DNA of 64,000 nt from Telopea speciosissima (Eukaryota > Streptophyta > Magnoliopsida > Proteales > Proteaceae). Of the stretch, positions 1-64,000 are shown piece by piece. Positions within the stretch are counted from its first letter, which is position 1, and each line of letters starts with the position of its first letter. The notes beneath the pieces were generated by a model. The model had not been told where the DNA came from and did no database searches. It saw nothing but the letters and a program-made list of their open reading frames with translations. The stretch spans positions 7,203,568 to 7,267,567 of the forward strand of contig NC_057925.1 of the NCBI RefSeq assembly GCF_018873765.1, in the 5' to 3' direction. The position numbers and the translations under genes are program-made.

Positions 1-1906
1 TGCTACTAGTTGTTGCCATCTGCTGATCGCTGGAGTTGGTTGTGTGGCGTCTGCTAGTGTTTGCTGTTCTTGGTATCGATTTTCGGAGAAGAAGACATAT
101 TGTTGATTCTATTGCTTTTTTGTACATGAAACCATATATGCTACTATTTGCTGGTGTTGGCGCTCGGTTGGAGACGAAGGGTTTCGATGGTTCAAGACGA
201 CCATTGATTCTCTTGGTTCATTCAATTTGCTGCTGAATCCTTTGTGCAGATGACTTTGATTCATTGGTTTTCGCCTCTGTTTTCATTCTTGGTTAATGGT
301 TACCGCCCCACTTGTTTCTTGATTAAAAAAAAAAAAGGTGATTTCTTAGTTGGGGAGATGGGGAGACGGTTGTCTTTTTCTTTCTTTAGTTTCCACTAAA
401 ATCCATCCACGATTAAAGACACCCTCATAGTTGTGTGGTCCTTTAATTTTTTTTCTTCTTCCAGTTTTACCCTTTTGTTTCTTGGAAGACAACTCCAATC
501 ATCTTTAACCTTTTCATGTCATCATGTGTCACCATTACCTTATTTGAGTTTCCTCTTTTGCCCTTATCATCTTCCTTTATTCAGCTTATAATCTTATATC
601 CATATTTTTTGTTATTACCTAGTCTATCCCCAACTAATAATTTTAATTCCCATTATGACCCACTGCTTCCTCAATAACCCATAGCCCCCTTGCAAATTCT
701 GGTTTATTACCAGATTGCCACTCCTCCCTTAAATTTGGCCTTGCTTATGCATATATATGGATTTCACTTAAATTACAGTTCTGCCATTACCTCTTGTTAT
801 TCCTATTGTATACTTGGATGGGTCCATCCCGAACGAAATTGGGTATTTTGACCCGGGTTCCACATCAATTGGAGACTGCATGATGTGATTACAGAATTAC
901 CATTGGGTATACATATATGCCATATTATTGCTTTTGTGGGCCCAGATCAGATCAATTTGTTTTTTTGGCAAATTGGTACTTAAATGATATTGAGGTTGGA
1001 GTTTGTTTTAAGGGGGAGATTGAAAATTATTGAGATACTGGTCATATACCAAACTGCCATTGCCCTTTTAATTCCGACATTTCTTTAAAATTCTTGAAGT
1101 ATAGTTGCCCAGGTGGGCCCCGAACACATGTGGGATTTGTACTTCTTTGAAGGTTGGACCTTGCATTGTGGTTGTTGGCTTCAGTGAGGGGAGGTTAGAA
1201 ACTGCTATATATTGGGATTCTATCTACAACTGTTATTTGCGGTGCTCTTGTTTATGAAATTTTTTCATGATGCCCGTGCTTTGAGAAGTTGATTATTGGC
1301 CGTTATTTGTTCACGTGTACTATTACACGTGAGGGGGAGATTGGAATTGGATATTATTATTTGCATATCTGCTCTGCACAAGTCATCAATTGGAGAGTTT
1401 AGAGAGTCTTACCTTTCTCAATTGGAGTCTTATCTTTTCAAGAATATTTCGGTGAAGATTTCTCAAGATTTATTTCAATGAAGATTTTTACTTTACTTTT
1501 GAAGGGATACTCCGAAGTTGCTGCCCTCCATTTTTTAAGCATGCTATGGTGTTTTTTGAAGATTGGCAGGAAAATTTCACTTTGTGCGATTGAATTGATT
1601 CTTATTTTGAAGATTGAGTTCTTTCCTTATATTGAAGATCGCGTCTTCTCTTATTAGCAATCAAATTCTGCAATTATTGGAGAACATCTGTCATTGTTAC
1701 CTATCTGCTGTTTTTGGATCGCAGTTGATGTTATCTATCGTCCAGTGCTTGGGCTGATATTTCTATTGATTTTATTGGAGTTTCCTTTGTGCTCACTGAA
1801 GTCTACAACTACTATTCAAGACTGGTGTTGAGTTTGATTTTCTATACTTTTTAGTCCAAGCTGGAGTCTTTCTTTTAATATCTGTATACTCCAGCTTGAG
1901 GGGGAG
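1..1906 (+). mobile_element. Degenerate internal 3' region of a Copia-type LTR element
   Basis: No convincing coding sequence. The stretch ends in a polypurine tract (CTTGAGGGGGAG, about 1895-1906) directly before an LTR that begins TGTTGAGAAG. That is the usual 3' end of plant Copia elements. Two further 'GGGGGAGATTG' blocks (about 1013 and 1332) suggest an eroded, partly repeated 3' untranslated region. The window opens inside the element, so its 5' end is not visible. The Copia assignment rests only on the tract and LTR style. Confidence 0.4.
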
Positions 1907-2218
1907 TGTTGAGAAGTGTACCACGATAGGGGGAGTGTCCCTATTGTGGTTGAGTCCATTATGGTTTCCTTTATTGTTTTATGTCTTTAATTGTTAGGAG
2001 TTAGGAATCAGTTTCTTAGTCTAAGTTAGTTACCTATTTTAGATTAGGTTTAGTTTCCTTTTCCTTTTATGATTGTAATGGTTTTATTATAAATAAGATA
2101 CTTGAGGGAGGAAGCAACTCAAGACATACGGCTCCTCCCCTTGTAGCTACTCTTCTCTTCTTTCTTCTCTCTTTTCTCCTCTATAAGGTTATTGGTTACA
2201 GGTCCTAGGTTTTCTACA
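1907..2218 (+). mobile_element. LTR (3' LTR) of Copia-type element
   Basis: It begins TG (TGTTGAGAAG) directly after the polypurine tract and ends CA (TTTTCTACA). A TATAAATAAG promoter-like box lies near 2090, followed by a CT-rich leader, which is the usual U3-R-U5 order. No paired 5' LTR is visible because the element runs off the left edge. Confidence 0.55.
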
Positions 2219-3540
2219 GGAAGCATGCGGTGTTCTTAATTGCGTACTATGAACTTTCCCGGGCTAAATTCTTGTAGGCCTGGGATTTGACTATTGAGTT
2301 CATGTTGGATTTAGAGTTAGACTTTAGCAAAGCCCAGTCAATATTGACACATTCAAGTAAGAGAACACTTCTTGCCTGATAATGCCTGGGCAAATTATCC
2401 ACAAAACTAGAGGCCAAAGGAGCTGCCAAGTGGCAAATATCTGGATATCTAGGCTGTTAACAAAGGCTTCTCTTTTGGGTCTTCAGGTAAGTTATTATAA
2501 TTAATACCCCAAGTAAATACAGCATATTCCATTATTAATAATACAATCTTTGTTGTATTAGAGATATTATAATAGGTTATTATTCTTCTTAAAAATATTA
2601 TTAATATATGATGATATGTGCATTACATATGCACATTAAGTAGTTAATGTAGTCAAGACTGCCCAATTGGGCCTAGGAGGACTTTATGTTGGGCTTTGGA
2701 TGGGTTTGGCCTTGGGTGACTTGTTTATGGTTAATTGTTGTCTGGGGCCTTAAGATAAGCGTTTTGAGTTAGATTAGGATTTTTAATGCCTTTTAAGAGT
2801 TCTGTTTTGAGTCATCATGTGCTGTTTTTGAAGTTGAAGCTATCTTCGACCATTGTCCGAGAACTCGTTTCGTTTCAGTATTTCGGGCTGACCGAAATAT
2901 TGTATTTTTCTGGTATGTTTCGGTAGGTCATTTCAGTGGGTTTTAGGCCAAGTTAAGGCCTGAAACTTCATGGAAACCCTATTTTAGGCTATATAAACAC
3001 ATTTAAATGTTCAAATTGCAAAAATAGTCACCCAAAATGGTGTTTTCGACACCGTGAAGTTGTAGATCGGCTTTCAGTGTCTAACATATATTTATTTCAT
3101 CACAAACAAACATATTGATCATGCATTTCCCTAAAAAAAACCAATTTTGAGAATATGGTTTTACCTGGAATAGTGGAAAGGCTTCACAGATGTGCTAAGA
3201 AGTTTGAATCTTGTGTTCTCCAAGTGGTTCCGGCGTAGATGCGGCAATGATTCAAATGGGAAGTGGAAGAATGGAGAAGAAATGAGCAAAAACAAAAAAA
3301 CCAGAGCTGTTTTGAAGTCTCGTTTCGACCGAGACTGACGAAATGTGGTCTTTTATATAAAGGGGTTTGACGAAAAATTTAAAATCTCGAGATATCATGA
3401 AATTTCGAGAATTTCGCTCGAGATATTGTATTTTTTCGATTCGAAGTAGCATTTCGTTTCGAGCAGCTCGAAATATCCGAAATTTCTGAAATCAATCGAG
3501 ATTTCGCGAGATTTTGAACTATGTCTTCGACGACAGCTCT
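2219..3540. other. No gene seen; degenerate repeat
   Basis: No gene found. About 2860-3535 is rich in short inverted words such as TTTCGGT, CGAGATTTCG and TCGAAATATC. A similar-looking repeat with CGAGATCTCG words lies at 27.94-28.27 kb. Both look like old non-coding repeats with internal self-complementarity. Confidence 0.4.
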
Positions 3541-5507
3541 TGTAACGCCCCCAAAACCACCCTAGCGGTTTAGGGACATTGACGGTCCACAAGATCGTTT
3601 ATGTCAAGGAGATATGAATAGGAGTAGAACCAAAACACAAACACATTTCTAAAATGTATAGATTAAGACTTCAACTAAAGTAGGGTAGTCAAACTAAGCT
3701 ATTACAACTTTTAAATTAAACTTAAAATTCTTAAATAAAGGTTACAATCTCCAAAATTAAATTAAACTCAAACAAACTATGAGTTCTTCTAAAATTTAAA
3801 GAAAGTATAAAGTTTCTAATAGTAGTTATCCTCTTCTAATCTAAACGCTTCGTCCCCTTGGACTTCCTCTGCTAGTACATCCTCACATCCAGGTTCGCAT
3901 TCATAAAGTTGTTTATCTGAAAAGTGGTGAGGGTAAGCTTCGGGAAAAGCTTAGCAAGTAAATCCACAACAACTAAACAGGTGTGAAAGCATGTACAAGT
4001 CATACAAAATGTAAAGACATACAGTAATATGTATATATAGATTCGAGAAAAATAAACAAAACAAAATGATCATAACCATATTTGCTTATCACTACTACCA
4101 CAATGAAAAATGTATATGACAACAATCAACAAAAGATATATTGAAAGAACGTAAAATAATAAACACATCACTCCTTAATGGATTAGTGTGAACTAGTTAC
4201 CATACACTGGTCAAGGTTCTCATGATAGCGGCGTATGAACTCCAGCTATGATCAACTACAACACCATTGTCCCCTCTCAACATCAAGAAACTAATGGAGA
4301 AACTAGTGACCAAACTTGCTCCAGACCGAGTCAAAGCCCCCGAAGGTTTTATCAGCAGTACCCTCCTGTAGAGTTTTTGATCATCTCCCTCTTTCTAGTA
4401 GTCCATATAGCTCCAATAAGGGTAAGCCCATAACTCAAAAACTCGCCAACTTATCCTTACCCCAACATATTCACCAATGTCGGTAAGGTAAACAACAAAA
4501 TAACAATCAAGGGTTTGCTTATAATTTAAAGCTATACATCCAAGTTTGGAACTTAGGGGTCATAACTCCCCAATTCCACCCTAACACATGCTATTGAAAA
4601 GAATGAAAATAAGGTGTGAAAATAAAAACTTTCATCAACGTATCAATGCATAAAATGAAGAACAATAATAAGGAAGATTGGGCAAAATTTTTGGAATCAC
4701 TTATCCAACAATAACATCAATGAAAATTAAAAGGTAAACCCTAAACAAAATCAGATTTTTATGCATCATCCAAAAACATCATGCGTTAGGTTATAATCAT
4801 GAAAAGTCATTCATAGACCTTCATCATATTATCAACAAATGAGCATTGGATTCATTAGTCTATAAACATGACATTATTAAAATTCTGCACACACATATGT
4901 GAATTAAATTATAAGGAAATCACCATTCCTTGCAAACAATCGTGTGTGAACAATTTAATTGAGTAAAAGCATGAATGAAATATGTTTTTGGCATGATAAA
5001 TCTCAATCTAAAACTAAATTCCAGATTTAAAACAATGTTTCAAAACAAATTTTATATGTAAGGAAAATATCAAGTAAAATGATTGAAGATCTACTCACCT
5101 TGTGTGAAGCGACTAGGGTTTCTATAGGTGACCTCAAATCAATGCTTCAATGATGTTGATCTACCTCTTCCTAGTTCAGAATCACTTTAATGGAGTCCTA
5201 AGAGTAAGGTAATGATGAAATCAACTTTAAGGTATTGCTTAAACTCGGATTTGGGAAACACAGATTTTTGGCAGAATGACCTACCTTCAGTAAATTAGCG
5301 ATATCTCTCTGTTCAGATTTCCGTTTGAGATGATTCAAGTTGGGTTGTGGAGATAAGAGATGAGGCTACGTTTTATCGTGAAATAAGATGTTCTTAATTC
5401 GACTCCGAAAATGGTCGAAATTGGACGTCAAGTGACTGGTTATGCACAGTCCGAATATCCTTCTCCTCCTTCTTCTTCTTCTTCTTCTCCTCTCTATAGT
5501 CCACGAA

Positions 5508-5554
<47 letters not shown>

Positions 5555-6123
5555 TTTATGATAAAGGGAATGGGGTTTGGGATTTAGTTATTGGAATTTA
5601 ATCCTAACAAAAAAGAGGTGGAAAGAATTCTATTTAGTCTCTAACTAGAGCTCTTTACTTTTCCTCCAATGAAAATTTTTTAAAAAGAATTTTGACTTTA
5701 GATTTTTAAATTAAAATTTTAGATTAGGTAGTTTAATTTTAGCTAAATTCTTTTTTTTGTTGGGATTTTATTTTATGAAGACTTTCTTTCTCCATGATTG
5801 AGTTTCCAGCCAATTGGAGATTGCCACCTCACCTTTCCTTATCAATCCATAATACTTCCCTAACTAAATTCTTACAAAATTCAAAGACCTCCCAAGCTAA
5901 AATCGTGGAAGCCTCTTTTTAAGCCTTATAAAATTATAAAAAATAAAAATTTAATTGCACCTCTAAAGAATAGAACCTTAGACTCCTAACAAATTGAATT
6001 AAATGTCTAAGCACTAGGCTAGGTTACTAACTATGAATTATTTTTCAAATAAATTATAAATGTTATAAATAAAACCCTAATTCTACACTTAGGCAAGCAA
6101 TAATTCAAATTAAGGGTGTTACA
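3541..6123 (-). mobile_element. Long solo LTR of a Gypsy-like element
   Basis: The plus strand begins TGTAACGCCC and ends GGGTGTTACA, a near-perfect terminal inverted repeat with TG...CA ends, typical of long plant Gypsy LTRs that start TGTAACACCC. The minus orientation is inferred from the TGTAACACCC end at 6123. The 2.58 kb between holds no long ORF. It contains a (CT)n microsatellite near 5513-5550 and a TTC run just before it. Flanking 5-mers (GCTCT and CTAGG) do not match, so target duplication is not supported. Confidence 0.5.
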
Positions 6124-6264
6124 CTAGGGCACACTACTTACCATCATGTGTATACCCCAGCAAGTTCAAGATCCACACTTCAACTTGTGCCAATCCTGTA
6201 TTAGGTAAAAAGACCAAATTACCCCTAGTCCAAAATTAGGGTATTATAGCTCCGCTCTTGGAAT

Positions 6265-7452
6265 AGGGGTGTTTGAAAACATACATCAAAATGTCAGGAA
6301 TGCCGAATATATGGTCAGTAGAGCAGAGGTTGATTATAACTAGAACCAAACTGATTTTGCTAGGGGTGCTCTTTTTGATACAAGAAAACACCTGCAAGAT
6401 GTCCTCCTTCAAGAGGAAATTTTCTAGAGGTAGAAATCAAGGGTTAAGTGGCTCGAGGAAGGGGAAAGAAATACCAAGTTTTTCCACTAGATTGTTAATG
6501 TGAGAAGAAAAAGAGCTGGGATTGAGGAAATTAGATATGTTGATGGTGCTTGGATTTCAATTGCGGAGGAGGTGAAGGCTGAACCAATGAGGCACTTCTC
6601 TTCTATTTTCTTTTCTCAAGGCTATCAGTATGATGAGGAATTGCTAGAGTATATCCCTAATCTGGCTGCCCAGGAAGATAATAATTTTCTCCTCCATTCC
6701 CCGACCCTAGAGGAGGTAAAAGATGCGGTTTTCTCCCTTTCCGTTGACAGTGCATTGGGTTCTTATGGCTTCTCGGGCCATTTTTTCACAGCTTGTTGGG
6801 ATGTGGTTGGTGGCAATGTTTGGGCGGCGTCAGTAGAATTTTTCTCTGGTCGTTTCCTACTTAGAAGTTATACGTCTGCCCATCTTGTTCTTGTGCCAAA
6901 GAAAGAGAACCCAGAGGTATTGATTGACTTTAGACCAATTAGTCTTTGTAATTTTTCTTATAAAATATTTGCTAAAATTCTTTCCTCGAGATTGGCATCT
7001 ATTCTGCCTAGTTTGTTATCGGAAGAGCATGGTGCTTATTTTTAAGGCAGATGTATTCATGACAATATTGCTCTAGTCCAAGAGGTGGTGCAGCATCTCA
7101 ATAGGAAAACCAGAGATGGCAATGTTATTTTAAATCTTGATATGGCAAAACCCTATGACTGTTTGGAATCGGATTTCCTCTATGTGGTGCTGTCCAAATT
7201 CGGGTTTGCTAGTACCTGGATTGATTTAATCAAGAAAACCATTAAAAATTGTTGATTTTCTGTGGTGTTGGAGGGCGGTCCATCTGGATTTTTCAAGTCT
7301 TCCAAGGGCTTGTGTCAAGGAGATCCTTTATCTCCTCCTTTATTTATCTTAGCAGAAGAAGTGCTTAGCAGAGGGTTAAAGTCTCTGTTTGTTGAGGGCA
7401 GAGCAGCCTATTTTCAGCTTCCCAGAGGTTGTCCAGGTATTTCAAATAGTCT
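6265..7452 (+). pseudogene. L1-type LINE B, 5' part: linker and N-terminal half of reverse transcriptase (broken)
   Basis: Reading with stops and frameshifts gives the plant L1 linker words ENIHQNV and KSRVKWLEEGERNTKFFH (about 6275-6475). The reverse transcriptase follows: HLVLVPKKENP, DFRPISLCNFSYKI, then after an in-frame stop at about 7043 NLDMAKPYD (the usual AFD is changed to PYD) and LCQGDPLSPPLFIL. The frame stops being RT at about 7452, where LINE A is inserted. The endonuclease part is absent, so the copy is 5' truncated near 6265 (approximate). It is non-functional. Confidence 0.8.
7435..7452 (+). repeat. 5' target site duplication of LINE A
   Basis: AGGTATTTCAAATAGTCT here matches AGGTATTTCGCATAGTCT at 8522-8539 in 16 of 18 positions. 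The pair brackets LINE A and its poly(A) tail. Confidence 0.8.
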
Positions 7453-8521
7453 AGTTTTAGGTCGGACGGCATCCAAAGTCTGGGGTTACTTCTCCAGTAT
7501 TTTTGACATTGAAGCGCCTCCCTACCAGGATGTCAGGAATCGCATATCTCTCTGGCAGGGATTGGTAGCTTGCCACTATCACAGTGCTTTTATCACAGGA
7601 ATTCTTCCAACTCTGATTGTTTGGGAACTTTGGAAGGAACAAAACAATAGAAGACATGGGGAAAAAAAGCGTTCTGCTAGCTTCATCATCCAGTGCATTA
7701 AAACCTGGGTGAAAGATCTTCCGTTACCTACTAAGGTTGGTAGATAGGGATCTGCCAGAGATTGTTTGATTCTGCAGTGCTTTGGTCTCTTGGCTCCGAT
7801 ACCCAAGCTGAAATATCCACTCCCTGTCTATTGGTGTCCTTCTTTTGCCTCCGTTAAGCTTAATGTGGATGGTGCTTGTCGAGGTAACCCTGGGCTTGGT
7901 GGGGGAGGAGGTATCATCAAAGATTCGAGTAGAGTGGTTTTGCCAGCATTCTCTAATTGTTATGGGCTTTGCACTAATTCCATTGCTGACCTGAGAGCAC
8001 TTAGGGATGGCTTATCTTTGTGCCAGGAGCTTGGTTTTTCTAATGTGGTGGTTAACTCTGACTCTGCTTCCATTGTCAGGATGGTTAACAAAAGGAGGTG
8101 TAACCTGTGGAAGGGGTGGTATTGGTTTCAGGAGGTTCTGGTTCTTGTTGCTTCTTCAAGGGCTTTGGTGTCTTTCACGTATCGTGAGAGCAATAGGACT
8201 GCTGATTGGTTGGCTAATCTGGCATGTGACTCTGGATCTTCATCCAATTTCCAGCTTGCTAATTTGCCTTTGGGAACTCTGAAAGAGATTCTTAAGGAGG
8301 ACATGGTAGGTCTGCTGATCCTTAGAAAGTAGTGCAGGTTTGTAATTTTTCCTGTGTATGGGTTTGGTAAGGCTTGGTTTGAGAGATTCCGAGAGTTTAG
8401 TTGTTCAGGTTGGGGTAAGGTGGAATGTCCCCCCCCCCTTGTATTCTTTATTATTTTTGGATATTAATAAAATCTCAGGGGCTGGCCCGGGTCCTAGATA
8501 ATATTCGGGGAAAAAAAAAGA
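7453..8521 (+). mobile_element. LINE A: 5'-truncated L1 insertion (zinc-finger end, RNase H, 3' UTR, poly-A)
   Basis: This is a truncated L1 copy inserted into LINE B. It starts in the region before RNase H, continues through an RNase H domain (KLNVDGACRGNPGLGGGGG, near 7860; TYRESNRTADWLANLACD near 8180), then a 3' UTR with a poly-C tract, AATAAAAT, the tail TCCTAGATAATATTCGGGG and A9 at 8511-8519. A target duplication of about 18 bp flanks it. The RNase H reading frame (7766-8332) is still open. LINE B ends in the same 3' tail motif, so the two belong to one family. Confidence 0.85.
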
Positions 8522-8843
8522 AGGTATTTCGCATAGTCTGTTTGCAGATGATACTATTATTTTCATCAAGGGATTGAAAAACTCTTTGAAGCAAATTTTG
8601 GGATTTATTGGTAGATATGAAGGTTTCTCTGGCCAACTTGTTAATGGACAAAAAGCTTTTATGTCATGAGCTCTAAGTCTTTAGAGGCTAGGGCCGGTTT
8701 GGTGGAGATTACTACAGGTCTTTTAAGGAAATCTCTTCTGATTACCTATTTGGGGGCGCCTCTATATACGAGAAGGCTCATGATTTGTTTTTTTAATGAT
8801 TTTTTTAAGGAAATCTCTTCCGATTACTTACTCCTGAAAATGT
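8522..8843 (+). pseudogene. LINE B continued: catalytic half of reverse transcriptase (FADD)
   Basis: Directly after LINE A, translation resumes with GISHSLFADDTIIFIKG, which contains the FADD catalytic motif of L1 reverse transcriptases. It continues exactly from the GCPGIS at the end of the 5' part. Next come GQLVNGQKAFM, a stop, and YLGAPLY (thumb region). A short repeat (GGAAATCTCTTC(T/C)GATTAC at about 8728 and 8810) marks a small internal duplication. The piece ends where a solo LTR is inserted. Confidence 0.8.
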
Positions 8844-9210
8844 TGAGGTTTTGGTGTTTTGACTTCTGATGATGGACTCGTTGGACCCTCTTCGGACTAT
8901 CGCGAGTTACAGAGGGGGTTCGGTGGCGGTAGCCCTCGAGGAAATTTTTTTTAAGGACTATATGGGTATTTCGGTACATTTCTTGTATAGGGTTTCGCTA
9001 TAAATCTGTAGCGAGAGTTCTTTCTCTGTATTGAAAATCCGAAAGAGGTGTGAGGAACGAGCGACTGTAACCCTATTCTCCATTGATAGTGAAACAGATC
9101 TCATCTCACCGTGGACGTAGGCAACCTTGCCGAACCACGTAAATCTTTATGCGCATTGTGTGATTGTGTTTGTGATTTCCATTCTTCTCTGCATCGTGTT
9201 AGGTTTTACA
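8844..9210 (+). mobile_element. Solo LTR inserted in LINE B, 5-bp TSD AATGT
   Basis: A 367-bp block starts TGAGGTTTTGG and ends GGTTTTACA. It is flanked by AATGT on both sides (8839-8843 and 9211-9215). LINE coding similarity stops before it and resumes after it (VLSSMPIHVL). The TG...CA ends and the 5-bp duplication support a solo LTR. The strand is uncertain. Confidence 0.7.
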
Positions 9211-11109
9211 AATGTTCTCTCCTCTATGCCTATTCATGTGCTATCTATGCTGGACTTTCCCAAATCGGTAATGGTGAAGTTTTATAGTATATGTGCTGAT
9301 TTTCTGTGGGAGCATTTAGAGTGGGCAAGCGTCATCATTGGGTGAGATGGAAAAAGCTTTGTAAACCTTTGAAGGAAGGGGGTCTCAGAATTAGACTTCT
9401 AGAGGACATTGGCCTCTCTTTAAGGTTGAAGGGTTTGTGTCGTATCATCTCTGAACAGTCTCTCTGGTCTTCATTTTTTAGAGCCAAATTTTTAAAGAAT
9501 GAGCATATTGTGTTGGCAGGAATGAGATTTATTGGTTCGAAATCTTAGATACATGCCATGTAGCTCAAGGAATTCATGCTTGCTAGAGCTAGGTGGTTGA
9601 TTGGTGTTAGCGATTAACTTTCGGCTGGACAACTGGCTAGGGAGGGGCTCGCTTATTGACTTTGTTGATGGTGCTCTTCAAATGGACCTCTCCATCCGTG
9701 TTAGGGACGTTCTCAATAACGAAGGGATGTGGGACCAGGCTGTTTTATATCAAATTGATTTTCCAGAGGTGCGTGAAAGTATCCTTGAGGGTAATTTTTC
9801 CCTTTCCCACAAAATGGACAGGTTGGTGTGGACTCCTGCCAATGATGGTTTGTTCTTGTCAAAGTTGGCTTGGAATGAAGTTAGGCTGCATTCTCCTATA
9901 GGGCCTTATGCGCACTGGATTTGGAACCAAACTCTGCCTCCTAAAATTGTTTTTTCTCTTGGCGGCTCCTTAATGGTAAAATCCCAACTAATGACTCCTT
10001 AATGTCCATTGGTATACTGTTGGCTTCTAAATGTGTTTGTTGCAGGATCCCCAGAGGAGATTCGGCGACCCATGTAGTTTTTGGTGAAACGATAGCTAAG
10101 GTATGGACTTTCTTTGCTAGATTATTTGATGTGAAAATAGTGTAATCTCAGGATACGTGGAGTAGAATTGTATTATGTCAATATGTGACTGGTTTGTTAC
10201 CTTCTATCATTGTTTGGGAGCTATGGCGTGAAAGGAATAATAGAAGGCACGGAGCCGGCGTACGGCAGCAACGATAGTTGAGAAGGTTAAGAATTGAGTT
10301 AGAGAAATCCCATACCCTTTAAAGTTAAGCATGTGCCTGCCTTAAGAGAGCAGCTCATACTTAATTTTTTTGACTTGGTTCTCTCTGCTATTAAACGGAA
10401 ACCCCCCCCCCCTTCCTATTTATTGGTGTCCGCCATTTAACTCAGTTAAACTCAATGTGGATGGTGCATGCCAAGGAAATCCAGGACTGGGAGGTGGTGG
10501 CGGAATCATATGGTCCAGTGATGTTAGTGTTCTGGCAGCATTCTCAAGTTTTTACGGTGAATTTACTAATTCGGTGGCTGAATTAAGGGTGCATAGAGAT
10601 AGTTTGAGGTTGTGTGCGGAGCTAGGATTATCTGATTTTCATATAATCTCCGACTCCTTTACAACTGTAAGTTTCATCACCCGTAAGGCTTTCAATATCT
10701 GGTCTTGCTGGTACAGGTTTCAGGAGGTCTTCCTTCTCTGTGATTCTCTTCGTCCTCTCATCTCATTCTCATATAGAGAAAGTAATAGAGCAGCGGATTG
10801 GTTAGCAAATATGGCCTGTGAAACGGCTTCCAACTCTTTGTTTTGGGCTGTAGATGAATCCCTGTGGCTATTCGTTGTATTGTTCGGGAAGACATAGCGG
10901 GTCTTCCGGTTCTTAGACAGTAGTTTCTTTGGCTTTGGTTTCAGTGTATGGGTTTGGTTTGTTTTCTGTTTGAGATAGTGAGAGATTTATTGCTTTTGGG
11001 TTGGGGTAAGGTGGGTATGTCCCCCCCCCCCCCCACCAGTGTATTATTTTTTTCCTCTGAGCATTAATAAAATTTTAGGGGCTTCCCCAGGTCCTAGATA
11101 ATATTCGGG
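9211..11109 (+). pseudogene. LINE B, 3' part: RT thumb, zinc-finger region, RNase H and 3' end
   Basis: Pieces in several frames read VLSSMPIHVLSMLDFPK, HHWVRWKKLCKPLKEGGL and LDNWLGRGSL (9216-10002), the region after RT in plant L1 ORF2. An RNase H frame at 10370-10897 reads KLNVDGACQGNPGLGGGGG and YRESNRAADWLANMACE. The 3' UTR has a poly-C tract (about 11022-11035), AATAAAAT and the tail TCCTAGATAATATTCGGG ending at 11109. No poly-A remains. Many stops and shifts show that this is a dead copy. Confidence 0.8.
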
Positions 11110-11898
11110 TTAATATATATATAATCCCATCAGTTAGACATGATTTGAATAATAGAAATTGAGATTTTTCAAGAGTTTTGAAGCTGTTGAGATTTGCATA
11201 AGGGATTGGTATTCTAGACCTGGTTTCTTCCTTTTTCTTCTGATCTGCTCTTATCAGGTGTGGTCTTTCTCTACATCTTCTTCTTGTTTTTCTTAGTCTG
11301 GCTGCTGCTATTGATCTTTAACTCTCCTCCTTATTCTTCCATTGATCTGCTGATACTTCGTGTTGTTATCTAGCTTCTTCTACTATACTTTTTTTATTAC
11401 GACATGTGATTTGCTATACTGAACATTTGTTATGCAATCAAATCATTCCATATTTATTTCTTAGACCTGATCATCAATTTCTCTACTGTTTCTCAGTTCT
11501 TACTTGTGGCTTGAAATTTAAGCTATTTGGGTTTCAACTTTTCTGACATCTGATTTTGAAGATTTTAATATCAATTGATAGGACTATTAGACTGTTACAC
11601 TCAACCAGACTTGCAGAGTATTCTGGACATTAGTTTGAGAGTTGTATAGTTTCTCCTTCCATTCTTCTATTCTGGTCCTATATTAGTTCTATTGATTCTT
11701 CATTTATCCTGGACTGTTAGCAATTTTTTGGTTTCAGATTCTTTCTAGAACCTTGAGCGGCATTGCTAGTATACACACATGCGCCAGGCCTAATGAGAAG
11801 CCTCAACACTGGAAATTTTCCGCTGGGTTTTGTATTTTCAATCCAGCTTGCACCCTCTAGATAGGAAGGATAAAAAGAGAACTGAACGCAAGTGAGAT
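11110..11898. other. No gene seen
   Basis: AT-rich sequence without coding signal, repeat boundaries or RNA genes that I can recognise. It may be intron of the SMC5 gene, whose upstream exons are not found in the window, but nothing here proves that. Confidence 0.3.
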
Positions 11899-11913
11899 GT
11901 TCAGGAGTAGTGT

Positions 11914-13843
11914 TTTTGTTTTTTGGTAAATGAATATATTACCGAACCCCAAGAGGGGAAAGGGAAGGGGGAACCAATATACAAGAGAAGAAATAAACCG
12001 GGGGGGGGAAGGAGCGGCCAGCCAGCCTACGCAGAGGAGGGAGGCCGCAAGAGGGTGATATCAAGGCCCCAAAAAGTCAAAATATGCCCGTTTCTACAGT
12101 TGTCCCTACAATATCTGTGGCGGATACATCTAAGCTTGGAAGATACATCAGAGGAGATGGCTTTCCAAATCACATCAAAGGATCTAGATTTGGAAGTCCA
12201 TCTCCTGATATTTCTTTCCAACTAGATACGGTGAATTGCAGCGCTGAAAACTAGCTTCCCAATAGTGTCACATATTGAGTTCCCCTGAAAAGTCTTGAGC
12301 AACCAGAACCATTCGCGGTCAAAACTCCGGGCCCTTCTGTTCCGCGGCCAGATGGAAGACAAGGCCTTGTTGCCGATGGTGGAGGTGAAGGGGCAGTCAA
12401 AGAAGAGGTGGGAGATGTCTTCTCGGCCAATCCAACAAAGGTTACAAGAGGGGGGGGGCAGGGATGGTGCGGTGAATGAGGAAGGCTTGAGTGCGCAGGC
12501 AAAGTCTTAGGGCTCTCCAAACAGTGAGGCTATGGCGGGGGATGTTGCCAGAAAACCAGACAAGGTTGTGCCAGGGCACGGGAGGGCTAGGGTCTCTAGA
12601 AAGGTTCCAAGCAGAGGAGGAGGTGAAGATACCATTAGGGGAGGGAAGCCAGTTAACCCGATCCGCTCGAAGGGGAGAGGTGGACTGCAGGGGGGAGAGT
12701 TGGCCAGATCTGAGAGATAATGATGGGGTTAAGAGAAGGGGGGGAGACCAGGAGCCAGAGGAGATGAGGGCGGAGACAGGGGCATCCCTTGGGAGCCCAG
12801 AGGAATAGATTGCTCTGGGGCCGAGTAGGTTGTAGAGGATCCCCAGAGGGTGCCAAGGGTCAAAGCCAGAGGGAGGTAGAGGTACCATCAGGAATGGAAA
12901 AGGATATGCCCTGAAGAGCCAGGGGACAGAGGGAGAGAATCTTGCGCCAGATCCAAGAGGAATCAGCTGGGGTTTTGACGATCCAAATGGAGTCAGATTT
13001 AAGGAGGTGAGATTTGACCCAGGTGACCAAGATTGAATCCTGATGGGAAGAGATTTTCCAGAGAAGTTTAAGAATGCCTGCCGTATTAGAGTCGCGGATG
13101 CAACGGAGGCCTAGACCGCCCTCCGATTTAGGGAGATAGATAGACTTCCAGCTGGCCGGATGAAGAAATCTGGGGGTGTCTTTTCATTTCCAAAGGAAGG
13201 CACAAAAGATGCGTTCTATGGCCTTAATGGTTGAGATAGGGATGCTGAAGATACCGGTCCAGTAGAGGTAGGAAGCTTCGAGGACCGAGCAGATACATTC
13301 GAGTCTTCCAGCATAGGAAAGAAGCTTGCCTTTCCAAAGCTGAAGGCGCTTGCGGATGTTATCCAACATGGGAGTGCAATGGTGGCTAGAGAGCTTGGCA
13401 GGGATCAGGGGAAGGCCTAGGTAAATGACTGGAAGGGTACCAATGGAGAAGCCAGTGAGTTGACGGAGAGTCTCTTTGGTAGTATCCGAGATACCAGAGA
13501 GAAAGATTTTGGATTTGAGGAGGTTGACACGGAGGCCGGAGAGAGATTCAAAAAGATGGAGAGTCCATGATAGCGGAGATAGAGGAGTGGGAGGCCTTGG
13601 AGAAGATCATAAGATCATCGCAAAAGCTAGATGAGAGAGCTTAATGCGCTTGCATTTGGGGAGGGGAGATATGAAATGGAGGTCAGTCTTGGTTTGAAGG
13701 CTCCTGGAGAGGACTTCCAGAGCAAGAGAGAACAGGAAAGGAGAGAGGGGGCAGCCTTGTCGAATGCCGACCTTGGATTGGAAGAAGCCAACGGGGGTGC
13801 CATTAATTAGCACGGAGAAAGAGGGGGAAGAGATGCAGGCATA
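11914..13843 (-). mobile_element. LINE D: 5'-truncated L1-type LINE, minus strand
   Basis: Minus-strand reading gives reverse transcriptase (FSVLINGTPVGFFQSKVGIR, QGCPLSPFLFSLALEVLSR, about 13680-13840), the thumb region (RLQLWKGKLLSYAGRLECI, about 13290-13350) and the zinc-finger region (PSPNGIFTSSSAWN, WRALRLCLRTQAFLIHR, about 12470-12690). The 3' end on the minus strand is an A-rich tail at about 11914-11924. A perfect 15-bp target duplication GTTCAGGAGTAGTGT lies at 11899-11913 and 13844-13858. It differs in 3' tail and strand from LINEs A and B. Frameshifts make it inactive. The plus-strand ORFs in this interval are shadows. Confidence 0.85.
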
Positions 13844-13858
13844 GTTCAGGAGTAGTGT

Positions 13859-14218
13859 CATTAAGTGATAAGATTAGGAATGGGGATTGAAATGGTTTGG
13901 CCATTAGTGATGAAGACCAATTGACACACCAGTAAGGAGTGATACAGAATTGGGATAAGATGGATTGAAATTCTGTGGGAACTGACATGGTTGTGTACAA
14001 GTTAACAAATGAAATGGCCCTTAGTTGATCCCAATGCTTCAACAGGATTTGTGTAGTTGAGATAAGTCTTAGTTAATCATGTCGAGGTTAACAGGACAAC
14101 ATATCTGCACATATGTTCCATATGCATAGTTGTTTTTCCCATTTTTATTTGATTCTATTATTCTTTTCTTTATGTTCTTTATTAGTGATGTAATGGTAAT
14201 TGTGGAATTTTTACCTTT
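13859..14218. other. No gene seen; pre-insertion spacer
   Basis: AT-rich sequence between LINE D and the Copia element. It shows no coding or RNA signal. Confidence 0.3.
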
Positions 14219-14223
14219 ATTCC

Positions 14224-14558
14224 TGTTGAAATAGGCTGCTTACACAATTGGGGTAAGCAGTCCTAGTTTGATTAGGATTAGTCCTACTAGTTCTAGCTGA
14301 TTAGGATTAGTCCTAGTCATGTTAGGAGTAGTATTAGTTAGATTAGATTCTTTTCTTTTATTTTATTTTTATTGTTTTACCCTCAGCTGAGTTCTATTCT
14401 GGCATTCCTAGTTGTATTAGGAATTCCTAGTAGGACTACGACTGAGGTGTTATTATTCGCATTTGTACTTTGATCAGATTTACTTCAAGTTATTATAAAT
14501 AAAGGGGCTTGGGTGATCGATTCTAATCACTCAAGCATTCATATCAAAGCTGTTTACA
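14224..14558 (+). repeat. 5' LTR of the Copia element
   Basis: TG...CA ends, with a TATAAATAAAGG promoter-like box near 14496. It pairs with the 3' LTR at 19364-19698 of identical length. Confidence 0.92.
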
Positions 14559-14570
14559 TGGTATCAGAGC
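14559..14570 (+). promoter_or_regulatory. Primer binding site (initiator tRNA-Met type)
   Basis: TGGTATCAGAGC directly abuts the 5' LTR. This is the usual Copia primer binding site, complementary to the 3' end of initiator tRNA-Met. Confidence 0.9.
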
Positions 14571-15322
14571 CATCTCTGATCTGAAGAGCAGCCTCCCCCT
14601 CGATTTTTTCTTGTTTTCTTCTCAAACTCTCTCAGCTATTGGTTTCCTTCTTCTCCAACTCTCTCGGACTCTCTATTTCATTCAGGGCAGCATCTTTGAG
14701 GTGATTCAATGAAGAATTAGCTGCTGCCCTCAATGACACCACACTGAAGATTATACAAACACTTGTGTGATCTGAAACTGCCGCAGGTTCCCTCCAACCC
14801 TTCGAGATCAAGCTGCTACATTATTCAAGCTGGATTTCTGTTTTTCTTGGAGATTGATCCCTGCACTTGCTGATCTACACCTTACATATTTAAGATTGCA
14901 GATCTGAATCCAATCCACATCTGATTCGAACCTGCAATTACCTACATTCAGATATACCTAAATTTTTTTAACATTTAGGGCTTTTTATTGGCTCATCCAA
15001 AGGGGCTAATTTTTTAAGGGAATCTTCTCCACGACAAAGGAGATACTCGATCCTTGTTTCAGCCTATTCTGACAGCTGAAACTCATACAGTTTCAAAACC
15101 CAGGGTTTCACTCGATACTGTAACCAACCCTATTAGGGTTTCTTATTGCATCGTCAGAATTTTTTGATTTTTTGCAGGCTTATTCTCCACCACTTGCAGG
15201 GCATTCGATCCAAGTTTCAGCCTATTAATTGCAGCCACTTCAAAACCCATACTTCAGACTGATTCAGTTTTTTGAAGATTTTTTTTTTTGTTCAAATTTG
15301 TGGATCGGTTTCTACCTGAACT

Positions 15323-16210
15323 ATGGGAGATTCAGAGACAACTACTGCTACTTCTGGAGGGGATGGTCAGACTAGGAATGACTTCCTTCCTTATGCTGCT
15401 GCTGCCATCAAGCTTGATGGTACGAATTATTTAATCTGGGCTAGATCACTATCCTTGACTGTGGCTGGTAGGGGATTCACTGGCCATCTTACTGGCACCA
15501 CCAAACAACCAGCTGAAGAAGGTGCTATCCATACTAAATGGGCTGCGAACGATGCTATGGTGATGTCATTTGTTTTAAATTCTATGACCACTGATCTATC
15601 CAGTCAATATCTCCTCTTTGACACTGCTACTCAGATATGGACTGCTGTCAAGAGAACTTATGGTCGATCAGGAAGTGGTGCTCAGGTTTATGAAATCAGG
15701 AAGACACTCCAAGCCACTACTCAGAAGGAGATGTCTGTTACTAAATACTATGCTGCCCTCAAGTGTTTATGGCAGCAATTGGATCATTATGCTCGATTCC
15801 AGCCTACCACACCTATGTAGACCAATTCCGTGTCTATGATTTTCTGGCTGGCCTCAATGATGACTATGACCCTATTCGGGTTCAAGTCCTTGGACGGGTT
15901 CCTTTCCCCACTTTAGAGGAGACTTTTTCTTATGTTCACAGTGAAGAGACACGAAGGGCTGCCATGATGATGACTCCTAAAGTTGAGAGATCAGCCTTAC
16001 AGACTGCTGGTCCCACTCCTGTTGCTTCTTATGATAGTGTTGCTACTTCCACTACTACTACCAAGAGCCTGTTAAGTGTGAGCATTGTCACAAACCATAT
16101 CACACTAAGGCTCAGTGTTGGAAATTATATGGGAAGCCAGCTGATTTTGAGGCAAAACGTAGTCGTGCTAAGTCTAAAAGCAAAGCCAATCATACTGAAA
16201 GTGTAGCTCT
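15323..16210 (+). pseudogene. Copia gag (frameshifted)
   Basis: The start at 15323 opens a gag frame containing LDGTNYLIWARSLSLTV, typical of Copia gag. The frame hits a stop at about 15820. Gag similarity continues in another frame (YDFLAGLNDDYDPIRVQVLG, from about 15835), and a third frame carries a CCHC zinc knuckle (C-x2-C-x4-H-x4-C) at 16077-16118. At least two frameshifts are therefore needed to read it through. Confidence 0.85.
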
Positions 16211-17895
16211 AACTTCCACTGCTGACATTGGTTTCTCCCAGGAAGAACTCCAGGCTTTGCGTCGTATGTTGAACACATCAACTGCCTCTACTACGTCTGC
16301 TGCCAATTCAGGTTCCTTCTTTGCCCGTACAGGTATTTCTTTTGCTGGTCATTGTGCATCAGTAGTATCCACTCCATGGATCATAGACTCCGGTGCTACT
16401 GATCACATGACAGGTTCTTCTAGCCTTTTTAATACATATTCTCCTGCCTTTGGTAAGGATAAAGTCAAAATTGTTGATGGGTCCCTCTCCTCCATCTCAG
16501 GGAAATGATCCATTAGTTGTTCTCCTTCCCTTACACTGTCATTTGTGTTGCATATTCCCAAATTTACAACTAACCTTCTTTCCATTAGCAGTATCACTAA
16601 ATCCCTGAATTGTAAGTGATCTTTTTCCCCCTCACTGTGTTTTTCAGGAACTGGACTCGGGGAAGACAATTGGATCGGGTAAAGTGCATGGCGGATTGTA
16701 CCTGCTTGATGGCGATCCTACTCATGCTTTACCTTCAGCATCTTTCTCTTCTGATTTACATAAATGGCACTCTAGACTAGGCCATCCCCCCTTAGGTACT
16801 TCATCAAATTTACTTCCAGCATTAGTTAAAGATTGTAATAAGGAAGAATTTTTTTGTGAGCCTTGTGTCTTGGCTAAACAGACGCGTTCAACTTATCCTA
16901 TTTCTAATAAAAGATCCTCTTCCTTATTTCATATTGTTCATACTGATGTGTGGGGGCCTAGTAGGAAACCTTCCCTGACTGGCCATCGGTGTTATATCAC
17001 TTTCATTAACTGCTATTCTAGGTTCACTTGGGTATACCTTATGCACACAAAGAGTGAAGTTTTTTTATGTTTTCAACACTTTCATCAACTGATTAAGACC
17101 CAGTTTAAGGCCACTCTTCAAATTTTGAGGAGTGATAATGGGAAAGAGTATATGGAAGGTCAGTTCCAAAAATACCTTGTTGCACATGGAATCCTCCATC
17201 AGACCAACTGTGTCGATACTCCAGCCCAAAATGGTGTGGCTGAGAGAAAAAACCGCCACCTCCTGGAGGTGGCTAGGGCCCTTATATTTGCTCGCAATGT
17301 CCCTTCCCTTTATTTGGGGGATGCTGTCCTTACTGCAGCCTATTTAATTAATAGGCTGCCCAGTCCGGTTCTTCTTTCAAAAGCCCCTATTGAGCTATTA
17401 CTTGGCTCTTTTTCCTTTATAGTCCCACCTAAGGTGTTTGGCTGCGTTTGTTATACTAGGGATACAAGGTCCCCTGGTAAACTTGACCCACGTAGCTTCC
17501 GCTGCATTTTCTTGGGTTATTCTGCTACCCAAAAGGGGTACAAATGTTACTACCCTCCATCCCGTAGGACTTTTGTCAGCATGGATGTTATCTTTTATGA
17601 AAATGTTCCATATTATGTGTCCCCACCTCTTCAGGGGGAGAGTGTTAGTGAAGATGTGCTTACTATTGACTCTCCACCTCCACTTCAGTCTGTTTACCAT
17701 GAGTCTGAACCAGTTCGGCCTGCCCCTAGTACTCCCCCTGAGTCAGGGGGAGAGGTTCCTATACAGGGGGAGACCATTTCTATTCAAGGGGAGCAATCTA
17801 CCCCGGTCCAGACTCCTATCCAGAGGCCTATTAGTGAATTTCAGAGGAGGATTGATGCCAGTAATGTGAAGACCTATGCAAGGAAACATAAGTAG
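16211..17895 (+). pseudogene. Copia protease and integrase (broken between them)
   Basis: The aspartic protease motif IIDSGATDHM lies near 16380-16410, followed by a stop at about 16506. The integrase is one long open frame, 16684-17895. It has a zinc-binding HHCC module (WHSRLGH ... CEPCVLAKQ) and the DDE catalytic residues in VHTDVWGP, SDNGKEY and QNGVAERKNRH. The C-terminal part holds several GGGGGAG-type purine runs in the DNA. The integrase core looks intact even though the element is dead. Confidence 0.88.
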
Positions 17896-18119
17896 GTTCA
17901 ATCAACTGTTGCTCCAGTACCCATCCAATTGCCGAACCCGGATCCAGAACCTGCCTCTCCACCTGGTAATGATCCTGACTTACCTATTGCTCTTCGCAAA
18001 GGTGTCAGAACTTGCACTCTGCATCCCATATCTCATGTTTTGCACTCAGCATCCCATATCTCATGTTGTTTCTTATGATTCCCTTTCCCCATCCTTTCGT
18101 GCCTTTGTTTCCTCTCTTT

Positions 18120-19356
18120 CTTCTGTTCGTATTCCTAACAATTGGCAGGAAGCTTTATCAGACGGAAAGTGGAAGGCAGCTATGCTAGAAGAAATGGACG
18201 CCTTGAAGAAAAATAACACATGGGAGCTTGTGGTTCTTCCACCTAGGAAGAAAAACGTTGGATGTAAATGGGTGTTTGTGGTGAAACAGAAGGTTGGTTT
18301 GGCTGGTTCCACAAGGCCATGATTTCTGTGGGCTATAAGCAGAGTAATGCTGATCACACACTCTTTATAAAGAGGGTTGGTGAAAAACTCACTGTTCTTA
18401 TAGTCTACGTTGATGATATAGTGGTTACTGGCAATGATGGTGATGAGATCAGACGGTTGAAGACCTTCCTTGGACAAGAATTTGAGATTAAAGATCTGGG
18501 GAAACTACGATACTTTCTTGGGATTGAAGTAGCTAGATCTTCTAAAGGCATTTTTCTCTCCCAAAGGAAGTATGTCCTAGACTTATTGGCTGAGACCGGG
18601 TTGCTAGGCTGTCATCCTTCAGATACTCCTATGGACCCTACTGTTCGACTCAAGGAGAAAGAGGGTGAGCCTGTTGATAAAGGCCGGTACCAAAGACTTG
18701 TAGGGAAGTTGATTTATCTTTCACACACGCGTCCTGACATTGCTGTCGCCGTGAGTACTGTGAGCCAGTTTATGCATGATCCCTACTCTTCTCATACGGA
18801 GGCTGTTCTTCGTATCTTGCCCTATTTGAAGTCAGCTTCTGGAAAAGGAATTCTTTTGTCTACTCATGGTCATCTACGGATAGAAGCATACACTGATGCT
18901 GATTGGGCTGCTTCTGCAGATCGGAAGTTTATTTCTGGGTATTGCTCCTTTGTAGGTGGAAATCTTGTCACATGGCGTAGCAAGAAGCAAAATGTGGTTG
19001 CTCGTTCTAGTGCCGAAGCTGAGTTTCGAGCTATGGCACAAGGTATTTGTGAGTTACTATGGCTTAAAGGTTTGCTACAAGATCTTGGTGTTCCTATTCG
19101 TCTTCTTATGATGCTGTACTGCGACAACAAGGCTGCCATCAGCATAGCACACAACCCAGTACAACATGATTGTACCAAGCATGTTGAGGTGGATAGGCAT
19201 TTCATCAAAGAGAAGTTAGAAGTTGGGCTGATTTGTATTCCCTTTGTGACATCTGCGGATCAACTTGCTGATATCTTCACCAAGGGATTGTTTGGAAAAT
19301 TGTTTCATCCCAATCTAATCAAGTTGGGCATGATCGACATCTTTGCTCCAACTTGA
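18120..19356 (+). pseudogene. Copia reverse transcriptase and RNase H with internal RT deletion
   Basis: The RT start reads NNWQEALSDGKW and GCKWVFVVKQK up to about 18290. The next residues, in another frame, correspond to a point well downstream in the domain (GYKQSNADHTLFIKR), then LIVYVDDIVVTG with the catalytic DD. A central block of RT is thus missing at about 18290. RNase H follows: YTDADWAASADRKFISGYC, SAEAEFRAMAQG, and ADIFTKGL near the end at 19356. Confidence 0.88.
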
Positions 19357-19363
19357 GGGGGAG
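19352..19363 (+). promoter_or_regulatory. Polypurine tract
   Basis: CTTGAGGGGGAG lies immediately before the 3' LTR. In Copia elements this primes plus-strand synthesis. Confidence 0.85.
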
Positions 19364-19698
19364 TGTTGAAATAGGCTACTTACACGATTGGGGTAAGCAG
19401 TTCTAGTTTGATTAGGATTAGTCCTACTAGTCCTAGCTGATTAGGATTAGTCCTAGTCATGTTAGGAGTAGTACTAGTCAGATTAGATTCTTTTCTTTTC
19501 TATTATTTTTATTGTTTTACCCTCAGCCAAGTCCTATTGTGGCATTCCTAGTTGTATTAGGAATTCCTAGTAGGACTAGGACTGAGGTGTTATTATTTCT
19601 ATTTGTACTTTGATCAGATTTACTTCAAGTTATTATAAATAAAGGAGCTTGGGTGATCGATTCTAATCACTCAAGCATTCATATCAAAGCTGTTTACA
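19364..19698 (+). repeat. 3' LTR of the Copia element
   Basis: Same length (335 bp) and termini as the 5' LTR, followed by the ATTCC target duplication. Confidence 0.92.
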
Positions 19699-19703
19699 AT
19701 TCC

Positions 19704-20836
19704 TTTACTTCCATTACGTTAATTGTAGGATAATTAATTTTGCATCGGTAAGCAAGAAAAATAATTATCTGGGATACTGGGTTTGTTAGGGTGCTTCCTT
19801 AATAGCTATGCATGGTGTTGAGGTAACATGTAACCCATATAATCATATCCAAATTTTTGTGTACAGAAGGCCATTGGTATCTGTAAATCTTGGGTTGTAC
19901 TTTTTCATGCAAAGCACATGCTTGCTCGCCCTGTGGCAGTTAACAGTCCATACTCATACATATAGTAGATCTTTAGTGTATTTATAAAAATATTATGTGG
20001 CAACTCAATGGGAAAGTAGTGTAAAACACAATTTTTTCTGGCTCTATTGGGAAAGGGGACTCCACTCAAAGCCGAATTGGTGTCATTAAAATTGGTTTGA
20101 ACTTTGTTTTAGCTGTGCCGTTTAGATAGATCGATTGGGAATTAGATATCTAGAATGTTATTTCTTGGTTGGCTTCCTTTGGAGGAGCTTTGGAGATTTA
20201 CGATCCTCACTAGGCATATTGGGTTTGTCTCTAGTTTGATTTGCTCTTTTAATGGAATATTGGGACTAATCGTACTACTAATGAATTAGCCAAATAGGGG
20301 GTAGTTCATCCTGGGTTATGGGAGTGGTATTCTATGTAAATGTGGGTAGTTATTGTTTTGCTTCTTTTTTAAGGGGTTTTTTTTTTTTTTTTTTTAATCT
20401 TTTTCAGTTTGCAGTAAAAGTACTGTTATTTACCCCTCCCCCCAAATAAAGGTAGTGGCACTCTTATTTATATTGGAATGGTGTAGTTATTTTAATTTTT
20501 GAATGGATATAATGAAATCTCTGTCTTCTGTTTCTGTAAGTTTGCTCTGAATACTGACTGCTACCATGAAATTGGTATAAGCGTAATTCTTAGTGCAATT
20601 CTTATACCTTGCCGTTGAATGAAAGATCCACTAAGAAACAATTCTACCTGTAATACTTTGATAAATTAAACACTTATCTGTTAAGACAGTTTATTGAGGC
20701 TTAAAAAATGGAATTGCGAAACATTTGCGATTTCAAAGTATTAGTCTGCCTTGAAGGCTGAAATATTTCCCTAAAATTTTTAGCTCCTCTTGCTGTTATC
20801 TTAAATATTTTCATGTTGTGTTTGTTGTCGAATCAG
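19704..20836 (+). other. Probable SMC5 intron sequence; possible LINE tail remnant
   Basis: It ends in AATCAG, the acceptor of the first SMC5 exon seen, so at least its right end is intron. Around 20160-20300 a weak resemblance to the end of a LINE RNase H domain (NRTTNELAK) suggests an old fragment. No upstream SMC5 exon was recognised here. Confidence 0.4.
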
Positions 20837-29756
<8,920 letters not shown>

Positions 29757-30715
29757 TGTTTAGAGGCTCACCACACAGCAGCATCACTAAGTTGAGGACT
29801 ACAGTTCCAAAGTAGTAGTCCAAATGATGTGGTTTCTTCTAGACAATAGATGTTCTAGATTTAATCTTCTCCCCCCCCCCCCCCCTAATCCCTAAAAGAA
29901 ACCCCCTTTGTAATATATGTGAAGCTCATGTTAATTATGATGCCCAACCATGGAAAAGTGTATGCTTTCATCACTAATCTAAGATATTGATATTGGCTCG
30001 TGAAACAAATAGAACAATGATGGGAAATTGTTAATTATGATGCCCAACCATGGAAAAGTGTATGCTTTCATCACTAATCTAAGATATTGATATTGGCTCT
30101 TGAAGCAAATAGAACAATGATGGGAAATTGGACTTCATTTGTTTTGATAGGTAATATCAGGTTTAGAAACTATTTGGACGACCAGTTTTGGGACCAGAGA
30201 CACATTGTTTGTATTCTTTTAACTTGGGTTTTTCTGAGTCCTTAGTTCACCGTGGGAACAGTCACCATGTCTAGTTTATTAATCACTGATTTTGCTCTGA
30301 CTCTCGGGACCTATCTGGTTACATCTTGTTGCCAGGATGGGCTATCCTTTTGGTTTCGTTCTCTCTCCAGGAAGAGAATAACTATGCAGAGAGACTGCTT
30401 TACTGCATTTCCTGTGTTGTATTGCATTTCAATGTTATTTGGTCTTCTACCAAAAAAAAGTGTCGTTTGGTCCTACAAGGAACAGTTGGAAAGAGGTAAA
30501 TAATGCAATATTGTAATGATCTCGGAACTGTCTTTTTTTTTTTTTTTTTTTTTAATGAAGCATCAACACTGTTAATTTGGAAAGTAAGGAGCAAACTTGA
30601 TTTTTATAAATCATGTAAACATGTATTATTTTAGACAAAAACTTGTTTTAACCAATTTTGGTGAGAACAAAGTTTGCCTTTTTAAGTCAACTTTTTTTTG
30701 TTTCCTTTCAATGAG
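29757..30715 (+). other. SMC5 3' flank / probable 3' UTR; no other gene
   Basis: Downstream of the SMC5 stop the sequence is AT-rich with a poly-C run (about 29872-29885). A 100-bp tandem duplication lies at 29931-30130. No coding signal is seen. The ORF at 30252-30503 has no recognisable features. Confidence 0.4.
29931..30130. repeat. 100-bp tandem duplication
   Basis: 29931-30030 and 30031-30130 are the same 100-bp unit (TTAATTATGATGCCCAACCA ... GGGAAATTG), differing at two positions by eye. The near identity points to a recent event. Confidence 0.9.
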
Positions 30716-30723
30716 GGTAAATC

Positions 30724-30999
30724 TAGGGCTGTAAATGGATCGGATTCGGCTTTGATAGTGCTATATCTACATCTGCATCCGATTAGCTATCGGATGGATT
30801 CGGATAGTGCTAAACGGATACAGATACGGATACGGATACAAATTGGATATTTTATCCGTTTACATGTAAATATAATTTTTTTGATAGCTATAACCTATCG
30901 GTATCCGCATTCGTTTAGCTTTCGGACGGATTCGAATAGTGCTCAATGGATACCGACATGGATACGGAAATGGTTTTCGGCTATTCATTTACACCCCTA
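30724..30999 (+). mobile_element. hAT-like MITE, copy 1
   Basis: A 276-bp element starting TAGGGCTGTAAATG and ending CATTTACACCCCTA, an imperfect terminal inverted repeat. It is flanked by a perfect 8-bp duplication GGTAAATC (30716-30723, 31000-31007). Inside, a ~40-bp block (TTAGCTATCGGATGGATTCG) recurs in direct orientation (TTAGCTTTCGGACGGATTCG). There is no coding capacity. Confidence 0.8.
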
Positions 31000-31007
31000 G
31001 GTAAATC

Positions 31008-32117
31008 CTCTCATTTCACTTAAATTTTATAGTAAAGAACTTTTAATTTTTGAAAACTTTTTTCATAACTTCTAACATTAAATATTGTATTAAATAACTC
31101 TTGAGAATAAGAAAAGGGCCAGGTTATTATATTTTTAGTTCACCACTTTGTTGCAACATGTTACATCAATTATCTTACTAGGAAATTTCAAACTTTGGCG
31201 CACCAAGGTTTTTAGTATTATTGGTATTACCTGTTATTTTAGCTAGAATCATAAAATCCAGGTTGGTTGCCTTGAGCCTAAATTGAATCCTGATGTTGTT
31301 ATGTAAAACATTGCTAGGTGGATTTCTGATCTTTGGTTGTCTGATTTGTCTCCATCCTTCTCTTCATCCCTAGGGATGTAAATGGACACCCAAGAATCCT
31401 AATTTGATTCACATCCGTATTCGTTTAGGGGTATTCGAATAACGGATCAAAAGACAGTTAGTTTTCAAATGAAACAATTAGGTGTTAAACCAAAAGAGGA
31501 AACAAGACAGGTCTATAATGCAAATTAAAACCAACCAAACGGATGGGCTATAGCCAAACATTGTTGATATCCCCTTGACCACAAGAATGACTTCCAAAAT
31601 ATAAATAAGTTTGAAAATAAAATGTTTATTTTAATTGACTTCGGACTAGGGATGAGAAGACGATTTCAATTTAGTGTGTGCAGTTTCTAATTCTGCAATG
31701 GTTCCCCTTTGTATTCAGTAACTTCTTCACAATTCTGGAGATTCTAAATTCTCTCGGTATCTTACTCTTCAAAAAACTACTATTTCAGTGAAAATATTAT
31801 ACTTCCAATGGATTTCAGTCTTTCTCCAATGGTTTCCAGTTATTCATTGAAATTCAAGATATCTCTATGGATTTCACTGCATCTCTGGAGTAAAAAATGT
31901 AATAGGGGTAACCCTATTTATAGGTTTGGCTTTTCCAAAAATTACCCCAAATGCCCATGCATGCAGCACCAGATCGTGTCGTCCCGGCACCACTGCGGCA
32001 TCTGATGATGCCGCAATGCCTCAGCATGCCACAAGGCAGTTGGCTGAGTCAGGTGCAGATCGGATATGAGTTGAATCGTGGGTTAACTCGGTTTCCCAAA
32101 TTTCTTTTATTTTTCCT
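31008..32117. other. No gene seen; possible truncated MITE at 31372
   Basis: TAGGGATGTAAATGGACAC at about 31372 resembles the terminal repeat of the hAT-like MITE family, followed by CCGTATTCGTTTAG-like sequence. No matching right end was found. The rest is AT-rich without coding signal. Confidence 0.35.
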
Positions 32118-32686
32118 TTAAAACTGTGGGTTTTTAACAAATGCCTCCTTGAAAATGCTCAGTTGTTTAAATGCCCTTTTACTACTTTCCAAGGAATCTA
32201 ATGATCAAAATGCCCCTTTGATTAAAACCCATCAAAATTAAAGAATAAAATGACCAAATTACCGTCATCTTCCTCAAATGATTTAGGGTTTAAAACTGAA
32301 ATTATTTTCTCCAAATCGGTTAGGGTTTGAACCCAACAATTCGAAAGCAAGAGGTTAGATTAAGGAATTACCTCGAGCTAGTCACCGAGGTTGATAGCAT
32401 AGGTTCTCGTGTTGTGTGTTTATTTGGATATTTCGGGGTTTACATTAGATTGTTAAACAATGTTCTTTTCTACTGTAAATAAATTCCTAATTTTAAAACC
32501 GTTTTCAGTTAAAGAAAAAGGTCTAAAAGAAGTTGGGATTGGACAGTAGTTCCCCTGTATTTCGCTTCTGTTTTACAGGAGAAATGCCAAATGAGTCGTT
32601 CCGATTCCATCAAATGAGAAAAACCAATTTTTCTGTTTTTTTTCTGATTGTTTGTTTAAATTCAGAGGAGCTCCGGAAGTTCGATT

Positions 32687-33528
32687 ATGGCTTCTGATTT
32701 GATTATTGAAGCTGGTGACCGAACTGAAGGAGAAGAAGAAGATGCTAGGTACCCTAAGATTGCGGATATCAGGGTTTCAGATAGAACTGAGATCAGCGCA
32801 TTGTCACGGCCTTAGACCTTACTAAGCAACCGCCGGCACTTAGCACTCACTCTAGCACTAAGTCGCCTTTCACCAACTCTAGCAAGGGACTTGGGAAGAG
32901 AACTTAGAGAACACTAGAGAGACTTTGAAAGAATGCACTTGAATTGCTTAAAAGCTTTGAGAACAAGACTTGGTAGCTTGCTTGCTTGATTGGGTGGTTG
33001 GTTGGTTGGTTGGTTAGTTGGTGCCTTGGCAAATGAGGCCACCTCTATTTATAGGCAACCAAGAACCCAAAGAATACCTAAGATATTTACAAGTGTCTTC
33101 CATCCAATGGTGGAGAACTTTTTAGCCTAAGAGACTAGAACCTTCCCACCTCCTTTGTGGAGGATTCTAGCTACTTGGAGAACTCTAGAAGTCTCCTCCT
33201 TCCTTAGCTATTTACAAGGTTTTTCTAGAAGCTTCTCTAGAAACTTCCTTGACCATCCTTGCTTCTAGAGGTTCTAGAATATATATAGACTCTCTTCTAG
33301 TATAGAGAGTTCTAGGCCATGGACTTGGTCTTAGCCCAAGTTCCAAGTCCATGGGCTTGCAAGTTAGGCCCGTGGGCCTTTGTTGGGGGGGCCGTGACAG
33401 CATGGTCAAGTTCCTTCCACGCAAGGTCCCACTCTACAACTCCAAGAAGCAAGCAAAGCTCTCCGAGAAGTCCCGTTGGATTCCGAGAGTCTGCCTTCGA
33501 GCCTAGCTATGGATCTTCTCCTAGTTGA
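32687..33528 (+). pseudogene. Small ORF (about 79 aa) inside the MULE-like element, split by a solo LTR
   Basis: ATG at 32687 opens a frame (MASDLIIEAGDRTEGEEEDA ...) to 32801, where a 598-bp LTR is inserted. After the LTR and its GCAT duplication the same frame resumes at 33403 (WSSSFHARSHSTTPRSKQSS ...) and ends TGA at 33526-33528. The ATG is preceded by TTTAAATTCAG, which looks like an acceptor. The N-terminal part is acidic and the C-terminal part is rich in Ser, Pro and Arg. I do not recognise the protein. It may be a captured host gene fragment. Confidence 0.45.
32802..33399 (-). mobile_element. Solo LTR inserted in the ORF, 4-bp TSD GCAT
   Basis: The block begins TGTCACGGCC and ends GGCCGTGACA, flanked by GCAT (32798-32801 and 33400-33403). 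On the minus strand a TATAAATAGAGG promoter-like box lies near 33050, followed by leader-like sequence, so the element reads minus. A (GGTT)n run sits at about 32996-33016. TG...CA ends and restoration of the reading frame on removal support a solo LTR. Confidence 0.7.
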
Positions 33529-33590
33529 TTCTCTAATGCTCAGAGATCTAATTATTCATATCGGTCTCCTTTTCATTGTTGGGTACAATC

Positions 33591-33859
33591 TAGGGCTGTA
33601 AACGGTTCAGATTCGGGTCGGACAGTGCTATATCCGCATCCGCATCCGATTAGCTATCAGACGGATTTGGATAGTGCTAAACGGATACAGACGCAGATTC
33701 AGATCGAATATTTTATCCGTTTACATGTAAATATAGCTTTCGAATAGCTATAGCCTATCTGTATCCGCATCGGTTTAGCTTTCGTACGGATTCTGATAGT
33801 GCTAAACGGATACGGACACGGATACGAAAACGGATTTTGGCTATTCATTTACTCCCCTA
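33591..33859 (+). mobile_element. hAT-like MITE, copy 2
   Basis: A 269-bp element, TAGGGCTGTAAACGG ... TTTACTCCCCTA, in the same family as 30724-30999. The duplication is GTACAATC (33583-33590) versus GTACAAAC (33860-33867), one mismatch. It lies inside the right arm of the MULE-like element. Removing it restores the arm's match to the left arm. Confidence 0.8.
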
Positions 33860-34439
33860 GTACAAACCCTAACTGATTTGGGGAAAATTTTTTCAATTTC
33901 AAACCCTAAACCATTTGGGGAAGATGAGGGCAATTTGGTAATTTTATTCTTTAATTTTGATGGTTTTAATCAGAGGGGTATTTTGGTCATTAGATACCCT
34001 GAAACTAACGTTTAACATCCCCAATTAACGGACTGGACCAAAATGCTACAATGTTTTGAAGTTAGAGATCATTTACAATTAGAAAAGTTGTAAGGAGGCA
34101 TTTGGACAAATGGGCATTTTGAGGGGAGCATTTGTTAAAAACCCTTACAACTTTGAAGTTTGAAAATTCATATTTCTAATATATAAGTCTGACTTCACGA
34201 ATTGAGTGTCATCTAAAATCTTATTCCGAGCACTATCCAATGTGATATTAAGAGACAGACTCCCCTGTTGAAGCTGTATAAACTATATCTTAATGAGGCC
34301 AGGAAGTATTTCTTGCAGAAGGCGGCCAAGAATCATTCCCCTGTAACCTGCTGACCCGTGAGGACACGTCGGGTCATCTCTCACCATTGGTGGACATCTC
34401 CCTGTAAGATGAAGTTGTCACAGGAAAGCTCCTATCCTA

Positions 34440-34590
34440 CAGTGGCGGGAGCTGGAGCGTCTAGGCTAGCTAAACGACAGGAAAAGTAGGGGTGAGGTGG
34501 TCATTTCACATGTGGGGCCCACCTAATGACCACCCCACCCTTGCTTTTCCAGTCGTTTAGCTGGGCTGGACGCTCCAGCTCCCGCCACTG
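34440..34590. repeat. Long fold-back (hairpin) element
   Basis: Arms of 66 bp (34440-34505 and 34525-34590) are near-perfect inverted copies: CAGTGGCGGGAGCTGGAGCG against CGCTCCAGCTCCCGCCACTG, with AGGTGGTCATT against AATGACCACC at the loop side. The loop is 19 nt. The transcript would be a long hairpin. It could be a MITE or a small-RNA source. Confidence 0.85.
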
Positions 34591-34730
34591 CAAGACAGGA
34601 GCAGAACCCCCTTCTGCTCGTCAATACCACTCAAAGACACAAAATATCGGATCATATCCAATTCTACAACCCATAACTCGGCTGCAAAAAAGTCTGTATG
34701 TTAAACTAGCTTCGATGTTAAAAAATTAAA

Positions 34731-36522
34731 GGATAAATTAGATGTCACCTCTTGGTTTACAAACAAAACTCAAATCATCCCCTAGTTTTTTTAAATACTC
34801 AAATCATCCTCTGTATTAGACCCCAATATGACAAATTAGTTCCTACCATTAGTTTTATGTTGTTAAGTGATGATGTCAGCCAGTTAAATAAATTTAATTC
34901 CCTAAACTACCCTTGACCATTGTTGATTTATGATTTAACCCTATAACTAAAAACCCCAAATTCATCCTCTTCCTCACACCTGCAACTTTATCTCAAACAG
35001 AAGTTTAGCAGAGAGAAGAAAAAGGAGAAGAGCTTTAACTTTTGAGATCTGAAAAGGCTTTATGTTTCAGTTGTTTTGTTCGTTCAAGTCTGCTCTTTTG
35101 TCTGATTTCATTAGATTTCTTCCAGGTCTGTTTCTCTCTTCTAATCTTATGTTATGTTTTTTCTTTCTGTTCTTGATCTTCTTTCCTGAATTCCTGTTCT
35201 TAATTTTTGAAGTTTCTTACCGTTACTAGTTCTTATTGTTTGGCGACACCCTTGGGTCTCTGAGAAGAAGCCCTGCGGATCCAACAGTTCAGCCCCTTTA
35301 AGCCTGAGATTTTGGGGTGTGAAACCCTCCACCTTATGCGACCCTAGCCCTTGTTTCTCATGCTCTAAATCCAACCCTGCTGCAATATATCTCACTGAAC
35401 CCAAATCCTGAACCTGTGAAATTACCCTTAAATTTCCAAGAGAATTGAAGCCCTGGGTGGAGGGTAGGGGTGTCAATTCCAAGCCCGGCCCGCCAGGCCT
35501 GATCGAGCACGCCCGGTTAAAGCCCGGCCCGACCCGATTACTAAATATGTCGGGCTTAAGCCCGACACGTTTAGTAATCGGGCGATCTCGGTGTGGGTTT
35601 CTAGCCCGTTGGGCGCCCGACTGAACCAACCGATTCCAGGCCCAACCTAGACCGCCCGGTTATAGTCCGACCCAATCGACCCTTTAACTTATAAACTTCC
35701 CCTTCCCTTCCCTCCAAATTTCCTTTTTTATAATTTGTTTCTTTATTAGTCTTTGACATTTATTGGTTAGATACACTTAACGTAGGTGAGATGAGGTTTA
35801 GTTTTAATTTTTAGATCTTACTTTGTTAGATGTCAATTAGTAAGCCCACACCGTTTAGAGTTAAACGACTAATTAGCTTGTTTTAGACCCGGTTTATGCC
35901 CATTTAACCCGAATAAGACTGCCTCGATTAAAGACCGAACACCGATCGACCGAAATGAAACCGTACCATGCCCGCCCAAGGCAAGCCCGAATGCCTAAAT
36001 GGTCGGACACGGTGCAGCTTGTAAAATTGATGAAGCCCGGCTAGGCCCGACCGTGATCGACCGACCCTGACCGGTTGACACCCCTAGTGGAGGGCCATAG
36101 AAATCACATGCGAGCAAGCTCCTTCCGCCTTTGCTATTTCATCATGGGAAAGAAGTAAATCTTCTTGGGACAATTACACTTGAGCCTGATTATTTTATAT
36201 TACAAAAAGGCCCTAATTCTTAAACTCTGAATGGAGATACGAATGGACCACAGGGCTAGGGCGAAGCAAAGGAGGCAGCGGTGGTGATGATGCCAGCGCA
36301 GTTGGAGGAAAGGGATGGGGTATTTAAAGTTGAAGATGAAGGAAGTGTAGTATTGTAAATTTAATTCTAATATTTTAGTACGAGGGTAAAATAGTTCTTT
36401 CAGACCAATAACTAACAGTAAACTAACATCGTTACTATAGAGGGGGATGGATGAGTATTTTCAAAAATCAAGGGGTGATTTGAGATTCATTTGAAAACCA
36501 ATGGGTGACGTGTAATTTACCC
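34731..36522. mobile_element. Second MULE-like element with long terminal inverted repeats
   Basis: The left end GGATAAATTAGATGTCACC (34731) and the right end GGTGACGTGTAATTTACCC (to 36522) are inverted copies. The inverted similarity continues inward for at least 90 bp (CTCAAATCATCCC ... GGGGTGATTTGAG). The interior holds an open minus-strand stretch (about 35150-35460) of unknown origin and a nested hAT-like element. Flanks are A-rich, so the target duplication cannot be judged. Confidence 0.5.
35465..36086. mobile_element. hAT-like non-autonomous element (622 bp)
   Basis: Terminal inverted repeat TAGGGGTGTCAA ... TTGACACCCCTA, with perfect 8-bp duplications GTGGAGGG at 35457-35464 and 36087-36094. 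The interior is full of GCCCGGCCCGA-like words and has no transposase. The 8-bp duplication and the TAGGGGTGTC ends fit the hAT superfamily. Confidence 0.85.
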
Positions 36523-37637
36523 AAAAAATAGAGAGATGGCTTTATTGCATTATTCGTTGTTTCTCTCACTAGTCCTTCTAGTCAGTAAGAAAGATCCTAA
36601 CCCATTGTGCCATATGGAGGGGTGATATAACAATTCAAATTTGTGGATATAAAGTAATTATTTGAATTAGTCATCTGTCAAATTTTATATTTAAATTTAG
36701 AGAATAAGAACAATTCAGATCCTCTACGGCACGTTGCTCGTAGTGGCCATAGCGGCCCAGACACACTGTCGCATGCAATGTCTGCCTTACCCCTACTCGG
36801 GCAAGGTGCTCGGGTAAGGATAAGACGGACATTGTGCAAGGTGGTGTGTCTGGGCTGCTACAGGCAGCGCGCCATAAACGATCATAATCCGAATAAGAAC
36901 ACTAACCGGTTGCATGTTAGCGTGGTTTCTACGTCTAGACACAAACCAATGCCTTTATGTGCGAAAAAGACTGTTGAGCCCCCAATGAAATGAAAATTGC
37001 ATCCAAATCAATGTCTATGTGCACATTTTCATTGGTTACCATGATGGTAAAGAGGCTACACGATCGATTAGCATTCTCTTGCCCTTAAATTTAATACTTT
37101 ATCTCTCTCATCTTTGTATTTCAGCCATTTATTTATTTTTACTAAGGTTTCAAAGCTTGATCCTTTCAAGTGATTGACTTCGTTTGTGCTAGACGACTTG
37201 GCATGGGAGTAGGGTCTATATATGTTCATAAAATTTGAGTCACCCAAGCTGCCACATGGCAGATATTTGTTTTACGTCACTTTTTTCTATCTATGGAAGA
37301 ACAAAGAGCTCTTCTTGGCTTTGAGCCATGGATTTGAACTCGAATTGGAATCAATCAATTCAACTCAGAATCATTGGGTTTGATTTCAATTAACCTCAGA
37401 CTCTAGGGGTACTAACTTTGATCAAATCTCGGTGAATCCGACTCCTCTCCAGGGAGCCTAGTGCCCAGGGAGTATCTATGGGTGCTGGGTGCATCCAAGG
37501 GCTGGGCTGTGCCACAGAAATCTCAACACACACCTAGTCAGCCATCGGCATGTGTGCAGCACAATTCAATGGCTGGATGCCCCCTAGGCAATCCCTAGGC
37601 GCTGGGCTCTCTAAAGTGGAGCTCAAGAGCTCAACCT
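36523..37637. other. No gene seen; fold-back element at 36752-36858
   Basis: GCGGCCCAGACACAC (36752) pairs with GTGTGTCTGGGCTGC (36844), and GTCTGCCTTACCC with GGGTAAGGATAAGAC. A similar unit sits at 58819-58931. The rest is without coding or RNA signal. Confidence 0.5.
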
Positions 37638-37645
37638 CTTCTAGC

Positions 37646-37921
37646 TAAGGATGTAAATGAATAGTCGAAATCCGTTTTCATATCTGTGTCCGTATCCGTT
37701 TAGCACTATACAAATCCGTCCAAAAGCTAAACGGATATGGATACGGATAGGCTATAGCTATCCGAAAAGCTTTATTTACATGTAAACGGATAAAATATCC
37801 GATCCGTATCCGTGTCTGTATCCGTTTAGCTCTATCCGAATCCGTCCGAAAGCTAATCGGATGTGGACGTGGATGCGGATATAACACTATCCGAGCTGAA
37901 TCCGATCTGTTTACATCCCTA
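37646..37921 (-). mobile_element. hAT-like MITE, copy 3
   Basis: A 276-bp element in inverse orientation to copies 1 and 2, ends TAAGGATGTAAATG ... TTTACATCCCTA. The duplication is CTTCTAGC (37638-37645) versus CTGCTAGC (37922-37929), one mismatch. It has the same length and interior words as copy 1 (TATCCGTTTAGC, CCGTCCGAAAGC). Confidence 0.8.
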
Positions 37922-37929
37922 CTGCTAGC

Positions 37930-38544
37930 CTATTCTAGGATGTTTCAGATTGGAATCGGCAGAGACAACCTACCGATTCTGATTCCGATTCTGAGTGTTG
38001 GTGTTTTGTCTAACCGATTCCCACTTTTTAAACCTTCATTTGAGTTGACTGAGACTTGTCAGTGATACATTGCATAACAACTCAGTAGCTCGCTGCAAGA
38101 CCCATCCACCAAACCTCCCCTTAGTAAAGCGAAGTTAATGCCATCGCTTCTGAATGGAATAAATTCGCCGGAAATAGTGGGTACAGACACAGCTCTCTTT
38201 CTCTCTCCCTCTCCACTGGGAGTGTCTCTGTATGCGCGTATGCTCATCGCTCGGTCACTCGTCTGCTTCTCCTCCATTAAAACCAAGGACCTTCGTCGAC
38301 GATGATGGAGTGGTAAATAAGCATGGCCGTGGGGCCTTCTAACTCTTTTAACGGTACTTGAAAGCTCTCTTTCTCTCTCTCGCTCGCTCTTCTCTATTGG
38401 GCTGTGATTATTTAATTTCAGTTAAAATTTTATTTGATCTCCCTAATATATGGACATTTATATGTAGGAGAAGGAGGAGGTAGAGGGCTATGAGGTTAAT
38501 TCTGGGCAGTTTCTTCTTCAGGAGTTAGCAACGTGGCTGCTGTA
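37930..38544 (+). promoter_or_regulatory. Upstream region of the lectin receptor-like kinase gene
   Basis: This 5' flank has TC-rich tracts at about 38190-38215 and 38365-38392, which are common near plant transcription starts and in 5' UTRs. No TATA box could be placed with confidence. Confidence 0.3.
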
Positions 38545-41500
38545 ATGAAAACCTCGACAACTTACCACCTCCTGGCTTTCACCTTCTGCTGTCTCACAGT
38601 TTTGGTTAGGGCACAAAACGGTGGGTTCTTCTGCTCTTCCCAATTTATCTTCTCCATTTCTTAATACATGCTCATCCATCCATCCACCCAATCCTGTGCT
38701 CCAATAAAAATAGAGAGAGGAAAAAACAAGCTTAGTTCTCTTGGATGTTTTAGTGATGCTACCCTTAATCGCCAATGAGTGTGACTGTATCTTCTTGAAG
38801 TTGGATTTTGTATCCAACTTGTCTGAGAGATGATAAAAGCCCTAAAAGATTTATTTTTTGTGATTAAACCATTTGCATTCTTCAGTCCCTCCCGATTTTG
38901 TTGTTCTTTTACTTTTTCGAATCTAATTCTTTTTGGTGAAGGAAAAACAAGTTCTGTTATCTTGGACTTTTTAGTGATGTTACTCTCAATCGCCAATATG
39001 TGTGACTGTGTCTCCTTGAAGTTGGATGATAAAGGCCCTAAATTTTTTATTCTTGTGATTAAATCATTTGCATTCTTCAGTCCCTCCTGATTTTTTTGTT
39101 CTTTCCTTTTATCGTTTTGCACATTTAGACATTTTTGTAATGTACCTAATTTTTCATGTTGGTCATATACTTGGTAAATGGTTCATTTTAGATAATATTT
39201 CTTCTTCTAGTGCTGTATCTCCTCTTTCTTGCCCTTTCCCTGTTATATAATTAAAATTTTGCCATATCGTCACCTTCTTCTAGATTGTGGGTAAAGGCTA
39301 AAGTGAAGTAAATTAGCAGCTGAAAAAGCTTCATCTAAGCATTGTTGGAAAACAAGGTTTTCTGACTTGACTCGTGCTCCTCAAAACCTGGTGACTTGGA
39401 CGAGTCAAACGACTCTCAAACCTGTTCAGGGTGAGTCAGGTTTTCCTAATTTGTTAAGACCTGGCCTTCTTCTCCTTCTCTGATATAGCTTCCCACTGTC
39501 AGTCGATTCAGTCCCGACAACAATTGCTTTTCTTCTAGAAATTGTAGAAGTATCCACTTATCTGTGAAGATCAGAGCGAGAATGAAACTACAAAGAGCTT
39601 CAGTTCTGAATTCAGGATACCAATGAATCTGAGAGAAAACCTACAAATGAGTAAATTGAAAAATTCAAGTTTCATTTCTTAAATTTGAGAGTAATCTGTC
39701 ACAAAATGGAGTTTCAGGCTAGATTGTGGAGGCTTTGAATGAAAACAATCAAAAAACAAGAATAGAGTTGGAAATCGTAAAGGAATTCTTTGATATGTGA
39801 AGACAAGAATAAACTATGAAAAGCTCCATTTTTGAATTCATGGAAGCTAACTATCTCTATCTAACAGATAATTCAGGAAACGAAGAAGATCTGAAGTTTT
39901 TATTTTTATTTTTATTTTTTTAACAGGAGCTTATATATTATATTACCAGGATAGGCCCCAAGGTGGTTTGAACTCATGACCTCTTATTTGAGGAGAGATC
40001 TGAAGTTCTTGAAGCATGTATCAGTTGTCATTTCTTTCTAAGGATTTGAAGGGATTGGAGAACTCGAATTTCACCTTTATTTCTTCAATCATCTGCTGAA
40101 TATGAACTTCTAACAAACAATGAAACAATCCATGATCAACAGTCGAAAATGGGTTTTCTCCTCATTCTCCTCCGCTTCTCAGTTCCCTCTGCAAATAACT
40201 ATGATTCTGTCCAAACCCATAAAAGTATTGAAGGAGAAAAACCCAATTCAAGAGCTATCATGGATATGAAAGGTGGCCAGTTTCCATAATCTGGGTGGTT
40301 CAGCTCTCTGATCTCCATTTCAGTGTGCTAGTATGTAGTTATTTACTTATGAAGTGTATTAATTATTTCAATAAATTTACCAACAAAAGGAGAGTAGTTT
40401 TCCCATACTAAAAATTTTGGCATACAATACAAAATTTTGTTAAAGACTATGTGGTGCGATCACTAGGTCTGGAAACCCTATTTGAAGTCACTATGGGCCC
40501 ACACGAACAGTGGAGTAATCAAATCAAAAGTTTGGTGGCAGAACTGTAAATGTCCAGATTTTGAGAGGTTTACTAAGGTAGAGGCTAAAGAAAGGACAAG
40601 ATGGAGTAGTTATGTCATTTGGGGCAGGGGGGCGTTGGGGGGAGGAAGACAGGAGGTTGTCTGCAACCTCTGGTCGATAACATAGTCAATGGTAACCCAA
40701 CTCGATTCAGGTGGAAGAACTCACCTGAATGGAACCCTAAAGCTCTAAAATTTTAGGCTAAGGTTGGCAACGAGAGCAACCAGTATCGGGTCCAAAGATC
40801 AAATGGAAGAATCAGGAGATTTTCTGCAACTAGATCCTGGCGGTAGGGAAGAGGGCAGATTTGAAATCTGGATGAAACTCCCAACTATGATCAGCCAGAT
40901 TTAGATCCCCAAAATACACGATGGATTGTTTTTAATACCAGAATCACCTCCTAAAATCTTGAACTGATCCAATGAGAATCAAAGGAAGTCCTCCTCAATA
41001 TTTGAGGCTGCAAGTACCGTTAGAAACAGGGTGGGGAAAAGAAAACAGAAAAGTAAGAAGGAGAAGAATAACAGAAGAGAAGGGGAACCAGATCGCAGGG
41101 AAGAGGGAGAGAGGAGGGAGAGAGCACGCAATCACAAGCTGCGCAGGTACACCCAAATCAATTTTCTATTCCATATTCAACTTACTTCTCCAACGTATAA
41201 CAAGCATATTTAAAAGAAAAGAAATTACATCTAATAAGGAAACTACTCAAATATGGAAACTGGAAAGCACAATCTAATCTCCTACATGACCTACCCAAAT
41301 AAAAAGATTACATGATAATCCCAATAAAAATAAATAAAATCCTAAAATATCCTAGTACCAAAGACCCAAATTTGGACCTGGTTTTTGGTCTGGGTTCTGG
41401 GGCTCTAGCCGGTTCAACTACAAATCCTCTTCACTATGCATTGTCATATAAGTACTATCCAAAACCAATGGGATTAATAAATAAGATATTACCTTAATTT

Positions 41501-44500
41501 ATGCATGTACAAGATACACTCCGTAAAAATGAGAATTTCTTTTACATGGATCCAGGGATCTTAGATGGTATGCCTATATTATTTTTTTCCTAACCAACAT
41601 AGCCATTGTTCTAACATGTTGCAGTACCTTGAAAACAGCACTATGCCCTTCTGGTTGGAAGATTGGACCAAGTAAGAATAAGTGTTTTGAATTTGTAGCA
41701 AGCTCCCGATCTTGGGACAAATCAGAGTCTCAATGTGGGTATAACCATGGGCACTTGGCAGCATTGACATCGACCGAAGAACTATACTTCGCAAGAAAGC
41801 TATGCCCTGAAACTGTCAATGGCTGCTGGGTTGGAGGAAGAGGCTTCAGTTCTACATCTGGTTTTGGTTGGAAGTGGTCGGACAATATGTCACTTTGGAA
41901 TGCGTCAATCTTCCCTGAGGCACCATTTCGTTCCAATTGCTTGAATTCATCATGTCAGAACATTACCCCAATTGATTCCTGTACTTTGGTGACCAATGGC
42001 CACGTGCCCCTTGTGATCGAGAAATGCAACATATCTCATGATTTCATATGCATGCTTGATGTAGGTGAGCCAATACATATCCTTACTATCTTCTCCATCC
42101 TGTTTCCACTTCCTGTCCTTTCCCCTTCCCTTTTTTTTTTTAATTTATTGAAATGAGTGTAGTGTTTATACATTTTATTTTTTTGGCTCTCCATATTGTT
42201 ATCTGTCTGATTGTTACTTAATGCACTTTTCTCATCCCTAACTAAAGCTTCTATGTTTCACCAGACACAAAATGTCACCACAAGCTCTGCCATGTGGAAT
42301 ATTTTATCATCCTTGCAACTGTTAGTGGGTTGATACTCTGCACGACATTGGTTGTCGTGATTTGGCTCCTCGCATGTAGGCGGAGCAAGAGACGTAGAAG
42401 GTCACGCAAAGGATCTAATCCTTCAACATCTGCATTAGTTCCACCATCATGGAGAGTCTTCACAATTGAGGAACTAAGGTCACTTACAAAGAATTTTAGT
42501 GAAGGAAATCGTCTTCTTGGGGATGCCAAGACAGGTGGCACATATAGTGGGCTTCTAACTGATGGTTCAAGAGTAGCAGTCAAGAGATTGAAGAGGTCTA
42601 GTTTTCAGAGAAAGAAGGAATTTTATTCTGAGATTGGAAGAGTTGCAAGGCTTCGTCATCCTAATCTTGTCGCAGTGAAAGGATGCTGCTATAATCATGG
42701 TGACCGCTATATTGTTTATGAGTTTGTTGTGAATGGACCCCTGGATAGATGGTTACACCACATACCGAGAGGAGGGAGGAGCTTGGATTGGTCTATGAGG
42801 ATGAAAATTGCTACAACACTTGCACAAGGAATTGCGTAAGTCTACTTTACACCTATATTTGGTAAAAATGAAGTGTGCATCCAAACTGCTGCTGTTCGTT
42901 TAATTTGCTATCTACATATTTGTAGTTTTACTATGAGTTATGAATTTTTATATGCATAGCTTGCAAGGATCATTCATTATCTCCATTCTGTTCCAGTTAA
43001 CCATCAGGAAGTACATCTATATATCCAATACTGAATGTCAACAAGGTAAGTGGTATTATTCCCTTGGTGTGTACTAAAACAACCAGCAATGGTTAGGAAC
43101 CCTCAATGCAGTATGCAATGGGATAAGGCCCAAGTTCATAGATTCCCTAGTAATCCTCGACATAGCCAGCTCACCAGCGCATGAATTGGATGAATACATC
43201 CTCCTTACAAAAAATAACACTCTTTATTACATAAGGTCTAGTTTCCGCATGAGATGCGTATATCTCCATAAACCTCCTGGCCTTGCTTAATACGTGAACT
43301 GTCTCCGTGTAATCTCTAAACTCACCTCTCACCATGCCGGGACCTGGATTTCCAATGTTGCTGCCATCAGCATTGAGATTTAGCATAACCTCCTGGCATT
43401 GCTTTGAGTCTAGTAGCCAATGAATCATAGATTTAGAATCACCTCCTATGATCAATTATACCTACCCCTGTTGAAGGGAAATATCAATACCCATGGTGGC
43501 TGCTTTCCACTCTTCTGTGGTTGATTCACAAATACTGACAGGAGCAGAAAACACTAGCAGAACTGTTCCATTGTAATCTAAACACACCTCTCACCCTGCT
43601 GGGACCTGGATTGCCAATGTTGCTGCCATCGATACTGAGCTTTAACATATTTTTCCAGGGAGGGTGAGGGTGGGGGTGGGGATTCCCAGTTTCACAAGAG
43701 GTCATCAATTGATGCCCCGAAAACCTTTAGAGTAACAGCCCACTTAGCTGTTCTCACTGTGATGAGCGCAACAACCTGCTGGACTGATCTCTGCCGTGGT
43801 CTTAAAGCCCTTTTATTTCTCTCTTCCCAAATGGTTCAAATGGAGGCTAGGAACACAAAGCGCCACTAGATTTTCTCTAATTTGCCACACTGAGCTGATT
43901 ATCAAAAACTCCATTACATCTTAACCCCCCTCCCCCCTTTTTTTTTTTTCGGTGGGGGGGGGTGTTTCCAGTTTTTTTACCAAAGAGAGACAAAGCAAGC
44001 CCAAATAGCTCTAGCAAAACTACATTGGACAGTGAGATGACTCACTATTCCCCATCAACATGCCAGTTCGTGCTTATTATTCACTCTGGCACTTCTCCCT
44101 TTTATGGCGTATCAAACACACATATAGCTTCTAATGTGGGAGGCAACCTGCATCAGATTTTTTTAAACTGAAAAGTGAAAACTCAGAAGGAGTTGAAGAA
44201 GAAAAACTGAGGAGCTGAAATTGCTTTACTGTTGTAAAATTCGTATACAGTGCTACACTGCTACTGGCCCTGTTTTGGGTCCTCTTGTAGACCTGAAATA
44301 TGTAAATTCCTATTCTAACTACATCTGTAACCTAATACACCAAAATGAACTCTGAAAACATTCGAAGAAACAGATCAAATAATCTTGAATAAACAAGGAT
44401 AAGAACAGAAATGAAACAATACAGTATTCTTGTTTCCAGAAATGATGGAACTCCTAGTCCTGCTAGGAGTTGCTGTAAACTCTTCAAACTTGATTCCTAT

Positions 44501-45960
44501 CTGAATTAGGAGAGCAGTCAGAAACAACACTAACTTATTTGGTTTGAGGACAGGGAGCCCTGTTCCCTTGTAGTGGGAGTCCTGTTCAGTCTGATCAATT
44601 TGTAAATTCTTTCTCACAAGAATGGAAACCCATTCCATAAAAGAAATCCAGCATCCCTAAAGTTGCAGTAGTATCTAAATCTGTTCTGAGGTCTGACTAC
44701 ACTGTTCTGAGGAATTACGGCCTTTCGTACTTCAGTTGACTCCAAGAAAGATTAGTCTCCCAATATTATTCCTGCGTTTTGACAAGAAATAGAATGACAT
44801 ACCCCGAAAAGTAAGGTAAAAAAAGCTTATATTTTTCTAGACATTGGCAGAAAAAATGCATTGAAAATCCAGGACTACCAAGAGGGTGCATGGATCACCA
44901 AGATGAGGCAAATTTAACATGGTCAATTCAGACCATTTCCTAGATATCCAAATGGTTCAAATTGCTACATCACGCTTCCATATGGAAAAATCTTGTGTTT
45001 ATTATGTGGGTGTGGAACTGATGAGTGTTACTTTTTATATTAATATCTACTCTAGAAATGATTATGTAGTTGTAAGATTTAGATGCAGTTATGAAGTATA
45101 ATACCATGTTCAGTTATTCCAAGAGAAAAAAATATACAGTTTGGAGATTGTTTCCTTGTTTAGTTTATCGGTGATTGACTTTTAGCTGTAGGATTCCGTT
45201 TACAATTAATAAAATAAAATAAGTTTACCTATTGTTTTCATTTACTTTAAGAAGACTGTCACTATCGTAGTTGTTGGTTTCAATTGTTATGATTAAACAG
45301 AGACCTTTCTTGCTCAGTTCTCCATGAGTTTTTGACTCATCTTTTGATTCCTATATATATTTGCATTACAGATTTTTGCATGACAAGGTGAAGCCACATG
45401 TTGTGCACCGGGATATCCGTGCCAGCAATGTATTGCTGGATGAAGAGTTTGGAGCACATATAATGGGGGTTGGTCTCTCAAAGTTTGTTCCCTGGGAAGT
45501 GATGCATGAAAGGACAGTGATGGCTGGTACATGTGGATACCTAGCACCAGAATTTGTTTACAGAAATGAGCTCACAACGAAGAGTGATGTTTATAGCTTT
45601 GGAGTGCTTCTGCTTGAACTCATTAGTGGTCGTAGGCCCGCCCAGGCAGTTGATTCTGTCAATTGGCAGAGTATATTTGAGTGGGCCACCCCTCTTGTGC
45701 AGGCCCACCGATACCCAGAGCTTCTGGACCCTCTCATAACTGACATTCCTGAAGTTGGGGTTGTACAAAAGGTGGTGGACCTTGTATATGCTTGCACTCA
45801 GCATGTGCCATCAGTGCGGCCAAGGATGTCACATGTTGTCCATCAGTTGCAACAATTAGGATTAAAAACTGCCTCTGAAAAGTCTAGGATTGGAACAAGC
45901 ACAAGCTCTAGCACTACCTCTCGGATGCATGTTTTTGAGATGGAGGGAAACAATGCGTAA
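38545..45960 (+). CDS. C-type lectin receptor-like kinase (At1g52310-like), four exons, about 553 aa
   Basis: Membrane receptor-like protein with one extracellular C-type lectin domain and a cytoplasmic kinase-like domain. Exons: 38545-38620, 41639-42064, 42265-42835 and 45372-45960. Exon 1 encodes a signal peptide (HLLAFTFCCLTVLVRAQN). Exon 2 is the lectin domain (LCPSGWKIGPSKNKCFEF, GCWVGGRGF, FGWKWSDNMS, CNISHDFICML). Exon 3 has the membrane helix (about residues 174-196), a basic stop-transfer stretch, and the kinase N-lobe with the lysine in VAVKRLK. Exon 4 has HVVHRDIRASNVLLDEE and CGYLAPEFVYRNELTTKSDV. The DFG motif reads GVG (HIMGVGLSKF) and the glycine loop is degenerate (LLGDAKTGGTYSG), so catalysis is doubtful. 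The same change is, to my knowledge, present in the Arabidopsis protein. The exon 2 acceptor is inferred from frame; a stronger-looking AG at 41624 would need another exon 1 donor. Confidence 0.92.
38621..41638 (+). other. Intron 1 of the lectin kinase gene, with local duplication and LTR-like debris
   Basis: Donor GTGGGT, acceptor AACAG. 38720-38910 and 38935-39105 are diverged tandem copies (share AATCGCCAAT, TTGCATTCTTCAGTCCCTCC). 40440-41300 looks like LTR or leader debris of the kind seen at 26160-27180. No internal gene is seen. The minus-strand ORFs at 38518-39122 come from the duplicated repeat. Confidence 0.5.
43171..43708 (-). pseudogene. Two tandem LINE RNase H fragments in intron 3 of the lectin kinase gene
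   Basis: On the minus strand, LNLNADGSNIGNPGPGMVRG (about 43322-43383) and LKLSIDGSNIGNPGPSRVRG (about 43588-43648) are both the start of an L1-type RNase H domain (consensus DGS-GNPG). They lie in direct tandem about 266 bp apart, so a fragment was duplicated or two pieces inserted. Both are broken. They lie in the intron 42836-45371, which otherwise lacks coding signal. Confidence 0.65.
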
Positions 45961-46155
45961 GAGACAAACTTCTTTACTTAGGACTTAGGATTAGCTCATA
46001 CTTGTTTGTACTCTTTTTTATGGAAGTGTAGTGAATTATTCTAGTGCTTATTAATTTCAGTTGTTAGCAGAAACCGGAGGAGAGTTTGTTGAAAACACTG
46101 TTAAATGTTAGGTTGCTTTTATATCCTCTCTACCGATTTCTCTGTTTTTCAGTAT

Positions 46156-46513
46156 TGTTAAACTGTGTGGACCTGCATAGTTGTATAGCACCATGATAGA
46201 GGTAGTCCCCCTATCGTGGACTACTAGTGATCTGTGACATCTGTCCCAGCGGTAGTAGGTGCATATTGTTTTTCTATTTTCTTCTTAATTAGCTTCTTTA
46301 TTAATCTAGAACTCTATATCTCTTCCCTGCTGGTTTACTTTTCTAATTCTATTAGGAAACCTTGTAATCTGATTCTATATATTGATACGAAGGGGAGGCT
46401 AAATCTATTGATTGCTAGCCTTCTCAGCAGTCTTTTCTTCTTCTTCTTCCATCGTTCTTCTCCTCTTTTTTTCTCTTGTATGGTTTCTGGTTAATACATT
46501 CTGATATTGTTAC
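46156..46513 (+). mobile_element. Possible solo LTR downstream of the lectin kinase gene
   Basis: A block starts TGTTAAACTGTG and ends GATATTGTTACA. It contains a TATATATTGATACG promoter-like box (about 46375) and a CT-rich leader, the layout of a Copia LTR. A clear target duplication was not found (AGTAT/AGTTA), so this is tentative. Confidence 0.4.
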
Positions 46514-49500
46514 AAGTTATGCACAACGGCTTGATTTTTTCTTTTTCGTTTTTATCCTTACTTTTAAGGGAGGACTATAATAGATGCTTCTTTGTCTAAG
46601 TTTGTTTGTCTTGAGTTTCTTGACTTGACAGGGATGGACAAACTCTTCCAATGGTTCACCCTTCTGTTGAGGGTTTGTCGAGGTGTGCTTTTCATGATAT
46701 ATGGAGTGACCCTTCTATATTGAAGATTCTACTTATCCTAAGCAACCACTGTTGTATGCATCTAATTTCATGTAATCTCTGTTTGGATTGTTGGAGTTGA
46801 AACTGCGTTAGTCACCGGGGAAGGTGATACGTGGTTCGGACTTGTAAGTTTATGATGCCAATGGTTCAGAATCAGTCAATGACTGATCCTGCACTTCAAA
46901 ATCAAGTTTTAGATGGTGCAGCCTTGTTACTGCTATTAGTCATGGGAGTTAAGACTGAAGAGATTGAAGAATGCTCATTGTGATCAGGTAATGCCCACTT
47001 GAAATCTTGGTTTGCTCTGTTAGAATCTGGGGAGCCAATGAGTACACCCATTCGTGGTTCGTTGCATAAGTATCAAATAGTGAAACTCACAGCTTCTTGT
47101 CTCTCTGGTGTGTCAAGCTTCTAAATTTACCTGAGGTTAGTAACTAAGATTTCCAGTAAAAGGTCAGTATAGAGTAACATTGACAATATCATTTCATACT
47201 CTGATGCAATATCATAGGATAATTCTGTTGGTTTTCTGTATTGTCCACAACAATTGCTTTACTGGGATTCAATGCTGTCAATACTGTATATGTTGAGATG
47301 AGACAGACAATAAATCTAGATTTCTACTGTGGAGATTTGAGAGGTAAGATTCTGGGTTTGGGACATTCATCATTGGCATTATGGCATACAAAAGAATGAT
47401 AGATAGACATGAAGATTTTTTCCACATTCTGCACCAATGGCATGTAATGATTTTATTTTTGGGTAGAAGTAATGATTTTGTTGATGTCCCTCTTAAACAG
47501 GCTTTCCGATTTTGTTGTCTAAGATACAGGATATATATGCTTTTGAATGTATTTATTTCAGCTTGTTAGCTGAAGTGAGTGAAGGTTTGCCTAACCCCAG
47601 ATTATGCTTCCTTCCCAATCTGGTAACTGTAATTCTTAAAATCTGCACTGATTTGATATTGGCCAGGTATCAGCTGGCATATCTAGATCTCTCTCAAATT
47701 TCTCTTTTTTTCTTTTTTGTTTCAGTAGTTTTATTAAAATGTGATGGTTATTTGATTAAGGGTGCTTCTAGGCGTCACTATGTCTATTGAAGTATGACAC
47801 TTCACTATTTTTCTACTTGGCAGTACATGGGTTAGCCCATGTGATATAGGACTCCACATACATCTCAATGGCCAAACTTTGGCCAAAGTAAGGAAAGTTG
47901 CTCAAACCCCAGATTCAAAATTCTAGTAAAATTATCAAAATGCTATTAAATGGAGATGAATAACATGCAAAATGATGCCTTTTGTAACTTTAGCTACTTC
48001 CTCTACTCATTTTAAGCTGAAATTATACTTCCCTAACCATAGTGATGGGAAGAAAACCCTTTTGATTAAACTAATTATGTATGCTTGAAATAATAGTTGA
48101 TTGAAATAGGTCTAGATATGCCTTTTCCGCAAAAATAATTGGGATCAAGATTCCATAGAGTGTTGTCTACTCACCTTAACAATTTACCTCTAATTGGATC
48201 AAGGTTCCATAGTTCTTGTCACCCATGGAAATTTTCTTGCACTGACCACCTAATGTGCCAAATGGAAAAATGATTTGATGAAGAATGGTTTATTTTGCGA
48301 CTGTTCAAGGACTTCCAGAAGCAATATGTTTCAGATCGAGGTTGGGATTTCACTTGTTACACAGTTATTTGAAAGAAACTGAAACACCAAATTTTGCAGC
48401 AGATCATCTTTGCTCACCGGGATAGGACTAGAAAATTGATTCTTAGAGAGATCCAGTAAGTCAATCCCGACCGGTCTAAAGAGGAATGGGTTCTTTCAAG
48501 AGGTTGGATCTGAAATATTTTGTCGTGCTTGGTATGTATTCTTAGAATGCATTCTATGTCAATTTTGCATTCTCGGACAATAACAACTAGTTTTTTCATC
48601 CGAGAATGGGAAAACGATCTAGAATGCATACCAAACGCAGCCTGTCTGCAAAGGATTCAACTGGAAGAGGGTTTGGTAGTTGGCCTTGTACCTGATTGAA
48701 AGATGCATTCAATAGAGAGATTAGAAGAAAGATCCCAAAACCAGTTTGGTATAGGACCTGAAATGCTTGCACTTGAAATATACAGATAAGGTTTCCTTTT
48801 GAGTTTCAAGCCAATCGGAAAAGGAGGGACCTAGTTGACAAGACCTCATGTTGCGATTATTGATCAGGAATGGAGGAAACCACTTGGAGCCAAGGTTCAA
48901 AATCAAGGGATCGGACTCTGGATTGGTCATGGGCGATACCCTTCCAGATCAATACAAATCAGTCCGGATTGATCAAAAACACCTAAAATTAGTTTTTGTG
49001 TGGATCGGCTCATGTATCAGCCAGGATTGGTAGCTGTTATGATATCGGATCAGATTGACCGATGTTATCCGGATTGGATCGGAATGAAATTGGTCAGTAT
49101 TGGTCATAATAATATAAATAAAATAAAAAACCTTAAAAAAAATTGAAAAAATCCAAAAAAAAAGAAAAGAAAAAGAAAAAGAAAAATCCCAAAAAATATA
49201 ATAGAGCAAAATAGTTTTTGACAAACCTTTTATTAAGTGAAAAAATATACCCATCCCATCGACATTTAAGTGTGTCATTTTCTTCATTAGTCCCTTGAGA
49301 AGAAAGCAATGGATGCCATGTAGCGAGTAGATTCTAGCAGAAGAGGTTTAGTGGGTGGGATTCTAATCCAATGGGAGGGTCATAAGTCCAATCGGTTCCA
49401 GACTGTGTCTAACGAGATTGATGAGGGACGAGACCTCCTATCCCAGCTTATTTACTGTAGGCCGCTCCAAATGACATGAAAATGATCACTCTAATCTCGG

Positions 49501-49591
49501 GATAGGTCATGGCCAAACTGATCGGATACAAAATTAAAAAGCATGAGATATTAACTACTATGCTATGTTCAAGATTTTGAACTACAAAATT
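46514..49591. other. No gene seen
   Basis: About 3 kb of AT-rich sequence. Around 48890-49100 it holds GGATCGG/GATTGG-rich degenerate repeats like those at 50820-51010 and 61270-61510. Short open frames at 47381-47790 lack recognisable features. Confidence 0.35.
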
Positions 49592-49754
49592 GGGTAGGGG
49601 CCGCGCGAACGCGTACCCCCGCTGCCACAAATTATGACGTACACTCTCCCACTTGGGGAGATGTTAGGCAGGCACCCTTCCCAAGTGCAATGGAAGTCAC
49701 CAACCTAGGCAATGGGCCTTCTTGATCACCCATAAACCCCGTCCAGGTAAGTAT
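49592..49754 (-). ncRNA. U1: U1 spliceosomal snRNA, copy a
   Basis: The minus strand reads ATACTTACCTGGACGGGG from 49754, the U1 5' end that pairs with 5' splice sites. It continues through U1 loops (CCATTGCACTTGGGAAGGGT, CTCCCCAAGTGGGAGAG), the Sm site ATAATTTGTGG and a terminal GC hairpin (GTACGCGTTCGCGCGGCCCC). The total of about 163 nt fits plant U1. The 3' end is placed by the hairpin. Downstream AGTTCAA (near 49579) fits the plant snRNA 3' box. Five differences from copy b were seen, all outside the 5' end and Sm site. Confidence 0.95.
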
Positions 49755-49776
49755 GTTTTAATCTCATTGCTTTCCC

Positions 49777-49830
49777 TATTTATACAATTGTTTTCCTTTC
49801 TCTCTTCTACTACCTGAACCGATGTGGGAC
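49777..49830 (-). promoter_or_regulatory. Promoter of U1 copy a: USE and TATA
   Basis: The minus strand carries GTCCCACATCG (49820-49830), a perfect plant upstream sequence element, and TATAAATA (49777-49784), about 24-31 bp before the start. The ~35-bp spacing between them is the Pol II type of plant snRNA promoter. Confidence 0.9.
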
Positions 49831-51407
49831 TAAATATGGGATCTATCAATGGTTTTGGACCTTTGGGGACTGTTTGGTTTGGGCAATCCCTCAAAGGTAG
49901 GTGTGTGTGTTAATTAAGGTGTTAAGTATTGGGATCAGATCAGATAAATCTCATCTCTGACGAGGTTTCTTTTCGTTTTATAATGGCTCTACTTCCACCA
50001 AATTAATTGCTCACACTCTTCAATGAAGAAAGCACCAATTAATAGAAACTTCAAACTCCATATAAAGTGTTTTTACTTGTCATCACCCTTCTTCAATCTA
50101 TAAATTTGTACAGTTTTAAGTAATAGGCAGAAGTTTATATACACGGCCGAGCACACACACGGTCTACATTAATTATTGTTCGATGTGCATTTATATCCAT
50201 TCAAATTGACCATAAAACCCCCACACCTTCCTATTGAATGAATGATGCATGGAATCTACCGTGCATGAACTCCTTTCCCTAATAGCTCCTTCAGCCTCTG
50301 GCTACAAAATTTTTAAAAGGATATCTAGTATCCCCCAATGAGAGTTGAACTGATGACCCCTTAATTGTGAACTGTTCTTCCTTGCAAACTAAGCTATCCC
50401 CTTGATATTAATATCCGAATTTGAAAATATTCACCTTCTTTCCCTCTTATCTATGGACTCCTATTCTCCAATTTTCTTCTTAAGTTTCAAATTTGAGACT
50501 AAAATTGAGTGCATTCCCTTAGTCCTCTCTCTTCTCCCGGAGCATTTTTTGTTTCAAATTTCAAACTCAAGAGAATAGATAGAGAATGTGATGGCTATAA
50601 ATAAAGCTAGACACCCCACATCATTTACTCAGGTCCAAGCCAGTGTCTAAGAATTTGAACTCTAACCTGCTCTACGGGGTTAAAAGCCCAACCCAGGGTG
50701 GGCTTTGGGCTCATCAGGCCAAACTTGCACTCCCAAGTACAATGTGAGAATAGTTAAAACTTAAGTTTTGAAACTAGGCTCTTCTCCTACCCTGGGATGA
50801 TAACAAAGATCACCCAATCGCAAGGTTTTAAGAATCGGTGAATCGGCAGATATGGATCGGAATCGACCATGATTGATTCTAATTTCAACTGATCAACAAA
50901 GCTGATTCACACCCAAAAACCCTAGAAATTCTCTGTTTTTGAATTTGAGATCAATTCTAGGGTTCTTAGCACCGATTCGGGCCAATTCCGATCCCAATAT
51001 GACCGATTCCAAATCTGATTCTGTGTTTTAAAGAACAAATTAAAATGGGTAATGTAATATTATCAAAGAAAAACAAATGGAAAATCTCGATCGAGCCTGG
51101 AATCAATGCTTTTGATGTTTATCCCCCAGGGTTGTTGACAAGAGAGAGCTTCTCTTGGATCCTTCAACTCGACCCAAGTGAGAAACCATTGGATTATTGA
51201 AAACTCTGGATGGATTGAATCTTTGTGGCTCATTCATTCATTAGTGGGACCCATGGATGCTTCTTACACGCCAAGTTTTAAGTATAGAAAACAACCATTT
51301 GATAAGTATCAGTGGGGCCAGGGTCATTAACAAATTGTTTATTACATGTTTGTGTAACTCTAAACCGCCAGATATGGATCTAGAAAATTTTTTTGAAATT
51401 AGTTTTG
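49831..51407. other. Spacer between U1a and U2a; duplicated block
   Basis: No gene. Parts match 60540-62700 in order and orientation (ATCACCCAATCG at 50811 and 61559; GAATCAATGCTTTTGATG at 51102 and 61722). This shows that the whole U1-U2 unit was duplicated. Confidence 0.6.
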
Positions 51408-51605
51408 GTAGGGGTGCGCCAGGCTCGTGCAGTAGTGCAACACATGAGCGACGCTTGAAGACCCCAGTAGCAAGCTACTGTAGTGGGCCCATCCCCAAAG
51501 AAAAATTAATTTAATATCATGTGGATCGATGATCCACGTATCAGATATTAAACTGATAAGAACAGATACTACACTTGATCTTAGCCAAAAGGCCGAGAAA
51601 GGTAT
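51408..51605 (-). ncRNA. U2: U2 spliceosomal snRNA, copy a
   Basis: The minus strand from 51605 reads ATACCTTTCTCGGCCTTTTG, then GATCAAGTGTAGTATCTGTT, which includes the branch-point recognition sequence GTAGTA, and TCAGTTTAATATCTGATA. Next come a perfect hairpin GTGGATC-ATC-GATCCAC, a U-rich Sm-site region and hairpin CAGTAG-CTTG-CTACTG. The length of about 198 nt fits plant U2. The 3' end is estimated. Confidence 0.95.
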
Positions 51606-51631
51606 GCTTTCTATATTATCTTAATTTCCAT

Positions 51632-51682
51632 TTTATATCCAATCTCTAGTTATCCTTGTTTCCTCTCTAGCCGATGTGGGAT
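51632..51682 (-). promoter_or_regulatory. Promoter of U2 copy a: USE and TATA
   Basis: The minus strand carries ATCCCACATCG (51672-51682), a perfect RTCCCACATCG, and GATATAAAA (about 51632-51640), with about 32 bp between them, which fits Pol II snRNA spacing. Confidence 0.9.
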
Positions 51683-52130
51683 TATTGATCATTTTTCCCC
51701 CCTTGCTTTGACCTCCTTACATGAGCATATGAGAACTATTGCAAGACATGCATTCACAAATTATGGACCAAGTTTCCCTCCATCCAACGTGAACGGGTCT
51801 CATTCACCGTAGGACGGGAGAGGACAAGAACGGGTATCGAGAGGGCATTTTGGAACATACTAAAACCCTTAGGATGGTGGGTGAACCATCCACTATGATT
51901 GGAGGGAGACTTAGTCCACAAGTACTCATAAGCGCTTATACCTGTAAGCCTACCTCCGTTCGCTAACCCATAAGATGGTTTGTTTTCTACGTTTTTTAAC
52001 ATCCCTCGCTTAAGTCTAAATTCAGGCAATACTTTCACATAGAATGATAGGAGTTGTGGAGTTTTTAATGGGTTGATGAGGCTATTTACTTGTCTTCTCA
52101 AGAATATGGGTCGGGTGAGTCTCTGGTGCG
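51683..52130. other. Upstream flank of U2a, part of the duplicated unit
   Basis: It shares with 62983-63200 the words CCTCCTTACATGAG, ATATGAGAACTATTGCAAGA and GTAAGCCTACCTC in the same order. No gene. Confidence 0.6.
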
Positions 52131-52134
52131 AATA

Positions 52135-52586
52135 ATCTAATCATGCGTTGATTTGAGATCTGGTTTGATTTTATTTATTTGTTTTATTTTTTTGCATTAA
52201 ACCATTGTATATCATTTTGTTACAGCCGGTTGAAACACTTGTTAATTGCGTTGACAAGATTGTGACAATTAGTATGGATCTTTGATCCAAAACCTAGATC
52301 CTCCATGTCTGCCCTACCTTTCTTCATTTTCAATATTTAAACTTTTCATGATGTTGGATTTATAATGTTCATATATCTTGGAAATTTTAATCATGTATTG
52401 ATTAGAGAGATCTGGTTCGATTTTGTTTATTTGTTTTATTTTTTTCTTTTAATACAAATTTTTTTCTGCTGGTTTAAACCACTTGTGAATTGCATTGACA
52501 ATGTTGTGGCAATCAGTGTGGGTCTTTGATCCAAAACTCAGATCCTCTATGCTTACCCTTCCTTTCCTCGTTTTAAATATTTTACC

Positions 52587-52629
<43 letters not shown>

Positions 52630-52690
52630 ATTCAATCGTGCAATAATTGGAGATTTGATTCGGTTTTTTTATTCGTTTTATACTCTTAAG
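52135..52690. repeat. Tandem repeat of about 250 bp, 2.3 copies
   Basis: Copies start near 52137, 52386 and 52631. Shared words include ATCTGGTT(T/C)GATTTT, TTATTTGTTTTATTTTTTT and TCTTTGATCCAAAAC. The third copy is truncated where the telomere-like array begins. An (AT)n run lies at about 52598-52620. Confidence 0.7.
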
Positions 52691-52694
52691 TTTT

Positions 52695-53232
52695 GGGCTT
52701 AGGGTTTACGGTTTAGGATTTAGGGTTTAGAGATTAGGGTATAGTGTTTAGTGTTTAGTGCTTAGGGTTTAGGGTATAGGGTTTAGGGGTTAGGGTTTAA
52801 AATTTAGGGTATAGGGTATAGGGTTTAGAGTTTAGGGTTTAGGGTTTAGAGTATAGGGTTTAGGATTTAGGGTTCAAGGGATAAGGTTTAGGGTTTAGGT
52901 TTTAGGGCTCAGGATTTAGGGTCTAGGATTTTATGTTTAGGGTTTAGGGTATAGGGTATAGGGTTTAAGATTTAGGGTTTAGGGTTCAGGATTTAGGGTT
53001 TAGGGTGTAGGGTGTAGGATTTAGGGTATAGGGTAGTTTAGGGTTTAGGGTTTAGGGTTTAGGGTATAGAGTTTAGGGTTTAGGATTTAGGGTTTGGGCT
53101 TTAGGGTTTTGGGTTTAAGGTACAAAGTTTAAGGTTTAGGGTATAGCGTGTAAGGTTTAGAGTATAGGGTATAGTGTTTATGGTTTTGGGTGTAGGGTTT
53201 GGGGTTTAGGGTTCAGGGTATAGGGTTTAGTA
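52695..53232. repeat. Degenerate telomere-like (TTTAGGG)n array, part 1
   Basis: Head-to-tail 7-mers close to TTTAGGG, the common plant telomere unit, with many variants (TATAGGG, TTTAGAG, TTTAGGA). All run in one orientation. The degeneration shows an old interstitial array, not a chromosome end. Confidence 0.85.
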
Positions 53233-53847
53233 TTTTTTGGGCCCTAAGCTTACTTAGAGGTAAATTCATGAGTTCTATTCGATTATTCTTTCCTATTCCT
53301 AGTCTTAAAAACCATCTGAACCTTGAATTGTCTAGTGACTCGTCAATAAGATAAATTTCTTGAAAAAATTATTGAAGGAACAGATGATCCCCTCTCTCGC
53401 CACTTGTGGCTTCCTAGACTTATCCCTACCGTTCCATCAACTAATCTTATTCTTGAATCTTGTTAGTGATATTGAGACAAAATATCTCTATGAATTTTTC
53501 AACTTTCTGTGTATACTAAATTACTATAGTATCATATAAATAATGATATATTTATATGATAGTATCATAAATAAAATAATAAATCTTAACCTTAACTTAC
53601 ATAATACGATTCTGTTAGTAGCTGGGAGCAAGAGCGAAAGCGAATTGGGGGTTTTCAAAAAAGGAAAGACGAAGCTTCATTTCAAAGCAAGCGAAGAAAA
53701 CTACAAGGGTGGTCCTAGAGCAGCTCGACCGCAGGGTGGTCGTAGATCAGGGCTTTCTTCGTATTTTTCTTTTTTGCCAGGTTTCAGTCGATTTGTTGTG
53801 GATTGGACGATAGAAAAAACACCAAGCAGCGAGTAGGGCTTAGTCAA
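53233..53847. other. Non-telomeric insertion within the telomere-like array
   Basis: About 615 bp of ordinary sequence with a 97-codon open frame (53543-53836, plus) separates two halves of the array. Words such as GAGCGAAAGCGAATTGGGGG are reminiscent of plant mitochondrial DNA, but I do not recognise a gene. Confidence 0.35.
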
Positions 53848-54715
53848 GGGTTTAGGCTTTAGGTTTTAGGATTTAGGGTTTACAATTTAAGGTTTAGGGT
53901 TAAGGGTTAAGGGTTAAGGGTTTAGGGCATAGGGTTTTGGGTTTCGAGAATAGGGTATAGGGTTTAGGGTTTAGGGTATAAGATTTAGGGTTTAAGGTTT
54001 ACAGTTTAGGGTATATGGTTTAGGGTTTAGAGTTTAGGGTTTAGGGTTTAGGGTTTAGGATTTTAGGGTTTAGGATTTAGGGTTTAGGGTATAGGGGTTT
54101 AGGGTTTAGGGTTTAGGGTTTAGAAATAGGGTTTATGGTTTAGGGTATAGGGGTTTAGGGTTTAGGGTTTAGAAATAGGGTTTATGGTTTAGGGTATAGG
54201 GGTTTAGGGTTTAGGGTTTTGGATTTAGGGTTTAGGTTTAAGGTTTTTGGTTTAGGATTTAGAGTTTAGGGTTTAGGGTATAAGGTTTATGGGTTTAGAG
54301 TTTAGGGTTTAGAGTTTAGGATTTAGAGTTTAGGGTTTAGGGTTTGGAGTTTAGGGTATAGGATTGGGTAAAGCGTTTAGGGTTTCGGATTCAGGGTTTA
54401 GGGTTTAGAGTTTAGGATTTAGAGTATAGGGTTTAGGGTTTAAGGTTTAGCTTTTAGGGTTTATGGTTTAGGATGTAGGGTTTATGGTTTGTGTATAGGG
54501 TTTAAGGTTTAGGGTTGGGGAGTTAGGGTTTAGGGTTTAGGGTTTAGGGTTTAGGGTATAGGGTTAGGTGTTTAGGGTTTAAGTTATAGGGTTTAGTGTT
54601 GAGTGTTTTGTGTTTAGTGTTTAGGGTTTTTGTTTTGTGTTTAGTGTTTAGGGTTTTTGTTTTGGGTTTTGGTTTTAGGGTTTAGGGTAGGTTTTATTGT
54701 TTAGGGTTTACTACA
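53848..54715. repeat. Degenerate telomere-like (TTTAGGG)n array, part 2
   Basis: Continues the same orientation and variants as part 1. It includes a higher-order tandem duplication of about 60 bp (TAGAAATAGGGTTTATGG at 54120 and 54170). Towards 54600 it degrades into TTTAGTG/TTTTGTG variants. Confidence 0.85.
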
Positions 54716-55334
54716 TGTTGAGAATAAAAATCATCTTCAAATTCAGCCAACAAAACAAGTGTGCTTTTCACCACTCGGTAAAGAATCCCTTGTTTCAGAA
54801 ATTAGATCTATAAGTCAGAAACAAAAGATGTGTTGATGAGATTGATTTGTAATTAGATTTCGAAGTATGAAAGAGAAACAGAACCACATGCACACACCAG
54901 CTATATTCATGGTCCTATCCTACAAAACCTGTTTTGTGTAGAAACCAACTGCGTATCCAACTTGATATAATAAAAAGCATTATATTTTAATTTTGGGGGA
55001 GGAATCTACACACCACTGGCATATGTCGGAATCTCCAACGCCAACGAAATAGGGGGAGAAGATGCTGCACAGTTTGTATACGAGGCGTCCAACATGGTCA
55101 GGGAGGAGAGATTGCAAAAGAAATGTATATGTAGGCTTTTCCGTTTGTATAAATATCAATCATTTTCTTAATGAGGACGGTACCTCTAATATTTTATTAA
55201 TAGAAGTAAAAATGTTTACAAGTACTTTGATGTGAAAAAAATAAAATATCAAAGAATGTAAAATCAAAGGAAATACAAGAATAGAAAGAAACAGAACTCC
55301 ACAGTCCACGCTCGATCCAACCTGATCAGGTCCC
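54716..55334. other. No gene seen; downstream flank of the NAC gene
   Basis: AT-rich sequence without coding signal. It would include the 3' UTR of the minus-strand NAC gene. Confidence 0.4.
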
Positions 55335-56089
55335 CTAACCAACAATTGAAGAAGATGATTTTCTACGTTTCTTTATCACGCAAATCATCAATTCTGGAGA
55401 CTGTAATTGCAGAATAAAGCATGTGGTTAATACTATGGACCATTTCCATGGATAAATTAGAGACAATTTTATTATGTAAGAAAGAAAACCATATATTAAG
55501 TTTCAATTAAAACAACTGATGATGGAATTAAAACTAATTAATTAATTACCTTGGTAAGTCTATACTCGTGCATAATCCAATCAGTCTTCTTCCCCTTATT
55601 GGATGTACGGTTATCATTAGTATAAATTAGATACGTCAACTGTTTAAAATAACCGATGATCACCACCAGCCTTTGACTTTGATGAAGGTGGTTATCTCTA
55701 ACCAGTCTATCTCCCGTACTCGCTCTCCAAAAACCATTACCAGCTCTACGCTCAGCTCTGGAACTGTTCTCCGATAACTTTCTCCAAGGAACAAAGAAGT
55801 AGAGAGCTTTTTTGGCACCATTGTTAATCATGTCAGCCCCTATATATATATAATTGCATCACCATTAGTAGTGAATCTAACAAAAACTTAATAGAAAGAC
55901 AAAAAAAGAAGAAGAAGAATTGAAGAAATAAAATAGGTAAAGTAAGTAAGTACCTGGAAGTAACCATGGCTCCTTGGTGTAAACATCAAAATCCTTCACT
56001 GCATTTGAAGGGAGGTTTCTGCCACTCAATCTGTTTCCGAGATAATCGACCAATAGAACTTTGTCGGTCGGAGTGAATCGAAACCCCAT
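55335..56089 (-). CDS. Short, divergent NAC-domain transcription factor, three exons, about 163 aa
   Basis: NAC proteins are plant DNA-binding transcription factors. Exons on the minus strand: 56089-55954, 55839-55550 and 55400-55335, with GT-AG borders and consistent phases. Exon 1 gives subdomain A and B (MGFRFTPTDKVLLVDYLG, YTKEPWLLPG; the usual DEEL is DKVL). Exon 2 gives C and D (ALYFFVPWRKL, GNGFWRASTGDRLV, KKTDWIMHEYRLTK). Exon 3 gives E (ELMICVIKKRRK) and a stop 22 codons in. The product is the NAC domain with almost no C-terminal activation region, whereas family members are usually 200-600 aa. It could be a repressor-like mini-NAC or a decaying gene. The intron positions match the usual NAC pattern. 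Confidence 0.82.
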
Positions 56090-56367
56090 GGCAATCCCTT
56101 TTCTTCTTTTGATCGTTCATCAGATATGTAATTAACAGCATTAACCGACTCTGATGAGGGGAGCATTAATGCGCTGCTTATCTCTTCTTTTTCTTCTTCA
56201 GTAAAGCCCAAAAGTTCATCCACACTGAAGAACATTTGATCCATATTGTTAAATTCGTCTGGTATCAACCATTTCTCGGGGGCCACCTCAAGGCTAATGG
56301 CAGCCGAAGGGAGCATTTGACTGCTCATCATCAGAGAAGACTGAAATCCGTCGTTCAGTGGTTCCAT
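56026..56367 (-). CDS. Upstream ORF overlapping the NAC start, out of frame
   Basis: ATG at 56367 (MEPLNDGFQSSLMMSSQML ...) opens 113 codons that pass through the NAC start in another frame and stop at 56026. It is acidic (DELLGFTEEEKEEISSAL). I do not recognise it. It may be an upstream ORF in the NAC leader, an exon joined by splicing I cannot see, or a one-base frameshift that cut an N-terminal extension from the NAC domain. Confidence 0.3.
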   Translation of the reverse strand: MEPLNDGFQSSLMMSSQMLPSAAISLEVAPEKWLIPDEFNNMDQMFFSVDELLGFTEEEKEEISSALMLPSSESVNAVNYISDERSKEEKGLPWGFDSLRPTKFYWSIISETD

Positions 56368-56724
56368 CTCTTCTTCTTCTTCTACTGCTGCTTTTAACAA
56401 AAAAATATAAAAAAGAGGGGAAAATGGTGAACACCACAAACTCTCGATCGATCGATCGATCACCTGTCACTGTTTAGAAAGTGGAAGAAAACAAAGGAGC
56501 GAATTAAGGTTGAATGCAGTAGCGGCCAGGGAGTGAATTAAGTGGGAGTGAACCCTAAGATTGAATGTTAATAAATGTTATATACATATAGTTGATCAGT
56601 TTAGCAACTATCTAGGAATTAGACAACAACTAGGAATCCTAGTAGAACTCCATTTATTTGTGTATTCGGACAACAAAATTAAATTAAGCGGTACAATTGT
56701 GTCGGAGTAGTAGGTTAGTGATTC

Positions 56725-57580
56725 CAAAGATTTAGGAAATGACTTGGGCACATGGGTCCCATCCTGATCCTGGGATAAAACATTACAGAAAATTATCCTC
56801 TCCAATTCCTTAAAGTGTAGCAGTACAACAGTGCTATGTGGAGATCGATGTTGACACCTGGCAGCTGTTGCATCCAATGATTCGAGCTCATTGATATGGA
56901 AGGTTGGATGTGGCAACTGCCAGGTGTCAACATCTCCACCTAACACTGCCACACTTTAGGAATTGGCCGGAGAGGATTTCGATATATATATATATATATA
57001 TATATAACCTTTATATTTTTCAAGTATCCTAGTTATTTGCCGAGCCCACTGTCTAATTTCCACATAAGATAGCCTCATACGTGGAGGACCACAAGAATAG
57101 TGCCGGGAATCACAAGCTTTGTTTATTATTATGGAAAAAAAAAATTACACTCACATTAGAGTAATTCTTATATGACTCTAAATTCTATTTTTTTTTTTTT
57201 TTTCTCTCTTTATTCCATATCAGATGATACCCGTGACCGTTCTCGATTTGTACATGCATATATGCCGTGAGAGAAAAAAAAGTCAAAAATATTGAGCCAT
57301 CCGATTGGACATATTGTTAATTTTATTTTGTACCATTCAAATGAATATGATGAAAATGCTCAACTCAAGATACAAACTATACTACCCAATAATTAATGCT
57401 CTGTCATTCACATTATTTATGTTCTCTCTTGTATAATTAGTTTTGCATGATAAGTGCCACCGTTATGCCTATCTATTTAAAGAAAAGTTATTTGTAGTTT
57501 TTTGAGTATCAAATCCTTTTTCAGATTGTAAAGAGCTAGGGTGATTGAATTTTTTATTTTTTTTTTAAATGTTGAGATTT
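56725..57580. repeat. Local duplication, left copy
   Basis: It shares with 57950-59280, in order, TTCCAAAGATTTAG, CATAAGATAGCCTCATACG, ATCACAAGCTTTGTTTATTA, CCATCCGATTGGAC and TTTTTGAGTATCAAATCC. It contains the fold-back element and an (AT)n run (56984-57005). Confidence 0.75.
56796..56976. repeat. Fold-back element upstream of the NAC gene
   Basis: Arms 56796-56877 and 56904-56976 are inverted copies (TCCTCTCCAATTCC ... GGAATTGGCCGGAGAGGA; GTTGACACCTGGCAG ... CTGCCAGGTGTCAAC) around a ~26-bp loop. It is MITE-like. Confidence 0.8.
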
Positions 57581-57949
57581 TTTTGGGGGACCATTGCTAA
57601 TGGGACGTTGGAGGAAATCAATTTTTTTTTCTGTTGTCGCACACAATGAGCAACTGACCCTGTTAAGATGCTAAGGTGAGAGATGTTATATGTTCTCATT
57701 TTCCTATATATGCCCATGAGAAAAGATACGCTTAAAATGAACATCGATCAAAATCAGCCCTTATTTTGGGTGAGGGAGAGGTGGGGGTGGGAGAAGCTTC
57801 ATGGGAGGGGGAGGGGGAGGGGGAGGGGGGAGGGGAGGTACAATGTGCGCCAACCGATCGGGCACCTCTCGTGTGGGAGGAAAATATTTGGCTGCAACCC
57901 GGATTGCAGTCATGTTCTTGCTGCCCAAAGGTAGGCACCAACTTGAAAT
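57581..57949. other. No gene; G-rich simple repeat
   Basis: A (GGGGGA)n tract at about 57797-57838 gives misleading open frames on both strands. No real gene is supported. Confidence 0.5.
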
Positions 57950-59280
57950 AATTCCAAAGATTTAGAAACTTGGGCATGTGGATCCATCCTGGGATAAGAT
58001 TAGACACTTTAATTACGGGGTTAGGATTTCAAATCCCAAATCGATCCCCTAATAACTGTTTATATGATATTTAATAATATATAAGCTTTATATTTTTAAG
58101 TGTCCTAGTTATTGCCAAGGCCACTGTCTAGGTTCCACATAAGATAGCCTCATACGTGGAGGACTACAAGAATAGTGCCGTGAATCACAAGCTTTGTTTA
58201 TTATTATTGCAAGAAAAAAAAATACCATCAAATTAGAGTAATTCTTATATGATTCTAAATTCTATTTTCCTTTTTTTTTTTTTTTTTTTCTTTTTCTTTT
58301 TTCCATATCAGATGACATACCCGTGCCTAGATTGTTCTCAATTTGTACATGCATATATGGCTCAAGAGAAAGAAAAAGTCGAAAAGACATGACAGTGGCT
58401 TTAGTGCAAATCTAATCTGCATACAAACACAAGCGATTAAGATTACTGCTGGAGAATTTGGATTGTGAAAGTTAGATGTCAAATTTGGGAATTAGCATTT
58501 CTAATAAGAGAAGAGTAATGGAGAATTGAACATATTTATGTACTTACAAGGGTTAAGGTTAGGACAGGTCACATAAAATCAGTTTGTCTATTTTTTAGGG
58601 AGGGGGGTTGACCATAAATTTTTAGGGTTTTCGGAATTGGTAAGTGTATTCCTATTTAGCTCTTTAAAACCTTGTGATAGGATGATGGTTTAAGTAAGTC
58701 TCAATTTGGTTTGGATTATGAAGGGGCATCGGCCAAGTCTGAATTGATAGGAATGGGGATAAAAACATGCATTGTGGGTTTCAGAGGAAATTTTTTTTTT
58801 CCCATCCATATCTCCTAAGGCCCAGCTGCCCGTAGCAGCCTGTGCGCCCTGATAGGGCCGCGCACGCAATGATCGCCTTACCCCCACTCAGACAAGTCTG
58901 TGCCGCACAACCTACTACGGGCAGCTGGGCCATAGACGATCCGCATTGTTATATATATCATCACATAAGTTATAGCTATTTATTGTGCCATCCGATTGGA
59001 CCTATTGTTAATTTTATTTTGTACCATTCAAATGAATATGATGAAAATGCTGAACTTATGATACAAACTATATGTTAGAGTACAATGCTACCCATTAATG
59101 CTCCGTCATTCACATTATTTATGTTCTCTCTTGTCTAATTAATTTTGCATGAGTCCCACCGTTATGCTGATCTATTTAAAGAAAAGTTATTTATAGATTT
59201 TTGAGTATCAAATCCGTTTTCAAATTGTAAAGAGTTAGGGTGATTGAATGTTTTTAAAAAAAATTTAAATGTTGAGATTT
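57950..59280. repeat. Local duplication, right copy, split by a ~0.6 kb insertion
   Basis: It matches 56725-57580, but the match stops near 58380 (GAAAAAGTCGAAAA) and resumes near 58985 (GTGCCATCCGATTGGAC). The insertion carries a fold-back (58819-58835 against 58915-58931, GGCCCAGCTGCCCGTAG) related to the one at 36752-36858. Confidence 0.7.
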
Positions 59281-60297
59281 TTTTTTTCAAATGTCCCCAT
59301 GTTTGGTACATTTTGTTGTAACCAAAGTGGTGAACTTAAAAAGTAACGTTTGTATTGCTCTTTGTTTTATTCTTAAAAGTTTGTTAAGTTAAGGAAGGGG
59401 GAAATTCAAAATAATTTGAAAACGATTTGTCATTATTATTTTCAAGAGTTGTTATTGTCATGCACGTTTTTTGAGAATACATGTAAACAAAAATTATTTT
59501 ACCCTCATTCAAAGAAGAATTAGTATATTAAAACAAAGGTAAAAAAACACTAACAGGTTGCATTGTTTCTTAGCCCAGAGACAAGACCGCATGAAACTAC
59601 TGTTAAGTCCCAGTGAAGTAAAATATCTCATTTAGAAAAATCTTCAATATACACTCTCATTGTCTCCCGCACTAATGCAGATGCCATATGACCAAACATC
59701 GATCTCTTAACCCAAAAACAAAATAAGGTTACAATTTTTTTTATCGACTTTAACAACAAATTTTCTCATCATTAAAAAAAGTATATTCGGTTAAACAAAA
59801 GTGGATGGACAATTTGGTATGGATATCCATTTTTGAATAATTGAATAATTTCATATCTATGCCAAAAGAATCCCTTCAATTCAAATGGGCCAAGCGGCCA
59901 ACCAGTGCTATCAAATTCCGAGCACTTTGATTGAAATAGCATTCAAAATGTGCATTGATGGTTGCATTTGCTTCACGCCCCCTGAAAATGCCCATTTGTC
60001 CAAATGCCCCCTTATAACATTTCTAATTGCAAATTCTCTCTTATTTTCAAAAAATGCTCATTTGTTCAAAATGTCCCCCACAACATTTCTAATTGCAAAT
60101 TCTCTCCCATTTTCAAAACATTATAGCAGTTTTGTCCCTACCGTTTAGTTGGGACAATCAATTAGGATTGAAACTGAAAAAATATTCTCCAAATTAGTTA
60201 GGGTTTGAACCTATCTAGAAAGCTAACAACTGCATACTCACCAAACATCCAATATTACTTAAGCTTGAAGTCACATTAATATATTTAAGTTAGAGTT
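59281..60297. other. No gene; TIR-like relic of the MULE family
   Basis: About 59985-60215 resembles the arms of the MULE-like element at 32127-34144 (AAAATGCCCATTTGTCCAAATG; TTAGTTAGGGTTTGAACC). Only one arm is seen, itself with an internal repeat of the ATGCCCATTTG block. Confidence 0.5.
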
Positions 60298-60460
60298 GGG
60301 TAGGGGCCGCGCGAACGCGTACCCCCACTGCCACAAATTATGACATACACTCTCCCACTTGGGGAGATGTTAGGCGGGCACCCCTCCCAAGTGCAATGGA
60401 GGTCACCAACCTAGGCAATGGGCCTTCTTGATCACCCATAAACCCCGTCCAGGTAAGTAT
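60298..60460 (-). ncRNA. U1: U1 spliceosomal snRNA, copy b
   Basis: Same length as copy a. From 60460 the minus strand reads ATACTTACCTGGACGGGG, with an identical Sm site ATAATTTGTGG and terminal hairpin. The five differences by eye include two that tend to strengthen the stem around CCTCCATTGCACTTGGGAGG. It is a plausible functional gene. Confidence 0.94.
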
Positions 60461-60483
60461 TTTTCACCCTCATTGCTTTCCCT

Positions 60484-60535
60484 TATATATACATTAGTCT
60501 GCTTTCTCTTCTCTACTAGCTGACCGGTGTGGGAC
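60484..60535 (-). promoter_or_regulatory. Promoter of U1 copy b: USE (one mismatch) and TATA
   Basis: GTCCCACACCG (60525-60535) differs from the plant USE by one base. TATATATA (60484-60491) lies 24-31 bp upstream of the start, with a 33-bp gap between them. The mismatch may weaken it relative to copy a. Confidence 0.85.
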
Positions 60536-62076
60536 TAAAAACCCACCTCCTTTCCCATATTATCTTATTTTTGTATGTGTATCTGCAAGTGATTTTGGTC
60601 CTCTAGCTAGCTGCTTAAATGACTTATTTACCCAAAAAAAAAAAAATACATAAATGACTTATTTATTCATTCACGAAGTGAGATATAATGAAAGCCTAGC
60701 TGAAACTTCAATTGTGAAATTGAAATTGCACTTTTGGTCTGTTGAATATTTAAGAAATAATATAGATTAACCACATGGTAAATTACAGATTCAAATCAAT
60801 TTGTATGCCCTCCCACATGTTTTTTGATTGAGCATCTCCACTATTCTAAATTTTATAATACTTTAGGGAAAAACGGCTGTCCAAGAGTGAAGATATTGCG
60901 CCTAGAAACAGATGGCGTGAAATGACCACCTTCCCCCCTCCCCCCAAGAAAGACAAAAATCTCACCCCTATTGATGATTTTTCAGGCATTTTCATTGGCT
61001 TCTGCGACAGAAACTCTTCTCCAATATTTTATTTTGTCACTTGGGCAAACTCCATTTGGATTGAAACTTAAAATGTGAAGAGGGTCTTTAATGAACAAAT
61101 GCTTGCTCAGTTGGTCGATGGTTTGCCAGTAGAATGCATGCTCCCAGGAGGTCACGGGATTGACTCTCCTGCTTCACATTTGTGCCATGAGGCACTCCTC
61201 CCTCCCCCTGCAATATTCATCAGGATGTATTTGATATGCTATCGATCTTAGCCAATACTGATCTAGATTAGACCCATGATCAGCTGCGATCATGATTTAA
61301 AGATTCGATGTCGATTTGTGTTGGCTCAGTATCGGCCCAGACTGGTCTGTGTCGGATCCATATCGGCTTAGATCAGTTCGGATCAGATTGTACTTTTTTG
61401 AAATTTTTTGAACCGGGTCGGCCAAATAACCAATCCAAGAACTGATAGGTAGCCCCTGACAAGAATCGGCCAAGAACAGGTATTGACCTGATCCGATTGA
61501 TTCCATTGATTTGATACCAATTCCTCAGTTCCTTGCTTACCACGGGAAGATAATTCAGATCACCCAATCGTAAATCAAGATTTAAGAAAAAGAACAAAAT
61601 TGATAAAATGTAATTATGAAAGAAAAAAACAAAGAAAAAAGAAATGAAGAATGCTAACACACCAGAACTAGATTGATCGATCCGCCATCTTGATGAGCCC
61701 CTCGATCGATCGAGCCTAGAATCAATGCTTTTGATGTTTATCACTCAGGTGGAATTGGATCCGATCCGATCCAATTCAATGGGGCCAGGGTAGAGTTGCA
61801 GTTAGGGCGGGGTTGGGTTGGGCCAGGCTTTTTTAAGACCCCGGTCCAACCCTAAGTCACCTTAGTTGGGCCCAGGTCCGACCTGACCTGACTCAGGGCC
61901 TGGAAAATTCAACTCTGACCCGCCCTCAGGGTCAAGTTGGGTGACTTTGATTGGCCCCGATCATGGAGTGGGGGAAGGGAGAGATGCATGGACTAGATTG
62001 AGTTGGGCTGGGTTTTGGAGAAAATTATCAATTTTATATAAAATAACACTATAATAAAATATATTATCACTTATTA

Positions 62077-62123
<47 letters not shown>

Positions 62124-62708
62124 AAATATGTGTGATATTTAAAGTTTATAATATATATAGTATATCAATATATATTTTATAGTATAACTTAAAATAGGGT
62201 CGGACTAGGCCAGGCCGGACTCAAACCGAAGCCTCAACCCTAGCCCGACCTGACCATAACTCAGGGCTAGAAATTCTTAACCCTGACCTGCCCTCAGGAT
62301 CAGATATCTCAACTCAGGCCCTGTTCAGGCTCACGGCGTGCCAGGGAACAAAGCATCTATTGGTACCTGCAATTCAATCCAGTGAGCCCAAAATACTCTT
62401 CTTCCAGTATCAAAGCAACTATTTGGATTTCTTTATTGAATGAAACCTTGGTTCTTTGTTATAATGTGAAGGTTTATTAGTAGGCAGAAGGGACCCGCCA
62501 TACATACATGATACATGGATGGAGTGGTTTAATGAATCACAGCCGTTTGATAAGGTACCAATGGGGGCCAGGGAAATTAGAAGCTATTACTATATGTTTT
62601 TCAATCCAGAGTCTAGAATCGTTTTCCCAACCAAACCTTAAGATTAATGGTTACCTGTTCATTTAAGCCGTCAGATTTGGATATTTGCAAAACTTTTAAT
62701 TAGTTTTG
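60536..62708. other. Spacer between U1b and U2b
   Basis: It corresponds to 49831-51407 with about 0.6 kb extra. It includes GATCGG-rich repeats (61270-61510), GGGTTGGGCC-type repeats (61790-62000, 62200-62340) and a long (AT)n (about 62083-62118). No gene. Confidence 0.5.
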
Positions 62709-62905
62709 GTAGGGGTGCGCCAGGCCCGTGTACTAGTGCAACACATGGTCGACGCACGAAGATCCCAGTAGCAAGCTACTATTGTGGACCCTCCCCCAAG
62801 AAAAATTAATTTAATATCATGTGAGTCGATGACCCACGTATCAGATATTAAACTGATAAGAACAGATACTACACTTGATCTTAGCCAAAAGGCCGAGAAA
62901 GGTAT
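62709..62905 (-). ncRNA. U2: U2 spliceosomal snRNA, copy b
   Basis: Identical to copy a over about the first 75 nt, including the branch-point recognition sequence. Differences cluster in the 3' half. The stem-loop with GTGGATC/GATCCAC in copy a is here GTGGGTC/GACTCAC, so pairing is kept with one G-U pair. The length is about 197 nt. Both features suggest selection on RNA structure. Confidence 0.94.
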
Positions 62906-62930
62906 GCTTTGAAACTCGTTTCGATTCCCA

Positions 62931-62982
62931 TTTTATTGAGGGTCACCACCTATCCTTATTCTCTCTTTAACCGATGTGGGAG
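62931..62982 (-). promoter_or_regulatory. Promoter of U2 copy b: USE (first base differs) and weak TATA
   Basis: CTCCCACATCG (62972-62982) matches the USE except at its first base. The TATA position holds only TCAATAAAA (about 62931-62939), so this promoter looks weaker than that of copy a. Confidence 0.75.
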
Positions 62983-63779
62983 TATTGACCATTCTCTTTT
63001 CTAGCTTTAACCTCCTTACATGAGTATATGAGAACTATTGCAAGAGACTCTATTCATAGGTCACTAAGTATTAAGCGTCTATGCCAGTAAGCCTACCTCG
63101 ATGCTCTTCACCCATAAAAGGAGGTGTGAAGTTTTTAATGGGTTAAGGCTGTTGTCTTGTTTTCCTAGAAATAAGTCTAGGTGAGTGAGTTATTGGTGAT
63201 TCTTTAATGGGTTGTTTTGTTTTCGAAACATGCCAGAATGGCTTAAAAGTGCATACATCATTGCATCAACATCGTAGATTTGTCTCCTGTAGAGTTCCTC
63301 GTGATCTTCGATTTGATATATATTTTGACCATATATTAGTTCAGGTCCGAACTAAACCAAGTGGTTCTCTAAGGGTAGCTCTGTACTTTTTAGGTTAGGG
63401 TTTTCTTATATAATGTTGTTATCTCTTTGAGAGATGTGAGATTGAGGGTTTGTATTTTTGCTTTACAGAAGTAGTAGAATCGTTCTATCGGTCGGCTGTG
63501 GATGTAACCTTCTCTTTCTCTTCGATTTTCTTCTGCAAAATCACCATTCTAGGGTTTGTTTTTCTAATCGAGTGCCTGTTGCAAAAAACAAGACAATGGT
63601 TGTAATCATCCAAGTCTGAGGAAAATGGGATCAAAGAGAAAAACGATAAATCTCTTCAGATCATAAATGTTTCGAGCTGAAATATTGCATACAAATTCCG
63701 AATGGCTCCCAAGTCTCCTTCTTCCCTTCCTCTTCAATTTCATCTCCCTCATCTTCATCTTCTTCGGTAAATATAATCC
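62983..63779. other. Upstream flank of U2b; end of the duplication; no gene
   Basis: Similarity to 51683-52130 runs to about 63200. Beyond it there is no coding or RNA signal until 63780. Confidence 0.5.
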
Positions 63780-64000
63780 ATGTCAGATCCCTCAAGACAG
63801 CACTTCCCCCCATTTCCTAATCGGCTCACTACCTCAACCACCCATACTCCAAGCCTTAGCCCATCCCCTCCACATGAGATCATGGAAACCCATACCCAAA
63901 ACCTATCCCCTCCCCTCAAACCTTCTTCTCCCATTCGTTCAGATGGTCTTCTTGGAATTTCTCCAACCTCTGGTTCTTCATTTAAGAAGAAGGGTACAAG
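63780..64000 (+). CDS. Partial ORF running off the right edge, unknown
   Basis: ATG at 63780, with an in-frame TAA just before it (63774), opens 73 codons to the window end. The product is rich in Pro, Ser and Thr (MSDPSRQHFPPFPNRLTTST) and ends in a basic FKKKGT. It could be the start of a LINE ORF or a host gene. The sequence seen does not decide. Confidence 0.35.
   Translation, partial: MSDPSRQHFPPFPNRLTTSTTHTPSLSPSPPHEIMETHTQNLSPPLKPSSPIRSDGLLGISPTSGSSFKKKGT

Follow-up and report, generated by a model that had tools for sequence, protein, structure and literature searches.

Two linked U2-U1 snRNA gene pairs of Telopea speciosissima as probable parts of an older mixed gene array

Two pairs of U1 and U2 snRNA genes lie on one strand of a 64,000-nucleotide stretch of Telopea speciosissima DNA (the window, which always means the whole stretch), and the question is how two such pairs came to be neighbors. 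The original prediction was a single tandem duplication, in which a U1-U2 unit, 3.5 kb or more in length, was copied from one pair (pair a) to the other (pair b), or the reverse. The wider gene family points to another history, to which we give a probability of about three in four. In this history each gene would be transcribed on its own by Pol II, within old arrays of mixed U1 and U2 genes that spread through duplication of units and of segments, accompanied by loss.

A cmscan search found exactly four matches above the gathering score in the window, all of them full-length and on the minus strand:

49595..49754, minus strand: U1a snRNA gene, intact (RF00003, 144.2 bits)
51409..51605, minus strand: U2a snRNA gene, intact (RF00004, 167.9 bits)
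60300..60460, minus strand: U1b snRNA gene, intact (RF00003, 142.6 bits)
62710..62905, minus strand: U2b snRNA gene, intact (RF00004, 169.6 bits)

The gathering cut-offs are 69.5 bits for U1 and 46 bits for U2, so all four scores are well above them, and the E-values are 1e-35 to 1e-36. The two predicted pairs are therefore confirmed, in matching order on one strand, with U2 upstream of U1 in both. Weak matches to miRNA families in the window (E 0.013-0.014, far under gathering) were put down to chance.

The RNA features that had been predicted to be conserved are also present. U1a and U1b, which differ from each other at five sites, both have the RNA start AUACUUACCUG, a sequence that can base-pair with 5' splice sites. 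The 5' ends of the window copies are intact, and so is the Sm region of U1, recognized by its motif. Compensating changes between the U2 copies were found as well. Among the 45 consensus pairs that were compared, two are changed on both sides (A-U to G-C and U-A to C-G) and are standard in both U2a and U2b; a third both-side change is nonstandard in U2a. Altogether, three of the 45 pairs are nonstandard in U2a and one in U2b.

Pol II-transcribed snRNA genes of plants generally have a USE, a TATA element and a 3' box (PMC5079582). Using the plant USE consensus RTCCCACATCG, the following elements were located at the window genes:

49820..49830, minus strand: U1a USE, exact (GTCCCACATCG, fits RTCCCACATCG)
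49777..49784, minus strand: U1a TATA element (TATAAATA)
51672..51682, minus strand: U2a USE, exact (ATCCCACATCG, fits RTCCCACATCG)
51631..51637, minus strand: U2a TATA element (TATAAAA)
60525..60535, minus strand: U1b USE, one mismatch (GTCCCACACCG)
60484..60491, minus strand: U1b TATA element (TATATATA)
62972..62982, minus strand: U2b USE, one mismatch (CTCCCACATCG)
62931..62937, minus strand: U2b TATA-position element, weak (AATAAAA, one change relative to U2a)

All four genes have a USE and a TATA-position element at Pol II spacing. This agrees with the prediction that each gene has its own USE and TATA, with the qualification that the U1b and U2b USEs each carry one mismatch and that U2b has AATAAAA at the TATA position. 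The 3' box (consensus CAN3-10AGTNNAA) is exact in U1a and has one mismatch in U1b, U2a and U2b. Exact boxes occur in 1-3% of random stretches of the same DNA; 13-25% of such stretches reach one mismatch and, because boxes of that quality are so common, U1a has the only 3' box in the window that is strong evidence. At the level of the single gene, the window genes have the USE and TATA of plant snRNA genes together with candidate 3' boxes, some of these elements with one mismatch, and no difference from such genes was found.

Promoter elements are retained in most of the copies scored. The USE is exact in 15 of the 25 U1 copies scored, has one mismatch in seven and is worse in three, two of which are clipped by the end of the locus. 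For the 22 U2 copies scored, the numbers are 11, four and seven, and two of the latter seven are split copies whose own USE was found outside the stretch that had been cut. The 3' box is exact in 11 of the 25 U1 copies and 10 of the 22 U2 copies, compared to the 1-3% of random stretches.

Does the DNA between the genes fit a tandem duplication? The offsets from pair a to pair b, predicted as 10.7 kb at U1 and 11.3 kb at U2, are 10,706 and 11,303 bp. Direct matches between the pairs in plus orientation (246 bp at 91.5%, 44 bp at 93%, 387 bp at 83.5%, 46 bp and 73 bp) sum to about 800 bp, and the spacer proper contributes 44 bp of these. Consequently, the prediction of shared flanking and spacer sequence holds for the genes, the promoters and the one 44-bp block, but the remaining spacer is unmatched. 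Continuous spacer homology was not found, and with it goes the duplicated unit of 3.5 kb or more.

The relatives of this DNA lie elsewhere on the same contig. The window covers half (two of four U2-U1 pairs) of an array of four U1 and four U2 genes, array B, and a related array, array A, is present in inverted orientation about 230-310 kb away. The segments concerned are:

51659..56443, minus strand: DNA upstream of U2a, with homology of about 79-89% over 0.6-2.5 kb to array A on the opposite strand at C10:6978.8-6985.6 kb
60646..61202, minus strand: part of the U2b-U1b spacer, common to arrays A and B (83% to C10:7017292-7017844)
61810..62346, minus strand: dispersed repeat within the U2b-U1b spacer (copies on many contigs, mostly at 75-86% identity)

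The first of these includes partly degenerate TTTAGGG-type repeats, and the distal part of the second contains a dispersed repeat. Upstream of the U2 gene, identity between the U2a region and array A is about 89% over 0.6-2 kb. Examples of long inverted homology between the two arrays are a 2031-bp match at 89% and one of 417 bp at 85%. A shorter piece of the U2b-U1b spacer was used as the query, because the whole spacer was swamped by the dispersed repeat. Of the 13 U1 genes of arrays A and B, nine besides U1b have parts of its upstream spacer sequence on their 5' side; this sequence was not found at U1a. Outside of those U1 genes, the U1b spacer has matches only in the embedded dispersed repeat, among the matches listed (40 candidates scored).

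The gene trees, which include 25 of 42 U1 copies and 19 of 41 U2 copies, display a similar pattern. U2a groups with the array A gene at C10:6985.7 kb (support 84/87), U2b with the array A gene at 7015.3 kb (88/94) and U1a, weakly, with the array A gene at 7018.9 kb (84/53). None of these three branches is at the star level of the tree tool, and U1b is without a resolved grouping. The split or fragmentary copies at 7271.0, 6988.8 and 63580.4 kb were left out of the U2 tree, and the split U2 at 6973.0 kb is outside the set of copies.

Thus, a single tandem duplication can claim the identical order and orientation of the pairs and the 93% match of the 44-bp block. However, the spacers are otherwise unmatched, in the trees U2a and U2b (and, weakly, U1a) join genes of array A instead of one another, and U1a lacks the standard spacer sequence. 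For these reasons a simple tandem duplication of the pairs was rejected, and we regard the original reading as very unlikely. From the short spacer match, the array A groupings and the missing U1a spacer, the window pairs seem to belong to an older array of several genes, to which an inverted array is related; the U2 and U1 of pair a probably come from different units, which would make this pair a mosaic.

The U1-U2 linkage, which had been singled out as a possible repeat feature, is real and extends well beyond the window. Among the matches listed, 36 of 42 U1 genes have a U2 within 10 kb, on the same strand in 35 cases, and the median distance to the nearest partner is 1.9 kb. Among these matches, 10 loci spread over contigs C1, C6, C8 and C10 have both genes; about 0.05 would be expected if 15 U1 and 14 U2 loci were placed randomly, although the ten observed loci are not independent. 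No single unit order applies genome-wide, because the nearest same-strand U2 is upstream of 19 U1 genes and downstream of 16, among the matches listed.

These counts (at least 42 for U1) are lower bounds, also for U2, U4 and U5. The U2 places come from a DNA search, because runs of N in the fetched loci leave many family-model scores missing; the list of 41 has 40 such places, after split pieces were joined, plus one from the scored U2 search. A second list of 41 counts the split U2 at 7271-7273 kb as one entry and adds the U2 at C6:63577.4 kb. Nine U2 matches from the scored search were omitted, of which two are above the cut-off, C4:60809785 (63.2 bits) and C6:64775860 (55.7 bits); neither has a U1 within 1 Mb, and when they are added, 33 of 43 U2 copies have a U1 within 10 kb, and both types occur at 10 of 21 loci. 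Three U4 matches below the cut-off were omitted from the linkage count.

Linked snRNA gene types vary by lineage. In Arabidopsis, seven clusters join U1 to U4, with the genes 180-300 nt apart, and one cluster joins U2 to U5 (PMC545797). The T. speciosissima genes likewise are Pol II snRNA genes of a plant, have USE and TATA and form small clusters of mixed type, but they pair U1 with U2, and no U5 is within 50 kb among the matches listed. Among these matches one U4 is within 10 kb of a U1, at a distance of about 7.4 kb and on the other strand; except for this case, neither Arabidopsis-type linkage, U1-U4 or U2-U5, was found among them. Physical linkage of U1 and U2 is known from fish: in the European hake the two genes form repeated units, with a U2-to-U1 PCR product of 1211 bp and a cluster big enough for FISH (PMC4696792). 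The difference from the fish units is that T. speciosissima, a plant, has about 10 dispersed loci with variable spacing. Titles and abstract openings of the literature on snRNA gene organization disclosed no plant with U1-U2 arrays.

Could U1 and U2 copies instead have landed in the same insertion-prone regions many times over, each on its own, perhaps as retrocopies? A few chimera-like copies without a promoter might be cited for this, namely two U2 copies (C10:38319.6 and 38431.7 kb), which are preceded by U1 scraps, have no USE and resemble promoterless chimeras. However, an RNA retrocopy would be without a USE, and a USE with at most one mismatch is present in 22 of 25 U1 and 15 of 22 U2 copies. 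The same-strand arrangement of nearly all linked U1 genes listed (35/36) and the spacers in common between copies also argue against it, and we consider such an origin highly improbable.

An alternative is that selection keeps the genes together, the arrays forming a co-regulated snRNA transcription hub in which the dosage of U1 stays matched to that of U2. The 10 listed loci on four contigs, the shared strand and the promoter elements retained in most copies are what a hub would predict, but so would neutral copying of a linked ancestor, and decayed members exist (split U2 copies and one U1 with a degenerate USE). A hub is therefore unlikely. Also unlikely is the suggestion that mixed arrays are an old, maintained organization in this plant lineage, with about 10 co-regulated loci balancing the U1/U2 supply, unlike the pairing in Arabidopsis. 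Since most detected U1 and U2 copies are at common loci, this genome offers a natural test between an accident of duplication and a balanced snRNA supply.

Returning to old arrays spread by duplication, we picture their history as follows. An early linkage of U1 and U2 would have been the origin of the arrays, and the linked genes would then have been copied by unit duplication, by segmental duplication (as with the inverted arrays A and B on one contig) and between chromosomes. Later gains, losses and insertions presumably reshuffled individual pairs in part. The window would thus contain two U2-U1 pairs out of the four that make up one of about 10 mixed arrays, with pair b a standard unit and pair a the probable mosaic. 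Judging from its USE, TATA and putative 3' box, every gene would be its own Pol II transcription unit yielding ordinary U1 or U2 snRNA. Local pairs like these should not be taken as simple tandem duplicates without considering the whole gene family.

Some observations count against this history. The U1 tree splits the C10:7 Mb copies (plus one C4 copy) from those of C6/C8 (support 100/96), and this split is not repeated in the U2 tree of 19 copies, which tentatively puts the C6:63 Mb copies, along with the ones from C6:54 and 61 Mb, on the side of C10:7 Mb (85/85). The C10:7 Mb and C6/C8 arrays share no spacers except a few short or dispersed pieces. Because of these two observations, the case for a single origin of the linkage comes mainly from co-location. 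Over 18 hand-picked neighboring pairs, U1 and U2 distances are correlated (Mantel test, r = 0.47, p = 0.0001). With permutation within clusters the correlation is not significant for these pairs (p = 0.62; p = 0.56 when A and B are treated as one cluster), nor is it in A and B alone (r = 0.20, p = 0.18). Because the within-cluster result is null, U1 and U2 do not clearly travel together within arrays.

Other arrays speak for the proposed history. Those at C6:33.7 Mb and C8:63.1 Mb have intergenic DNA in common, up to 93% over 498 bp, and the 38-Mb array has two U1-U2 units about 47 kb apart that match at 99-100% over 747 and 363 bp and at 90% over 409 bp. Finally, three U2 pseudogenes have an insertion at the same site, after U2 nt 61, and in each case the first U1 that follows downstream belongs to one five-member U1 clade (support 98/92).

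U1 and U2 genes are strikingly co-located across the genome of Telopea speciosissima. A U1 search of the whole genome (823 Mb, 1287 contigs) gave at least 42 matches, every one above the cut-off, and the compiled genome-wide list has at least 41 U2 places. Among the matches listed, 36 of the 42 U1 genes have a U2 within 10 kb, on the same strand in 35 of the 36, and 33 of the 41 U2 places lie no more than 10 kb from a U1. Both genes are present at 10 of the 19 loci listed, versus about 0.05 expected by chance, although these ten mixed loci are not independent because several are copies of one another. Two U2-family matches above the cut-off fall outside the 41-place list, both far from any U1; when they are added, the counts become 33 of 43 U2 and 10 of 21 loci.

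None of the 26 U5 matches listed is within 50 kb of any of the 42 U1 or 41 U2, and a single one of the 42 U1 has a U4 (among the 13 U4 matches listed) less than 10 kb away, on the other strand. Same-strand U5 clusters are present at C11:16.08-16.11 Mb (five copies) and C1:3.23-3.29 Mb (eight copies), with no U1 or U2 within 50 kb of either among the matches listed. One account of Arabidopsis describes seven clusters of U1 with U4 and one of U2 with U5 (PMC545797); T. speciosissima instead pairs U1 with U2, a linkage that it shares with fish, where linked U1-U2 units are documented (PMC4696792). Searches of an open-access library on snRNA organisation turned up no plant with U1-U2 arrays.

The window contains four intact snRNA genes, which agrees with the predicted pairing of U1 and U2 on one strand:

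49595-49754, minus strand, U1a (pair a)
51409-51605, minus strand, U2a (pair a)
60300-60460, minus strand, U1b (pair b)
62710-62905, minus strand, U2b (pair b)

Because the genes are on the minus strand, U2 is upstream of U1 within each pair. Identity is 96.9% between the two U1 copies and 91.9% between the two U2 copies; the U2 differences include two compensating pairs (45 compared), as anticipated for the U2 stem. Each gene also has its own predicted elements, an upstream sequence element (USE) 65-77 bp and a TATA-position element 23-32 bp 5' of the gene (measured from the gene ends), though the USE, exact in U1a and U2a, has one mismatch in U1b and U2b, and the TATA position of U2b is AATAAAA. 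Plant Pol II snRNA genes are reported to carry a 3' box (PMC5079582); U1a matches it exactly, and U1b, U2a and U2b each deviate at one position, the chance rates in random stretches being 1-3% for an exact box and 13-25% for one mismatch. We read all four as Pol II snRNA genes of the ordinary kind, each most probably expressed on its own; no sign of a new RNA or of co-transcription was seen in their sequence.

The original prediction also derived both pairs from one tandem duplication of a unit of about 3.5 kb or more, and this was not borne out. The two pairs match over 246 bp at U1, 387 bp at U2, a 44-bp block in the spacer and two short blocks 5' of U2, and this total of about 800 bp falls far short of a continuous 3.5-kb unit common to both. 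These matches are far exceeded by those between the window and array A, an inverted relative on the plus strand at C10:6.96-7.03 Mb (C10 being the contig of the window):

window 51659-53666, match to array A, 89% over 2031 bp
window 54981-56443, match to array A, 83%
window 60646-61202, match to array A, 83%
window 63594-64000, match to array A, 85%

Degenerate TTTAGGG-type (telomere-like) repeat arrays lie between U2a and U1b (window 52690-53235 and 53830-54710), and their relatives sit 5' of U2 in array A. At 5719, locus L026 has a USE and an upstream region that resemble those of U2a, and no U2 gene was seen to follow them.

In the U2 tree, U2a groups with the copy at 6985.7 kb on C10 (84/87, not starred) and U2b with the one at 7015.3 kb (88/94, not starred). 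The U1 tree places U1a weakly with the gene at 7018.9 kb (84/53, not starred), unites these two and the 7025.0 kb U1 in one group (86/87), and gives U1b no resolved partner. The spacer sequence upstream of U1b is also present 5' of nine other U1 genes among the 13 that arrays A and B contain, B being the mixed array partly inside the window; the search over both arrays did not report it 5' of U1a or of the 7018.9 and 7025.0 kb U1. On this evidence the standard unit is U2-spacer-U1, pair b being its example in the window, and pair a is probably a mosaic.

Several copies suggest that U1-U2 pairs can move as units. The U2 copies at 6973.0, 6988.5 and 7271-7273 kb are all split just past U2 nucleotide 61 by inserts that resemble one another. 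Two of these copies carry inserts of 138 and 125 bp; the other has a related insert with more DNA behind it (1.76 kb altogether). The next U1 downstream of each belongs to one five-member clade (98/92). An array at 38 Mb has two U1-U2 units, separated by about 47 kb, whose identity is 99-100% over 747 and 363 bp and 90% over 409 bp; one of them has a U2 without its middle part. Intergenic DNA is also common to the C6:33.7 Mb and C8:63.1 Mb arrays. Over 18 pairs, U1 and U2 distances correlate (r = 0.47, p = 0.0001), but the correlation is lost on permutation within clusters (p = 0.62), and restriction to arrays A and B gives r = 0.20 (p = 0.18). The U2 tree does not repeat the split between C10:7 Mb and C6/C8 of the U1 tree. 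The loss within clusters and the discordant U2 tree count against unit-wise movement, and U1 and U2 have been shuffled substantially within arrays and perhaps between them.

Some array members are decayed, including the split U2 copies and a U1 at 7269.2 kb with a three-mismatch USE. U2 copies at 38.3-38.4 Mb (locus L012 1503-1740, and L010) have short U1 pieces before the 5' end and no USE; they are chimeric and probably dead. Two snoR137 H/ACA snoRNA genes (locus L034 4895-5044 and 6849-7000) lie about 16-18 kb past the last U2 of array B. Elsewhere in the window, 335-bp direct repeats (94.9% alike) flank frames with integrase and RVT_2 domains at 14224-19698, a probable Copia-type LTR retrotransposon, and LINE-like remnants lie on both strands within 6491-13110, as fragments whose domains are of reverse transcriptase (weak), RNase H-like and zf-RVT type. 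Open frames on the plus strand at 41533-45957, with a C-type lectin domain and a partial protein kinase domain, are likely to be exons of a single receptor-like kinase gene and offer a possible synteny anchor.
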